Source of the DNA: Bifidobacterium actinocoloniiforme DSM 22766 | Lineage (GTDB): Bacteria; Actinomycetota; Actinomycetes; Actinomycetales; Bifidobacteriaceae | Assembly (NCBI RefSeq): GCF_001263395.1 | Contig: NZ_CP011786.1 | Coordinates: 124,001 to 188,000, forward strand | Reading direction: 5' to 3' | Length of the DNA stretch: 64,000 bases | In this document: in pieces, positions 1 to 64,000 of the stretch | How the letters are laid out: every line of letters begins with the position of its first letter | Position numbering within the stretch: the first letter of the stretch is position 1 | The notes under the pieces: model-generated | Database searches by the model: none | What the model saw: only the letters and a program-made list of their open reading frames with translations | What the model was told of the DNA's origin: nothing | Program-made: the position numbers and the translations under genes

Positions 1-257
1 TCGTGGCTGATTACGCCTCCTCGCAAGCCAACCTGAGTGGCGCCTGGCAGGAGTCCATGCTGGCCATGATCGAGCGGGCTGGCGTGAATGTGCCGGAGAG
101 CATCCGCCCGACGATGGTAATCACGCCACCGGCCCTGATTGAGGAGATACTGGACAAAGTCGAGCGTGAATACGGGTCCGTGGCCGCCTACCTCCTGGCT
201 AACGGCGGCCACCAGGAGGACATCGACGCCCTCCGGCAGGCTCTACGGGCCGACTGA
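1..257 (+). CDS. C-terminal end of a probable tyrosine-protein phosphatase (5' truncated by window)
   Basis: The reading frame is open from the window edge to a TGA at 255-257, so only about the last 84 residues are visible. The tail pattern (helix, then KVEREYGSVAAYLLANGG, then IDALRQAL) resembles the end of the bacterial Y_phosphatase3/PtpB-like tyrosine phosphatases, where a 'Y-G-S-x-x-x-Y/F-L' segment precedes a short final helix. The catalytic CxxxxxR loop would lie upstream, outside the window, so the assignment rests on the tail alone. A GTG at 3 is internal to the gene rather than a likely start. Confidence 0.5.
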   Translation, partial: VADYASSQANLSGAWQESMLAMIERAGVNVPESIRPTMVITPPALIEEILDKVEREYGSVAAYLLANGGHQEDIDALRQALRAD

Positions 258-354
258 CCTACCGGGCCCACCGCCCATTGAACGCTGGGACGGCTCCGGA
301 CTTGATCGCCCGAGGCGTAGCGGGCCGGACCAGGGTGGACCTTAGGCTGGAGAC

Positions 355-3300
355 ATGACGAGAGCGAAGCAGGTGGACATGGGCCAAGCGCTCCAGGCCG
401 TGGAACGGCTGATCGCCGGCGACCTCAACGGCGAGGACGGCCTGTCCAGCACGGTCCTGTGCCTGGCTGGCCCGCCCCGCTCCGGCAAGACCACGTTCGC
501 CCAGGAGACCCTGTTGGCCGCCCTGGCCGCCTATGGGGACGGGGGAGCGGTGATGGTGGTCTCGGGCCGCCACGCCGCCGACCAAATCAGCAAGGCCGTG
601 ATCGCGCGTCGGGGCGCATCCTCCCAGAGCCGTCCGGTCGGCACCCTCCAGGCGCTCGCCTTCCGCTTGCTCAGCCAATCTTCCGCCAGCCAGGAGGGTC
701 GGGCGCTGCCCAAGCTCTTGAACGGCGCCGAGCAGGACGCTCTCCTGCGGCAAGTGATGGCCCGTCACATAGCGCACGTGGAAGCCGGCGACGACTGCCC
801 CTCCTGCCGGTTGCTTGAGCGCTACTTCTCCAGCCAAGCGGGTTTAAACGGGGCCAGAGGCTGGTCTGGGGTGCTGACCCAGGCGACGGTTAGGGCGGAT
901 GACTTAGCCGGGCGGATTGACGATGACTTCATCGCCCAGCTGCGAGACATGCTGGCACGCACAATCGAGCTGGGGGTCGGCCCTAGCGACCAGGGGCCGA
1001 TTCTGGATGCGCTGTCCAGCCAGGCGCTGGACCTGGACGAGCGTGACCGGCTCGGCGTCCAGTGGCGTCTGGCGTTCGCCCTGGGGCAGGAGTACATGGA
1101 ACAGGTGGATGCCGCTTATCCCGACCAGTACCGTTTGGACCCTTCCATGCTCCTGGTGTCCGCTCGGCGGGCGGTGGAGGAGGATGAGGGTCTTGGGTTG
1201 CCGGCCCTGGTGGTCGTGGATGACTGGCAGGACCTGACCATGGCGGGCATGGGATTCATCCAGGCCCTGGTCCAGCGGGGGGTGCGCCTGGTCCTGGCCG
1301 GTGACTGCGACGAATCGGTCCAGAGCTTCCGCGGCTCCTACCCGGAGTTCTTGGACGCGCGGGTCGGCAGCCGGCCGGTTTCCCTAGCCGGTTCGGGAGC
1401 GGGGAACGGCCCGGCACAAGCCTTGTTGGACCCCGACCTGGGGCGCCTGGGCGCGGTCCGCTTGTCCCTGCCTTACCGGCCGATCACCCTTCCGGAACAC
1501 AGCCCCAGCGAGGCCGAGGGGGTCAAGGCGGACGGCCCGGCCTCGTACGCGGACCTGCTGGCCGCCCGCGTCAGCCTGAGCATCCTAAGTGAAGAAGGCG
1601 GCGATACAGGCCTGCCCGACCGCCCCGGCAAGATGCCCGCCTGGCCGGGCGCCGGACCCATCGGCCCGTTGGACCCGGACAGCCCGCTGCTGGCCGATGG
1701 CACGGTCGTCACCCGCCTCCTGCGTACGCCGGATGAGGAGGAGGACGATGTCGTCTGGCAGATCAAGCACGAGTACTTGTCCGGTCATTGGGACTGGAAC
1801 GACATGGCCGTCATCGCCCACGACAACGCCACTGTGCGCTCGCTGGGGGCCAAGCTGCGCGCCGAGGGCGTTCCGGTGCGCTACTCCTCGATCGCCAGGC
1901 CCCTGAAGGATGAGCCAACGGTGCAGGGTCTCTTCGCCCTGATCGAGCTCGCCCAGGCTCAGGCCGGAACGGTGCCCGGCTGGCAGGACTTGTCCGCCAC
2001 TGATCAAGCCTCCTGGGTGGGTCAACGCCTGCGCAGGCTCCTGGCCAGCCCGCTTCTGTCGGCGCCGCTGCCAGGGGGCCAGAGCCCGCGCCCGGTCCGG
2101 GTGGAGCGGGTCGATGCCCTCCTCTCCGTCCTTTCCTGCCTGACCCGGATCGGGCCCGACCAGCAGACGTCGTCTGGGGCCGCTGAGATAACCGCTGCCG
2201 GCGGGGCCGCCTTGGCCGCCGAGGCAACAAATCCCGCTAAATCCCAGGACTCGCCGGAGGCTCCGGGCGCGGCCGCTGGCACCGGGCAAAGTCGGCCGGT
2301 CGCTGCCCTGAGCCTATTGGCCCAGGTCTGGCGCTCCTACGCCAGTGGCAGGGAGCGGGAAATCGCCGCGGCCGAGGAGGCCAGCGGCATCAGTGTGGAC
2401 GACTCCCTGATGGGGGGTGCGTCAGCACCCAGCGTGGGGGCGGGTCCTGGTCAGAGCGGCTTCCTTGTGGATGCCGACGCGATTGGCCTCCTGCTCCTGC
2501 TTGACTCCGCGATTGACGGCCAGGCTTCCGGTGATGCCGCAGGCCAAGCCCCAGCGGAAGGCGCCCCTGATGCGCACGGCGATTCGGGGCCCGAAAGCCT
2601 GCGCCAATCGGTCCTGGAAGCTCTGGCCGCCATAGCCGACCCCCGGCGCTCGGATCCCGACCTGAAGGCCCTGGCCCACGCCCTGGACCTGGCCGACCGC
2701 ACCGCGCGCGACCTGGCCGCCCTGGACGATCCGGCCCCCGAATACGCGCTCTGGCAGGCCTGGAGCGCAGTTGGCGTCGCTGACGACTGGCAGGCCCAGG
2801 CCCTCGCCGCCTCCCAGGAAGGAGAGGAGGCGAACGACCGCTTGGATGCCATGATGCGGCTCTTCCAGTTCGCCTCCTCTTCGCAAGAGATTGACAATAT
2901 CAACGATTTTTTGGCCCAGGTGAAAGACATGCAGATCGAGGCGGACTCCCTGGCCTGCGTGGGGCCGGTCGAACATGCGGTCCGCTTAACCACGCCGGCC
3001 GGCGCCGCGGCCCTGGCCACCTCCTGGCCGGTGGTCTGGCTGCCCGCCCTCCAAGAGGGGGTCTGGCCCAACTTGGCCCCGCGCGACACCCTCTTCGGCG
3101 GAGAAGACCTGGCTGACCTGATCCTGCACGACTCCATCCGAAGCGCGAAAACCGACGCCGGCGGCCACGACCCCCGGCTCAGGGCCACCCTCTACACGGA
3201 GGAGAAGGGGCTGTTGGCGGCGATCAGCCGGGCGCGCACACAGGTGCGGTTCTCCGCGGTCTGGAATGACCAGAACGTCCCCTCAGCCTTCCTCTACGGT

Positions 3301-4965
3301 TTCCTGCCCGAGCGCTATCCCCGCCTGTCCGACCCGAGCCAAGCCGACTTCTCCCCGGTGGGAGGCGAAGCAGACGCTTCCACCGGCTTATCTGGACTGG
3401 AAGTGGGGCCGCGAGGCCTGGTGGCCGTGGCCCGGTCCATCCTGTCCCGCCAGGCTTTGGGCGCGCCCATCAGCGAGCAAGATCCCCTGGCCCGCGACGC
3501 TGCGGCGGCCCTGCGTCTGTTGGCCGAGCATGGTCTGCACGAGGCCGACCCCGCCTCTTGGCCTTTCCTGTATGCGCGGACGAGACCGGTCGCCGGACCG
3601 CCCTCCGACCCAAGCGCCGCCCCAGGCGTTTCCTTCGCTGAGCCTTCGTCTGCTGGGCCTTCGGCCGGCGGGCTCCCATCTGATGGACCTTCATCGACTG
3701 GAGGCGCATCCGCCGAGGCGGCTGGGCCTGGTGGTGGCTCCAGCCGCGTGACGCTTTCCCCCTCGGCAGTGGACCGGATCTGGGCCTGCCCGCTGGAGTG
3801 GGTTCTGGACGATCGCGTCTCGGGACCTCGCCCGGGATCGGTGGCCATGAGCTTCGGCAGCCTGATCCACCAGGTGGCCCAGGAAGCCGCTGATCAGGGC
3901 TTGGACCAACCCGAGCGGGGCGATTTGGGCGTGGACGCGGTTTCAGATGCTGAGTTGATTAACCGCACCCAGGGGCAAATGATGGATATTTACCATGAAT
4001 TGTCCCGGAGCCTGCCCGCCTATCCGAGCCCCAAGGACTCCTACGACGCCCGCCGGCGCGACAGCCATGCACAGGGCATCCTCACGAACATCGCCAGCTA
4101 CTTCGTTATGAGCGCCAAGGAAGGGTACGCGCAGGAAGGCAAGGCGGGCGTGCCGGTGGGGGTCCTGACATCCTCCAGCCAGGAACAGGACTTCCGGGCC
4201 TCCTTCCGGCCGGTCGATTTCGCGCCGGTCTGGAACGCCACCTTCCAGGACTGCGCACTGGGCGGCGATGAGTTCTTCGCCCTGGCCTCGGCTCTGGTGG
4301 GAGGTTTCCCCCAGGCTTTGAAAGCGGACAGCCTGATTACGCTGACCGGCCGGATCGACCGCCTGGAGCGCCGATCCATTGAGGGAGAGGAGCACTTGCG
4401 CCTGGTGGACTACAAAACCGGCCGCTCCTCTCACAACGCCAAGCAGATTTTCAACGACCTCCAACTGGTCTGCTACCAGCTGGGCCTGGCCTACCAGGAG
4501 GGTGAGAGCGGCGTCGGCCGGCCTCAGGCGCCGACCGTGGCGCCAGTCAGTCAGGCCGTGCTCTTCGATGTGTCCACCAGTCCGGTTCCCGCGCCTTTTT
4601 TCAAGAATCCCGAGGCCGCCTACCAACCCGCCCTCTTCAAGCAAGGGGGCTTCAACAACATGTTCGCGCAGCGCCCCAGGCTTTCGAAACTGGAAGCCCT
4701 GGCCGACATGCACCCCTTGCCCCAGCAGGCGCCTGAAGGTGTGAGCCGGCCCACCTGGGACTTCGTGCGCCAACGCTCGGGCAGCCAGGGGCTTTGGGCC
4801 CTGACTATGGTCAGCCGGGTCCTGTTCGCGGCCGGCGTCAAGCTCTCCTCGGGCTTGCAGGATGCGGTTTTCGACGCTGACCGCTGCCATAACAGCCGCA
4901 AGCAGAACGAGTCTTGCCCCGCCTGGCAGGCTTTGGCGGGCTCAGTGATGGAGGACAGGCGATGA
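355..4965 (+). CDS. adnA: AdnA-like helicase-nuclease subunit (RecB/UvrD-type motor plus PD-(D/E)XK nuclease)
   Basis: Large (1536 aa) subunit of the actinobacterial AdnAB motor-nuclease, which resects double-strand breaks in place of RecBCD or AddAB. Visible in order: Walker A GPPRSGKTT near residues 39-47; Walker B-like VVVDDWQD near 285-292; GDCDESVQSFRG near 317; and a C-terminal RecB-type nuclease with LVDYKTG near 1351 followed by a QLVCYQL (QxxxY) motif. The Walker B position usually filled by the catalytic Glu is Asp, suggesting a weaker ATPase, as expected for the non-leading motor. A Pro/Ser/Gly-rich linker (about 1080-1125) precedes the nuclease. Cysteines in WACPLEW (about 1142) and the C-terminal CHNSRKQNESC recall Fe-S ligands of AddB-type nucleases, but this is inference. 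ATG with GGAG upstream; the 3' end overlaps adnB by 4 nt, implying translational coupling. Confidence 0.85.
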   Translation: MTRAKQVDMGQALQAVERLIAGDLNGEDGLSSTVLCLAGPPRSGKTTFAQETLLAALAAYGDGGAVMVVSGRHAADQISKAVIARRGASSQSRPVGTLQALAFRLLSQSSASQEGRALPKLLNGAEQDALLRQVMARHIAHVEAGDDCPSCRLLERYFSSQAGLNGARGWSGVLTQATVRADDLAGRIDDDFIAQLRDMLARTIELGVGPSDQGPILDALSSQALDLDERDRLGVQWRLAFALGQEYMEQVDAAYPDQYRLDPSMLLVSARRAVEEDEGLGLPALVVVDDWQDLTMAGMGFIQALVQRGVRLVLAGDCDESVQSFRGSYPEFLDARVGSRPVSLAGSGAGNGPAQALLDPDLGRLGAVRLSLPYRPITLPEHSPSEAEGVKADGPASYADLLAARVSLSILSEEGGDTGLPDRPGKMPAWPGAGPIGPLDPDSPLLADGTVVTRLLRTPDEEEDDVVWQIKHEYLSGHWDWNDMAVIAHDNATVRSLGAKLRAEGVPVRYSSIARPLKDEPTVQGLFALIELAQAQAGTVPGWQDLSATDQASWVGQRLRRLLASPLLSAPLPGGQSPRPVRVERVDALLSVLSCLTRIGPDQQTSSGAAEITAAGGAALAAEATNPAKSQDSPEAPGAAAGTGQSRPVAALSLLAQVWRSYASGREREIAAAEEASGISVDDSLMGGASAPSVGAGPGQSGFLVDADAIGLLLLLDSAIDGQASGDAAGQAPAEGAPDAHGDSGPESLRQSVLEALAAIADPRRSDPDLKALAHALDLADRTARDLAALDDPAPEYALWQAWSAVGVADDWQAQALAASQEGEEANDRLDAMMRLFQFASSSQEIDNINDFLAQVKDMQIEADSLACVGPVEHAVRLTTPAGAAALATSWPVVWLPALQEGVWPNLAPRDTLFGGEDLADLILHDSIRSAKTDAGGHDPRLRATLYTEEKGLLAAISRARTQVRFSAVWNDQNVPSAFLYGFLPERYPRLSDPSQADFSPVGGEADASTGLSGLEVGPRGLVAVARSILSRQALGAPISEQDPLARDAAAALRLLAEHGLHEADPASWPFLYARTRPVAGPPSDPSAAPGVSFAEPSSAGPSAGGLPSDGPSSTGGASAEAAGPGGGSSRVTLSPSAVDRIWACPLEWVLDDRVSGPRPGSVAMSFGSLIHQVAQEAADQGLDQPERGDLGVDAVSDAELINRTQGQMMDIYHELSRSLPAYPSPKDSYDARRRDSHAQGILTNIASYFVMSAKEGYAQEGKAGVPVGVLTSSSQEQDFRASFRPVDFAPVWNATFQDCALGGDEFFALASALVGGFPQALKADSLITLTGRIDRLERRSIEGEEHLRLVDYKTGRSSHNAKQIFNDLQLVCYQLGLAYQEGESGVGRPQAPTVAPVSQAVLFDVSTSPVPAPFFKNPEAAYQPALFKQGGFNNMFAQRPRLSKLEALADMHPLPQQAPEGVSRPTWDFVRQRSGSQGLWALTMVSRVLFAAGVKLSSGLQDAVFDADRCHNSRKQNESCPAWQALAGSVMEDRR

Positions 4966-7900
4966 ACCGCACCCGCGAGCAGGATGAGATCATCGACGCC
5001 CCCGAGGATCAGGACCTGCTGGTCATCGCCGGGGCGGGTTCGGGTAAGACGACCACCATGACCGGCCGCATCGTCTCGCTGATTGAGCGGGATGTGCCCC
5101 CCGAGTCCATCTTGGGCCTCACGTTTACCAACAAGGCGGCCTCGGAGTTGCTCTCGCGGGTCTCGATGGCCGTGGCGGGCCAGGTCGGCGAGGGCGGACG
5201 GGGAGGCCTGGACCCGGACAAGGCCTTCCTGAAGCCGGATGTGCGCACCTACGACGCTTTCTTCCAGTCGATAGTGCGCCAGTACGGGCTTCTGGTGGGT
5301 ATGGACCAAGGAACCCAGCCGCTCTCCGATGCTGGCGCCTTCCAGCTGGCCGCGCGCGTGGTTCAGGAGCACCTCGACTTGATTTTCCCGAGCCGGGCCG
5401 AGGACGTGGAGCAAGCCTTGGATTCCGCCCAGTCGGAGGCCGAGGATAGGGATGAGGACGGGCTGGGCGCCTTCGACCGAGCGGTCAAGCAGGTGCTGGC
5501 CCTGACCCAGTCCTGCTCCACCGCCATGATCAGCCGGCAGTGCCCCAGCTTCCAGGAGGCGGTGGACCGGGTGCGCGCTTGGGACCAGGCCTTCATCGCC
5601 CGGATTGACGATTTGATTGGCTCCCAGCGTGTGATCGAAGCCTCCATAGCGGGCAAGGCCGCGGTCAGGGTGCCCAAGTGGACGAAGAAGGACACGCCGG
5701 AGACCTACCAGGACAAGATCGCGCGCATGCGGGAGGCACGGGGCCAGGAGCGGGTCTTCCAGGCGGCGGCCCTTCGGCGGGCCGCCCTCGAACGCGAGCG
5801 CCTGCTGACCCTGGCCGAGGGCTACCAGGAAGCCAAACGCCAAGCGGGGATGGCCGAGTTCAGCGACTTCACCTTGGCCGCCTTCCAGCTGGTGACGCGC
5901 TTCCCCGCGATCGGCGCCATCTACCGGCGGCGCTACACCCACGTTTTCCTGGACGAATACCAGGACACGTCCACTACCCAGGCCCTGCTCTTGGCCGCTC
6001 TTTTCCACCCCTCCCAGGACTTGGAGGACGGGGAAGGCCCTCAGGGGGATTCAGGGGATGATCAGCCTCCAGCGGGGCCCCAACGCTCGGCGGTCACCGC
6101 TGTGGGCGACCCCTTCCAATCGATTTACGCCTGGCGGGGAGCCAGCCCGGGCGCTTTCAGGACCTTCCAGCGCGAGTTCGGCATGGAGGCGGCGGACCCG
6201 ACCCCTGGTGACCTGGCCAGCGCTGGCGTCTACGGTCATCAAGCCCAGCGTCCATTGTCCCTGTCGCGCACCTTCCGCAACGCCCGGGTCATCCTGGAGT
6301 CCGCTAACCGCCTGACCGAGCCTTTGCGCATTGACGTGGCCGGCCAGCCCGCTTCCAGCGCCCGCTTGCGCGAGGTGGACGTGGAGTCCTTGCAGGCTCG
6401 CGATGGGGCGGACGCAGGCAGCCTGGGCCTGGTGGGCTACATGAGCCTGGGGCAGGAGGTCGACGGTGTGGTGCGCTTCGTGCGCGAGGCCAAGGCCCGC
6501 TACGCCAAGCCAGACAAGTCCGGCGTCGACGATTCGGCCCCGCACGTGGCGGTCCTCTTCCGCTCCAAGACCAACCTGCCCGCCTACCGCAGCGCCTTGG
6601 AGGAGGCGGGGTTGAGCGTGCAGGTGGTCGGCTATTCGGCCTTGTTCGACCGCCCTGAATCGAGGGACTTGCTGGCCCTCCTGCGCGTGCTTTGCGACCA
6701 CACTGATTCCGCTTCCCTTCTGCGCCTGTTGGCTTCGCCCCGTTTCAACATGACCGTCGGGGACTTGTCCGCCCTGGCCGATTTGACTGGCCAGCTGAAT
6801 ACGGAGAGCCTTTACCAGGCCTTGGTTCAGGCGGGCCGGGCACCGGAGGGCCTGCGGGGCGCCAAGATGAGCGCAGCGGTACGGGGCCAGCGCGACCTCC
6901 TGCCTGCCGGGGTCTTCCTGACTGACCTGCTCCTGCGAGACGACCTGCCTGCCCTGCTGGCTTCCCGCCGGGCCGCCAGGATCAGTGAACGGGGCCGCTA
7001 CCTGCTGCTCCAGGCCGCCGACGTGCTGCGGGAGGCCCAGGCTCGAACCGGAGCCCCCCTGCGGCAGGCGGTCCTAGCCGCCTCCCGCGCGCTTGGCCTG
7101 GACGTTGACCTGGTGGTCTCACAAGCCTTGGCCACTCCTGAGGCTCCAATCGACGCTTCAGCGGCCAAGTCCGGCTTGAGCGCCCTTTTCGACCAGGTGG
7201 ACGCCTACTGCCAGGAGCTGCCGGACCGGCTGAGCCCTACCTTGGCGGGTTTCGTCGCTTGGATCGACGCCATGCGCACCAGTCCTGGCGAGCCTGCGTC
7301 AGGGGCGGACCGTCATGCGGACGTGGTCCTCATGACCATCCACCAGGCCAAGGGCCTGGAATGGGACGCGGTAGCTGTGGTCGGCATGAGGAAGGAGGCC
7401 TTCCCCAGCAACCAGGGCGACCGGTTGAAGGTCAAACCGCTGGCCGACTGGGAGGGCGAGAACCTGCCAATGGCTTACGAGTCCACTGCGCAAACCTGGC
7501 TGAATGACCCGACCGCGGTGCCGGCGCCGGTGAGGGCGGATGCCGCGATCCTGCCCAGCTTCCCCCACTGGGCCGAACCTGGGGAGGCCCCCGAGCAGGC
7601 CTTGGCCGCTTTGGACTTGACCAGTCTGGAAGACGAGGCGGTAGGCGGACTTCGGGCCAATACCGGCTTCGCTGATGACGACCAGGCTCCGCTGCCGCAA
7701 GGACCCGGGCAGGACGCCCCTGATGCCCCTCAGCCCGCCTGCCTGTCCCAGAGCGAGGAGTACGGCCGCCGCCTGCATGACGACGAGCGCCGCCTGGCCT
7801 ACGTGGCCCTGACCCGCGCCCGCCACGACCTCCTGCTCACCTTCAGCGCCAAGCCCGCGGACCCCGAGCGGGCCCTGCTGACGGCGGTGCCTCAACCAGG

Positions 7901-9386
7901 TGAGGAGGGTCAGGATGGCCAAGGGGAGAAAACCAGCGGTGGCCCCGGCAGGCGTAAACCGCCTAAGGACCCTCAAGAGCAGATGCTGGAGGCGGCTTCT
8001 AACTTCTGGCTGGAATTAAACGCCGGTCTGGCTGACCAACCTGGTCTGGCACCCGGCGCCTCCTGGCTGGCGGGGCAGGGTGAGGCTGGGCGAGTCGGTA
8101 GCGGCACCCACTCGTCCGCCCCCGCCATGCCCGTCAAGGGCGAGCGCCTGATGCCCCTGGGCCGTTTCGTTGGCGACCACGCCGTCGAGTACGAGCGCGC
8201 GGTGGTGGGCCAGGCCTTGGCAGAAGCGCCTGATTTGGCTGGCCGCCAGGGGCAGGGGCAGGGTTCGATATGGCCGGTGGGGCTGAGCCCGCGCATCGGT
8301 CAGGCCCTGGCCGAATCGGCCGCCTTCGTGGCCCGGACCGGTACTTCGCGGACGGGTGAGCAAGCCGCCGGAGGACCCGGGGCGCCAGTCGAGGGCCTGC
8401 TGACTGACGGCTCCTCGCTCTACGCGCACGCCGTACGTCTGCTCAAGGCCGGCAGCGGGCGCTTGGGCGTTGCCGGCGACCTGTTGGTCCGTGACGACCA
8501 GGCCCTGCGACGGGTGGGCTCCGAGGTAACCGGCCAGCGGGTCGAATCGGTCACCTCAATCCAGGCTCGCTCCGGCGCTCTGGACGAGCGGTCCGAGCGT
8601 CGCTACTGGCGCTCCGTGGTCCGCCCCGTCCCGCAGGTGGACTCCCCGCTGGCGCAGGCCGGCACCGCCTTCCATGCCTGGGCCGCTTCCTTCCTGCTGC
8701 CGGACGCCCTGCCTGACCCTGGGGCCGTCGATGCCCTCCCCGGTGGCCAAGCCATTGACCCCTACGCGGATTTGGACTCTGGGGCTCGGCCCGGCGAACA
8801 AGCGGGGATTGACACCCCAACCGCCGCCGGGGGAGCGGGCGCTGCCCTGTCAGACGACCAGCTGGCCGAACGTCGTCGGCTCCTGGCCCAATTGGCGGAC
8901 AAGGAGGCCGCCCTCGAATTCTCAGACCAGCCGCTGCCGTCCAAACAGGCCGACCGCCAGGCCAACCTGCTGGTTTGGGAGCGTCGCCTCGCCGATTCCC
9001 CCTGGGCCCACCGTCGCCCGCACTGGGTGGAGAGGCCAATCGTGGCCCTGATCGCCGGACGGGTGGTCAAAGGCAAACTGGATGCGGTCTTCGACGGTGG
9101 CCTGGAGGCCGCCGACGGTTCCAAGCGCTTCACGATCGTGGATTGGAAGACAGGGCACCGCCCCCGCAACGCCGATGAGCGCCGCCTGAAACTGGAGCAG
9201 CTGGACCTTTACCGGCTCCTGTTTTCTCGCTTGGAGGACATGCCTTTGGACTCTATCGATGCTTGTCTTTACTATATAAGCGAGGCCGATCCCTCGGTGC
9301 GCACGATAGTGGCGGACCCTAAAGGCGAGCGCGAGATTGAAGACCAGGTGCGCTCCGGGCTGCCCGAGCAGTCCGACGACGACTGA
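4962..9386 (+). CDS. adnB: AdnB-like ATP-dependent helicase-nuclease subunit
   Basis: Lead-motor partner of the preceding gene, 1474 aa. It has a full set of UvrD-family SF1A motifs: Walker A AGAGSGKTT (about 24-32), motif Ia FTNKAASELL, motif II DEYQD (about 331), motif III GDPFQSIYAWRG (about 381), motif V TIHQAKGLEWD (about 792) and motif VI YVALTRAR (about 946). The C-terminal RecB-type nuclease carries KLDAVFDGG, then IVDWKTG (about 1392), then QLDLYRL. The ATG at 4962 overlaps the adnA stop (ATGA) and follows GGAGGACAGG; a longer upstream frame from 4914 lies inside adnA and is unlikely. The gene is longer than the roughly 1100-aa mycobacterial AdnB because of Gly/Pro/Gln-rich insertions, for example around residues 985-1020 and 1240-1300. 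Confidence 0.9.
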   Translation: MNRTREQDEIIDAPEDQDLLVIAGAGSGKTTTMTGRIVSLIERDVPPESILGLTFTNKAASELLSRVSMAVAGQVGEGGRGGLDPDKAFLKPDVRTYDAFFQSIVRQYGLLVGMDQGTQPLSDAGAFQLAARVVQEHLDLIFPSRAEDVEQALDSAQSEAEDRDEDGLGAFDRAVKQVLALTQSCSTAMISRQCPSFQEAVDRVRAWDQAFIARIDDLIGSQRVIEASIAGKAAVRVPKWTKKDTPETYQDKIARMREARGQERVFQAAALRRAALERERLLTLAEGYQEAKRQAGMAEFSDFTLAAFQLVTRFPAIGAIYRRRYTHVFLDEYQDTSTTQALLLAALFHPSQDLEDGEGPQGDSGDDQPPAGPQRSAVTAVGDPFQSIYAWRGASPGAFRTFQREFGMEAADPTPGDLASAGVYGHQAQRPLSLSRTFRNARVILESANRLTEPLRIDVAGQPASSARLREVDVESLQARDGADAGSLGLVGYMSLGQEVDGVVRFVREAKARYAKPDKSGVDDSAPHVAVLFRSKTNLPAYRSALEEAGLSVQVVGYSALFDRPESRDLLALLRVLCDHTDSASLLRLLASPRFNMTVGDLSALADLTGQLNTESLYQALVQAGRAPEGLRGAKMSAAVRGQRDLLPAGVFLTDLLLRDDLPALLASRRAARISERGRYLLLQAADVLREAQARTGAPLRQAVLAASRALGLDVDLVVSQALATPEAPIDASAAKSGLSALFDQVDAYCQELPDRLSPTLAGFVAWIDAMRTSPGEPASGADRHADVVLMTIHQAKGLEWDAVAVVGMRKEAFPSNQGDRLKVKPLADWEGENLPMAYESTAQTWLNDPTAVPAPVRADAAILPSFPHWAEPGEAPEQALAALDLTSLEDEAVGGLRANTGFADDDQAPLPQGPGQDAPDAPQPACLSQSEEYGRRLHDDERRLAYVALTRARHDLLLTFSAKPADPERALLTAVPQPGEEGQDGQGEKTSGGPGRRKPPKDPQEQMLEAASNFWLELNAGLADQPGLAPGASWLAGQGEAGRVGSGTHSSAPAMPVKGERLMPLGRFVGDHAVEYERAVVGQALAEAPDLAGRQGQGQGSIWPVGLSPRIGQALAESAAFVARTGTSRTGEQAAGGPGAPVEGLLTDGSSLYAHAVRLLKAGSGRLGVAGDLLVRDDQALRRVGSEVTGQRVESVTSIQARSGALDERSERRYWRSVVRPVPQVDSPLAQAGTAFHAWAASFLLPDALPDPGAVDALPGGQAIDPYADLDSGARPGEQAGIDTPTAAGGAGAALSDDQLAERRRLLAQLADKEAALEFSDQPLPSKQADRQANLLVWERRLADSPWAHRRPHWVERPIVALIAGRVVKGKLDAVFDGGLEAADGSKRFTIVDWKTGHRPRNADERRLKLEQLDLYRLLFSRLEDMPLDSIDACLYYISEADPSVRTIVADPKGEREIEDQVRSGLPEQSDDD

Positions 9387-9502
9387 GCCCTCCAGACGGG
9401 ACCGGGCGGCAGCGGTGAGAGGGACTGCGGCGTTTACCGCCAGACAAGAGCCCCAAGTAAGCAAGACACGAGCCACACAAGGCTGCATAAAGCAGGACAC
9501 AG

Positions 9503-10258
9503 GTGCGACAGCAAATGAGACAGACCTTAGAGCAAGAGTCAGGAATCCAACGGTCCCCGAAGACTGGGGCTGTGAGCCTACGCGATATGACGTGGGAGGA
9601 TTTGGATCAGGTGGCCGACGAGTTCGAGCGAACCTGGAGCCAGGCCGACAGTGATGGCGAATCCCTCTCCCGACTGGAATCCCGTCACTTCGTCCTGCGC
9701 TACCTGCTGACCACGAGCCGGGCGCGCGTGGCCTGCCTGGACGGCCGGTTCATGGGCGTCACCTTGCTGGGCTTGGCCGGTCAGCCCATCCTCTTCCCCC
9801 AGGCTCCAGCCCAGCTGACCCAGGCCGACGCCGCCTTGTCCGCCAGCGATCAGGGCGCTCGGACCTTGGAACGCATGCAAGCCTGGCACCGCTTGGAGGA
9901 AAGGGTGGAGGATTCGATCGAGGTGCGTTCCAGCGCCCAGGCCGAACTCAAGCTCTTCCTTGTGGCCGCCCAGGCCCGCGGCCACGGGGTGGGGGGCCTG
10001 CTCTGGCGCGACATGCTCGCCTACCTGGGACAGGCCGGGGTGAAGCGCTTTTTCCTGCACACGGATTCCTCCTGCGATGTGTCTTACTACGACCATATCG
10101 GCATGGAGCGCGCGGCCGCACGCTGGAGCGCGGACCATCCCGAGGAGACGGACGAGCGCAGCGGATTCTACGAGGACATTTTCGTCTACGCGGCTTCGGT
10201 GGCTGACCAGCAAGCCCGGTGGGGTTTGCGCAACCAGGGCGGCGGTGGGTCCAAATGA
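9503..10258 (+). CDS. GNAT-family N-acetyltransferase
   Basis: About 251 aa. The C-terminal half has the acetyl-CoA binding pattern of the GNAT fold: a beta strand with AELKLFLVAAQARGHGVGGLLWRDML (Q/RxxGxG/A-like loop), then a strand ending KRFFLHTDSSCDVSYYDHIGMER, the usual 'x-x-Y-x-x-x-G-F/M' end of GNAT enzymes. The substrate is not evident. GTG at 9503 has AGGAC about six bases upstream; ATG at 9515 is an alternative start. The stop overlaps the ATG of the following MFS gene (ATGA), so the two are probably co-translated, and the acetyltransferase may act on a compound handled by that transporter (inference). Confidence 0.75.
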   Translation: MRQQMRQTLEQESGIQRSPKTGAVSLRDMTWEDLDQVADEFERTWSQADSDGESLSRLESRHFVLRYLLTTSRARVACLDGRFMGVTLLGLAGQPILFPQAPAQLTQADAALSASDQGARTLERMQAWHRLEERVEDSIEVRSSAQAELKLFLVAAQARGHGVGGLLWRDMLAYLGQAGVKRFFLHTDSSCDVSYYDHIGMERAAARWSADHPEETDERSGFYEDIFVYAASVADQQARWGLRNQGGGGSK

Positions 10259-11613
10259 GCGCTAAGACCCGCGGATCCTCACCCTACCTGACCCTTTTCC
10301 GCTTGCCTGGAGCCAAGGGGTTCTGCACGGCGGCCGCCCTGGCCCGCATGCCCATATCGATGATGGGCCTAGGCATTGTGCTGGCCCTGAACCACATTTA
10401 TAACAACTGGACCTCGGCCGGGCTTATGAGCGCGGTCTTCACGCTCTCCGCCGCCCTGGTCACCCCCTTCTACGCCCGCCTGTTCGACCGCTTCGGCCAG
10501 CGGCGGGTGGGCCTGGTCGTACTGAGCGTGCAGATCGTGGCCATGCTGGCCTTCGCCCTGGGCGCACTCAACCGCATAGCGCTGGGGGCCCTGTTCGTCA
10601 TGGCCATAGTGATGGGTCTGACCCAGTTCTCCTTCGGCGCCTTGGTCCGCACCCGCTGGGCTTGGGCCCTGGGGCCGCAGGGGGAGCGGGGCGAGGAACT
10701 GCTCAACACCGCCTACGCCCTGGAGTCCGGCGTGGACGAGTGTGTGTTCATCCTGGGGCCGATCCTGGCGGCCTGGCTGGCCACCTCCGTCAATCCGGTG
10801 GCCCAGCTGTTCGTGCCGATCGCCGCCCTGCTGGTGGGTGGCCTCATCTTCTTCTCCCTGCGTTCCACCGAACCGCCGGCGGTCACGCGCGTCCCGCAGT
10901 CCCAGTTGATCGGGGCCGGGGGCCAGGGCGCCGTCGCTTCCCCAGTGGACGCTGGCGGCGTGGTCAAGCCTGGCGCTCACCAAGGCCGGTACAAGCCCCG
11001 CAGCGCCATGTCCCATCCTGTGGTCCTGCTCCTGTTCGTCATCTTCGTGGTCTTCAATATGTCGTTCTCGGCGGTTGACGTGACCGTGACCGCGCTGACC
11101 AAGCAGATGGGCAGGGAGTCGATCGTGGGCCTGCAACTGTCGCTGATCGCGGCCGGATCCTTGTGCGGGGCGCTGATTTTCGGCTCGGTCAAGCTCAGAG
11201 GCTCGCGCTGGCGCTATCTGACCCTGTACTTAACGCTGTTGACCATTGGCTTCATCGGCTTCCGGCTGACCATGGGCAACCTGCTCGTCCTGGGCGCTGT
11301 CGAGCTGGTGACCGGCCTGTGCGTCTCGCCTATTTACGCTATCGGCAATCTGATCGTGCGCGGCACCGTCGACTCCTCCGCCCTGACAGAAGGCCTGTCC
11401 TGGTTGTCGACCGGTTCCTCGATCGGCAGTTCGCTGGGCTCCACACTGGCGGGCATGGTCTTGGACACGGCCGGACCGGCCGGTGGCATGATGATCCCCT
11501 GGATCGTGACCGCCTGCGCGGTACCCCTGGCCCTGGTGGGTTGGGCTTTCAATCGCCACCCGGAGCGCGCTGGCGCAGGCTCGACGAACCCAAGCGTCCC
11601 GGCGCAGCGATAA
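10255..11613 (+). CDS. Major facilitator superfamily permease
   Basis: About 452 aa, with roughly twelve hydrophobic segments in two halves separated by a charged loop (SQLIGAGGQGAVASP region, about 215-255). The N-terminal half has the MFS motif A-like YARLFDRFGQRRVG between helices 2 and 3. The substrate is unknown; general appearance is of a drug or small-molecule exporter of the MFS_1 type. The ATG at 10255 overlaps the acetyltransferase stop. An in-frame TTG at 10219 lies inside the upstream gene and lacks support. Confidence 0.8.
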   Translation: MSAKTRGSSPYLTLFRLPGAKGFCTAAALARMPISMMGLGIVLALNHIYNNWTSAGLMSAVFTLSAALVTPFYARLFDRFGQRRVGLVVLSVQIVAMLAFALGALNRIALGALFVMAIVMGLTQFSFGALVRTRWAWALGPQGERGEELLNTAYALESGVDECVFILGPILAAWLATSVNPVAQLFVPIAALLVGGLIFFSLRSTEPPAVTRVPQSQLIGAGGQGAVASPVDAGGVVKPGAHQGRYKPRSAMSHPVVLLLFVIFVVFNMSFSAVDVTVTALTKQMGRESIVGLQLSLIAAGSLCGALIFGSVKLRGSRWRYLTLYLTLLTIGFIGFRLTMGNLLVLGAVELVTGLCVSPIYAIGNLIVRGTVDSSALTEGLSWLSTGSSIGSSLGSTLAGMVLDTAGPAGGMMIPWIVTACAVPLALVGWAFNRHPERAGAGSTNPSVPAQR

Positions 11614-11821
11614 CCTGAGAATAGTGAGATGCGTCGCCGTCCGCCGGACCTGCCGAGCAGGAACCCCAGTCGGCGCGCCTAAGGTTTGAGCAACGCTGTG
11701 CCTGGCGCACGCGACCCTGGGTCCTGTGAGGGGCTCTGGCGCGGCTGGCGGAACGCCGTGGAGCCCTAGGGCAGCATGAACCGTCGCTCCCGCACAGGTG
11801 GGGGCACTAATAGGAATCTAA

Positions 11822-13714
11822 GTGGAAATGGCTAATAGAGCAACACAAGACAATGAATTAAAGAGCGAGAAGGGGTCGAGGACCCGCTCCCGCTCCGGCG
11901 CCAAGTCAGGTGCCGGCAGGAAGTCCGGCGGCCGCGGCCAGGCCGGTTCCCGCTCCAACCCGCGCAGGGGCGGCTCCCGTTCCGGCGGCCGCAGGGACGC
12001 CAAGCCCCAGGAACCAGCGTTGATCGCGCCTCCCAAGTATCGCAAGGGCTCCATGCGCATCACGCCTTTGGGCGGCCTGGGCGAAATCGGCCGCAACATG
12101 AACGTCATCGAATACAACGGGCACATCCTGCTCATCGACTGCGGCGTGCTTTTCCCCGAGGAGGAGCAGCCCGGCGTGGACCTGATCCTGCCTGACTTCT
12201 CCTACATCAAGGACAAGCTGGACCAGATCGACGCCCTGGTCCTCACCCACGGTCATGAGGACCACATCGGCGGTGTGCCTTACCTGCTGAACCTGCGTCC
12301 TGACATCCCCTTGATCGGCTCCAAGCTGACCCTGGCCTTCGTGGACGCCAAGTGCGAGGAGCACCACCAGCACCCCACCGAGGTTGAGGTCAAGGGCCGG
12401 GACAAGCTCAAGGTGGGCCCCTTCAACCTGGAATTCGTGGCCGTCACCCACTCCATCCCGGACGCGCTCGCCGTCTCCGTGCGTACCCCGGCCGGCCATA
12501 TCGTCGACACCGGTGATATGAAGATCGACCCCTTGCCTTTGGACCACCGACTGACCGACTTGCGCGAGTTCGCACGCCTGGGCGAGTCCGGCGTGGACCT
12601 GCTGATGGTCGATTCGACCAACGCGGAGGTCCCCGGCTTCGTCAAGCCCGAGATCTCGATCGCCCCGGCCTTGGACAAGGCCTTCGACGAGGCTCAGCGC
12701 AAGATCATCGTCGCCTCCTTCTCCTCCCACGTCCACCGCGTCCAGCAGGTGGTGGACGCCGCCCATAAGCACGGGCGCAAGGTGGTCTTCGCCGGCCGCT
12801 CGATGGTGCGCAACATGGGGATCGCCTCCGACCTGGGCTACCTGCACCTGCCCGAGGACACGGTCGTGGACCTGAAGGAAGCCCATAAGATTCCCGACGA
12901 CAAGATCGTCTACATGTGCACCGGCTCCCAGGGGGAGCCCATGGCCGCGCTGGGCCGCATCGCTGACGGCACCCACCGCGACATCCATATCAACGAGTTC
13001 GACACGGTCATCATGGCCTCCTCACTGATTCCTGGTAACGAGCATGGCGTCTACAAGGTGATCAACAAGCTGATCCGCAAGGGCGCCCGCGTGGTCAACC
13101 GCGACAACGCCGCCATCCACGTCTCAGGGCATTCGGACGAGGGCGAGCTCCTGCACTTCTACAACATCGTGCAGCCCAAGTGCGCCATGCCCATCCACGG
13201 CGAGAACCGCCACCTGGTGGCCAACGGCCTGATTGCGGTCAAGACCGGTGTGGACCCGCAGAACGTGGTCCTGGCCGAGGACGGCGACGTGGTCGACCTC
13301 TACCACGGGAAAGCCGCCGTTGTGGGCTCCGTGCCTTGCGGCTACGTGTATGTGGACGGCGACTCGGTCGGCGAGCTGACCGACGATGAGCTTGAGCAGC
13401 GCCGCATCCTAGGCACCGAGGGCTTCGTCTCCGCTTTCGCAGTGGTCGACTCCGAGACCAACGAGGTGGTCTCCGGACCGAAGGTCTACCTGAACGCCGT
13501 GGCCGAGGACGAGCGCGAGTTCCGCGCTATCGAGGACCAGATCGTGGCCCAGTTGGAGGATGCGATGTCCTCCGGCACCCACGACACCTACAAGCTCCAG
13601 CAGCTGATGCGCCGCACCCTGGGCGGTTGGATCTCCCGCAAGCTCCATCGCCGCCCGGTCATCGTGCCGGTCGTTGCTGATATCGCCATCGACGTGCAGG
13701 AGAGCGGCAGGTAG
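11822..13714 (+). CDS. rnj: Ribonuclease J (metallo-beta-lactamase/beta-CASP RNase)
   Basis: Endo/5'-exoribonuclease for RNA maturation and decay. The first 60 residues or so are a basic, low-complexity Arg/Ser/Gly tail (SRSGAKSGAGRKSGG-type repeats), typical of actinobacterial RNase J. The core begins at ITPLGGLGEIGRNMNVIEY; the zinc-ligand motif LTHGHEDHIGG follows, then DTGDMKIDPLP, the beta-CASP domain (VDSTNAE, FSSHVHRVQQ), GSQGEPMAAL, and HVSGHSDEGELLHF. Length (630 aa) is normal for a tailed actinobacterial enzyme. GTG at 11822 has AGGA six bases upstream; ATG at 11828 is an alternative. The 208 nt upstream hold no gene that I recognise. Confidence 0.93.
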   Translation: MEMANRATQDNELKSEKGSRTRSRSGAKSGAGRKSGGRGQAGSRSNPRRGGSRSGGRRDAKPQEPALIAPPKYRKGSMRITPLGGLGEIGRNMNVIEYNGHILLIDCGVLFPEEEQPGVDLILPDFSYIKDKLDQIDALVLTHGHEDHIGGVPYLLNLRPDIPLIGSKLTLAFVDAKCEEHHQHPTEVEVKGRDKLKVGPFNLEFVAVTHSIPDALAVSVRTPAGHIVDTGDMKIDPLPLDHRLTDLREFARLGESGVDLLMVDSTNAEVPGFVKPEISIAPALDKAFDEAQRKIIVASFSSHVHRVQQVVDAAHKHGRKVVFAGRSMVRNMGIASDLGYLHLPEDTVVDLKEAHKIPDDKIVYMCTGSQGEPMAALGRIADGTHRDIHINEFDTVIMASSLIPGNEHGVYKVINKLIRKGARVVNRDNAAIHVSGHSDEGELLHFYNIVQPKCAMPIHGENRHLVANGLIAVKTGVDPQNVVLAEDGDVVDLYHGKAAVVGSVPCGYVYVDGDSVGELTDDELEQRRILGTEGFVSAFAVVDSETNEVVSGPKVYLNAVAEDEREFRAIEDQIVAQLEDAMSSGTHDTYKLQQLMRRTLGGWISRKLHRRPVIVPVVADIAIDVQESGR

Positions 13715-13774
13715 CCAGTCAGTTACGCTGGCGGTTGTGGCGTTCATGGAGTTGACCTCGCTAAAGGTGCGGGT

Positions 13775-13809
13775 AAGCCCCCGTCTCGGATTCGTCCGGG
13801 CGGGGGTTT
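13775..13809. terminator. Rho-independent-type hairpin after RNase J
   Basis: Arms AAGCCCCCG and CGGGGGTTT pair around a 17-nt loop between the convergent RNase J and lipase-like genes. On the plus strand the right arm ends in TTT. It probably terminates RNase J and perhaps serves both directions. Confidence 0.7.
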
Positions 13810-13833
13810 ATGCGCATCTGGAGGGGTCGCGGG

Positions 13834-14754
13834 TCAGATTCCGCGCCCGAAGAAGCGGGGGAGGACTCGTATCCAGCACTTGGCTGAGCGGCGCATCCAT
13901 CTGGCGGCGCGACGGGGCGTCCCACAAAGTCGCTGGGGCTGGCGGATGAGCCAGTCGGCCAGTCGCTTGCGCAAGCCTGTCAGTCTCTCAGGCAAGCCAA
14001 CAGGCGGTAACCCTGTCACGAGCGCGCCGGAGCCGTCGAATGAGAAGCCGCTGAGCCAGTGGCCGAGCAAGTCGTGTCCCTGCCCGCCCCAGACCACTTG
14101 GGCGCTCCGATCATCCCGGCCGGACAGTAGGTGGTTCAGGGGGCCGGTCAGACGATCGTTGGACAGCCGGTAGTCCACCAGACTGCCGATCGCACGGGCT
14201 TTGGCGGCCGCCTGCCGCTCCTGCCGGGTGAGCACCCTCCAAGGATCGACCGCGCAGAAGACCCGGGCCTGCAGTCCCTGGCGGATGGCTAGCAGAAGGG
14301 CCAGTCCTCCGCCCAGGCTGTGTCCGGTCAGGACCGGCTCCGTCTCAGGGTGTCCTAACCTCTGTGCCTGCCTACGGGCCTGCCTAAGCAAGATGCCTGC
14401 TTCCTCGGTCTGGGCAAAATGATTTCCCGTGCGCAGTATGAAAGTGCCGGGCATGGCCCACAGGTCATGACGGGCATCGTCGTTGATGTTCGTGCCGGCG
14501 AATACCACCGTCACGTGGGTGCCGTCCGCCTGCCCGCGTCCGTTATCAGGCGCCGCCACGAGCCCCTCGAATCCGTTGCTTGGGCTGAAGAGCGAATCCA
14601 GCACCCAGTACGAGCCCAGCCGCTCGTCATGGAAGTCATGCCACCCGACCAAGGTGCGTTCGTCTCCGCGTCCCACCCCATACGAGTACTGGCACAACAG
14701 GTTCAGTTGGTACAGATTGAATCCGCCTGGATTCTCCGCCCGCTCCCAACCCAT
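13834..14754 (-). CDS. Lipase class 3-like alpha/beta hydrolase
   Basis: About 306 aa. It contains the nucleophile elbow TGHSLGGGLALLLA (GxSxG), preceded by VVFAGTNINDDARHDLWAM, a strand-oxyanion region like that of class 3 lipases and DUF2974/Mbeg1-like proteins. A late His in WGGQGHDLLGHW could complete the triad and the Asp in CAVDPWR is a candidate acid. There is no signal peptide, so it is probably cytoplasmic. The substrate is unknown. The start is the ATG at 14754 with GGGGAT upstream; a TTG two codons earlier is less likely. It converges with RNase J and lies 120 nt downstream of argH's stop on the same strand. Confidence 0.7.
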   Translation of the reverse strand: MGWERAENPGGFNLYQLNLLCQYSYGVGRGDERTLVGWHDFHDERLGSYWVLDSLFSPSNGFEGLVAAPDNGRGQADGTHVTVVFAGTNINDDARHDLWAMPGTFILRTGNHFAQTEEAGILLRQARRQAQRLGHPETEPVLTGHSLGGGLALLLAIRQGLQARVFCAVDPWRVLTRQERQAAAKARAIGSLVDYRLSNDRLTGPLNHLLSGRDDRSAQVVWGGQGHDLLGHWLSGFSFDGSGALVTGLPPVGLPERLTGLRKRLADWLIRQPQRLCGTPRRAARWMRRSAKCWIRVLPRFFGRGI

Positions 14755-14874
14755 GGCCAATCCCCAATCGTTTCCTCGGACCGGCAGGGTCCGCGCCTTA
14801 CCACATCAAACCATGTCGACGCCCCCTCTATTCCGGGCTCACGTTCACTGGGGGAAGGCACGTCTGGGCCCTGG

Positions 14875-17731
<2,857 letters not shown>

Positions 17732-17774
17732 CGCAACCCTTTCCTCAAGGCTTTCCTCAGAAGATATAAATGAT

Positions 17775-17805
17775 TATACATTAGATTGCATAAAATTACA
17801 CAATT
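17775..17805 (-). promoter_or_regulatory. Candidate argGH promoter
   Basis: Read on the minus strand, TTGTGT (17805-17800) and TATAAT (17780-17775) are separated by 19 nt in an AT-rich patch that stands out from the GC-rich surroundings. The spacing is on the long side. The same stretch (GCATAAAATTACA) has weak ARG-box character. No experimental support. Confidence 0.4.
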
Positions 17806-17830
17806 GGTGGATTGGTTCGCTTCCACGGGT

Positions 17831-18405
17831 TCAAGCCAGAAGGGAGGGGTCGCCCCGCTTCTGGCCAATCAGCCAGGTCAGGAGGGCTTTTTGGGCGTGC
17901 AGGCGGTTCTCCGACTCCTGCCAGACCGCCGAGCGTGGCCCGTCAATCACGGAAGCGGCGACTTCCTTGCCCCGGTAGGCGGGCAGGCAGTGCCGGAAGA
18001 GGGCGTCGTCCTTGGCGGCGGCCATCAGTTCGTCGTTCACCTGGTAGTCCAGGAAAGGCTTGGACCGCGCGGCGTACCCGTCCTCTTCCCCCATCGAGAC
18101 CCAGGTGCCGGTAAAGAAGCAGTCGGCTCCCGTGGCCGCATCGAAACTGATTCTCCTCTGCCCAACTGGGAGCCGGCCTGGTCGATCACCAGCGGGTAGC
18201 CGCCCATCTCGGCCACGCCGATCAAAAAGCTGGAGCGGGTCCGCGTGCTGGGCTTGTCGAAGAGGATGGCCACCGCCTGGGGGCCTGCGAACGGCGTGCG
18301 ATAGTGCCGGTCCCGCCAGAAACGCATGCTCAATTCCAGGACTTGCCGTTGCTCGGCCTGGCTCAGGTCGTCGTCACGTAGGAAGTGCCGTAGTGTTCCG
18401 CTCAT
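17831..18405 (-). pseudogene. argF: Ornithine carbamoyltransferase, internally deleted and frameshifted
   Basis: The 5' part (ATG at 18405, GAGGAG Shine-Dalgarno) encodes the OTC N-terminus: [14 protein letters not shown], then the carbamoyl-phosphate site [10 protein letters not shown], then [11 protein letters not shown]. At about 18140-18150 it jumps directly, and out of frame, to [24 protein letters not shown] and the ornithine-site [13 protein letters not shown], ending at a stop at 17831. Compared with ordinary OTC (about 310-330 aa), roughly 120-130 central codons are missing. Translation from the start would run into the wrong frame and end near 18037. The promoter side, start and both ends are well preserved, so the lesion looks recent. 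Confidence 0.92.
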
Positions 18406-18780
18406 GTTCGCTCCTCGCTGGTGGGGGTGACTTGGCCCCTGCCTGGTATCGTCGTAGCGCTTGTCGTTGGGCGTTCCCTTTTCCGCCATCAGCCGTCGGG
18501 CGGTGCCGGTGGCAGGGCCGTGAGGATGCTGGGCCCTGGTCCATCTCCGCCTGGGCGGCCGCACCGGCTCGACGGGCGGGCGCTAAACGTCGTTGCGTTG
18601 ACGGTCGGGCCGTCTTTCGGGCGCCACTTCATCGCCGCACGGGCGGGGGCGGGAGTCGGCTGCACAACGGCCAAGAGGCCGCAGCGGTACGGTCCATCGC
18701 AAGCGCCCGTTCACTGGTGCTCCAATCTTTCTTATATACTATTGCGCTGCAGTGTATAACTATAAATATGGCGTGTCGTT
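18406..18780 (-). other. Leader of argF: probable collapsed remnant of upstream arginine genes with an AT-rich promoter region
   Basis: Bifidobacterial arginine operons normally have argCJBD ahead of argF; here only about 370 nt separate argF from an AT-rich stretch (18720-18780) containing TATATA-like elements and imperfect TGCAT/ATGCA palindromes that could be ARG boxes. Between them a minus-strand stretch around 18560-18640 reads, in two shifted frames, TVNATT and RLAPA, weakly like the VNA...RLAPPL end of ArgD. The ArgD resemblance is tentative. No intact gene is present. Confidence 0.35.
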
Positions 18781-18842
18781 ATGCATCATTGCCTGCTCTT
18801 GCGTTCCGGCCCACCGTTTCGCTGTAATTGCTGCCGCACGAC

Positions 18843-18894
18843 AGGACCGCCCTTTCTCCGTTGGCCTGTTAGTCAGCCGGGAGAGGGCGGTCCT
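18843..18894. terminator. Strong hairpin between argF leader and RCC1/AKR pseudogene
   Basis: Perfect 11-bp arms AGGACCGCCCT and AGGGCGGTCCT, with further CTCC/GGAG pairing inside. There is no clear T-run on either strand. It lies 3' of the minus-strand pseudogene ending at 18940 and may have been its terminator. Confidence 0.55.
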
Positions 18895-18939
18895 GATTCG
18901 TTGAATCAAACCACGCTCGCTCGTAGCGGGTGAGTCGAC

Positions 18940-19863
18940 CTACTTGAAGCGCATGAGGTTGGAAAGCATTTCGGGGTCTTGATGGCTCAGGCCTCCTAGT
19001 GGGCGGGCCTGGTCCATAGTGGCGATTTGGGACATTTCGGCCTCGCTGAGCTGGAAGTCGAAGATGTTGATGTTTTCGCGCAGGCGGGACTCATGGGTGC
19101 TCTTGGCCACCATAGGGATGCCGCGCTGAAGGAGCCAGCGGAGCATGACCTGGGCCACCGTCTTGCCGTGGGTGGCCGCGATGGATTTGAGGATCGGGCT
19201 GTCGAAAGCCGCCTTGTTGCCCTGGGCCAGAGGCGCCCAAGCCTGGATGAGCGTGCCGTGCTCGGCCGCAAGCTTGGCCATGTCCTTCTGCTGGTTGAGC
19301 GGGTTGGTCTCGCGCTGGTCCACGGCGTTCAGGTGGACGGGTGTGGGGTTGTCTTGGAAGGTGCCGCTGTTGGCGGTCATGCCCAGCTGCCCGTTCTGGT
19401 TGGATCCCCAGCTCCAGGCGTGCCCTGATCCATCGATGGCCAGGCTGTGGCTGCCGCCCGCGCTGACGTGCGTGAAGCTTACATTAGCTGGGGTCTTAAC
19501 TTTTATTGGTACTGAGGAGGCCATTACAGGACGGTCCCCGCCCAGCAACGCTACTTCGTTGCTTCTCCACGCCTAAGTGTTCCCGCCATCTCCAATAGCG
19601 ACTGCGTGGGTGCTTTCGGCGCTTATTTGTTTGAACTTCATGCTGCTCTGAAAGGGCGGTTTGACAGCGACTTCATTCCCGCCCGCAATCGGGCCTTCGG
19701 TGGGTGAGAGGGAGAAACCTTGGCTGACGTCGTCTGCGTGAGCAGGCCGAGGGCTCGCTAGAGTCGCGGCTCCTCCCACCAGGACGGCTAAGGAGATGAG
19801 AGCTATGATGACACTCATGAAGCGAGCGCATAACCCCTCCAACCGGGTACCGGATATACCCAA
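18940..19863 (-). pseudogene. Dead in-frame chimera: secreted RCC1-repeat protein 5' part joined to aldo/keto reductase 3' part
   Basis: Reading from 19863, an N-terminal signal peptide (hydrophobic LISLAVLVGGAATL, then SPRPAHAD) leads into FSLSPTEGPIAGGNEV, the start of an IPT/TIG-like domain, and an RCC1 repeat STHAVAIGDGGNT. An in-frame TAG (19573-19575) interrupts the repeat where RCC1 proteins have Y-A-W-G; the same frame continues as a second repeat, GSHSLAIDGSGHAWSWGSNQNGQLG. Near 19325 the frame passes without a break into DQRETNPLNQQKD...IQAWAPLAQG...GKTVAQVMLRWLLQRG...IFDFQLS, the C-terminal third of a 2,5-diketogluconate-reductase-type aldo/keto reductase. Both parents are incomplete: the reductase lacks its Asp-Tyr-Lys-His active-site half. 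A recombination deletion between two unrelated genes is the simplest explanation. Confidence 0.85.
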
Positions 19864-20209
19864 CTATCCTCAAACCCGCGAATAAGTATCAAAAAATGCA
19901 ACTTAGCTTGACTTATCCCGAGTCCCGAACCGTCAGTTTAGCAAAGCGATTTTTCTGGTTGCTCAACGTAGTGTCGCTGCTCCAAACGCCAGCAAAACCG
20001 GTGAGGACCTGAAGGAACAGGGCGCCACGCGCTTATAAGGCGGGCCTGTACGCCTAGAGCGAGTGGGGTCGCGGAAGGCTGAGGATTTGCGCATGGCTGC
20101 GGTTAAAGTGGTAAAAGGTGCCTTTGCGGCGCGGGACTGGCCGATTGGGCCGGGCTGGGCGCGGGTGAGTGGGCATGACGTGGAAAGCACAGCAGAAAAG
20201 GACGCAGGA

Positions 20210-22840
20210 ATGCCAGGAGCAAATCTGACCCGAGTGGAAGCGCAAGAGCGCGCGAGCATCGTTTCCAACCCTAAATACGCAGTCAGCCTGGATCTGACCC
20301 AGGGGCCCAAGAGCTTTATTTCAGAAGCGGTCATCAGCTTCGACGCCGCCAAGCGCGGGGCCTCTACGTTTTTGGACCTGATCGGCTCCCGGGTCGATTC
20401 GGTGGAGCTCAACGGGGTGGCTTTGGACCCGGCCGAAGTCTGGAAGGACAGCCGCATTGAGCTCAAGGGTTTGAAGGCCCACAACGAGGCGAGGGTGAAA
20501 GCCCTGTGCGATTACTCCCATACCGGCGAGGGCCTCCACCGGTCCGTGGACCCCTCCGACGGGCGCGTCTACCTCTACAGCCAGTTCGAGGTGCCGGACG
20601 CCCGCCGCATGTACGCGGTCTTCGATCAGCCCGACCTTAAGGCCACCTTCGACTTCTCGGTCGTCGCCCCGCAGTCCTGGATCGTCTTGGGGAACATGCC
20701 CGCCTCCTCCTGCGAGCCAGTGGACCAGCAGACCCAGCCGGGCACCTTGGAAAAGGCGCCAGCAGAGGGCTGCAAGCGCTGGGTGTTCGAGACCACGCCC
20801 AAGATGAGCTCTTACTTAACCGCTATCTGCGCCGGACCCTACGCCAAGTGGACCACCGAGTTCGCCAACGAGGATGGGCGCACGGTGCCTATGGGGCTCT
20901 ACTGCCGCCAGGCCTTGCGGCCCGCGCTCGAAAAAGACGTGGACTACCTCTTCGATGTCACCCAGAAGGGCTTCGCCTTCTACGCCAAGACCTGGGGCGT
21001 GCCCTACCCCTACGCCAAGTACGACCAGATCTTCGTGCCCGAGTACAACGCCGGCGCTATGGAGAACATCGGGCTGGTGACCTTCCGCGACCAGTACATC
21101 TTCGAGTCCAAGGCCACCGGCGCGAAAATCAACCGGCGCGTGGAGACCGTCCTGCACGAGCTGGCGCACATGTGGTTCGGCGACCTGGTGACGATGAAGT
21201 GGTGGAACGACCTGTGGCTCAACGAGTCCTTCGCCGAGTTCATGTCCACCCTGTGCACCGCCGAGGCGACCGAATGGTCCGACGACTGGGCCACCTTCTG
21301 CTCGGGCGAAAAGTCCTGGGCCTTGACCGAGGACCAGCTGCCCACGACCCACCCGATCGTGGCGCCGATCAATGACCTGCACGACACCGAGGTGAACTTC
21401 GACGGCATCACCTACGCCAAGGGCGCTTCCGTCTTGAAGCAGCTGGTGGCCTACGTGGGCAGGGAGCGCTTCTTCGAGGGCATCCACAACTACTTGGACA
21501 AGCACGCCTATGGCAATGCCACCCTGGCCGACCTGCTGGCCGAGCTGGAAGCCACCTCCGGGCGCGACCTCAAGGCTTGGTCCGCCAAGTGGCTGCAGGA
21601 GTCCGGGATTAACACGCTGACGACGAAGCTGGCCTGCGACGAGTCAGGCGTCATCACTTCCTTCGCCATTGAGCAGAGCGCGCCCGAAGAGCATCCGGTC
21701 CTGCGCCCCCACCGCCTTGCCGTCGGCTTCTACAGCATGGGCGAGGACGGTCAGGTGATGAGAACCGACCGTTTCGAGGTGGATATCGACGGCGCTTCCA
21801 CGCCTATCGCCGAGCTGGTAGGCAAGCGCCGGCCCGATTTCATCTTGGTCAACGATGACGACCTGACTTACGCCAAGCTGCGCTTGGACGCGGATTCGCT
21901 GGCGTTCGCGCGGGACCACCTGGGCGCCTTCAACGATTCGCTGGCCCGAGCCATCGTTTTGCTCGGATTCTGGGACATGACCCGCGACGGGCAATACCCG
22001 GCCGAGGATTTCATCGACGTGGTCTTGCGGACGTTGGCCACCGAGCGCCAGTCCACCACCTTCCGCTACGCCCTGGCGCAGCTGTCGACCACGGCCCACT
22101 CGTATGTGGCGGACAAGACCCGGCCCGAGGTGCTGGAACATGTGGCGCAAGGCCTATGGAAGCTGGCCATGGCGGCTGAGCCCGGTTCCGACGAGCAGTT
22201 GCAACTGGTCCAGGCCTACCTGGGTTACGGCGATGACGAAGACTTCGGCGACCACGCCCGCGCCTTACTTGCTGGCGAGAGCGAGCTGAAAGGCTTGGAA
22301 GTGGACAACAACATGCGCTGGGCCGTGATTCACGCTATGGCCGCCCAGAACATGGCTTCCGAGGCGGACATCCAGGCTGAGCTCGACAGGCGCGACTCCA
22401 CGGAGAACCGAGAGTTCGCCATGGGCGCCCGCGCGGCCCGGCCTTCCAAGGCGGCCAAAGCATGGGCCTGGGATCAAGCCTTGCACAACGCCGACCTGAC
22501 CAACGCCCAGATCGAGGCGGTGGCGGACGGCTTCTCCGGCTCCGGGGACGAGGATCTGTTCGCGCCCTATGTGGACAAGTTCTTTAAGGTAGTCGACTGG
22601 GTCTGGTCCCACAAGACCTTCCATATCGCCGAAACCTTGCTCAACCCGCTCTCCGCGGGCGGCCTCTACCCCTACAAGGCGGACCCGGCCGCCCTGGTGC
22701 GCGCTGGCGAGCACTGGCTGGCCGACCACACGGACGCCCCCAAGGCGCTGCGAGGCATGATAATCCAGAACGTGGAAGCCTCCCGCCGAGTTTTGCGCGT
22801 ACGCGCCTACAACCAACACTTGTCCAAGCGCGCCCGCTGA
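20210..22840 (+). CDS. pepN: Aminopeptidase N (M1 zinc metallopeptidase)
   Basis: Cytoplasmic peptidase removing N-terminal residues from peptides. 876 aa. The GAMEN exopeptidase motif lies in YNAGAMENIGLVTF (about 282) and the zinc motif HELAHMWFGDLV (about 318), with the third ligand Glu in WLNESFAEF about 20 residues later. The C-terminal ERAP1-like helical region includes the ATEWSDDWATF and TLL...GG segments seen in actinobacterial PepN. The start is taken at the ATG at 20210, preceded by AAAGGA at seven bases and by the conserved NLTRVEAQERA N-terminus; an open frame to 20063 has no similarity. Monocistronic, ended by a strong terminator. Confidence 0.93.
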   Translation: MPGANLTRVEAQERASIVSNPKYAVSLDLTQGPKSFISEAVISFDAAKRGASTFLDLIGSRVDSVELNGVALDPAEVWKDSRIELKGLKAHNEARVKALCDYSHTGEGLHRSVDPSDGRVYLYSQFEVPDARRMYAVFDQPDLKATFDFSVVAPQSWIVLGNMPASSCEPVDQQTQPGTLEKAPAEGCKRWVFETTPKMSSYLTAICAGPYAKWTTEFANEDGRTVPMGLYCRQALRPALEKDVDYLFDVTQKGFAFYAKTWGVPYPYAKYDQIFVPEYNAGAMENIGLVTFRDQYIFESKATGAKINRRVETVLHELAHMWFGDLVTMKWWNDLWLNESFAEFMSTLCTAEATEWSDDWATFCSGEKSWALTEDQLPTTHPIVAPINDLHDTEVNFDGITYAKGASVLKQLVAYVGRERFFEGIHNYLDKHAYGNATLADLLAELEATSGRDLKAWSAKWLQESGINTLTTKLACDESGVITSFAIEQSAPEEHPVLRPHRLAVGFYSMGEDGQVMRTDRFEVDIDGASTPIAELVGKRRPDFILVNDDDLTYAKLRLDADSLAFARDHLGAFNDSLARAIVLLGFWDMTRDGQYPAEDFIDVVLRTLATERQSTTFRYALAQLSTTAHSYVADKTRPEVLEHVAQGLWKLAMAAEPGSDEQLQLVQAYLGYGDDEDFGDHARALLAGESELKGLEVDNNMRWAVIHAMAAQNMASEADIQAELDRRDSTENREFAMGARAARPSKAAKAWAWDQALHNADLTNAQIEAVADGFSGSGDEDLFAPYVDKFFKVVDWVWSHKTFHIAETLLNPLSAGGLYPYKADPAALVRAGEHWLADHTDAPKALRGMIIQNVEASRRVLRVRAYNQHLSKRAR

Positions 22841-22853
22841 CCCGCTGATCGAC

Positions 22854-22910
22854 AAAGGCCCCCAAAGCCTCACGCGCCGTGCTTGGCGGGTGAAGGCTTC
22901 GGGGGCCTTT
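22854..22910 (+). terminator. Terminator after pepN
   Basis: Long stem AAAGGCCCCCAAAGCCT / AGGCTTCGGGGGCCTTT around a 23-nt loop, 13 nt past the pepN stop, with the right arm ending in TTT. Confidence 0.8.
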
Positions 22911-23009
22911 ACGGGCTTGCGGGCTTGGGGCTGGCGGGCGGGCTAAGCTGGTCGGGTATGCTTTTCGCGGGCCTGGGGGCCCGTCCGCGCGTGAGACAAG
23001 AGGAGTACA

Positions 23010-24386
23010 ATGCCGAGGCTGTTTGGAACTGATGGGGTACGAGGACTGGCGAACCGGGATTTGACCGCTCAGTTGGCCCTGAACATGGGCGACGCGGCGG
23101 TGCGCGTGCTGGGCGCTGGCGGTGAGCGCTCCGGCGGGCGACGACGGGCCCTGATCGGGCGGGACACCCGAGTCTCCGGTGACTTCTTGGCTTCCGCCCT
23201 GGCAGCAGGCATGTCGGCCGGCGGGTTCGACGTGATCGATGTGGGCATCATCCCCACCCCTGGCATCGCCTACCTGACCTCGGTGCTCAACGTGGAGATG
23301 GGTGCGGTCATCTCCGCCTCCCACAACCCCATGCCCGATAACGGCATCAAGTTCTTCGCCCGGGGCGGTTTCAAGCTGCCCGACGCGAAAGAGGACGAGA
23401 TCGAGGCGGTGCTGGGCCAGGACTGGAAGCGGCCCACCGGCGAGGGCGTGGGTCGCGTCTCCCACGACACGGTGACCGCCACGAACATGTACATCGACCA
23501 CCTGGTGGAATCAGTGGCCCCGATCGGTCCCGACAAGACCCAGCCCAAGCCCCTGGACGGGCTGCGGTTGGTGGCTGACTGCGCCAACGGCGCCACTTCG
23601 GTCGTGGCGCCGGAGGCTCTGCGCCGGGCCGGAGCGGACGTGGTCGTGATTAACGCCTCGCCCGACGGGTACAACATCAACAAGCACGCGGGCTCCACCC
23701 ATCCAGAGCAGCTGCAGACCATGGTCAGGGCCTCGGACGCCGCTATGGGTGTGGCTTTCGATGGTGACGCCGACCGCTGCCTGGCGGTGGATGAAGACGG
23801 CAACATGGTGAACGGCGACCAGATAATGGGCATCCTGGCCCGGGCCAAGCAGTGTGACGGCAAGTTGGCCAACGACACCTTGGTCGTCACCGTGATGAGC
23901 AACCTGGGACTCAAGCTGGCCCTGAAAGACATGGGCATCGCCACCGTGCAGACCGGGGTGGGCGACCGCTACGTGCTGGAGGAGATGCTGCGCGGCGGCT
24001 ACACCCTGGGCGGCGAGCAGTCCGGCCATGTGATCAATCGCGAGTTCGCCACGACCGGCGACGGCACGCTCACGGCGCTGACCTTGGCCAGGGAAGTGGT
24101 CCGCTCGGGCAAGAGCTTGAAGGAGCTGGCCGCCGACTTCCCCCAGCTGCCCCAGCAGCTGATCAACGTGCCGGGTGTGGACAAGGCCGCCGCTCCCACC
24201 AATGCCAAGGTCCAGGCCGCTGTGGCGCGTGAGGAGGCCGCCCTGGGCGACACCGGCCGCGTGCTCCTGCGGCCCTCGGGCACCGAACCTCTGGTGCGCG
24301 TGATGGTGGAGGCCGCCAGTCAGGAGCAGGCGGACGGGGTCTGCCGCCGGCTGGCGCAAGTGGTGACCGACGAACTGTCCCTGTAA
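23010..24386 (+). CDS. glmM: Phosphoglucosamine mutase
   Basis: Interconverts glucosamine-6-phosphate and glucosamine-1-phosphate for UDP-GlcNAc and peptidoglycan. 458 aa. The protein starts PRLFGTDGVRGLANRDLT; the catalytic phosphoserine loop is ISASHNPMPDNGIKFF (about 100-116); the magnesium-binding loop is FDGDADRCLAVD (about 250); the sugar-binding loop is GGEQSGHVI; and the phosphate-binding C-terminus is LRPSGTEPLVRVMVEA. ATG with AGAGGAG at six bases. def follows after 114 nt in the same direction. Confidence 0.95.
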   Translation: MPRLFGTDGVRGLANRDLTAQLALNMGDAAVRVLGAGGERSGGRRRALIGRDTRVSGDFLASALAAGMSAGGFDVIDVGIIPTPGIAYLTSVLNVEMGAVISASHNPMPDNGIKFFARGGFKLPDAKEDEIEAVLGQDWKRPTGEGVGRVSHDTVTATNMYIDHLVESVAPIGPDKTQPKPLDGLRLVADCANGATSVVAPEALRRAGADVVVINASPDGYNINKHAGSTHPEQLQTMVRASDAAMGVAFDGDADRCLAVDEDGNMVNGDQIMGILARAKQCDGKLANDTLVVTVMSNLGLKLALKDMGIATVQTGVGDRYVLEEMLRGGYTLGGEQSGHVINREFATTGDGTLTALTLAREVVRSGKSLKELAADFPQLPQQLINVPGVDKAAAPTNAKVQAAVAREEAALGDTGRVLLRPSGTEPLVRVMVEAASQEQADGVCRRLAQVVTDELSL

Positions 24387-24500
24387 GGGGCGACAATAGG
24401 CCTTTAAAGCCCTTTTCCGGCCTGTGGCCCGCGCCCCGCGCGCTGGACGCTACTACTTTGACGTTGGCGGGTCGCCGTCGGCGCGAATCGTGGAGGAAGC

Positions 24501-25154
24501 ATGTTTACCAGGAACGCGAATGTGGACGCCGAACTCAACCGCGAGGTGGAGCGGATGCTGGCCCAGGCGGGTGAGGACCTGATTGTGCCGATCGTGCAGT
24601 TGGGCGAGCCGGTCCTGCGCCAGGAGGCTGTCGAATACCGTGGTCAGCTCAAGCGCAAGACCCTGCTAAAGCTGATTGAATCCATGCGCCGAACCATGCT
24701 TGACGCGCCGGGGGTGGGTCTGGCCGCTCCCCAGATTGGGTTGGGCCTGGCTTTCGCGGTGATCGAAGACCACCAGCGCGACAGTGAGGACGACCCGCGT
24801 GAGATCGCCGAACTGCCCTTCCGTGCGATCATCAACCCGCATTATGAGCCGATCGGCGATAAGAAAGCGTCCTTCTACGAGGGCTGCTTGTCCTTCTCCG
24901 GCTATCAGGCGGTGCGCGAACGCTGGCTGGACGTGCAAGCCAGCTGGGAGGACGAGACCGGCAAGCGTCACGAGGAGCGTCTGCACGGCTGGCCCGCCCG
25001 CATCTTCCAGCACGAGACCGACCACCTACGCGGCGAGGTGTACATCGACCAGGCCCAGACCCGGTCCCTGTCCAGCGACGATAATTTGGGCGAATACTGG
25101 GCTTACGATCCAGTCCCCACCCAAGCCGCCAAGGAGCTCGGCTTCGAGCTGTAA
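24501..25154 (+). CDS. def: Peptide deformylase
   Basis: Removes the formyl group from nascent N-terminal methionine. 217 aa, at the long end for the family. The three metal/active-site motifs are present: GVGLAAPQIG (about 71), EGCLSFSGY (about 126, with metal-ligand Cys) and QHETDHLRGEVYID (about 170, HExxH-type). The N-terminus carries about 35 residues (NADAELNREVERMLAQAG) ahead of the usual IVQLGEPVLRQ. ATG with GTGGAGG upstream. Confidence 0.93.
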   Translation: MFTRNANVDAELNREVERMLAQAGEDLIVPIVQLGEPVLRQEAVEYRGQLKRKTLLKLIESMRRTMLDAPGVGLAAPQIGLGLAFAVIEDHQRDSEDDPREIAELPFRAIINPHYEPIGDKKASFYEGCLSFSGYQAVRERWLDVQASWEDETGKRHEERLHGWPARIFQHETDHLRGEVYIDQAQTRSLSSDDNLGEYWAYDPVPTQAAKELGFEL

Positions 25155-25203
25155 CGGAGCGCGCCGGCCCGCATCAGTGGTCCAGCGCACCGGCCTGTGA
25201 ATG

Positions 25204-25213
25204 CCCCCCCCCC
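25204..25213. repeat. Ten-base poly-C tract
   Basis: A run of ten C lies between the convergent def and YedK-like genes, seven bases from the YedK-like stop. It is one of three C-tracts of nine or ten bases in this window and is prone to slippage, but it is intergenic and both gene ends lie outside it. Confidence 0.9.
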
Positions 25214-25219
25214 ACCCGC

Positions 25220-25888
25220 TCAGAGACGGAGGGTGATGCCCTCGGTCAGCTGCGGCCCATCCCCGGTGAGGGGCGCCACTTGCCAGTGCAGGAGCCGGGC
25301 GGACAGGGCCAGGCCGGCTCGGGCCGCTGTCGGCAGGATGCGCTCGCCGTCCACCTCCGGGTCCAGCCAGTCGTCCGCCAGGTTACGGTCGATCAGGACC
25401 GGCATCCGGTCGTGGACCTCGGCTGCGCCGCCCTGGGCCTGGGTGGTCAGGATGGTCCCAGTCAGGAGCCAGGCTGAACGCTCATCCGCCCGCCACCAGG
25501 AGTAGAGCCCGCCAATCAGCAACGGTTCCCCGTCCGGGAAGCTGAAGTAATGGGGGTCGTGGGAGGCGCTCCACTCGTAGTAGCCTGAGGCTGGTATCAA
25601 CGCCCGATGGCTGCGCGCGGCCTGCGCGTAGGTGGGCTTGTCCAGCGCTGACTCCACGCGGGCGTTGTGGGTGGGGTAGGCCAGCTTAGGGGACGCGGCC
25701 CAAGGCGGCAGTAAGTTCCACAGAGCCGCGTTCAGGTGGCGTTCGCCGCGCATGTCTTGAGCGATCAGCGCGATCCGCTGCCCCGGTGAGATGTTCCAGG
25801 AGGCAGGGGGAAGGCTTGGGCCAGGGGTCGCTGAAAAGTCCCGTTCCAAAGCTTGGTAGTCCACATTAGCCGCGAATCGTCCGCACAC
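25220..25888 (-). CDS. SOS response-associated peptidase family protein (YedK/HMCES-like)
   Basis: Family that caps abasic sites in single-stranded DNA by a thiazolidine crosslink through Cys2. The N-terminus is MCGRFA, leaving Cys2 exposed after Met removal. Other family signatures: WNISPGQRI, LWNLLPPWA, THNARVES (the NAR loop), LIPASGYYEW with the catalytic Glu, LLTGTILTTQA, and VHDRMPVLID with the catalytic His. 222 aa, normal size. The start is the ATG encoding MCGRF. Convergent with def. Confidence 0.9.
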   Translation of the reverse strand: MCGRFAANVDYQALERDFSATPGPSLPPASWNISPGQRIALIAQDMRGERHLNAALWNLLPPWAASPKLAYPTHNARVESALDKPTYAQAARSHRALIPASGYYEWSASHDPHYFSFPDGEPLLIGGLYSWWRADERSAWLLTGTILTTQAQGGAAEVHDRMPVLIDRNLADDWLDPEVDGERILPTAARAGLALSARLLHWQVAPLTGDGPQLTEGITLRL

Positions 25889-26002
25889 GAACCTTATTCT
25901 ATCGGCCCGCGTGCGCTCTGGCCGGGCCTGGGCCTCGCTGGCGCAGGAGCACTAGAATGGGCCTTGTACACAAGCAAGCCTAGATAGGATGAAGGTGCTC
26001 AT

Positions 26003-26206
26003 ATGGATGAGAAGACACTGGTTGGCAAGCTGACCGATGCGCAGACCGTGAACGATGTGATCGAGATCGCCAACGAGGCCGGTAAGCAGCTCGACATCGA
26101 GCACGCCGATGCGCTCTTCGGCCGGATCAACCAGACCAAGAACGAGGTGGCCGAGCTCTCCGGTGACACGATCGAGAAGATCGTCAAGGAGGTCTTCGGC
26201 ATCTGA
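26003..26206 (+). CDS. 67-residue conserved-looking small protein, Nif11-leader-like
   Basis: Well-formed small gene: GAAGGTG about five bases before the ATG and a 17-bp perfect terminator just after the stop. The protein is acidic and helical; its pattern (LTDAQTVNDVIEIANEAGKQLD, then ELSGDTIEKIV) resembles Nif11-type RiPP leader peptides, in which an L-x-x-A-x-s-x-x-E-v-x-x-x-A-x-x-x-G helix precedes an EL(S/T)-(D/E)-x-x-L/I-E motif. The usual Gly-Gly cleavage site and core are absent: it ends IVKEVFGI. No RiPP enzymes are nearby. Function unknown; it may simply be a small conserved bifidobacterial protein. Confidence 0.7.
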   Translation: MDEKTLVGKLTDAQTVNDVIEIANEAGKQLDIEHADALFGRINQTKNEVAELSGDTIEKIVKEVFGI

Positions 26207-26229
26207 GCCGGACGCTCAGGGCCATCCGC

Positions 26230-26266
26230 AAGCCCGCCCCGCTGGCGACGCCAGCGGGGCGGGCTT
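26230..26266 (+). terminator. Perfect 17-bp terminator hairpin
   Basis: AAGCCCGCCCCGCTGGC, loop GAC, and its exact complement ending in GGGCTT, starting 24 nt after the small gene's stop. Confidence 0.85.
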
Positions 26267-26341
26267 CATGCATTCCTGAGGGTTAAGCCCTTTTCACGCG
26301 CTGCGTTCGTTTGGGCGGGAAGTCTGGTGTTTGCCGGCCGG

Positions 26342-27247
26342 TCAGCGAGCCGAGGTTTGTTCTTGACCGGCGCACTCCACCCGGGTGCGGGCTGGGTCGA
26401 TGCAGGCCGGGTCCAGGGTCAGCTGGCCCACTGAGTCAGCGCTGATGACGCCGCCCGAGGGGTTGAGGATGCTGTCTATCCGGCCATCCACTTGAGCATG
26501 GACGGTGGAGTATTCGAACGCCAGTGTGGTGTTCAGAAGCTTGCAGCGCCGCAGGGTCAGGTTTTCTATGTAGCACAGGCCTTGCAGGCTTTCGATCGTG
26601 CAGTTTTCGAAGGTTAGGTTGCGTGAGTTCCAACCCAGGTATTCACCATAGATATAGGAGTCCTTGACCGTCACGTCGTGGGTGTTCCAGAAGGCGTCCT
26701 TGGAGAGCAGCCGGGAGTGCTCGATTGTGATGTCGCAGCCCCCGTCGAAGGCGTAGTTGCCGGACAGGTTGAAGTCGCTGGCGTGTATGCCGTTGCTGTC
26801 CTTGCCGAAGTAGTCGCCCTGGGCGGTCACGCCCTCCAGGTCGATGTCCGAGCATGTCCATAGGGTCTCGTCCGCGTTGGGCATGGACACGTGCCGCAGT
26901 CGGATGCCGCTGGAGCGGCGGAAGGTTTTGGGGGCCTCGATTGTCGAATCGCGGATGGTGATGTCGTGGGTGTACCAGATGCCGGAGCGGGCCATCTCGA
27001 ACAGGGTGCAATCCTGCATGCGCACGTGCTCGCTGTACCACAGAGGGTACTTCCACTGGAAAAGCGCGCCCGTGAGGTTGATATCGCTCGCATGCTTGAG
27101 AGGGGATTCACCGTCGGCGAAGGTCGTATCCACGAAGTCGTGATCATGGGCGCGGAAGGCGGCGCGCTCTCCGGTCAAGCGTTCTTGGCGGGTGGACGGC
27201 CGTTGGTGGCTGGGGTCGCCTGTCTCATGCTGGTTTCTTGCTTCCAA
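26342..27247 (-). CDS. DUF3737-family right-handed beta-helix protein
   Basis: About 301 aa of short repeating strands (ITIRDSTIEAP, DVTVKDSYIYG, NLTFENCTIES, NLTLRRCKLLN), the pattern of a pectate-lyase-like beta-helix. The sequence ADGESPLKHASDINLTGALFQWKYPLWYSEHV is characteristic of DUF3737. Function unknown; no signal peptide, so cytoplasmic. No Met lies ahead of the conserved TGERAAF other than the TTG-encoded start at 27247, which has AAAGGACGAAGG upstream; that start is accepted with moderate confidence. Alone in its transcription unit. Confidence 0.8.
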   Translation of the reverse strand: MEARNQHETGDPSHQRPSTRQERLTGERAAFRAHDHDFVDTTFADGESPLKHASDINLTGALFQWKYPLWYSEHVRMQDCTLFEMARSGIWYTHDITIRDSTIEAPKTFRRSSGIRLRHVSMPNADETLWTCSDIDLEGVTAQGDYFGKDSNGIHASDFNLSGNYAFDGGCDITIEHSRLLSKDAFWNTHDVTVKDSYIYGEYLGWNSRNLTFENCTIESLQGLCYIENLTLRRCKLLNTTLAFEYSTVHAQVDGRIDSILNPSGGVISADSVGQLTLDPACIDPARTRVECAGQEQTSAR

Positions 27248-27632
27248 GATGCCTTCGTCCTTTCCTGATCTTGTCTCTTCAAGATGTTGCCGCGTTTTAA
27301 CCCCTCAAGGAAATTCATATCAGATGTCTATTGTTCGCACGTGCGTATGCCTATCGCTTATGATTCTAGGGGTTTGTCGGGTGGTGTTTGAGATTCGCTC
27401 CTGGATGATGACCTGGAAGAAGCGCAGGGGGGAAGGAGGCTGGGCGGGTGAACGAGTAGATTCAATGGGCGGTGGATGGCAATGTGCGCCATCCACCGGC
27501 CACATGTGCTGCCACCTGCCGCCCAGGACACTGGCTATCGGTCCTCCTGACGGGGGGCCAGTGCGTTTGTTTTCTTGCTGGTTCACCCACCGCCTCCTTC
27601 GTTGACCCCCGGGGCTTCCTCGGCTGGCGGGC
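27248..27632. other. Gene-free stretch upstream of DUF3737 gene
   Basis: 385 nt between the DUF3737 start and the dehydrogenase stop, both on the minus strand. It must contain the DUF3737 promoter; the AT-rich part at 27290-27375 is the likely place, although I could not pick a convincing -35/-10 pair. I see nothing else. Confidence 0.5.
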
Positions 27633-28697
27633 TCAGACTTGCGAGACCCGTAGGAGGGACTTGATTGTAGTCCGCTGGTCCATGTCCCGGTAAGCTTGGG
27701 CCACGTGGTCCAGGTCATATTCGGCGGTGAACACGCGGCCGGGGTTTATGCTTCCGGCCAGCACCGCATCAAGCAGGACCTTCTGGTCCCAGGTGCGGAC
27801 CGAGGCGGGTCCTCCGCGTAGGCCGGTGTTGTGGTAGAAGGTTTCCTCGGCGTCCACATGCTCGTCATGAGGAACGCCCACCCTTCCGACCACGGCACCG
27901 TTGCGGGCTATGGCCAGGGCAGTGGCGGTGGATTGCCTTGAGCCGACGCATTCAAGTACCGCGTCCGCGCCCCAACCGTCGGTCAATTCTCTGACTTTGT
28001 CCACGGCTTCCCGCCCGCGTTCGCTCACGATGTCATCAGCGCCGAACTCGCGGGCCATATCCTGGCGTTCCTTGTGGCCGGATAGGGCGATGATGCGATT
28101 GGCTCCGCGCAACTTGGCGGCGATGACCCCGCACAGGCCCACGGCACCGTCGCCGACCACGGCTACTGTGTCTCCCGGTTTGACCTCCGCCATAGCCGCC
28201 GCATGGTAACCGGTGCCCATCACGTCGGAGAGGGTCAACAGGTTGTCCAGCATCTGATCGGAGAAGCCGCGCGCACGCTCACGGCCGCCTGGGACCATTA
28301 CAACCGTGCCGTCAGCCAGGGGCACTCGCATGTATTCGGCCTGTGCACCCAAGCCAGGCTCGCCGGCGTCAAAGAACCCACCGTTCGGGCAAGTGGCTTC
28401 GAAACCGGCCTTGCAAACGGGGCAGACCCCGCAGGAGTAGGCGAAGGGGACGATGATGAAATCTCCGGGCCGCACGGACGAGACGCGCGAACCCACCTGG
28501 TCCACGACGCCGATCGCCTCGTGGCCGACGCTGCTGCCTGCCGGGCGGGGGCTGGTGCCCCGGTACCACCACAGGTCGGACCCGCACACGCAGGCGCGCA
28601 CCACACGCATGACGAGCTCATCGGGATTGGTGGGGCTGGGCTTGACTGCCTCTTGGCATTCAATCTGGCGGGTGCCTTGGAAAATCGCTGCTTTCAT
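27633..28697 (-). CDS. Zinc-dependent alcohol dehydrogenase (medium-chain family)
   Basis: NAD(P)-linked MDR enzyme, 354 aa. Catalytic zinc region ACVCGSDLWWYRG (about 38) with GHEAIGVV (about 62); structural zinc lobe SCGVCPVCKAGFEATCPNGG (about 92-112); Rossmann motif VAVVGDGAVGLCG (about 170). Residues SGHKERQDMAREFGAD follow the NAD-binding strand. The substrate is unknown; family relatives include threonine, sorbitol and formaldehyde dehydrogenases. The ATG at 28697 is chosen for AAGGAG seven bases upstream and the conserved MKAAIF start. It follows the cyclophilin-like gene on the same strand (169-nt gap) and both diverge from a LysR regulator. Confidence 0.88.
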   Translation of the reverse strand: MKAAIFQGTRQIECQEAVKPSPTNPDELVMRVVRACVCGSDLWWYRGTSPRPAGSSVGHEAIGVVDQVGSRVSSVRPGDFIIVPFAYSCGVCPVCKAGFEATCPNGGFFDAGEPGLGAQAEYMRVPLADGTVVMVPGGRERARGFSDQMLDNLLTLSDVMGTGYHAAAMAEVKPGDTVAVVGDGAVGLCGVIAAKLRGANRIIALSGHKERQDMAREFGADDIVSERGREAVDKVRELTDGWGADAVLECVGSRQSTATALAIARNGAVVGRVGVPHDEHVDAEETFYHNTGLRGGPASVRTWDQKVLLDAVLAGSINPGRVFTAEYDLDHVAQAYRDMDQRTTIKSLLRVSQV

Positions 28698-28866
28698 CGT
28701 TTCGCTCCTTAGCTTAGGAATCAAAGGTTCTCGCGGGGGTCCGTCGGGCCTCGGGGCCGCATGGGCAGATTGGGCCTGTTCCCGGCGCCGCCTCCACTGC
28801 GGCTGGCATGGTCCTCGACGTCCGCTGCCGCGCGTCGCCGCTGGGGCCAACGGTTGGTTGGCTGGT

Positions 28867-29421
28867 TCAGACGGTGGTGAAGCTGAAGTTCACGCTGACC
28901 GTGCCGGGTCTGAGTGTCTGCGCAAGGCTTTCGGGCTGCTCCACCCATCCCAGTCTGGTGTAGGCGTAGGAGGTGCGGAAGGTCTTGAAGAATAGGGTCA
29001 GGCAGTCCGAACCGTAGAGCATCAGGTCCCCGGCTCGGATTTCGCCGACCGCCTGGGGCTCGCTGGGGATGGGCCGGTCGAAGAAGTGGTATTTTTCGGT
29101 GCCGTTGAGCTCGTTCATTCGCAGGGTGGTCGGCATCCGTCGGGTGAACTCCTGGGCCGCGCAGCCGCTTGCAAGCCGCGCCTGGAAGACGGTGCCGTCG
29201 ATGGTGATGTTGATGGGGGCCTCCTTCTGATCCGCTTGGTCCTGATCGTTGGCTTGCAGCCTGGTAGGCACGGCGCCGGGGGAGCTCGGGACCGAACCCG
29301 TGGCTGCTTGGTGGATGAGGGGATCGGCCCGCTTGCGTAGCAAGCTGAACCGGACATGGCGAGCAGGGCCCGTCAGGCAAGCCGCCAGGGCGCTTTTGCG
29401 TATGCGTGTCCGTCGCGTCAT
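28867..29421 (-). CDS. Exported cyclophilin-like-fold protein
   Basis: About 184 aa. A basic start (MTRRTRIRKSALAACLTG) looks like a poor signal or membrane sequence, followed by a low-complexity region to about residue 70 and then a domain PINITIDGTVFQARLASGCAAQEF...LRMNELNGTEKYHFFDRPIPS...VGEIRAGDLMLYGSDCLTLFFKTF, the pattern of the 'cyclophilin-like fold' (DUF369-type) proteins common near flavin or NAD(P)H oxidoreductases. Function unknown. ATG at 29421 with GAGGGG upstream. Its neighbours, a dehydrogenase and a divergent LysR gene, suggest a small redox regulon. Confidence 0.7.
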   Translation of the reverse strand: MTRRTRIRKSALAACLTGPARHVRFSLLRKRADPLIHQAATGSVPSSPGAVPTRLQANDQDQADQKEAPINITIDGTVFQARLASGCAAQEFTRRMPTTLRMNELNGTEKYHFFDRPIPSEPQAVGEIRAGDLMLYGSDCLTLFFKTFRTSYAYTRLGWVEQPESLAQTLRPGTVSVNFSFTTV

Positions 29422-29508
29422 GGCTGTCCCCTCTCTGATTATCTGCAATTGCTTGTCAGCCTAGAAGTGCCGAGGGTATATATCAAATGTTTATAAGTAA
29501 TGAGATTT

Positions 29509-29525
29509 CATGCTTATTGAGCATG
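29509..29525. promoter_or_regulatory. LTTR box candidate (CATGCT-N5-AGCATG)
   Basis: Perfect 6-bp inverted repeat in the 166-nt divergent space between the cyclophilin-like gene and the LysR gene, matching the T-N11-A form of LysR-family operators. The surrounding bases are AT-rich. Most likely the binding site of the adjacent regulator. Confidence 0.6.
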
Positions 29526-29587
29526 GGTTGTAGGGTTGGCTTGGAACATGCGGTCGACTAGTCGCTGGATATAAAACGAGGTGGGAT

Positions 29588-30469
29588 ATGAACTTACGGG
29601 TCCTGCGCTACTTCCTGGCCATAGTGGAAGAGCGGAGCATCACCGGCGCCGCCGAATACCTGGGCATTTCCCAGCCTTCACTCTCCCGGCAAATCAAGGA
29701 TTTGGAATGCTCGCTGGGTCACAAGCTCTTCGACCGGGGCAGCCGCACGATCACGCTCACCCCAGCCGGTGAGCTTCTGCGCGATCGCGCGCGAGAGATC
29801 GTGCTCTTGGCCGATCGCGCCGAGAGCGAGCTGACCTCCATGGACCAACCGGTCGGAGGGTCCATTTACATCGGCGCCGGCGAGTCCCAGGGTTTCAAGG
29901 TCCTGGCCAAAGCGGCGCGCGGTCTGCGTGAGCGTTTCCCCCAGACCCGTTTCCACATCTACAGCGGCAACAGGGATGCGGTCACCGACCAGCTGGAGTC
30001 GGGGCTCCTGGATTTCGCCCTCGTATTCGAGCCGATAGGCATCACCCACTACTCCTACCTCAACCTGCCTGGAGCCGACCAGTGGGGCCTGCTGATGCCT
30101 CGGGACTGCGAGCTGGCCAGCCATGATGGCGTCACGGCCGAGGATTTGAAAGCCTTGCCGTTGATCGTCTCCCGTCAAGTCCATTTCGATCGCGAGTTCA
30201 GCGGCTGGGGGAGCCTGATCGAGGAGGACCTGGACATCGTGGGCACCTACAACCTGCTCTACAACGCTTCCTTATTCGTCGCCCAAGGCTGCGGCTACGC
30301 CCTGGGCCTGGACGGGATCATCAACGTCACCGGCGAGAGCAACCTGGCCTTCCGCCCGCTCAAGCCCCGGCTGACCTCCCGCATGAACCTGGTATGGAAG
30401 GCCGACCGCCGCTTCACCCCCGCCGCCCGCGCCTACCTGGATTTTCTGCAAGGAAGTCTGGCCTTGTAG
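29588..30469 (+). CDS. LysR-family transcriptional regulator
   Basis: 293 aa. Winged helix-turn-helix at the N-terminus: LRYFLAIVEERSITGAAEYLGISQPSLSRQIKDLE, with the linker FDRGSRTITLTPAGELL. The rest is a type 2 periplasmic-binding-like effector domain (IYIGAGESQGFKVLA...FHIYSGNRDAVTDQLESGLLDFALV). Probably controls itself and the divergent cyclophilin-like/dehydrogenase pair through the LTTR box at 29509. ATG with GAGGTGGG upstream. Followed by a hairpin. Confidence 0.9.
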   Translation: MNLRVLRYFLAIVEERSITGAAEYLGISQPSLSRQIKDLECSLGHKLFDRGSRTITLTPAGELLRDRAREIVLLADRAESELTSMDQPVGGSIYIGAGESQGFKVLAKAARGLRERFPQTRFHIYSGNRDAVTDQLESGLLDFALVFEPIGITHYSYLNLPGADQWGLLMPRDCELASHDGVTAEDLKALPLIVSRQVHFDREFSGWGSLIEEDLDIVGTYNLLYNASLFVAQGCGYALGLDGIINVTGESNLAFRPLKPRLTSRMNLVWKADRRFTPAARAYLDFLQGSLAL

Positions 30470-30496
30470 GCCCTCGGCTATTTTTAAAAAGGAGAA

Positions 30497-30530
30497 GGGT
30501 CTCACATGGCCGTAAAGCAGTGAGAGACCC
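30497..30530 (+). terminator. Hairpin after the LysR gene
   Basis: GGGTCTCAC and GTGAGAGACCC pair with a small bulge, 28 nt past the stop. No T-run follows. It marks the edge of the GC-rich backbone. Confidence 0.55.
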
Positions 30531-30554
30531 AATGCGATTATGCCTTGACTTGGC

Positions 30555-30970
30555 CTAGAGTCTGTTTTTCATCCATTCCAATACTAGTTGTATGGCTTTG
30601 TCGCTGCGGAAGCCATATGAGGCATGACTGGCCTGATCCAGCTTGTAGAAGGTCACGTCTTTGCCCAAGGCCCGCATGGCGACACGGAGCTATTCTCCCC
30701 GAATCCGCACCCAATGTGCCGGCTTGGGCGCGGATGAATCTTATAGCGGTTTTCGCGTCTTGCGTCTGCGCGGCGAAGGGGGTCTCCTCGCTGGGGCGAT
30801 ATTCTGGCACTGCCACCATGTAGCCTTTTTCGCATAGCCGGGTGTGCAGGCCGTTGAAGCTAAGCGGATCAGGCTTGTGGAAAGCCGCACCCCGTAAGAA
30901 GACTATTACCGGCCAACCGCTTACCGGCTTGTTATCGGGCCTGTTCGGGTCATGATGGATATTCGGCCTT
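30555..30970 (-). pseudogene. Alpha/beta hydrolase (esterase-like), broken; nucleophile region deleted
   Basis: On the minus strand the upstream piece reads NIHHDPNRPDNKPVSGWPVIVFLRGAAF, then GYMVAVPEYRPSEETPFAAQ, then AIRFIRAQAGTLGADSGRIA, a BD-FAE/esterase-like hydrolase up to just before the usual V-W-G-x-S-A-G elbow. It then shifts frame near 30690 and resumes at RALGKDVTFYKLDQASHASYGF, which contains the catalytic-His region, ending at a stop at 30555. The segment carrying the GxSxG Ser and the acid is gone, and the 5' end is also interrupted (in-frame stop before H-P-R-P). Clearly non-functional. Confidence 0.8.
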
Positions 30971-31005
30971 GGATGTCGCTCCCTTCAATGGGCATAGTAG
31001 AATCC

Positions 31006-31504
31006 CTTTTGAACTATAACGAAAATATGCGTTCATGCATTTAATCTGCAGCAGCATGACTATTAAGCCAGTCGTATGCATACAAATGGTGAAACCCTTT
31101 GCGGATTGGCTATTTGTCTCACGCAGCGCATCGCCTGTTCAACAAAATTCGGAGATTCTATATTAATAAAAATAATACATAATATCGTAGTGCTGAACAG
31201 CGGATATTCCGGATTTTGTTAAAACCAAACAAGGTTAAAAGTTTTTATGGACCGGATATTGAACCACTCAGCAATAATGCCCTGATAACGCAGATGGCGC
31301 ATGCGGATATTAGGCGTTGCCACAATCTGTCGAGTCAAAGTTCTTTGTTCAACGGATGCCAGGCGGATTCGAACCGGGACCCCAGCTTAAAGAGCGCACT
31401 ACCCTTACTGTTGAGACGGAACGGCAGCAATGCCTCACATGCACACTTTCATGACTTAGGAGTCCATTCTGTTTGCCATTAAGTGTTTAAGCTGCAGCAC
31501 GGAG
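31006..31504. other. AT-rich gene-free stretch with imperfect inverted repeats
   Basis: About 500 nt without a supported gene, clearly more AT-rich than the backbone. AACAAAATTCGGA (31141-31153) and TTCCGGATTTTGTT (31207-31220) form an imperfect inverted repeat. The last third holds the tRNA-like fragment listed separately. It could be an old integration boundary. Confidence 0.5.
31354..31413 (-). other. Decayed tRNA-like fragment
   Basis: On the minus strand, GGGTAGTGCGCTC followed by a T-arm-like GGTTCGAATCC and GGCATCC looks like the 3' half of a tRNA gene. Only about 15 nt separate the D-arm-like and T-arm-like parts, too few for an anticodon arm and variable loop, and the T stem is mismatched, so it cannot be a working tRNA. 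Confidence 0.35.
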
Positions 31505-31864
31505 CTACCTCATGACAATCGGGAAGCCATGCGTGAGGAAGAGTCCAAACGCCAGCGCAACCACCGCCAACACGATCGGTGTCAGAATTGCCACAGCGGA
31601 CGCGGCGTCCTTGCTCTTCCTGGCGAAGCCTATCTCAGCCAAGGCGATCATGACGAGCGCCAGGATGATTTTGACGACCAACAGCACATCGACATGGGGC
31701 CAACTGCGCGCAAGCATGAGCACCCCGCTCAGGATGATGAGGATATAGCACACGCGGGCGATCATCGCCCATCCCCTGGTCATTTTCGCCGGCCCCAGCA
31801 ATCCCGCCGCCACCGAGACAACCAAAACCACACCACCGAACAAATGCATCCAGACCCAGACCAT
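31505..31864 (-). CDS. YisL/DUF1516-like four-helix membrane protein
   Basis: About 119 aa with four hydrophobic helices: WVWMHLFGGVVLVVSVAAGLL, a YILIILSGVLMLA helix, VDVLLVVKIILALVMIALAEIGF and AILTPIVLAVVALAFGLFL. The H-L-F and K-I-I-L-A-L positions match the small YisL (DUF1516) family of unknown function. The start is the ATG at 31864 with a strong GGGGAGG Shine-Dalgarno; an upstream frame extension to 31918 has none. Alone on this strand; the next minus-strand gene upstream starts at 32468. Confidence 0.7.
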   Translation of the reverse strand: MVWVWMHLFGGVVLVVSVAAGLLGPAKMTRGWAMIARVCYILIILSGVLMLARSWPHVDVLLVVKIILALVMIALAEIGFARKSKDAASAVAILTPIVLAVVALAFGLFLTHGFPIVMR

Positions 31865-32093
31865 ATCTACCTCCCCATAGCGCCCGCCGCCACAACACCT
31901 TCCCTCAAAATACACCAATCCGCGTCCTCCTTGGAATGTCGCGGCGGACGCAACTACGCTTCGGCCGGGACTCCGTCATCTTCCCGCCAGCCAACCATCG
32001 TCCATCGCGCAACCTCATCCGTCGCAACCTCATCACCACAGCCGTCGGCACGGGGCAGGGAAGCATCGGCCCATGAGCGCAAATCAGAACGTT

Positions 32094-32468
32094 TCAGGCA
32101 TGATCCTGGAAAACGCCTCTGGCTACATTGACGGCATTGATGACCCTCGGGAATCCCACATACGGCACCGTCTGAAGGATGGCCTGAACGATCTCCGCCT
32201 GCGTCAGCCCCACATGCAGGGCGGCCGCGATATGGACCTTCAACTGTGGTTCGGCGCCGCCTTGGGTCACGAGACTACCCAAGGTGACGAGCTCACGTTG
32301 CTTGGCATCCAGCCCGTCGCTCGCATACACATCACCGAACGCGAATTCGACGATCCACCGCCCCAGCTCGGGCGCTATGTCTTGCAACGAATCGACGACG
32401 GCCTGGCCTCCTTCCCCATCGATCGTTTCTAATATCCTCGAACCGCGTTCGAATCGTGACTCCGTCAT
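32094..32468 (-). CDS. Carboxymuconolactone decarboxylase-family protein
   Basis: About 124 aa, all helical. LGRWIVEFAFGDVYASDGLDAKQRELVTLGSLVTQGG followed by LKVHIAAALHVGLTQAEIVQAILQTVPYVGFPRVINAV is the CMD-domain pattern (R-E-L...H-x-x-A-A-L-x-x-G-x-t-x-x-E). The CxxC pair of AhpD-type peroxidases is absent, so a peroxidase role is unlikely; the real reaction is unknown. The ATG at 32468 is seven bases after AAGGA; another ATG six bases upstream overlaps that site. Divergent from a MerR gene, which probably regulates it. Confidence 0.82.
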   Translation of the reverse strand: MTESRFERGSRILETIDGEGGQAVVDSLQDIAPELGRWIVEFAFGDVYASDGLDAKQRELVTLGSLVTQGGAEPQLKVHIAAALHVGLTQAEIVQAILQTVPYVGFPRVINAVNVARGVFQDHA

Positions 32469-32498
32469 GTTCATTCCTTCACCTTGATGTTCATGGTC

Positions 32499-32520
32499 GT
32501 TCACAGAGTAAAGTATGAAC
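32499..32520. promoter_or_regulatory. Candidate MerR operator (GTTCA-N12-TGAAC)
   Basis: Inverted repeat with perfect 5-bp arms in the 80-nt space between the divergent CMD and MerR genes, overlapping TTTACT/AGTAAA elements. MerR-family regulators bind such dyads within long-spacer promoters. It is probably the site through which the MerR gene controls the CMD gene. Confidence 0.55.
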
Positions 32521-32548
32521 CAGGGTTCAGGGCAAACGGGGAGCGGTC

Positions 32549-32896
32549 ATGAGAATCAGCGAAGTAGCGGGTAAGGTGAATCTGCCCATATCCACACTGC
32601 GCTACTACGAGCGCCGGGGGATTGTGCAACCAGAGCGATCCTTGGAAGGATACCGGGATTATACTGAGAGCGACCTTGCCTGGATCGCTTTCGTGCAACG
32701 TCTCCTGGAGGTAGGCATGCCCCTGGTCCAGGTGGAGGAATATTCCCGCTTGCGCAAGCAGGGCGACTCAACCATCCCGCGACGTCTGGAGATGCTCTAT
32801 TCCCAACGTGAACGGCTTCAGTCGAAAATGCGGGAACTCCAGGAGCAAATGGGCTTCATCGACCGGAAGATCGACACCTACCAGCGGATGATGTGA
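32549..32896 (+). CDS. MerR-family transcriptional regulator
   Basis: 115 aa. N-terminal winged helix MRISEVAGKVNLPISTLRYYERRGIVQPERS, then DLAWIAFVQRLLEVGMPLVQVEEYSRL, and a C-terminal coiled-coil (RRLEMLYSQRERLQSKMRELQEQMGFIDRKIDTYQRMM) for dimerisation. There are no conserved metal-binding cysteines, so it resembles the AdhR/YfmP-like, aldehyde- or stress-responsive group. ATG with GGGAGCGG upstream. Divergent from the CMD gene. Confidence 0.88.
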   Translation: MRISEVAGKVNLPISTLRYYERRGIVQPERSLEGYRDYTESDLAWIAFVQRLLEVGMPLVQVEEYSRLRKQGDSTIPRRLEMLYSQRERLQSKMRELQEQMGFIDRKIDTYQRMM

Positions 32897-33114
32897 CATC
32901 GCGGCGCACTACGGCCGAACATGCATCACGGCTCGGTGCGCATCGGACCGGCTGCCTCGCCGCGGCCGTGACTTACAAGGCCGAACAGACCCGTCCTGGG
33001 AGATTCTCTCGTGCCCTATATCGAAGTGATTATGGCTGTACTGCCAAACCATCAAGGCTTGAAAGTATTCCACGTTAATGCTGATCAAAGAACAATGTGA
33101 AAGGAGAACGCAAT

Positions 33115-33306
33115 ATGTTGACTGCTAAAGATGTAGCAAATGTAGATTGGGATTAGGCTCAAAGGTTCTCTGGCGAAGAAGGTCAATGCATGCTCGACGG
33201 CATACTGATGCGGGCTTCCGGAGCTGAAACCCCGAGAATGCGAAGCAAATATTATTTGGCCAGGGTCGCCCCCGTTTGGGTGACGGTCCGCGAGAAGAGA
33301 CAGTAA
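33115..33306 (+). pseudogene. Short gene start with strong Shine-Dalgarno interrupted by TAG
   Basis: AAAGGAG lies close before an ATG; the frame reads MLTAKDVANVDWD, then TAG (33154-33156), then stays open for 49 more codons (AQRFSGEEGQCMLDGILMRASG...VTVREKRQ) to TAA. The good ribosome-binding site and open continuation suggest a degraded gene, but I do not recognise the protein, and a genuine 13-residue peptide is also possible. Confidence 0.35.
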
Positions 33307-33453
33307 GAGACAGTATCGGCGATCTTGAAAATGCCCAAGTCAGTGAGAGGTCCCGTGGATGTCCAGTACAAGAAGAAAGGGTATGCTCACCGCTCTGAAT
33401 ACTTGCGCGATTTGATTTTCGTTGATCTTACAAGTACTGCCCAGCATGCATAG

Positions 33454-33545
33454 TGGGGCGGCTGCCCCAAGCCCTGTCGAGCTGGACAGCTCGACCATCA
33501 ATGCCTCCGGCGGCTGCCGCGTGGCATGAGCTTTGCTCATGCCAC
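33454..33545. repeat. Cluster of three perfect short hairpins
   Basis: Within 92 nt: TGGGGC-GGCT-GCCCCA (33454-33469), GTCGAGCT-GGAC-AGCTCGAC (33476-33495) and GTGGCATGAGC-TTT-GCTCATGCCAC (33521-33545). Each has perfect arms of 6, 8 and 11 bp with loops of 3-4. Just after, GATGAGCAAAGCTC partly repeats the third loop region. It could be a structured RNA or mobile-element end debris. Confidence 0.7.
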
Positions 33546-34052
33546 TTGCCTTGCGATGAGCAAAGCTCGATGACGAATCTGAATGCGAGTATTACAAAAT
33601 TAGATGGTAACTATATTTTAGTTTTTACATAGTTGCCGGCTAAACCAAGTTTTGTTTCTTACTTTTACTAAGTTATTCTGCAGTGCTTCTTCTTGGTGGA
33701 TATCCATAGTAGGGATAATGGTTATAGGGTATGTCGTGCCCAGTTGCTAGCTGGAACCATGAGTACCTGTGACCTAGTGTGTTAATACTGTTTTTCAGAT
33801 TGTAAGGCATATGTGGCCACCCCGAACTGAGTTGCATATCTGAAGGCTGTATAGAATTCCCTATAGCTGCTGTAAAAGCAGAGCAATTGTTCATGCTTGC
33901 CGAAGCCATGGGCTTCGACGGGGCGACTTGCTTTGATCGGAGGATGCTCCTATACTGCGATAACTGAGACCGGTTACAGTCTTAGTGGGCCACGGAGGCG
34001 CGCTTCCGTTGGCCGATTGTGCAGTGCATGCAAAGAAGCAGAAAGGAGAACG

Positions 34053-35045
34053 ATGGCTGACATCCATAATCCCATCGTCCTGCAAAGGGCTGACCCGTAT
34101 GTCATAAGGTTTGATGGCATCTACTATTTCACTGGTTCCTACCCGAGCTTCGACAGGATCGCCCTGCGGAAGGCGGATCGGCTGGACGACTTACAAACGG
34201 CAGAGGAGACCGTGATCTGGCGCAAGCATGAGACCGGTCCCATGAGCCACTTAATCTGGGCGCCCGAACTGCACCGGATTGACGACAAGTGGTACATCTA
34301 CTTCGGCGCCGCCCCCAACGACGGCCAATCCGACGACACCTTCAACCACCGCATCTTCTGCCTGGAGAACGAGGCTGAGGACCCCACCACTGGCAACTGG
34401 ATCGAGCGCGGCAAGGTCGATACCGGCATGGACACTTTCAGTCTGGATGCCACCAGCTTCGAGTTCGACGGCAGCCAGTATCTGGTCTGGGGCCAGCAGG
34501 ACCTTCGAATCGATGGGCATTCCAACCTCTATATAGCCCGCATGGCCAACCCCTGGACCCTGGCCACCGAGCCGGTCATGCTCGCCAAGCCGGAATTCGA
34601 TTGGGAGTGCATACGCTTCAAGGTCTGCGAGGGACCTGCGGTCATCATGCACGCAGGTCGTATTTACATCACCTACTCGGCATCCGGCACTGGTCCTGAG
34701 TACGCGATGGGGATGCTGACCGCCAGCCTGGACTCCAATCTGCTGGATGCCTCTTCCTGGAGCAAGTCGCCTCAGCCTGTGTTCACGACAAACGCAGAGG
34801 CGCACATGTACGGCCCTGGTCATAACTCCTTCACTAAGGCGGAGGACGGAGTGGCCGATGTGATGGTCTACCACGTGCGCAATTACACCAAGATCGAGGG
34901 CGATCCCTTGAATGAGCCCAACCGCCACGCCTGTGCCAAGACCATCTCCTGGAGCGAGTCTGGCCCGGTTTTCGGCAAGCCTGAGGCCATGACCCGTTGG
35001 GTGCCGACCGGTCGGGATGTGCTGCCTCCCGACGGCTCCCACTGA
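34053..35045 (+). CDS. Glycoside hydrolase family 43 enzyme, probable intracellular alpha-L-arabinofuranosidase
   Basis: 330 aa, five-bladed beta-propeller family. The three GH43 carboxylates are visible: base Asp14 in RADPYV, pKa-modulating Asp132 in SLDATSFEF, and acid Glu193 in CEGPAVI. MSHLIWAPELHRIDDKWYIYFGA and the overall sequence look like the subfamily releasing arabinose from arabinan or arabino-oligosaccharides (GH43_26-like); subfamily is inferred. No signal peptide, so it acts on imported sugars. The ATG at 34053 has AAAGGAG; an open frame back to 33897 is not conserved. Forms a module with the following symporter and LacI gene. Confidence 0.85.
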   Translation: MADIHNPIVLQRADPYVIRFDGIYYFTGSYPSFDRIALRKADRLDDLQTAEETVIWRKHETGPMSHLIWAPELHRIDDKWYIYFGAAPNDGQSDDTFNHRIFCLENEAEDPTTGNWIERGKVDTGMDTFSLDATSFEFDGSQYLVWGQQDLRIDGHSNLYIARMANPWTLATEPVMLAKPEFDWECIRFKVCEGPAVIMHAGRIYITYSASGTGPEYAMGMLTASLDSNLLDASSWSKSPQPVFTTNAEAHMYGPGHNSFTKAEDGVADVMVYHVRNYTKIEGDPLNEPNRHACAKTISWSESGPVFGKPEAMTRWVPTGRDVLPPDGSH

Positions 35046-35136
35046 GAGCGGCACTGACGGCATCGTAAGGCCGCGACTTGCGGCGAGCTGGCGGCGGCCA
35101 GTCAAATACCAACGACGGAAGGCGACACACACCATC

Positions 35137-36420
35137 ATGAAATCCTTACGCAAACCAATCTTCTGGAACTTCGGGCTCCTTTATTTCTTCTACTTCGCCA
35201 CCTGGCAGCTTTCAGCCACGTTCCTGCCCATGTGGTTGCAGGACACAGCCGGCATGAACGCCACCCACATCGGCATGCTCAACACAATCGCCGCAGTGGG
35301 CGCACTGATCCTGCAGCCCATCTTCGGCCCCTTGCAGGATAAGCTGGCCCTGCGCAAGAACCTCTTCTACTTCGTGGTCATATGCATCCTCTTCCTGGGC
35401 CCTCTGTTCAACTGGGTCTTCCTGCCGCTGATTCATACCAACGAAATCGTCGGCGCGGTCGCGGCCGGAGCCTATCTGAGCCTGTGCCTGAACGGCGGCG
35501 TGGGTATTATCGAAGCCTACAATGAACGCTCCTCGCGAGCCTATGGCTTCGAGTACGGCCACGCCCGCCTCTTCGGCTCCCTGGCCGGCGCCTGCGCCTC
35601 CTTCGTAGGGGGTTACATGTACTCAGCCAATCCCTCCTCGATTTTCTGGGGCATGACCTTCTGCGGCGCTGTGCTGATTGTGCTGATCAGCCTGGTGCGC
35701 GTGCCCAAGGATGCTATGGAGCGCGCTGAGGGCGTGGACGCTGAGGGCGGCGAGGAGGACCTGGCGATCAGCAAGGACGACTTCGCCCGGAACACGTGGG
35801 CTAACCGCAGCTTCTGGGGCCTGGTCCTGCTGATCATCGGTTCGGCCACCATGTATGACGTCTTCGATCAGCAGTTCGCCAACTACTTCTCCAAGATGTT
35901 CGTGGAGTCCAACATGGGAACTCTGGCCCAGGGCGAGGCTTTGTTCGCCAAGGTCGTCTCTGTGCAGATCCTGCTTGAGGCCTTCTTCATGCTCTTCATG
36001 CCGGCCTTGATTAACAAGATCGGCGCCAAGACCGGTCTGATCATCTACGGCACGATCCTGTTCGTGCGCGTGTTGGGTTGCGCCTTCATCCCGAACGTGC
36101 CGATGCTGATCTTCTGGCGTCTGCTGGCCTCGTTGGAGATGCCCTTCATGCTGGTTTCGGTCATGAAGTACATCACGCGCGTCTTCGATAAGAAGATGTC
36201 CGCCACGGTATACATGTACGGTTTCGGCACCGCCAAGCAAATCGGCGTCTCCATCTTCTCAATCGCCATGGGAGCCATGATCACCGGCATGGGATTCAAG
36301 CACGCTTACCTGGCGCTGGCCATAGTGATCGCGGTCTTGATTATCCTGGGCTCCTCGCTGATGCGTTCGGACAGCAAGGTCATTCGTTCCACCGCCGCCA
36401 AGGGGTCGGTCGCCGACTGA
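35137..36420 (+). CDS. LacY-type oligosaccharide:H+ symporter (MFS)
   Basis: 427 aa, 12 membrane helices. It aligns by eye with E. coli LacY: helix 1 FWNFGLLYFFYF, the loop QPIFGPLQDKLALRKNL, and helix 4-5 NGGVGIIEAYNERSSR...FEYGHARLFG, which keeps the Glu and Arg corresponding to LacY Glu126 and Arg144 in sugar binding. It probably imports an arabinose-containing di- or oligosaccharide for the GH43 enzyme upstream (91-nt gap, same operon). ATG at 35137; GGAAGG lies about 13 bases upstream, a weak ribosome-binding site. Confidence 0.85.
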   Translation: MKSLRKPIFWNFGLLYFFYFATWQLSATFLPMWLQDTAGMNATHIGMLNTIAAVGALILQPIFGPLQDKLALRKNLFYFVVICILFLGPLFNWVFLPLIHTNEIVGAVAAGAYLSLCLNGGVGIIEAYNERSSRAYGFEYGHARLFGSLAGACASFVGGYMYSANPSSIFWGMTFCGAVLIVLISLVRVPKDAMERAEGVDAEGGEEDLAISKDDFARNTWANRSFWGLVLLIIGSATMYDVFDQQFANYFSKMFVESNMGTLAQGEALFAKVVSVQILLEAFFMLFMPALINKIGAKTGLIIYGTILFVRVLGCAFIPNVPMLIFWRLLASLEMPFMLVSVMKYITRVFDKKMSATVYMYGFGTAKQIGVSIFSIAMGAMITGMGFKHAYLALAIVIAVLIILGSSLMRSDSKVIRSTAAKGSVAD

Positions 36421-36443
36421 CCGTAAGCCGGTTGTACTATGGG

Positions 36444-36483
36444 GAAGGTCCTACGCTTCGCTCTGGCGCGGCGTGGGACCTTC
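36444..36483 (+). terminator. Hairpin after the symporter gene
   Basis: GAAGGTCCTACGC and GCGTGGGACCTTC pair with one mismatch around a 14-nt loop, 24 nt past the stop. It separates the symporter from the LacI gene. Confidence 0.7.
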
Positions 36484-36538
36484 GTCCGTTGTCAGGCGCC
36501 AGGCCTGGCCTGAAAGAGTTTAGTCGGAGGGGCAGGCC

Positions 36539-37552
36539 TTGAGCGGCAAGAAGATGACCATCAGGGACATAGCGCAGGAGGCTGGCGTCTCCCGGGCTAC
36601 GGTCTCGCGCTACCTGAATGGCGGACACTGGGTTAGCGAGCAGGCAGCCGCGAAGGTGCAGGCCGTCATCGACCGCACGGATTACGTAGCGAATGAGCGA
36701 GCGCGGTCCCTGGCCACGGGCCGTTCCAACTCGGTGGCGTTCCTACTGGGTGAACCTCAGGAGCTGCTGTTCGCAGACCCGAACTTCTCCACCCTTCTGC
36801 GGGCCATCGCCGATGAACTGGGGCGCAAAGGCATGTCCTTGATTATGATGACTACCGATAACCAGGAGGAGAACAAGCGCAACCTGAAGTTCCTGCGAGG
36901 GGGTCATGTGGACGGCGTGCTCTTAGTGGCCTGGCACTATGGGGTGCGCAAGGGGCTGATTCATTCCCTGCACGCGATGGATATGCCGTTTGTAGTCGCT
37001 GAGTGCCCGGAGGTGGACAGCGATTCGACCAGCTATGTGCATGTGGATGACTACCATGGGGCGGCCCGGGCCACGCACTATCTACTGGAGCGTGGCGCCA
37101 AGTCCGTAGCCATGATCGCCGGACCGGAGGGGCCTACCGGCGCCCTGGAGCGTGTGCGGGGCTTCGAGGACGCCATGCGCTCCCGGGGTCAGAACCCCGA
37201 GTGGATCGAGCGGGGCGATTATTCCAAAGCCAGTGGTTACGATGCTGCGCTCAGACTCCTGAAGCGGGCCCCTCAGGTCGATGGTCTCTTCGTCGCTTCC
37301 GATTTGATGGCGATTGGTGCCATGCAAGCCTTGCGTTCCCAAGGCCGCGACGTGCCAGCGAACGTGCAGGTGATCGGCTTCGATGACCAGCAGCTGGCGC
37401 AAATCTCCGAGCCTCCACTGACCACCCTGCGCCAGCCTTTCGGCGAGATCGGTCGTAAGATGGTTGACCAACTGATTGACCTGATTCATGGAGGCTCCCC
37501 AGTAGGCACCATCCTCCCGCTGGAGCTGGTGGTCCGCCAAACCACCCGTTGA
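36539..37552 (+). CDS. LacI-family transcriptional repressor
   Basis: 337 aa. Helix-turn-helix TIRDIAQEAGVSRATVSRYLNGGHWVSEQAAAKV with the hinge helix ANERARSLATGRSNSVAFLL, then a sugar-binding periplasmic-type domain (GHVDGVLLVAWHYG, FVASDLMAIGAMQALRSQGRDVP, IGFDDQQLAQISEPPLTTLRQP). TTG at 36539 follows GGAGG by eight bases; ATG at 36554 is the alternative. It likely represses the GH43-symporter operon in response to its sugar. Confidence 0.88.
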   Translation: MSGKKMTIRDIAQEAGVSRATVSRYLNGGHWVSEQAAAKVQAVIDRTDYVANERARSLATGRSNSVAFLLGEPQELLFADPNFSTLLRAIADELGRKGMSLIMMTTDNQEENKRNLKFLRGGHVDGVLLVAWHYGVRKGLIHSLHAMDMPFVVAECPEVDSDSTSYVHVDDYHGAARATHYLLERGAKSVAMIAGPEGPTGALERVRGFEDAMRSRGQNPEWIERGDYSKASGYDAALRLLKRAPQVDGLFVASDLMAIGAMQALRSQGRDVPANVQVIGFDDQQLAQISEPPLTTLRQPFGEIGRKMVDQLIDLIHGGSPVGTILPLELVVRQTTR

Positions 37553-38019
37553 TTCAGTCCTCGGCTGCCTGACTGGCTACCGTGCGCTCTCGTGCTCTCC
37601 TGGGCGACGTGGGTCAGGAGCTCGGTTGAGGCGACGGCGGCGATAGGGGAGTCGATGCTGCTGGTGAGGATGCAATCGGCTCACTCCTGCTTGGCGCCGG
37701 CAGCTAGGGGAGAGCCCTTGTTGTCATGAAAGTCGCAACCGACCCCACCCAGTATGGCAGCCTCGTCCAGGGCGCCTACGCGGGCGAAATCCATACACTG
37801 GCTCAAGGGAACTTAAGGCTGCGCTTCAGCACTCGTTTCCTGCCGCAACATGCAGTAAGGGCGGAATCGTGTGGGCGGGTATGAGCATCCCGTGGTCGCA
37901 GCGTTTGGAATGAATCACCGCCAATATGGAATCCTGGTGGATGACCTTCCTTCTCGAACACGTTGCAATCGAACAGCGGTCTTGAAGGCGTTGCTCCTCA
38001 AAAATGCCGCAGGTAGCAG

Positions 38020-38029
38020 CCCCCCCCCC
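38020..38029. repeat. Ten-base poly-C tract in the gene desert
   Basis: Run of ten C inside decayed intergenic sequence, together with a G8 run at 39038-39045 and a C9 run at 39604-39612. Such runs are slippage-prone. Confidence 0.85.
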
Positions 38030-38416
38030 TGCCGCTTCCGATTATGCTGCGGCGCGCGGGTCCAAGATGGTTGAGCCCCGCGGGTTGTCGGAGGACTCCA
38101 AGTATGAGCTCACTATTGGCGACTGGGAGCGCTCTTGCCGCTTGACGAGCCATTTACCGTTCTTCGCGGCATGCTGTCAATGCTCAAGGCGAGCTTCGTT
38201 CAGTCTTTCATGGTTCTTCCTTATCCTCCTGGTATAGCGGTGCTGTCATATAGTTGGGGAGAAACAGTACCGTGGCGCTGCCCGGCCCATACCCGGTGAG
38301 GACATGCCAATTCCTTGGGAGGGGACCTGGATCTGCTTTTCAGGTCGCCTCACTTCTTTGAAATATCCAACGATGTTGGACGGCTTCATACGGATGCATC
38401 CTAAAAGGAGATACCC

Positions 38417-38599
38417 CTGAAGCATAGTGAAGAACAAATGGACCGTATGATCTATGTTGATATTCCGCTTGCTTATCCCGGTGATGAAGTGGTGAATTAT
38501 GCGCTTACCCTATATCTGACGTTCAGCCAACTAAGTCGAGCGACCCTGGAGGAAGAGTGGAAGGGCTTTAGGGTGAATGCAAGAAAACAAGCGATATAG
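38417..38599 (+). other. Short reading frame with strong Shine-Dalgarno but CTG/late ATG start
   Basis: AAAAGGAG lies six bases before a CTG codon that begins a 60-codon open frame (LKHSEEQMDRMIYVDIPLAY, ending FRVNARKQAI). An in-frame ATG at 38438 has a poorer site. It may be a small protein, or the 5' end of a gene whose start codon mutated and whose body was deleted. I do not recognise it. Confidence 0.3.
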
Positions 38600-39603
38600 C
38601 ATGTGAGATTCATCGCGCACCAGTTCATTCGCGGGAATGTTTAACCGGGGTCTTCTGGAAGGTTACGGGTCGAATCGATCCTTATCAACAATGAAGCAAA
38701 GAACCCATACCGACATCATCCTGAGTTGGAAGCGATTCGTTTGTTTCCGTTGTGGGGCCTGTTTGGATTATCGCCTCTTCCGGTGGTTTCTTGTGCCACG
38801 CACTTTTCGTTTAGGGTTCCGGAAAGGATTGGGTTTTTCTTTGTCTGTTTCCGCCGCCTATTTTCTTTAATTACGGGCAGTCCAGGATGGGGGATGCTTG
38901 CATTCCGCAGAGGTTTCCTGTAGGCGTGCTCTCTAAATTGTTGACTCTTTCGCAATCTCACGGTTCTCTTTTTCATGTTTTACCCCGTAGCAGCGATAAG
39001 TATGAGAGATGAGTGATGACGCGTACTCGCGGGGCGTGGGGGGGGCTTCTGAAGAGGAACAAGGCTGGTCGGGTTGTCGCATGGCTGGAACGGCAGCATT
39101 ACCGCACAACAAGGGAATGCGGGTATGGCGGCATCCCACGGGCGGCGAACACCAAGCCCGCTGTGGATGGGGGCTGTTCGAGGATTTACCTACCCGCAGG
39201 AGAGGCTGCACCACTGGAAACGGGGCGGAAACTAGGGTCTGCGCGATTCGATGACGCGGAACCTGGGGGAGGGGCAAGTATATCCCATTTTCTGCCATAT
39301 TTCAAAAGCTGACCGGTCGGGGGAATCACAGCCGAGGGCTTCCGCGCTTTGGTATGAGGGGGCGACTTCCCCGAGGGGCCCTGGCCTTATGGGTTGTGTG
39401 CAGGTGTTGCGCTCGATCCGGGAGGAGGCGTCGAACGCGACTTGCGGCCCATCATGGTTGGCGAGTACCCAGTTCGTCCTCGGCAGGTGAACGATGGGTG
39501 AAAAGATGAAGATTGTGCCATCAGTCAAATGAGTTTCCGGCTTTTTTATCAGACAGGAGGAGCCTACTTGTGTGCGAGGGTCTTCTGCAGCATCCGGCTC
39601 AAT

Positions 39604-39612
39604 CCCCCCCCC
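39604..39612. repeat. Nine-base poly-C tract upstream of the GH30 gene
   Basis: C9 run about 400 nt upstream of the GH30 start. If the GH30 promoter lies nearby, length changes here could alter expression; there is no direct evidence. Confidence 0.8.
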
Positions 39613-40010
39613 TCTAATGCCAAAGCTAATCAGGCATTACAAAAGAGAAGTGGAAAAGTGGAAGCGGAATAAAGATGAATTCAATCCGAACATATGGAGC
39701 AGCAATGATGCTGCTTACGCGTAGTTGTTGAAAATTTGCAAATAATATCGCCTTTTTGCTTTAAAAAGGATGCGCGCTTCCCATGTGTTTATAGTGCAGG
39801 TATCGATAGTCTTGCTCGTCAGCCGACGCATGGAAAAGTCGGAGAACAGGATTACCGCTGTGTCATGGTCTGCGACGAGGCAGTCCGCGTGACCATGTCG
39901 AGTGACGGAATTGACGCCTCTGCATCGGTATTCGTATTCGCAAGACGGGTTTGCGGATTAACCGAGGAGGCCAGACGAGGTCAAAAGAGAAAGATAAAGG
40001 TGTAGAGCGC

Positions 40011-43000
40011 ATGAACGTATTCCGCAAGACGCTTGCAGGATTGGTGGCCGGTGTCGTTCTCCTGGCAGTTGTACCGTCGGCGATGCCTGCGTTTGCGTCT
40101 GAATCCAGACAAACGGTTAACGTGACTCCCAATCCTTGGTATGCTAGTGGCCCTTTCCAAGGGTGGGGAACATCACTTGCCTGGTTCGCCAATGCGACAG
40201 GCAACTATGGAGAGCCTGGTTCAATCAGCCAATCCAGCGGCAATCCTCAATCCGACAGCAAAGCGCTAGAGTATGGACGGCAGCTTCGTGAGGATTTTTA
40301 TACGAGCATTTTCGGTCGGCAAGGTCTCGGCCTCAATAAGGCGCGATACAACATAGGCGGGGGCAACGCCTCCGATGTGGCTTATGGCTACCCATTTATG
40401 AGGCAGGGGGCCGCAATGCCCGGTTACTGGGTCCAAGATCCTAATGGATCCTTGGGGCTTTACGGCGGGGTGAGTACTACGATGCGGAATAAGAACGCCA
40501 TTGATGGTGCGTTTGATCCGGAAAAGGACGACTCCTATGTATGGGGTCCTGCATCCAGGAACTCCTCGGAGGCTTACGCTACCAAAGCTCAGGAATGGTG
40601 GCTGAAGCGAGGCGCGGAGCACAAGGATATCAACCAGGTCGAAGCGGCGGCCAATGCGGCTCCGTGGTTCATGACTGGAAATGGGTATGTCAGCGGGGGG
40701 ACGAGTGGAAATGCCAACAACCTGGTCGATGCTGACAAATATGCCCAATACTTGGCTGCGGTTACTCGGCACCTTTCCCAGCTCAAAGCAGCGAACGGGA
40801 ACCAGGTCTCGATTAATACGGTAGAACCGCTTAACGAGTCGGAGACGGGATATTGGAGTTCGCCTCAAGGGAGAGCTTCAGATACTTGGCCATCACAAGA
40901 CACCGCTTTAATCGACCGGTATTGGAACCGTTACTACCAAGACAAGGACAAGAGCAAAACCCCTTATACAAGTGAGGTGAAAAAGCCCCAAGAAGGGATG
41001 CACGTGGATGTCGAGACCGCGGGCAGGACTATTCGGTCCCTCAGGTCGGCCCTTGACGCCCAGGGCCTGCGGCAAACGCAAGTCTCCGCAACTGATGCGA
41101 CGGATTCAGGGCAGTTTGTCGATTCTTACCGTCACTATCCCCAAGAGGTCAGAAATGCTATAGGCCAGTATAACACCCATGCCTATGGCACGAACCATCA
41201 GCGGGTAGCCCGTGATATAGCTCAGGGCGACGGCAAGGCTCTTTCGATGAGTGAGGTGGATGGGTCCTGGCAATCCGGAGGCTTCAACCCGTACGGTTTC
41301 GATAATGCCCTGGGAATGGCCGGCAAGATAAATAGCGATGTCTATGCCCTGCAATCAAGGGACTACACTTTCTGGCAAATCGGCGAGGATCTCTACAACG
41401 TTGCCACCGGTGATAAGGACATGAATGGGAATACGGCCAATCCCAAGGGCGAGGACACCAATTGGGGTAGCGTTTTTCTTGATTACGATTGCTCCGTGGC
41501 TGGAACGGACGGCAAGCTCTACTCCCGCAGAGAGGTGGACAATAATGGGGGCAGCACCGCAGGAATCCATCCCTGTCGTATAGTGGTCAACGCGAAGTAC
41601 AATGCAGTGCGGGCTTACACCCAATTCATCCATCAAGGCGATGCCATCACTGCCAACAATGCCACCAAGGACAATATGACAGCCAGCTCAGCCGATGGCA
41701 AGGTTCAGACCGTAATTCACCGCAATGGTGGTGATCAGCCCCAGACTCTGGTCATCGACCTATCCAATTACGACCGAATCGACTCGAAAGCGGCGGGAAG
41801 GCTTTTCCTCACCACGACTCCGGACCATCAGCAGGATATATATACAGCCAACATGGACTATATGAACCGCTACTCCAATAAGGAGCAACCGCATGCAGTC
41901 AGTATAAATACGACGACCAAGACGGCTACGGTGAATCTGCCTGCCCGATCCATCGCTTCCATACAGTTGACAGGTTTATCCGGGGTCTCCCCCCAGGCTC
42001 AGGTGATGGATGGCAGCACTATCCAACTTCAAGGGCAGCAATCAGGGAAGATGCTCTCTGCGGCGGACGATGGCCAACTCACGCTCGAAGACATGGCCAA
42101 AACCCCCGCACAGGGCCGGGCCCAATCATTCACTGTCTCCAGTGTCGCTTCTCCCATTGGCGCTCCTATGCTGAAGCGATATCTTCTCTCTTCCGCTAAT
42201 GGAAGCCGGTTCCTGGGTGCCGATGGCCGAATGCAAACCGGTACGCGGGAATCGGTAGGCGCCGATGCGAAATACATCTGGATACTCGATACCGAGAACG
42301 GCAAGACGTTCAGTCTGGTTAACCAAGCAGACAAGGTTGCTTTGGATGTGGCCGGTCAGGAGACTGATGCAGGAGCATCAGTCACTGTGGCGGAGTCGAC
42401 CGGGGACTGCAACCAGGCTTGGTACTTCCGGTCCACGATGCCTACTGGGGCGCAGGATACGACTGTCCAGGTACCTCTCGGAGGACCTGTGTCCATGCCG
42501 GGGACGGTGGTTCCCTATTACCCTTGGGGAAAGGGGGAACCCGTCTCTGTGGTATGGCGGACCTCTACAGTGAACGTCAACAAGGAAGGAACCTACCGGG
42601 TCCAAGGGGTCGCAACTGATTTCTTCGGTAATACTTTTCCTTGCAATGCATCAGTGTTCGTTGGTGCGCTGACAGTGACCGATCCTGCTTCGGCGACCGT
42701 GCTCTTCGGCTCAGACGCGAGTGCCGTCCGCAAAGTGATGGAAACCACTGCTGTATATGGTCATGTCAAAGCTTCGCCGGCCATAAAGGTCGATCCTCAA
42801 GCGGTGACTTGGGATTATACGGATCTCCAGGGGAAACTGGACCGGGCCAAAGAGGGGTCGGCAGTGGGCATTCATGGTGCTCTCGCAATAGGACAAGGCC
42901 GTTCCCTGCCTCTGTCTTTCGCCCTATATCTGGAAGCAGCTATACCTCAAAACGTCGCTGATGTCAGTTGCAATCTGACCGTCACGGACCAGGATGTCGA

Positions 43001-44567
43001 GTACGGGAAAGAAGACCAGTGGAGGAAGCTCACAGATGGCAATACGAAGGAAGAGGCATGGGCTACTTGGAATTCGGCTGGTAACTACCGTCACAGTCCT
43101 ACCGCCAACCTGGACTTCGGGCAGGTCCGCCAATTGGACCGGGTGACGATCACTTACAAGGACCACCCGCCCGTGTCGGCCAAAGCCGAGTACACGGATA
43201 ACGGCATCACGTGGAAACCCCTTGGGCAAATTGCTCTCAATCCCCAGCCAGGACAAACCCTGACCTTCCAAGCGAACAGTATGGTGGGGGCAAGCAAGGT
43301 CCGCATCGTTAATACCGTTGACAATGCTTGGATGGATGCTACGGAAATAGAGGCCCGGGCCCGGCCATGGGTCGGCCCAATCAGGAATTTGGCCTGGGGC
43401 GCAGGTACTCATTTCACTGTCAACGCCGACGAGGGCGACACGGCCGGTAAAGCCATTGATGGCCATGTCGGCAAGGGCTGGTCCACCCGGTCGGCACCTG
43501 CGAACATTGACCCGACGGCCACCTTCACCTTTGGCCGTGTTCGCACCATCACTCACATCACTACGACTTTCTATCGTGATGGGCGCGCATCGTGGCCCAA
43601 GGCTCAGACATTGGAGTATAAGGATAAATCTGGCGCGTGGCACAGTGTAGGAACCAGGTCGGGGTGGTATCTTCCGCAACCCGGTAGTGGCGATTCCTCG
43701 ACTGACGCTGATACTCCTACGGCGGATTTTGTCTTGATGACTCCCGTTGAGGCCAAAGCGGTGCGTTTGGTTAATGTTCTCCAGGACAACCGGACCTACA
43801 TTAATGTGGCGGAAATGGAGGTGTACGGCACTGAGAGCGTCTCGACCTTCGAACCTGAACCCGGGAACGACAGCGACCTAGCCGATCTGCGTCTGGATGG
43901 ACAGACGATCAAAGGTTTCTCGCCTCGCCAAAGTGATTATGTGGTTGATTTACCGGTTGGTGCGCAACGCAACCCTGTGCTGCAGGCTTTCAGCCGAGAC
44001 AACGCCGCTAATGTGGTTCTACAATCTGATGCTCAGTCACAGGTAGGTGGCAGGACCCTGATCACAGTTGCGCCCGCCGATGGATCCCAAGCTAGAACCT
44101 ATTCCGTGCTATTCCGGTCTTTCGACTTGCGTGAATTGAAGATTACTCCGCCAATGAAAACGGACTACGGCATAGGCGAGCCATTCGATTCGCGTGGATT
44201 GGAAGTTGGCGCCGTCTATGTTGCGCATGATACAGGGGACAAGCAGGTCAAGCCCCTTGTCCTGAGCGATCCCGATTTGTCCATAAGGGGGTTCGACTCG
44301 TCAGTTCCTGGAAGGAAGACTGTCACGGTGGCTTACCGGGGAGTGAACGCCAGTTTCGGGGTCTCTGTAAGAAGAACTGGGGAGATCTCTTCCGGTGAAG
44401 GCAGCTATGGCGTGAACGGACAGCAATCGCAGTCGGACGGACGCCTTCATCCTGCTTTGGCGAATTCAGGGACCGCAGTGGTGCCGATATTGCTGCTTGC
44501 CACGTTATTGACGTTTGCCGCGCTGGCCGCTTATATAGGGAGGCGATACTGGTCGGGTAAGAGGTAA
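40011..44567 (+). CDS. Cell-surface multidomain GH30 glycosidase, probable endo-beta-1,6-galactanase
   Basis: 1518 aa. Signal peptide MNVFRKTLAGLVAGVVLLAVVPSAMPAFA. The GH30-like catalytic domain (about 30-560) starts FQGWGTSLAWFANATG; acid/base Glu276 is in EPLNESETGYW and nucleophile Glu415 in SMSEVDGSW. The organisation matches bifidobacterial GH30_5 endo-beta-1,6-galactanases acting on type II arabinogalactan; substrate is inferred. Then a ricin-like/CBM13-type region (about 670-810), an Ig-like domain (about 820-885), two F5/8C (CBM32)-like discoidin domains (about 985-1110 and 1125-1280), a cadherin-like domain, a Big_3-like Ig domain, and a C-terminal membrane helix AVVPILLLATLLTFAALAAYIG with a basic tail that anchors it. 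ATG with AAAGGTG at eight bases. Noticeably less GC-rich than the backbone. First gene of the galactan module. Confidence 0.85.
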   Translation: MNVFRKTLAGLVAGVVLLAVVPSAMPAFASESRQTVNVTPNPWYASGPFQGWGTSLAWFANATGNYGEPGSISQSSGNPQSDSKALEYGRQLREDFYTSIFGRQGLGLNKARYNIGGGNASDVAYGYPFMRQGAAMPGYWVQDPNGSLGLYGGVSTTMRNKNAIDGAFDPEKDDSYVWGPASRNSSEAYATKAQEWWLKRGAEHKDINQVEAAANAAPWFMTGNGYVSGGTSGNANNLVDADKYAQYLAAVTRHLSQLKAANGNQVSINTVEPLNESETGYWSSPQGRASDTWPSQDTALIDRYWNRYYQDKDKSKTPYTSEVKKPQEGMHVDVETAGRTIRSLRSALDAQGLRQTQVSATDATDSGQFVDSYRHYPQEVRNAIGQYNTHAYGTNHQRVARDIAQGDGKALSMSEVDGSWQSGGFNPYGFDNALGMAGKINSDVYALQSRDYTFWQIGEDLYNVATGDKDMNGNTANPKGEDTNWGSVFLDYDCSVAGTDGKLYSRREVDNNGGSTAGIHPCRIVVNAKYNAVRAYTQFIHQGDAITANNATKDNMTASSADGKVQTVIHRNGGDQPQTLVIDLSNYDRIDSKAAGRLFLTTTPDHQQDIYTANMDYMNRYSNKEQPHAVSINTTTKTATVNLPARSIASIQLTGLSGVSPQAQVMDGSTIQLQGQQSGKMLSAADDGQLTLEDMAKTPAQGRAQSFTVSSVASPIGAPMLKRYLLSSANGSRFLGADGRMQTGTRESVGADAKYIWILDTENGKTFSLVNQADKVALDVAGQETDAGASVTVAESTGDCNQAWYFRSTMPTGAQDTTVQVPLGGPVSMPGTVVPYYPWGKGEPVSVVWRTSTVNVNKEGTYRVQGVATDFFGNTFPCNASVFVGALTVTDPASATVLFGSDASAVRKVMETTAVYGHVKASPAIKVDPQAVTWDYTDLQGKLDRAKEGSAVGIHGALAIGQGRSLPLSFALYLEAAIPQNVADVSCNLTVTDQDVEYGKEDQWRKLTDGNTKEEAWATWNSAGNYRHSPTANLDFGQVRQLDRVTITYKDHPPVSAKAEYTDNGITWKPLGQIALNPQPGQTLTFQANSMVGASKVRIVNTVDNAWMDATEIEARARPWVGPIRNLAWGAGTHFTVNADEGDTAGKAIDGHVGKGWSTRSAPANIDPTATFTFGRVRTITHITTTFYRDGRASWPKAQTLEYKDKSGAWHSVGTRSGWYLPQPGSGDSSTDADTPTADFVLMTPVEAKAVRLVNVLQDNRTYINVAEMEVYGTESVSTFEPEPGNDSDLADLRLDGQTIKGFSPRQSDYVVDLPVGAQRNPVLQAFSRDNAANVVLQSDAQSQVGGRTLITVAPADGSQARTYSVLFRSFDLRELKITPPMKTDYGIGEPFDSRGLEVGAVYVAHDTGDKQVKPLVLSDPDLSIRGFDSSVPGRKTVTVAYRGVNASFGVSVRRTGEISSGEGSYGVNGQQSQSDGRLHPALANSGTAVVPILLLATLLTFAALAAYIGRRYWSGKR

Positions 44568-44580
44568 AGGAGAGAGGGGA

Positions 44581-44629
44581 ATGATGCTGCGCTCGAGTCT
44601 GTGCGTTTGAGGCGCGGACGCAGCATCAT
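44581..44629 (+). terminator. Terminator after the GH30 gene
   Basis: Perfect 11-bp arms ATGATGCTGCG and CGCAGCATCAT around a 27-nt loop, 13 nt past the stop. It separates GH30 from the DUF5107 operon, so the two are transcribed apart. Confidence 0.75.
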
Positions 44630-45126
44630 GCCTTGTTTTCAGTAAGAGGCGATGCTGTTTCAGGGGAAGGGGAAGTGGAAGCAAGCCTCATCGATTTCCG
44701 GTGCTGGTAGACGAATTCTTGCCGCGGTTATGGGGAACGCAAGTCTGTCGTGCCTTTGGGAAAACGAATAGGAAGGTGCCTCTTCGTTTGCCTGGTTCCA
44801 GCCACCGGACACGGGTTCGCAATGGAATATCGGTCGGATGCCTTTTACACGATTTATGGATTATCGTACCAGTCTTCAGCTCGCCTGACCCTTTATGCAT
44901 TGATATTTTTTAATTAATAGAGAATTATGTTGTGGACTTCTGAGTTCAAACAATCGATGAAGATTGTATTAACCAATCATAATGACGTTCACAACCGCAA
45001 TTTTTCTCTATTGTCTGACAATTCTAACGCGTACAAGCTTGTTGTTGTCTTTTAGCCTTGTACTAGATGCATCATTTACCGGATCGTGCTGGTTGATGCA
45101 CGATAACGACGATTAAGGAGAGAGCA
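44630..45126. other. AT-rich leader of the DUF5107 operon
   Basis: About 500 nt without a supported gene, becoming very AT-rich from 44890. It contains CAATC-GATGAA-GATTG (44952-44967), a small inverted repeat that could be an operator, and ends in AAGGAG eight bases before the DUF5107 ATG. The promoter most likely lies within 44890-45070. Confidence 0.5.
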
Positions 45127-48100
45127 ATGAAGCCGGTGTCCGCCACCAATGTTCAGCTCACCATACCGACCTATGAGGTAGGTAAGCCGGATTCTAACCC
45201 GCAATTTATAGAAGGTCGCGTATACCAGGGTTCGACGGGTAAGGTCTACCCCTACCCGGTGATTGAATCCATCACTGACGATAAAAAAGACAAAGTCTAC
45301 AATGCCGTTAATCTGGAAAACGAATTTCTCAAAGTCACCGTACTGCCTGAATTGGGCGGACGCATCCAGTATGCCACTGATAAGACCAATAACTACGATT
45401 TCGTTTACCGAAATGACGTGGTCAAGCCTGCCTTGGTCGGTCTTTTGGGCCCATGGATTTCAGGCGGCATTGAATTCAACTGGCCTCAGCACCATCGACC
45501 AACGACATTCATGCCGGTCGATTACCGGCTGGTAGAGCTGGATCATGATGGCAGGGGGGTGCAATGCCATGACGTGGACAGAATTCATGGCACAGAAGTA
45601 GTCACCACTATTGCCTTGTATCCGGGGAAATCCTACATTGAGATATCCGCTGACCTCTATAATGGCACACCCCTGCCCCAGAGCTTCTTGTGGTGGGCGA
45701 ACCCTGCCGTGCCAGTGAATGAGCACACCAAGACCGTAATGCCGCCTGACGTTGTTGCTGTGATGGATCATGGCAAGCGTGATGTCAGCCGTTATCCTAT
45801 TGCGACGGGGACGTACTATAAGCATGACTACTCCCAGGGTGTGGATATAAGCCGTTACAAGAACATTCCTGTACCTACCAGCTATATGGCGGCACACTCC
45901 GATTTCGATTTTGTCGGCGGTTATGATTTCAAGGAGGAAGCAGGCATCCTTCATGTGGCCGATCACCATATCAGCCCCGGTAAGAAGCAATGGACTTGGG
46001 GCTCTGGCGATTTCGGTCATGCGTGGGACAGGAACCTTACTGACGCCAACGGCCCGTATGTGGAGCTTATGACCGGCGTGTTCACTGATAATCAACCTGA
46101 CTTCACTTGGCTTAAGCCGTATGAGACCAAGCATTTCACCCAGTATTTCATGCCTTATCGGTCCCTGGGTCTGGTCAAGAACGCAACCCTCGATGCGGCA
46201 GTGAATTTGGAATTTGGCCCTGCCGATCCGATTGAGGCTGAGCGGGAATCAGAAGGGGTCGATGGCGCCGGCCTCCAGGATGGGCAAGGACGCTTTAAGG
46301 TTTCAGCTACGTCAAGACATGCAGAAGTCATCGTCAAGGTGGTTGGAGACGACAATCAAGTGCTCGCGGAAACAAGAGCAGAAATTGGACCTGACCATAC
46401 ATGCGAAGGCTTGTTCAATACTCAAGGCAAAAAGCCCTGGGAGATCTCAATCAGCGTCACGGACGAGCAAGGGAGAAGCCTAGTCGCTTACCGACCGCTT
46501 CGACCGAAGATACCAACAATCCCCTCACCGGCAAAAGCGCCGAGTGAGCCTTCCGCTATGGCCACCAACGAGGAACTTTTGCTCACGGGTCAGCATTTGG
46601 AGCAATATCGGCATGCCACTAGCCGACCGGATCCGTATTACCTTGAAGGCCTTAAACGCGATCCCAACGATACCAGAATCAATGTGGCCTATGGGGAACT
46701 GCTGCTAAGGCGGGGGGCATTTGAAGAAGCCAGACAGCATTTCAAGACGTCAATCAAGCGACTTACTGAGCATAATCCCAACCCTTATGACGGCCGGGCT
46801 TTCACGGATTTGGGCCTTGCCGAGTTCTTCCTGGGCAATGATCAGGAAGCTTACGATGCCTGGTACAAGGCAACCTGGGATGAGACCCAGGCCAGCCAGG
46901 GTTATTATTACCTGGCCATGATGTGCGCAAGGACAGCTGAGTGGGCGCAGGGTTTGGCATTCGTCAATCGTAGTCTGGAATATAATGCCCTCAGTTCCAA
47001 GGCCCTGGCATTGAAATCCTTCCTCCTGCGTCGTCAAGGGAGGGAACAGGATGCGTTAGAAAGTCTCGACGAGAATCTGAAGCACAACGCTTTTGACTTC
47101 GTGTCAGGTTTCGAACGGCATTTGCTGGGAGATAGCGATGAGGTGTTTTCCTTGATGGGGAATCGGACCTATAACTATTTGAATCTGGCTCGCACCTATA
47201 TGTCATTCGGCGCCTACGAGGAGGCTTGCGCGGCGTTGCTGCGGTCGGATGAACAAGATGCCTTGGTGAATTACTATCTGGCCTACTGTGAGCATCGTTT
47301 GGGTAGACTTGAGCAGTCTGCGCGGCATATTCAAACAGCCGAAAAGTTGCGGGGGCTATATTGTTTCCCCAATGCGCTTGAAGACATCTTCGTCTTGAGG
47401 GACGCCATTGGTATGGGAGCCAACCCCAGGGCCGCTTATTATCTCGGCTGCCTGTACTATGACAAATTGCAGACCAGTCGGGCGGTCTCCATGTGGGAAC
47501 GGTCCTGTGCTGCTGATCCGTCTTTCCCCACGGTCCACAGGAATCTGGCTCTCGCCTATTATAACAAGCTTGGCCGGAAGCATGATGCCCTTGAACAGAT
47601 GGAAGAGGCCTTCCGCCTTGACGAGTCGGACGCGCGAGTTTTTTTGGAGTTGGATCAACTGCATCAGGCAATGGGCTGGACCTATCTGCAGCGTCGTGAG
47701 CTCTTCGAAAATCATATGACCTTGGTTGAATCCCGTGATGACTTATACGTCGAGTATATGGAGATTCTCAATCTGACCGGTTCTTATGAACAAGCCTTCA
47801 AGCTTATGTCAAAGCGGCATTTCCATCCCTGGGAAGGCGGCGAAGGAAAGGTGACCGCCCAGTATCGTCTTTCGCTGATCCTCATAGCCCTGCAAGCTAT
47901 GAAGGCGAAAGATTGGCAATTGGCGCAAGAAAAACTCATAATGGCACAGCGTTACCCTGAAAATTTAGGGGAAGGAAAGCTGGAAGGGCAGAAGGACAAC
48001 GATATCCATTACTTCCTGGGCCTGGTTAATCAGCAACTGAATAAGGACGAAGAGGCGACTGCCGAATTCAGAAAGGCTTCCACAGGTCCGAATGAGGTCA

Positions 48101-48498
48101 AGGGAGCTCTGTACTACAATGATCAGCCGTCTGAAATGATCCTGTTCCAAGGACTTGCCCACCTGGCTTTGGGTGAGGCTGGCCAGGCGAATGCGCGTTT
48201 CTATCGGCTGTTGGATTATGGTGAACAGCACCTGAACGAAAGTGACCATGTTGATTTCTTTGCCGTTTCCCTCCCTGATTTCCGGGTGTTCGAAAGGGAC
48301 TATGGCCTTATGAACCACGTGCATTGCCAGTACCTTATTGCTCTGGCGAACCTAGGCATGGGCAACGAGAAAGAGTCAGTTTACTGGTTTGGACGGGTTC
48401 TCGCTGATGACCCCACTCATATGCAGGCCACGGCATTCATGAAAGCCATAACGGTGGACCGGTTGGCCGCACAGTTTAGGAGCAAGGAAGCGAAGTAA
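45127..48498 (+). CDS. DUF5107-domain protein with long tetratricopeptide-repeat region, intracellular
   Basis: 1123 aa, no signal peptide. Residues 1 to about 370 form an all-beta domain with FLKVTVLPELGGRIQ (about 66-81), GPWISGGIEFNWPQHH (about 108-122) and LWWANPAVPVNEHT (about 188-201), features of the DUF5107 family, whose fold resembles galactose-mutarotase-type supersandwiches used by several glycosidases and lyases. A second beta domain (about 380-470) is followed by TPR-like helical pairs from about 500 to the end (for example INVAYGELLLRRGAFEEARQHF, YLNLARTYMSFGAYEEACAAL, HRNLALAYYNKLGRKHDALEQM). Its place between a surface GH30 and an ABC importer-GH42 unit suggests a sugar-processing role, but no activity can be assigned from sequence. 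ATG with AAGGAGAG. Confidence 0.82.
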   Translation: MKPVSATNVQLTIPTYEVGKPDSNPQFIEGRVYQGSTGKVYPYPVIESITDDKKDKVYNAVNLENEFLKVTVLPELGGRIQYATDKTNNYDFVYRNDVVKPALVGLLGPWISGGIEFNWPQHHRPTTFMPVDYRLVELDHDGRGVQCHDVDRIHGTEVVTTIALYPGKSYIEISADLYNGTPLPQSFLWWANPAVPVNEHTKTVMPPDVVAVMDHGKRDVSRYPIATGTYYKHDYSQGVDISRYKNIPVPTSYMAAHSDFDFVGGYDFKEEAGILHVADHHISPGKKQWTWGSGDFGHAWDRNLTDANGPYVELMTGVFTDNQPDFTWLKPYETKHFTQYFMPYRSLGLVKNATLDAAVNLEFGPADPIEAERESEGVDGAGLQDGQGRFKVSATSRHAEVIVKVVGDDNQVLAETRAEIGPDHTCEGLFNTQGKKPWEISISVTDEQGRSLVAYRPLRPKIPTIPSPAKAPSEPSAMATNEELLLTGQHLEQYRHATSRPDPYYLEGLKRDPNDTRINVAYGELLLRRGAFEEARQHFKTSIKRLTEHNPNPYDGRAFTDLGLAEFFLGNDQEAYDAWYKATWDETQASQGYYYLAMMCARTAEWAQGLAFVNRSLEYNALSSKALALKSFLLRRQGREQDALESLDENLKHNAFDFVSGFERHLLGDSDEVFSLMGNRTYNYLNLARTYMSFGAYEEACAALLRSDEQDALVNYYLAYCEHRLGRLEQSARHIQTAEKLRGLYCFPNALEDIFVLRDAIGMGANPRAAYYLGCLYYDKLQTSRAVSMWERSCAADPSFPTVHRNLALAYYNKLGRKHDALEQMEEAFRLDESDARVFLELDQLHQAMGWTYLQRRELFENHMTLVESRDDLYVEYMEILNLTGSYEQAFKLMSKRHFHPWEGGEGKVTAQYRLSLILIALQAMKAKDWQLAQEKLIMAQRYPENLGEGKLEGQKDNDIHYFLGLVNQQLNKDEEATAEFRKASTGPNEVKGALYYNDQPSEMILFQGLAHLALGEAGQANARFYRLLDYGEQHLNESDHVDFFAVSLPDFRVFERDYGLMNHVHCQYLIALANLGMGNEKESVYWFGRVLADDPTHMQATAFMKAITVDRLAAQFRSKEAK

Positions 48499-48524
48499 AA
48501 GCGAAAGCAATTTTCTAATATAAT

Positions 48525-48642
48525 GCAGCAGTTTTCTTATACGTTCCTCAGTACTTATTTATAGACTGGAACTACGTTGTTTAGTTGTATAATAGAGTAC
48601 TGAAAAGAGGGCACGAAGATGTGCGTATGAGAAAACTGCTGT
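48525..48642. repeat. 118-bp near-palindromic element (MITE-like or large hairpin)
   Basis: Outer arms GCAGCAGTTTTCTTATACG (48525-48543) and CGTATGAGAAAACTGCTGT (48624-48642) are complementary at 17 of 19 positions. Nested arms CAGTACT (48549-48555) and AGTACTG (48595-48601) continue the symmetry, and the right half contains an extra small hairpin (GCAC-GAAGAT-GTGC). It starts 27 nt after the DUF5107 stop. Confidence 0.7.
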
Positions 48643-48752
48643 GTTTGTTTCCAGCAGAATATCACTATAATCAGGGTCGCTTATGTAGTCAGCGGTATTG
48701 AACAGCTGAACGTCCAGTAATCAGAAACTTGTGCTTTGCCCTCTCTGCAAAT

Positions 48753-48776
48753 AGTTGAAAGCGATGCCTTTCAACT
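48753..48776. promoter_or_regulatory. Perfect inverted repeat AGTTGAAAG-CGATGC-CTTTCAACT
   Basis: Nine-bp arms with a 6-bp centre, 85 nt upstream of the first permease ATG. An even, AT-leaning dyad of this kind suits a LacI/GntR-type operator. No T-run follows, so it is less likely to be a terminator. Probably controls the permease-GH42-SBP unit. Confidence 0.5.
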
Positions 48777-48860
48777 AAGTGAGGACAGCAAAAAGGAAGA
48801 CCGTCATCGTTGACGTAGGGTTGGCTGATTCTGTCAAATCAAACATCTCAAAGGAGAAGA

Positions 48861-49799
48861 ATGACACATTCCATTTCTGCGGCGAGTTCTGTGAATTCTC
48901 CGAAAGATCGACAACCCGGCACAAGTAACAGACACCGACGTGATTGGCGCGGATGGAAGTTTATGGGACCTTTCGCGCTGGCTTTCATGCTGGTTTTCGT
49001 CATCCCGATTATCTACGCCATTTATATTTCTTTCTTTGAAAGGCGGATGGTAGGAGGAACCGTTTTCGTTGGGCTAAGCAACTACAAACGGCTCTTCGCG
49101 GATGGTAACTTCTGGAGTTCAGTTGAACGTGTCAGCGCTTTCACGCTGATTCAGGCTCCGCTCTGCCTGTTTTTGGCCGCGCTTCTGGCTTTGGCAATTG
49201 ACTCTATGAGGTTGCACGGCACAAAATTCTTCCGTATATCCACTTTCCTGCCGTATGCGGTTCCGGCTGTGGTGTCCACGCTGATATGGGGTTTCATGTA
49301 CGGAGCGAAATACGGTCTTGTGGGTTCATTCAATGCATGGACCGGCTTACACATGGACTTGTTGGCTCCTAATATTCTGCTTGTCTCGATTGGCAATATC
49401 GTGACTTGGGAATATACGGGCTATAACATGCTGATTTTCTATTCCTCCTTATCCACCGTCCCGCATTCTCTTTACGAGGCCGCAGCAATCGATGGGGCGA
49501 GTGAGTGGCAAATCGTACGCCGGATTAAGATGCCGGAGTTGCGTGGCAGTCTGGCCATTACTGTGATTTTCAGTATTATTGGTTCCTTCCAGCTCTTCAA
49601 TGAACCGTCAATCATGCAGAACATGGTGCCGGGAAATACTATTACCAGCTACTACACACCGAACATGTACGCCTACAGTCTCAGTTTTGCGGGTAACCAG
49701 TCGAATTACGCCGCGGCCTTGGCCATCGTCATGGCGGTCATCACTATGGCGATCGCTTACGTTGTGCAGCTGAACAGTCTGAAGGAGCAAATGAAATGA
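48861..49799 (+). CDS. ABC transporter sugar permease (MalF/UgpA type)
   Basis: 312 aa, six membrane helices. The first helix, after a charged tail, is FALAFMLVFVIPIIYAIYISFF. The EAA loop that contacts the ATPase reads EAAAIDGASEWQIVRRIKMPEL (about 210-231). Pairs with the next permease to form the carbohydrate-uptake CUT1 channel. ATG with AAAGGAG. The next permease overlaps it by 4 nt. Confidence 0.92.
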   Translation: MTHSISAASSVNSPKDRQPGTSNRHRRDWRGWKFMGPFALAFMLVFVIPIIYAIYISFFERRMVGGTVFVGLSNYKRLFADGNFWSSVERVSAFTLIQAPLCLFLAALLALAIDSMRLHGTKFFRISTFLPYAVPAVVSTLIWGFMYGAKYGLVGSFNAWTGLHMDLLAPNILLVSIGNIVTWEYTGYNMLIFYSSLSTVPHSLYEAAAIDGASEWQIVRRIKMPELRGSLAITVIFSIIGSFQLFNEPSIMQNMVPGNTITSYYTPNMYAYSLSFAGNQSNYAAALAIVMAVITMAIAYVVQLNSLKEQMK

Positions 49800-50770
49800 C
49801 CGCTGATATTATGGATGAATCGCCTTCAGCAATTCGAGCTCGAGAGCGGCAGCGGGCGAAACGCATAGCGAGGGATGAACGGGCGGAGCGCAAGCGGGCA
49901 GCGGAAGCTGGATTCTCCAACCCTTCCAACCCCCGTCGTTCCCTGCCGCTGACATTGGCGACAGGTGTCTTCGCCGTCTACTGTCTTTTTCCTTTTGCGT
50001 ATTTGATTATCAACGCCACCAAGACGCAACCGGATTTCACGTCAACCTTCGGGCTTTGGTTTGGTCACACCTTTGCGCTTTGGGACAACGTCGTCACCGT
50101 CTTTACATATGAAGACGGTATTTTCGGACGGTGGCTCCTGAATACCCTTCTCTACGTAGTGGTTGGTGCAGGTGGGGCAACCATCCTGGCCATTATGGGT
50201 GGGTATGCCTTGGCGAAGTTCGTTTTCCCTGGTCGTAAGGCTGTTTTCGCCGTGGTTCTTGGTTCTATCAGTGTTCCCGGTATCGCCTTGGCGGTTCCGC
50301 AGTTCCTCCTGTTCGCAAAGATGGGTTTGACCAATACTCCCTGGGCCATGATCTTGCCTAGCCTCATTAGTCCATTTGGCCTTTACCTTATGTGGATTTT
50401 CTCAGAACAGGCAGTGCCGACGGAGCTCCTGGAATCGGCGAGGGTAGATGGTGCGGGTGAGTTCAGGACCTTCCTGACCATCAGTCTGCCTCTTTTGGCC
50501 CCGGGAATCGTGACCACGGCCTTGTTCGCCATCGTAGCGACCTGGAACAACTATTTTCTGCCATTGATTATGTTGAAGGATTCCGAATGGTATCCCCTGA
50601 CCATTGGACTTAATCAGTGGAAGAATCAGGCCAATACAGCCGGTGGACATGCAATACAGAATCTGGTCATCACAGGGTCTCTGGTTACGGTGATCCCCCT
50701 AATGATCGCTTTCCTGATTCTTCAACGGTACTGGCAATCTGGATTGGCTGCAGGAGCCGTCAAGGAATAG
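49796..50770 (+). CDS. ABC transporter sugar permease (MalG/UgpE type)
   Basis: 324 aa. A highly charged N-terminal tail (RARERQRAKRIARDERAERKRA) precedes helix 1, LATGVFAVYCLFPFAYLIINA. The EAA loop reads ESARVDGAGEFRTFLTISLPLL. ATG overlaps the first permease stop (ATGA), so the pair is translationally coupled. No ATPase gene is present in the cluster; bifidobacterial CUT1 systems commonly use a shared MsiK/MalK-type ATPase encoded elsewhere. Confidence 0.92.
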   Translation: MTADIMDESPSAIRARERQRAKRIARDERAERKRAAEAGFSNPSNPRRSLPLTLATGVFAVYCLFPFAYLIINATKTQPDFTSTFGLWFGHTFALWDNVVTVFTYEDGIFGRWLLNTLLYVVVGAGGATILAIMGGYALAKFVFPGRKAVFAVVLGSISVPGIALAVPQFLLFAKMGLTNTPWAMILPSLISPFGLYLMWIFSEQAVPTELLESARVDGAGEFRTFLTISLPLLAPGIVTTALFAIVATWNNYFLPLIMLKDSEWYPLTIGLNQWKNQANTAGGHAIQNLVITGSLVTVIPLMIAFLILQRYWQSGLAAGAVKE

Positions 50771-50801
50771 ACGGGCGCCGACGATGGCAGCCCGGAAATA
50801 A

Positions 50802-52931
<2,130 letters not shown>

Positions 52932-53019
52932 TTGGTGAGTTTGGAACTTATGCCTGTTACAGGGTATGAGGCCAGCGTCAATGATTGACGAAAAGTAATC
53001 AAAAGAAAAGAGTCACACA

Positions 53020-54354
53020 ATGAAACATGCTAAGGGTCTGAAGCGCTTAGTGGCCTGTGCTGGTGTAGTGGCCATGTTCCTCGGTGCCTCTGCCTGCGGC
53101 GGCAAGCAAAGCGCCACAGACGAGAACGTGGAACTAAATGTTTGGGCATGGGAGCCCACACTAAAGGCGGCGACCAAGGAATTCGAGAAGAAGTACCCGA
53201 ACATCAAGATCAAATTGCAGAATGCCGGGACCGCAAAGGAGCAGTACACGGCGCTCGACAATGCCTTCCAGGCTGGCAAAGGGGCTCCTGACGTGGCGCA
53301 AATCGAACTTTACGCTTTGAGCCAATATGCCATTAATAATCGCCTGACCGATTTGAGTGACCGGACGCAGGGCTATTCCAAGTTCTATAATCCGGGCACT
53401 TGGAATTCGGTCCTGGTCAACAAGAAGCCTTATGGGTTGCCTTTCGGCTCTGGCGCCATGGCTTTCTTCTACAACAAGGACGTATTCGATAAGGCCGGCG
53501 TCGACGCGACTCAGATCAAGACCTGGGACCAGTACTATGAGGCCGCCAAGAAGATTCGTTCGGTCGGTTCATACATTGCCGCCGATTCAGGCGATTCTGG
53601 CTTCTTCGATGCGATGATTTGGCAAGCCAATGGACACCCCTATAAGCTTTCAGCCGATGGAAAGGACCTCTCCATCGATTTGGACAATGATAAGGGCACT
53701 CAGGATTTCATCAAGTGGTGGCAGAAGATGATTGATGAGGACCTGGTCGACACCAAGACTGTCATCTGGACTGAAGATTGGAACAAAAGTCTGAACAACG
53801 GCAAGCTTGCCTCCGCTCTGATAGGGTGCTGGATTCCAACCACCTTGGTTAATGTGGCCCCCGATCAAGCGGGCAAGTGGCGGGTTACCACTATGCCAAC
53901 CCAGGATGGTTCACCGGTCAATTCCAACCATGGTGGCTCGTCCTTGGCTATCATGTCGTCCAGCAAGAAGACCGATGCCGCGTATAAGTACATCGATTTC
54001 ATCTCCCGGAATCAGGCCAGCATCGATGCGCGTGTGGCGGGAGGCTCCTTCCCTGACGATGTGAAAACCACTAAGTCGCAAAAGTTCAAGGACGCAACCA
54101 CGGTCAAGAACGCCAAGGGGGAGGATATCGCGTACTTCGGTGGTCAGAAGTACAATGAGGTTCTGGCGAAGGCCGCTGGTGACGTAATTCCAGGTCACGA
54201 TACACTGCCGTTCGAGGTCTATGCCCGGACCGTTTTTGCCGATGATGTGGGCTCCGCCTACACCGACAAAAAGATCACCTTGAAGCAAGGCGTGTCCGCT
54301 TGGCAGAAGCACCTGAAAGAATATGGAAAGCAGCAAGGCTTCAACGTCAAATAA
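53020..54354 (+). CDS. ABC transporter solute-binding lipoprotein (sugar)
   Basis: 444 aa. Lipoprotein signal KRLVACAGVVAMFLGASAC with acylated Cys26. Family-1 extracellular binding protein features: ELNVWAWEPTLKAATKEFEKKYPNIKIKLQNAG, GAPDVAQIELYALSQYA, YGLPFGSGAMAFFYNKDVFDKAGVD, TWDQYYEAAKKI and late aromatic residues. It captures the oligosaccharide for the two permeases. It lies 88 nt after the GH42 gene, in an unusual order (permeases, GH42, then binding protein), and is followed by a terminator. Confidence 0.93.
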   Translation: MKHAKGLKRLVACAGVVAMFLGASACGGKQSATDENVELNVWAWEPTLKAATKEFEKKYPNIKIKLQNAGTAKEQYTALDNAFQAGKGAPDVAQIELYALSQYAINNRLTDLSDRTQGYSKFYNPGTWNSVLVNKKPYGLPFGSGAMAFFYNKDVFDKAGVDATQIKTWDQYYEAAKKIRSVGSYIAADSGDSGFFDAMIWQANGHPYKLSADGKDLSIDLDNDKGTQDFIKWWQKMIDEDLVDTKTVIWTEDWNKSLNNGKLASALIGCWIPTTLVNVAPDQAGKWRVTTMPTQDGSPVNSNHGGSSLAIMSSSKKTDAAYKYIDFISRNQASIDARVAGGSFPDDVKTTKSQKFKDATTVKNAKGEDIAYFGGQKYNEVLAKAAGDVIPGHDTLPFEVYARTVFADDVGSAYTDKKITLKQGVSAWQKHLKEYGKQQGFNVK

Positions 54355-54371
54355 TCATTTGATATCGGCTG

Positions 54372-54412
54372 ATGCCGTTGCCTTGTATTGATAAGATACA
54401 GGGCAACGGCAT
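54372..54412 (+). terminator. Terminator after the binding-protein gene
   Basis: Eleven-bp arms ATGCCGTTGCC and GGCAACGGCAT, with inner GTAT/ATAC pairing, 17 nt past the stop and followed by TCTT. Confidence 0.85.
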
Positions 54413-54596
54413 TCTTGATACTGTCTGTGTTGCTCCGTACTGTGCCCATGCCTTCTTGCTTACCGCTTGACTCGCTGCAGAGGCATAGCGTTAAAGGGCG
54501 AGAACAGGTTGCAGCGTGACCGCTGCTTAGACTGTGTATCGGGGCAATGAGGGCAGTGTCAGCGATAAGAACCTTGGCGAAAAGGAAGAGTGCATT

Positions 54597-55448
54597 GTGG
54601 CGAAACCCGCTGAGCATGGTATTGACGCAAGTGCTTCGGATTTTCTGATTCACACCCCGTCGGCCATCGCCCGCGCCACTTTTTTCTACCCCCTACGGAT
54701 GGGCGATTTTTTCTATGAACCTGGCTACAGGTTGGAGCGGAGATCTTTCGACAGCTATTTGATCATTTATGTCGACAGTGGCAGGTTGTTCTTCGACCTA
54801 CCCGAGGGTTCTTTTGTGGCTGAAGAGGATAGCTTTGTACTGATTAACTGCTACGAACGCCATGCCTATAGCACCGATATCAGGACGACGGCACAATGGC
54901 TTCACTTTGATGGTGTCATGGCCCAGCCCTACTACGAATACATCGTCAGAAAGTTGGGTAACGTTTTTATGCTTTCCTCCGAGACGTACGCTCTGGAACG
55001 GATGAGAACCATCAACACCCTGTTGACCGCCGAAAATGGATATTCCGAAGCCAGAATGTCCAAATGCATCACCGACCTCCTTACCGAGTTCGCGGATGAA
55101 CAGCCTCGTTCATTTAAGCGCAAGCAAACGGAGGTGGTGGAAGACACGATTGCATACGTATCCACTCATCTGTATGAGCCGCTTACCATTTCCGAGTTGG
55201 CCGAGCGTGTCTTCCTCAGTGAGTATCACTTCATCCGACTCTTCAAGCAGGAAACCGGTATCACGCCCCATGCCTACCTGGTGGATGCCAGGATTCATGC
55301 GGTGCAATACCTGCTGGTCAACAGTCTGATGTCCATTCGTCAAATCTGCCAGCAGTGTGGGTTCACTTCCGAATCATCGCTGTGTGCTGCATTCAAGAAG
55401 AGCGCAGGTATGACTCCGATGGAATATCGCAGACTGAAACAAGGGTGA
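54597..55448 (+). CDS. AraC-family transcriptional regulator
   Basis: 283 aa from GTG at 54597, which has AAGGAAGAG about nine bases upstream; an earlier GTG at 54534 would add 21 residues with no clear site. N-terminal cupin-like sensor (RSFDSYLIIYVDSGRLFFDLPEG...DSFVLINCYERHAYST). C-terminal double helix-turn-helix: EPLTISELAERVFLSEYHFIRLFKQETGITPHAYLVDARI and MSIRQICQQCGFTSESSLCAAFKKSAGMTPMEYRR. Lies at the end of the galactan module and probably activates it. Confidence 0.9.
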   Translation: MAKPAEHGIDASASDFLIHTPSAIARATFFYPLRMGDFFYEPGYRLERRSFDSYLIIYVDSGRLFFDLPEGSFVAEEDSFVLINCYERHAYSTDIRTTAQWLHFDGVMAQPYYEYIVRKLGNVFMLSSETYALERMRTINTLLTAENGYSEARMSKCITDLLTEFADEQPRSFKRKQTEVVEDTIAYVSTHLYEPLTISELAERVFLSEYHFIRLFKQETGITPHAYLVDARIHAVQYLLVNSLMSIRQICQQCGFTSESSLCAAFKKSAGMTPMEYRRLKQG

Positions 55449-55740
55449 CGAATGCTATTCGAGTTAACACAGGCATGTACGCGCCTTGTGGCTTCAATCG
55501 TGCATGTAACGATGAATAGTAGAAGTAAAATAATCCAGCTTATAGCTGCCGTGTGTTGTGGACCTTGATGTTTTAGTTTCCTTGGATGCTGATTAACGGC
55601 GACGTATAAGGAGAGAAGCGTCGGTGGTAGGGCTCTTTCCGAATGGCACCTGTGGGCTTATAACATGCTTATGTGATGCAGCGTATTACACAACATCGGT
55701 GGTGATGCGGCTCTGTTCCCTCTTGCCTGAGCCGCCAGAG
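55449..55740. other. Leader-like sequence with orphan Shine-Dalgarno next to tRNA-Arg
   Basis: AT-rich sequence ending ACGGCGACGTATAAGGAGAGAAG, which resembles the leader just before the DUF5107 gene (AACGACGATTAAGGAGAGAGCA), but no gene follows: the frame after the GTG at 55625 runs into the tRNA. It looks like the promoter and leader of a lost gene. Confidence 0.45.
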
Positions 55741-55813
55741 TGCCCCGGATGCGATTCGAACGCACGACACCTTCTTTAGGAGAGAAGTGCTCTATCCCCT
55801 GAGCTACCGGGGC
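55741..55813 (-). tRNA. tRNA-Arg (anticodon CCU)
   Basis: 73 nt. Acceptor arm GCCCCGG pairs with CCGGGGC, D-arm GCTCAGGGGATAGAGC, anticodon arm CTTCT-CTCCTAA-AGAAG giving anticodon CCT, T-arm with GTTCGAATC, discriminator A. CCA is not encoded. Its 3' end points toward the low-coordinate, AT-rich accessory region, the usual orientation for tRNA-targeted integration. Confidence 0.95.
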
Positions 55814-55966
55814 AACGAAACACCACTGTAGCACGGGGCCAGGCCGTACGAGCGTCTCGGCGGGGCCGATTGCCGGGGCGGGCGCGGCCGTTCGCTCAGG
55901 GCTCTGCAGGTCGCGGGTTTCGCTCACAATCAGTAAGGATTGATACTGGCTGACGGGAGCGAGCGG

Positions 55967-56992
55967 ATGGCGGTGATAGGACGAATTCCTGGGGCGCGAC
56001 TGCTATTGACGCTGCTGGCGCGCGTCTTGACCGTCCTCGCCTTAATCGGCACCGGGGCCAGGCTCCTGCCCAGCCGGTTCGCCGACTGGCCCTTCTTGCC
56101 GGAGCTGGTCTCGCTGACCCCCTGGTTCGCTCTGGTCGCGGCCCTGGCTTTGGTCCTCGCCCTGACCACCAGGCGTTGGCTGACCGCTCTACTCGCCCTG
56201 GCCAGTCTGAGCGCGGGTGTGGGCTGGGTCTACCCCTTCTTCGCAGCCGACCACGACTTGCCTAAGCGGGCCATAGTCGCTGGATCGTCCGAACAACCGC
56301 TCACTGACGACGATGCGGCGCGCGTGATGACCGTTAACGTTTACAAGGGCCGCGCCGACGCCCAGGCCATAGTCCAGGCCGTCCGGGCCAACCGGGTGGA
56401 GGTTTTGGCCTTGCAGGAGACCACCGATGAGTTCGTGGACAGGCTGAACAGGGCTGGCATCAAGGAAGTCCTGCCCTACGCCAAGATCGCCTCCGCGGAC
56501 CACAAGTACGGCAACGGTCTGTGGTCGGCCTCGCCCCTGGGCTCCCCGGCCCGCGACGACGTGAACTCATCGGCCTCGCAAATGCCGGCCGGCACCGTGA
56601 CTTTCGGCGGCGGCCGGGAGGTCCGCTTCGTCTGCGTGCACACCACGTCACCCTCGCCGGGCGAGTGGGGCCAGTGGAAGCGCAGCTTGGACGAGCTGAG
56701 CGCCATGAAAGCCCACGTGCACACCACATATGTCTTTATGGGCGACTTCAACGCCAGCTACGACCACGCCCCCTTCCGCGACTTCCTGGGCGACCGCTTC
56801 CAGGACGCGGCCCGCTACTCAGGCCACGGTCTGACGATGACCTGGCCGGCCGACCGGGCGAGGACGCCGCTCTTCACGGCCATCGACCACATCGTTATAG
56901 ACCAGGGCATCCAAGCGGGCCAGCTGAAGACCCTGCCGATTCCGGGTTCCGACCACCGTGGGCTGGTGGGCAGCATCTGGGTGGGGCGGTGA
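55967..56992 (+). CDS. Membrane-anchored endonuclease/exonuclease/phosphatase-family protein
   Basis: About 341 aa. Three N-terminal membrane helices (LLLTLLARVLTVLALIG; ALVAALALVLALTT; LLALASLSAGVGWVYPFFA) then an EEP domain: VMTVNVYKGRAD, LQETTDEFVDRL (metal-binding Glu), VFMGDFNASYDHAPFRDFL, AIDHIVIDQ, and the terminal SDHRGLVG catalytic pair. The topology puts the enzymatic domain outside the membrane. The substrate (nucleic acid, phosphoester or lipid) is unknown. ATG at 55967 with GGGAG; a TTG at 55940 is less likely. Confidence 0.82.
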   Translation: MAVIGRIPGARLLLTLLARVLTVLALIGTGARLLPSRFADWPFLPELVSLTPWFALVAALALVLALTTRRWLTALLALASLSAGVGWVYPFFAADHDLPKRAIVAGSSEQPLTDDDAARVMTVNVYKGRADAQAIVQAVRANRVEVLALQETTDEFVDRLNRAGIKEVLPYAKIASADHKYGNGLWSASPLGSPARDDVNSSASQMPAGTVTFGGGREVRFVCVHTTSPSPGEWGQWKRSLDELSAMKAHVHTTYVFMGDFNASYDHAPFRDFLGDRFQDAARYSGHGLTMTWPADRARTPLFTAIDHIVIDQGIQAGQLKTLPIPGSDHRGLVGSIWVGR

Positions 56993-57069
56993 GAGGCTGA
57001 AAACCGAGTCGCTGAGAGCCTGAGGGGACGGAACGCAATGGCCGCCTCCCGGTACAGGAATCGCGCTGT

Positions 57070-57381
57070 TTACTCCAGGTTGGACTGGGTGCCGGCGGAT
57101 GCCCCGGCAGAGGCTTGCTCGGTTTGGGCCGCGTCCAGCTTGGCGCGCACCTGTCCCAGCAACTCCTGGGCCCGCTTGGCTAAGGCCTCGCCGATTTCCC
57201 ACTGGCGCATGGAGGCGTCGAGGTCCAGGCCGCCGGCCTCCAGGGCTTGCACCGCCTGAATTAACTGGTCCCGGGCCTGCTCGTAGGGGAGTTTGGCGAT
57301 GGTTTCGCGCTCCTTGTCGGACAGGGTGGAGGCCAGGGTCTCCTCGTTGTCTGCGTTGCTCTTCGCGGTGTTCTCCGCCAT
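57070..57381 (-). CDS. xseB: Exodeoxyribonuclease VII small subunit
   Basis: 103 aa. Core LPYEQARDQLIQAVQALEAGGLDLDASMRQWEIGEALAKRAQELL is the XseB two-helix signature (Y-E-x-A...V-x-x-L-E-x-G-x-l-x-L-E-x-s-l). Acidic tails at both ends. ATG with AAGGAG six bases upstream. Follows xseA after 90 nt. Confidence 0.92.
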   Translation of the reverse strand: MAENTAKSNADNEETLASTLSDKERETIAKLPYEQARDQLIQAVQALEAGGLDLDASMRQWEIGEALAKRAQELLGQVRAKLDAAQTEQASAGASAGTQSNLE

Positions 57382-57471
57382 GATTGGCTCCTTCGTGTTG
57401 ACGCTGTTCGTCTTACTTGCTCTTGGTTTGGTCGTGTGCGGTCGCGCTAGGGGCTGGCCGCGGTCAGCCGT

Positions 57472-58806
57472 TCAGTCTTCCTGGGATAGGGTGGCGGTTT
57501 TCGTGGCCTCCAGGGCTCCCCGCTTGAGGGTGACCTTGATGGTGGCTCCGTCTGGGATGACTGAGGCGTCGGAGGCGACGGCCCCCTGAGCCGTCTGCAC
57601 CACCGCGTAGCCCCGGTCCAGAGTGGATTGGGGGGAGAGGGCGGTCAAAGAAGACTGGAGTTTCTCCACTGTGAGCGAGGCGTCGTCCGCGATCCTTCGC
57701 AAGGCAATGTCCAGGCGCACCTTGGCCTCATCCACGAATCGCTGGGGCTTGTCCAGCATCGTCAGCGGCTGGGTCAGGCTGGGCCGGTTGGCGTAGCCCT
57801 CAATCAGCCTGGTCTCGTTGTCCACTAAGGCCCGGATACGTGATTCAATCCGCATCCTGGCTTCGGCGATAATGCCCTCTTGCTCCATCACGTCCGGCAC
57901 CACGCGTTTGGCGGCGTCGGTGGGCGTGGAGGCGCGCAGGTCGGCGGCCAGGTCGATCAAGGTCCAATCGTCCTCGTGGCCGATCGCGGACACGATCGGC
58001 GTCCTGCAGGCTGCGGTGGCGCGCACCACGGACTCGTCGGAGAAACCCAACAGGTCCTCAAAGGAGCCGCCGCCCCGCGCCACGATGATCACGTCCACGC
58101 TCGGGTCGGCGTCCAGTTTCTGGATGGCCGCCACCACCTCGGGCGGGCACTGGGGGCCTTGCACATGGGCGTGAACCACTGAGAACTCGATCGTGGGCCA
58201 GCGGAGGCGGGCGTTGGTGATCACATCGCCCTCCGCCCGGGCTTGGGGTGCGCAAATCAGACCGATTCGCTGGGGGAATTCGGGCAGCCGCACTTTATTC
58301 TCGGCATCGAAAAGCCCTTCGCCCTTGAGCTGCCGGCGCAGTTGCTCGATTTGCTCTTTGAGGTCGCCGGTGCCCACCCGTCGGATGTCGTCCGCCATGA
58401 AGCTCAAGCGGGTTTGCTTGACCCACAGGTCGGGCTTGCCATGCACCACCACCCGGTCGCCCTGGCGGAAGTCGCGGGCCTTGGCAGCGAAGGCGCGGAA
58501 GCCCATAACGGACACGGAGATGTCCTCGAAGTTGTCGCGCACGGTCAGGTAGGCGGACCCGGCCCGGCGGGTGTTGATCTCCACGATCTGCCCCTCCACC
58601 CAGGCCCCGGGCCAGCGGGCCACGGCATCGTGGTACTTCTGGCTGAGCACGCTCACCGGCCAAGGGTCATCGGCGGTCGTGTCCCTGGCCAGGCGAGGAA
58701 GTTCGCTCAAAGGTTTGGGCCGGTTGATCGAACCCGCTGGCGCGCCTCCGCCGGCATCGGCCCAGCCGGGCGCGAAAGCTGTGTGTATGGCCATATCCGA
58801 GCGCAC
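57472..58806 (-). CDS. xseA: Exodeoxyribonuclease VII large subunit
   Basis: Degrades single-stranded DNA in mismatch repair and toxic-intermediate removal, with XseB. 444 aa. N-terminal OB-fold (WVEGQIVEINTRRAGSAYLTVRD), catalytic region with GLICAPQARAEGDVI, VDVIIVARGGGSFEDLLGF, VSAIGHEDDWTLIDLAADLRASTPTDAA, and a C-terminal helical part ending LDRGYAVVQTAQG. The GTG at 58806 is chosen for AGGAGG five bases upstream; ATG at 58794 has no site. Confidence 0.94.
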   Translation of the reverse strand: MRSDMAIHTAFAPGWADAGGGAPAGSINRPKPLSELPRLARDTTADDPWPVSVLSQKYHDAVARWPGAWVEGQIVEINTRRAGSAYLTVRDNFEDISVSVMGFRAFAAKARDFRQGDRVVVHGKPDLWVKQTRLSFMADDIRRVGTGDLKEQIEQLRRQLKGEGLFDAENKVRLPEFPQRIGLICAPQARAEGDVITNARLRWPTIEFSVVHAHVQGPQCPPEVVAAIQKLDADPSVDVIIVARGGGSFEDLLGFSDESVVRATAACRTPIVSAIGHEDDWTLIDLAADLRASTPTDAAKRVVPDVMEQEGIIAEARMRIESRIRALVDNETRLIEGYANRPSLTQPLTMLDKPQRFVDEAKVRLDIALRRIADDASLTVEKLQSSLTALSPQSTLDRGYAVVQTAQGAVASDASVIPDGATIKVTLKRGALEATKTATLSQED

Positions 58807-59070
58807 ATCCGCCTCCTCATGTCGGCACTTCGTCTAGCTTCCACAATCCCGCGGGTCAGGGACAATCCTGGCGCTGCGCACGGCGCTGCCCGCGCCATGT
58901 ATGCGTCCAGGCGGCCTTCTCCCTTATGCTATTGGCGTAGGTGTATCTGCCTATGCGGGACTCGCATGGTCAGGCTTGGCGATAGCATCTTATGTATGAA
59001 GCCGTTATGAGCGGGCGCGGAGGGTCGGGCGTCCGTCTTTCCAGGCGGCAGGATGCGGGGTTCTGGCTTT

Positions 59071-62000
59071 ATGACGCAAGGTCTGACAGGAGCGCAACGG
59101 GCGGACGGAGCGCGGGAGGACCCAGTTCCCTTGCGTTTGGGGCTTGACATTGGTTCCACCACGGTCAAGGCCGTCGTCCTGGGTGCTTCGGACCGTTTGA
59201 GCGATGCCTTGTTCACCGACTATCGCCGCCACCATGCCAACGTGCGTCAGTGCGTGGCCGAGCTGGTCACCGACATCAAGCTCTCCCTGGCCCATCGCGA
59301 CATGGAAGACAGCCCCATCAGGCTGGCGATCACCGGTTCGGGCGGCCTGGAACTGGCCCGGCAGTTGGGAGCCGAATTCTCCCAGGAGGTCATCGCCGAG
59401 ACGGAGGCGATCTCCGCCACCTACCCGGAGGCCGATGTCATCATCGAGCTGGGCGGCGAGGACGCCAAGATCACCTACCTGAAGCCCACGCCGGAGCAGC
59501 GGATGAACGGCTCATGCGCGGGGGGCACTGGCGCATTCATCGACCAGATGGCCACCCTGCTGAACACGGACGCGGCTGGTCTGAACGAGATGGCCTCACG
59601 CTGCCAGACCATCTACCCGATCGCCTCGCGCTGCGGGGTCTTCGCCAAGTCCGACCTCCAACCCTTAATCAACGACGGCGCAGCCAAGGAGGACCTGGCC
59701 GCGTCCATCTTCAACGCCGTGGCCACGCAGACCATCTCCGGCCTGGCTTGCGGCCGTCCTATACGTGGCAACGTGGTCTTCCTCGGTGGCCCTCTCTTCT
59801 TCATGCCCGAGCTGCGGGGGGCGTTCAAACGCCTGCTGGAAGGCAAAGTCAGCTCCTACATCAACCCCGAGGACGCCCACTTATACGTGGCTTACGGGGC
59901 GGCCTTAGTCGCCGGGCAGGCTGGCCAGGCGTGCGATGATGAGCAGGAACGGCTTGTTTCCAGCGATTACACGCCTGCCACCGACGTGAATGATCCCTTC
60001 GGTCCGGCCTGGGGGCTGGACCCGGAGGAGGTCAAGCGAGCTCGGTCGGCCAACGCGAGCCCCCTGGAGAAAATGGCCCTTGAGGACGCCAAGGTTGACG
60101 GCCGCAGCACACTCAGCGTCCAACCCAAGCAGGCGGGTTCGGACACGGACTCGGCCGCCCGTGTGGAGAGCTCACGGGCCGCCCTGGAGCAGGAGGAGGG
60201 CCATCTCGACCTGTCCACCCTGGACGCGGTGCTCTCTGCCCTGGAGTCCCTCGATTCGCTCCCTTCCATGGCCCGCACGGTCGCGCCCCTCTTCAAAGAC
60301 GCCGAGGACCGGGAGGCTTTCGAACGTCGCCACTCGGCCGAAACCATAGCCACCGGCAGTTTGGAAGGGGCGAAAGGACCTCACTTCCTGGGGATTGACG
60401 CCGGTTCGACTACGATCAAAGCCGCCTTGATCAATGACGACAAAAGCATCGTCTGGTCCACTTACGGTGTGCATGAGGAGAGCCCGCTGACTGCGGCGGC
60501 GCAGATCGTCAAGCAGGTGAGCGCCGCGTTGCCTGAGGGCGCTTGGATCGCCCGCGCGTGCTCCACAGGCTATGGGGAAGGCCTGATTTCCGCCGGTCTG
60601 CACGTGGACGAAGGCGTGGTCGAGACGATGGCCCACTACCGGGCGGCGGAGGAGGTCAGCCCCGGCGTCACCGCCGTGATTGACATCGGCGGCCAGGACA
60701 TGAAGTACATAGCGGTCAACGACGGTGTGATCGACTCGATTTGCGTCAACGAGGCCTGCTCGGCCGGCTGCGGCTCCTTCCTGCAGACTTTCGCCCAGTC
60801 GATGGGCATCACGATCCAGGAGTTCACCCAGCAGGCGCTCGCCTCCAAGGCCCCGGTGGACTTGGGTTCGCGCTGCACTGTGTTCATGAACTCGTCGGTC
60901 AAGCAGGCTCAGAAGGAGGGCGCCTCGCCTGAGGATATCGCCGCCGGCTTGTGCTACTCGGTGGTGCGCAACGCCTTGTACAAGGTCATCAAGCTGCGCG
61001 ATGCGGACGCCCTTGGCCCGATTGTGGTCGTGCAGGGCGGTACCTTCCTGAATGACGCGGTCTTGCGTGCCTTCGAGCTTCTGACCGGCCGTCAGGTGGT
61101 ACGGCCCAACATCGCCGGTCTGATGGGCGCTTATGGTGCGGCGCTGACGGCCCGGATGCATTGCGCCGACTATGAGGGGGAGGGTTCGGACCGCCCTGTG
61201 AGCAGCCTGCTGGCCGGCGAGGAGCTCGACCACCTGTCGATGACCACCACCCATGACATCTGCAAGCTCTGCCAGAACCACTGCAAGCTCACGATCACCG
61301 AGTTCGAGGACGGTGGCCGCTACGTGACCGGAAACCGTTGCGAGCGGGGCGGCGACAAGTCCAAACAGCGTTCCGACCGGCCGAATTTGTACGATTTCAA
61401 GTACAAGCGAGCCTTCGCCTACCGTCGTCTGACCCCGGAGAAGGCCACTCGCGGCGACATCGGCATCCCACGCGTGCTCAACATGTACGAGGATTACCCC
61501 TTCTGGTTCACCCTCCTCACCTCCCTGGGCTTCAGGGTCATGATTTCGGGGCGCTCCAACCATGAGCTCTTCGAGGAGGGCATGGAGTCCATCGCATCGG
61601 AGAACATCTGCTATCCGGCCAAGCTGGTCCACGGGCATGTAAAATCCTTGCTGGACAAGGGCCTCAAGACCATCTTCTACCCATGCGTCACCTACGAGCA
61701 GGAGCTGGTTGGCGGCACTGACAACCACTACAACTGCCCGATAGTGGCCAACTACCCAATCGTGATCGAGGCGAACATGGCCGAGCTGAACCAGCCCGGT
61801 GTACGCTTCATGGCCCCATATTTCAACCTGTCCAACCGGGAGAAGCTGGTTGAGCGCGTGACCAAGGAGTTCGCCTGGGCGGGAGTCAGGGAGGACGAGG
61901 CGCGCGTTGCCGTGCAGGAGGCCTTCCGCGAGGACGCCCGCTTCAAGGAGGATGTGCGCCAGGAGGGCATGCGCGCCCTGGCTTACATGCGTGAGCATGA

Positions 62001-64000
62001 TGTACGCGGCGTGGTCCTGTCCGGTCGGCCGTACCACGTGGACCCGGAGGTCAACCATGGCATTCCCGAGACCATCTGCTCCCTGGGTATGGCGGTGTTG
62101 TCCGAGGATTCGATTTGCGAGCTGGACGCCAACCACCTGCCCAAGCTCAGCGATTATGTGCTCTCCGACGCGGGGGAGCGGGCCCTGGCCTCTAACAGCA
62201 GCCGGGCTCGGCAGTTCCGCAAGACGGTGCCCGTAAGCGGGCCGGACAACTCCAAGATGCCCCTGCGCGTGACCGACCAGTGGGCGTATCACTCCCGGCT
62301 TTACTCGGCCGCCCGCTTCGTCTCCGAATACCCGGATTTGCAGCTAGTGCAGCTGGTCTCCTTCGGCTGCGGCGTGGACGCGATCACCACCGACCAGGTG
62401 CAAGAGATCCTGGCCGACAAGGACGACGTGTACACCCAGCTGAAAATCGACGAGGTGTCGAACTTGGGCGCGGCCAAGATTCGTCTGCGTTCGCTCAAGG
62501 CGGCTATGGAGGAGCGGGTTCGGCGCGGCAAGACCCAGGGCGGCGAGGGTACTGGGGTGGCCACTCCGGCGGCTCCCGTCGAGCGGGACGCGGGGCCGAA
62601 GGATGAAGGCAATATTGTGGAAACTGGTTTCCTGGACGAGGGGGACGCTATCGCTCATAACCATGCGGATCCCGACGGTTTCCGCTCCACCGGCGCCCGC
62701 AGGATCAGCGTCCAGCAGTCCCAGGCCGCGATCGCTTCCCTGGCTCGCTTCCTGGCCCTGCGCGACCGCAGCGGGGAGGGGTTGATCAGGCTCCACCCCT
62801 ACGGGCTCACCAGCCTTAGCGAGCGTCGCTCCCGCCAGGACTCTCAAAGCGGTCAGAGGGGAAAGGGTCCCGATTCTCCATGGACGACCACAGCGCGTCC
62901 TGTGCAAGCTCCGACCCAGGCCTTGGATACCGGTGATGCGGTCTCCGGGCGCCGGTGGCAGGATGCCGCCGGGTCGGGGGCGGCCCGCAAGCCCAGCCTG
63001 TCCAAGTACGCTCATGTCAACGTATTCACCAAGGCCATGGGCCACGATTATACGATCGTGTGCCCGCAAATGTCGCCGGTCCACTTCTCCCTGCTGGAGG
63101 CGGTGTTCGCCAGCGGCAAGTACAAGGTCGAGCTGCTTAAGCACGCCAGCAGCGAGGACATCAACACAGGCGTCAAGTACGTCAACAACGACGCCTGCTT
63201 CCCCGCGATCATCGTGGTCGGTCAGTTGGTCAACGCCTTCCTGTCCGGCCGGTTGGACCCGCACGGGTGCGCTGTGATCGTCACCCAGACCGGAGGCATG
63301 TGCCGGGCCACCAACTATTTCGGGCTCCTGCGCAAGGCTATGGCGGACGCGGGCTACGGCTACGTGCCGATCATCACCCTAAGCGTCCAAGGGTTCCGGT
63401 CCAACCCGGGCCTCAAGGTCACGCCCTCCCTCCTGCACCGGGCGGTCAAGGCCTTCTACCTGGGCGACGCCCTCATCGAATGCCTCCTTCGGGTGCGCCC
63501 CTACGAGGTCGAGCCCGGTTCGGCGAACCGGCTCTATAAGACTTGGGACACGATTTGCAAGGAGACCCTGGAGCACCACGGATGGTCAGCCACGGCTCAG
63601 CGCGAGTACGGGCGTGGTTTCCTGCCGTATTCCAGCCTGATGAAGCAGATGATCGCGGCCTTCGACCGCCTGCCCCTGCGTCAGGCGGAGCGCAAGCCCC
63701 GCGTGGGCGTGGTGGGCGAGATCCTGGTCAAGTACCACCCGGACGCCAACAACCACGTGGTCGATCTGATTGAGGACCAGGGCTGCGAGGCCGTGCTGCC
63801 GGGCATCTGTGACTTCATGGTCAACGGCATGTCCAACGCGGAGTGGAACGAGGAGCGACTGGGCACCGGCGGCCCCATTAAGCTCAAGCGGATGGCCCTG
63901 AGGGCGGCGGACGCCTACCGGGCGCCGATGATCCAAGGCTTCAAGGCCTCGCACGGCAAGTTCGACATCCCCAGCCACATCACCGATTTACGGGCCAAGG
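59071..64000 (+). CDS. Giant activator of 2-hydroxyglutaryl-CoA dehydratase-like protein (acyl-CoA dehydratase activase/DUF2229), 3' truncated by window
   Basis: Open for more than 1643 codons to the window edge. Two BcrAD/BadFG ATPase units: LGLDIGSTTVKAVVLG (about 28) and GIDAGSTTIKAALIND (about 440), each with a cysteine pair (GSCAGGTGAF and SRCGVFAKSD; EACSAGCGSF and SRCTVFMNSS) like those holding the shared [4Fe-4S] cluster in HgdC. Then a cysteine motif DICKLCQNHCKL (about 730), a DUF2229 region (GIPRVLNMYEDYPFWFTLLTSLGFRV; NICYPAKLVHGH; VVLSGRPYHVDPEVNHGIPE), a disordered linker, and a second segment (NDACFPAIIVVGQ, TQTGGMCRATNYFGLL). ATG at 59071 or 59053. No dehydratase subunits are seen in the window. 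The true function in bifidobacteria is unknown. Confidence 0.85.
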   Translation, partial: MTQGLTGAQRADGAREDPVPLRLGLDIGSTTVKAVVLGASDRLSDALFTDYRRHHANVRQCVAELVTDIKLSLAHRDMEDSPIRLAITGSGGLELARQLGAEFSQEVIAETEAISATYPEADVIIELGGEDAKITYLKPTPEQRMNGSCAGGTGAFIDQMATLLNTDAAGLNEMASRCQTIYPIASRCGVFAKSDLQPLINDGAAKEDLAASIFNAVATQTISGLACGRPIRGNVVFLGGPLFFMPELRGAFKRLLEGKVSSYINPEDAHLYVAYGAALVAGQAGQACDDEQERLVSSDYTPATDVNDPFGPAWGLDPEEVKRARSANASPLEKMALEDAKVDGRSTLSVQPKQAGSDTDSAARVESSRAALEQEEGHLDLSTLDAVLSALESLDSLPSMARTVAPLFKDAEDREAFERRHSAETIATGSLEGAKGPHFLGIDAGSTTIKAALINDDKSIVWSTYGVHEESPLTAAAQIVKQVSAALPEGAWIARACSTGYGEGLISAGLHVDEGVVETMAHYRAAEEVSPGVTAVIDIGGQDMKYIAVNDGVIDSICVNEACSAGCGSFLQTFAQSMGITIQEFTQQALASKAPVDLGSRCTVFMNSSVKQAQKEGASPEDIAAGLCYSVVRNALYKVIKLRDADALGPIVVVQGGTFLNDAVLRAFELLTGRQVVRPNIAGLMGAYGAALTARMHCADYEGEGSDRPVSSLLAGEELDHLSMTTTHDICKLCQNHCKLTITEFEDGGRYVTGNRCERGGDKSKQRSDRPNLYDFKYKRAFAYRRLTPEKATRGDIGIPRVLNMYEDYPFWFTLLTSLGFRVMISGRSNHELFEEGMESIASENICYPAKLVHGHVKSLLDKGLKTIFYPCVTYEQELVGGTDNHYNCPIVANYPIVIEANMAELNQPGVRFMAPYFNLSNREKLVERVTKEFAWAGVREDEARVAVQEAFREDARFKEDVRQEGMRALAYMREHDVRGVVLSGRPYHVDPEVNHGIPETICSLGMAVLSEDSICELDANHLPKLSDYVLSDAGERALASNSSRARQFRKTVPVSGPDNSKMPLRVTDQWAYHSRLYSAARFVSEYPDLQLVQLVSFGCGVDAITTDQVQEILADKDDVYTQLKIDEVSNLGAAKIRLRSLKAAMEERVRRGKTQGGEGTGVATPAAPVERDAGPKDEGNIVETGFLDEGDAIAHNHADPDGFRSTGARRISVQQSQAAIASLARFLALRDRSGEGLIRLHPYGLTSLSERRSRQDSQSGQRGKGPDSPWTTTARPVQAPTQALDTGDAVSGRRWQDAAGSGAARKPSLSKYAHVNVFTKAMGHDYTIVCPQMSPVHFSLLEAVFASGKYKVELLKHASSEDINTGVKYVNNDACFPAIIVVGQLVNAFLSGRLDPHGCAVIVTQTGGMCRATNYFGLLRKAMADAGYGYVPIITLSVQGFRSNPGLKVTPSLLHRAVKAFYLGDALIECLLRVRPYEVEPGSANRLYKTWDTICKETLEHHGWSATAQREYGRGFLPYSSLMKQMIAAFDRLPLRQAERKPRVGVVGEILVKYHPDANNHVVDLIEDQGCEAVLPGICDFMVNGMSNAEWNEERLGTGGPIKLKRMALRAADAYRAPMIQGFKASHGKFDIPSHITDLRAK

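Follow-up and report, generated by a model that had tools for sequence, protein, structure and literature searches.

Closest described systems

Escherichia coli YphG (b2549) has the same full-length architecture as the protein studied here, a DUF5107-TPR protein encoded in Bifidobacterium actinocoloniiforme DSM 22766. The two proteins share 39% identity across 99% of the length and are collinear, each with a beta domain and a long TPR arm. In the yph operon, YphG is encoded beside the sugar ABC importer YphDEF, the mutarotase-like protein YphB, and the Zn-dehydrogenase YphC. The chromosomal region of E. coli at NC_000913.3 2673816-2684056, with yphBCDEFG and the divergent yphH, resembles a complete orphan sugar-glycoside utilisation system. 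A short form of the beta domain is present in the solved structure 5cd6 (BDI_1685 of Parabacteroides distasonis), a protein of about 580 aa. In this protein the GGIE, H, N, and E residues are kept and the long TPR arm is for the most part missing; no published function was found for it. The family is already catalogued, as PF17128, as E. coli YphG, and by the structure 5cd6, which the earlier note on this DNA had missed.

No function of the DUF5107/YphG family was found in the openly searchable literature, with subscription papers and CAZy outside the search. In one paper (PMC8163842), DUF5107 is mentioned as an unknown marker for MAST protists. By their titles and abstracts, the literature matches to YphG seem to concern diagnostic markers, omics or unrelated subjects, and yphF figures only among genes induced by levoglucosan or in mutants of UPEC (PMC8753852, PMC11032443).

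For the locus as a whole, the described counterpart is the beta-1,6-galactoside locus of B. animalis subsp. lactis Bl-04 (Bal6GBP, BlGH42A), reported as an importer and a GH42 only (PMC8106489). Bal6GBP is the beta-1,6-galactobiose binder of B. lactis, with published affinity data (PMC8106489).

Galactan locus of B. actinocoloniiforme

The window, i.e. the whole stretch of 64,000 nucleotides that was analysed, possesses a binding protein, ABC permeases, and a GH42 as in strain Bl-04, and further contains genes for a surface GH30_5-like galactanase and for the DUF5107-TPR protein; its features given here between 39951 and 55448 lie on the forward strand. The DUF5107-TPR gene (45127..48498) is placed between the surface galactanase and the ABC importer with GH42, as the earlier note had described. 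The upstream gene (39951..44567) encodes a GH30_5-like endo-beta-1,6-galactanase with galactose-binding, ricin-type, and Big domains detected with Pfam, and a C-terminal membrane anchor. Its catalytic part matches 24td (E 2.8e-9), the endo-beta-1,6-galactanase that Streptomyces avermitilis secretes, which belongs to GH30 subfamily 5 (PMC13431644).

Downstream are two ABC sugar permeases (48861..49799 and 49796..50770), both clustering with BPD_transp_1 proteins, followed by a GH42 beta-galactosidase (50811..52931; Pfam E 7e-149; matches to 8ibr, 4ucf, and 4uni) whose nearest relatives are the bifidobacterial Bga42 enzymes. The next gene encodes a Bal6GBP-like ABC solute-binding protein, of the beta-1,6-galactobiose type (53020..54354; 6q5g/6h0h, E 1e-148), and is followed by an AraC-family regulator (54534..55448). 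Since a GH30_5-like galactanase, a Bal6GBP-like importer, and a GH42 are all present, the locus probably cuts beta-1,6-galactan (side chains of arabinogalactan) outside the cell and imports beta-1,6-galactosides. A galactokinase, one aldose epimerase, and an arabinose isomerase are encoded elsewhere in the genome. A LacY-type oligosaccharide symporter and a LacI regulator were also found just 5' of the galactan genes (35017-37552).

A gap of 559 bp separates the DUF5107-TPR gene from its upstream neighbour, and one of 362 bp from its downstream neighbour. Because of these gaps the gene need not share the transcript of its neighbours, and it may be transcribed alone. The search for operators common to the intergenic regions of the window revealed none, yielding only one weak palindrome and a few weak pairs of 16-mers that differ at two positions, and the promoter and terminator scans gave nothing above shuffled sequences. 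The yph operon differs from the window in its ROK regulator and RbsABC-type importer, in place of an AraC regulator and a CUT1-type importer. Moreover, no GH adjoins yphG, unlike in the window locus.

Protein architecture and distribution of the family

The reading frame of the DUF5107-TPR gene is intact and encodes 1123 aa. It starts with AAGGAGAGAGCAATG, and a ribosome-binding site is present immediately 5' of the ATG. No signal peptide was apparent at the N-terminus on inspection by eye, and the protein is taken as intracellular. DUF5107 (PF17128) covers residues 39-343 (45241..46155) with E 5.4e-52 and 177 bits, against a cut-off of 24.4, and several TPR families matched between residues 482 and 1108; Pfam did not detect a known GH domain. 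The AlphaFold2 model, built on an alignment of 63 sequences (mean pLDDT 86, pTM 0.86), contains a single beta-sandwich domain and about 35 helices over residues 481-1122, so that the TPR array joined to a beta domain, as the earlier note had proposed, is found both in the profiles and in the model. The TPR solenoid spans residues ~482-1120 (46570..48486). The model confidence is lowest at three invariant loops, at residues 105-122, 320-322, and 1047-1050.

The gene is single-copy in the 1.83-Mb Bifidobacterium genome. A scan of 84,980 species genomes yielded at least 588 confirmed relatives. The eighty that were retained come from Bifidobacterium, Lachnospiraceae and other Clostridia, Paenibacillus and other Bacilli, Spirochaetales, a Chloroflexi-type genome, and Maribacter. 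Full-length relatives are also present in Bacteroidota, Fusobacteriota, and enterobacteria, on chromosomes or plasmids. Identity to homologues of other phyla is 61-65% in the N-domain, whereas in the TPR arm it is 31-40%. Judged by its sequence, the window gene represents, in Bifidobacterium, the widespread family to which E. coli YphG belongs.

Co-occurrence with other genes was compared in 99 relatives. For GH53 it was not significant (4/24 versus 6/75, p 0.25), and for araA (22/24 versus 39/75, p 0.0005) it is confounded by phylogeny. Paenibacillus phytorum harbours two DUF5107-TPR genes within 13 kb (L121:531-3869 and 9932-13294), each followed by a DUF4432/epimerase-like gene. A Parabacteroides plasmid record contains a short DUF5107 protein of the 5cd6 type (L143:5839-7641), in a SusCD locus that also encodes a DUF4091 protein; activity on carbohydrates is possible for the short form as well.

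Mutarotase fold and altered site residues

The beta domain has the fold of the mutarotases, as the earlier note had suggested. With VIA-align it matches B. subtilis GalM 3mwx with Z 22.0 (3.1 A across 257 residues), E. coli YphB 3nre with Z 19.4, and 5cd6 with Z 29.9. In hhalign, DUF5107 aligns to the neighbouring genes of the DUF4432/YphB type with a probability of 94% (E 1.4e-7). Only this family aligned; no match was obtained when the beta domain was compared by hhalign directly with the GalM-type Aldose_epim neighbours. The Aldose_epim profile likewise did not match the window protein at E 0.001 in Pfam.

Both motifs that the earlier note had regarded as conserved are invariant across 63 homologues from several phyla. 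The first, GGIEFNWPQHH (residues 113-123, 45463..45495), contains the family-wide invariant E116 and H123. The second, WWANP (residues 189-193, 45691..45705), places N192 where the mutarotases of the YphB/DUF4432 type have their catalytic His-Pro. The catalytic acid histidine of mutarotases is H170 in L. lactis GalM. Since hhalign sets the DUF5107 segment FLWWANP against flWaaHP in the mutarotases, this histidine corresponds to Asn192, and Asn192 is present in every DUF5107 aligned. E313 in YVELMTGVFTDNQPD (46063..46065) is the probable counterpart of the mutarotase base glutamate (GalM E304) by motif order and fold, the profile alignment having ended before it.

Throughout the DUF5107 proteins aligned, whose identities fall to 21% and among which is the short form of the 5cd6 type, the invariant polar residues are N65, E116, H123, N179, N192, K287, W300, and E313. 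Across the beta domain, 57 positions are conserved in at least 95% of the sequences, with many polar residues invariant. The earlier note had proposed searching the beta domain for a pocket lined by carboxylates or histidines, and the invariant Glu, His, Asn, and Lys residues E116, H123, N192, K287, and E313 do look, by their conservation, like an altered active site. The window protein differs further from GalM in the additional glutamate of GGIE and in the C-terminal TPR arm.

A mutarotase or anomerase for oligosaccharides, bringing imported sugars to the right anomer, would agree with the fold, the probable base glutamate, and the aldose metabolism genes nearby. Such a role is nonetheless improbable: the acid histidine is replaced by Asn192 throughout, Aldose_epim is not detected by Pfam, and genuine mutarotase-like genes accompany it in 25 of the 95 surveyed loci, in some cases as the next gene downstream. 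Because the acid histidine is lost and true mutarotases are co-encoded, the window protein is probably not a mutarotase.

TPR arm

The TPR arm harbours 50 polar or tryptophan positions conserved in at least 95% of the sequences, including W902, E903, E906, K908, E949, N958, D999, and Q1000. These are not ordinary TPR framework positions. The motif FHPWEGGEGK (residues 899-908, 47821..47850) is nearly invariant. Modelled alone, the arm has its best structural matches in TPR-type helical repeats, including Rap, PilF, and LGN. No catalytic (alpha/alpha) barrel was among the matches listed for the lone arm, and these barely covered the residues past ~312 of the lone-arm model.

TPR arms usually bind proteins, and these matches would suit a non-catalytic sugar sensor or scaffold, with a sugar bound by the mutarotase domain and with the arm as the docking site for enzymes or for the AraC regulator. 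The missing acid histidine could likewise mark a dead enzyme kept for binding, and AraC is the commonest neighbour of the gene. We consider this role rather unlikely. No neighbouring gene was constant across the surveyed loci, and the enzymes and regulators vary, the regulator beside the gene being AraC, LacI in Spirochaetales, or ROK in enterobacteria, a poor fit to a fixed docking partner. The 57 conserved positions of the beta domain are also more than ligand sensing usually needs, and loci without a recognised GH offer nothing evident to scaffold. The proposal of the earlier note that the arm organises partner enzymes is weak, because the neighbours change by locus while the architecture stays constant, and the arm possesses invariant polar motifs of its own.

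Gene neighbourhoods across loci

The survey comprised 106 sequences (the window and 105 loci), in which genes were called and clustered and the recurrent clusters annotated; functions were counted with tblastn probes over 95 non-redundant loci. The commonest neighbour was an AraC regulator, present in 56 loci, usually divergent, and of the same cluster as the AraC gene of the window. A GH of family GH35, GH2, GH36, GH53 or a cellulase-like family was present in 46 of the 95 loci (GH35 in 21, GH2 in up to 28, GH36 in 8, and GH53 in 6), and a sugar importer in 41. At least one among GH, importer, and mutarotase-like gene was found in 75 of the 95. The DUF5107-TPR gene is thus tied to glycan loci in many phyla, as the earlier note had expected, and its linkage to galactoside loci extends beyond the window.

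The share of genes with a sugar function fell from 29% within 2.5 kb through 14% at 2.5-7.5 kb to 4% at 7.5-10 kb; this decay, internal to the loci, served as the only control of the enrichment. It could be argued that the linkage merely reflects gene transfer or a general tendency of sugar genes to cluster, with the protein in a housekeeping role apart from the locus, as 20 of the 95 loci contain none of the probed sugar functions. However, the steep drop with distance and the presence of the same neighbours in distant taxa make this very improbable.

Twenty-nine loci possess an importer and/or a mutarotase without a GH of the probed families. In these loci the most evident candidate for a catabolic enzyme is the DUF5107-TPR protein, with GHs of unprobed families possible; one locus (L126) carries GH97 and GH31 genes, which are outside the probe set.

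The downstream pathways differ between loci. Two loci of Spirochaetales (L099 and L112) contain a galactonate dehydratase, an importer, and an epimerase-like gene, to which L099 adds a confirmed sugar-dehydrogenase-like SDR and SMP-30 lactonase. A locus of Lachnospiraceae (L063) contains dgoD, GH35, and a dgoA-like gene. The galactonate-pathway genes of these three loci point to D-galactose. In three further loci (L067, L131, and L122) genes for L-rhamnose catabolism and GH2 or GH35 are near the DUF5107-TPR gene, which suggests substrates of the rhamnogalacturonan type. The Cetobacterium locus encodes a solute-binding protein resembling the arabinose-binding protein; together with the L-rhamnose genes, it cautions that L-arabinose is another possible product or that the substrates are not uniform. 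In Klebsiella, a sugar-porter MFS protein and an aldose 1-epimerase come after the DUF5107-TPR gene. In bee-gut genomes similar to B. asteroides, an 892-aa GH2-type protein is encoded after the DUF5107-TPR gene (L036:4479-7154); it barely matches Pfam GH2, yet it matches PDB 8u01 with E 4e-114.

These differences between rhamnose and galactonate loci would agree with another sugar-processing enzyme, such as a lyase, an isomerase, a C-epimerase or a transglycosylase, or an enzyme hydrolysing a non-glycosidic bond, with an imported galacto-, arabino- or rhamno-type sugar as its substrate in the mutarotase-like pocket. The evidence from loci and conservation is the same for such an enzyme as for a glycosidase, and the Glu/His acid-base chemistry of the mutarotase fold could be adapted to other reactions. 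Nonetheless, loci without a recognised GH would then have no enzyme releasing monosaccharides, unless the monosaccharide itself is imported, and no partner from a set pathway is found throughout the loci. An enzyme of this kind is conceivable but unlikely.

Predicted function

We tentatively predict that the DUF5107-TPR protein is an intracellular carbohydrate-active enzyme, and that it could well be an exo-acting glycoside hydrolase freeing D-galactose from imported small glycosides, as the likeliest activity. L-arabinopyranose is an alternative product because its configuration is similar to that of D-galactose. The importer next to the window gene would supply the small glycosides, and the substrate in the window locus may be a fragment of AG-II side chains left by GH42. 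The sugar would be bound in the mutarotase sugar site, with E313 and E116 as a carboxylate pair and H123, N192, and K287 positioning the substrate. Instead of recruiting partners, the TPR arm would close over the pocket through the invariant WEGGEG, EGKL-GQ-DN, and YYNDQ loops and shape the aglycone side. The loops at 105-122, 320-322, and 1047-1050 may meet at one site.

Some observations count against this prediction. Many loci already possess a galactosidase, and an extra step is not obvious in them. Large gaps lie between the window gene and its neighbours, and the model confidence is lowest at the very loops that may meet at the site. The L-rhamnose genes and the araA co-occurrence count against galactose, and the sugar may be another one.

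Possible, although doubtful, is the wider proposal that DUF5107-TPR proteins are a new GH family, with a site inside a mutarotase fold that lacks the acid histidine, the glutamate pair E116/E313, and a TPR superhelix closing the site, and that the yph operon is a utilisation system for galactosides (or L-arabinopyranosides). The family is large, with its relatives including an orphan gene of E. coli K-12. If the proposal is true, it would provide a function for the yph operon and add a catalytic use to the mutarotase fold. It would also provide a missing intracellular step in the use of arabinogalactan and plant galactosides by bifidobacteria, Lachnospiraceae, and Paenibacillus.
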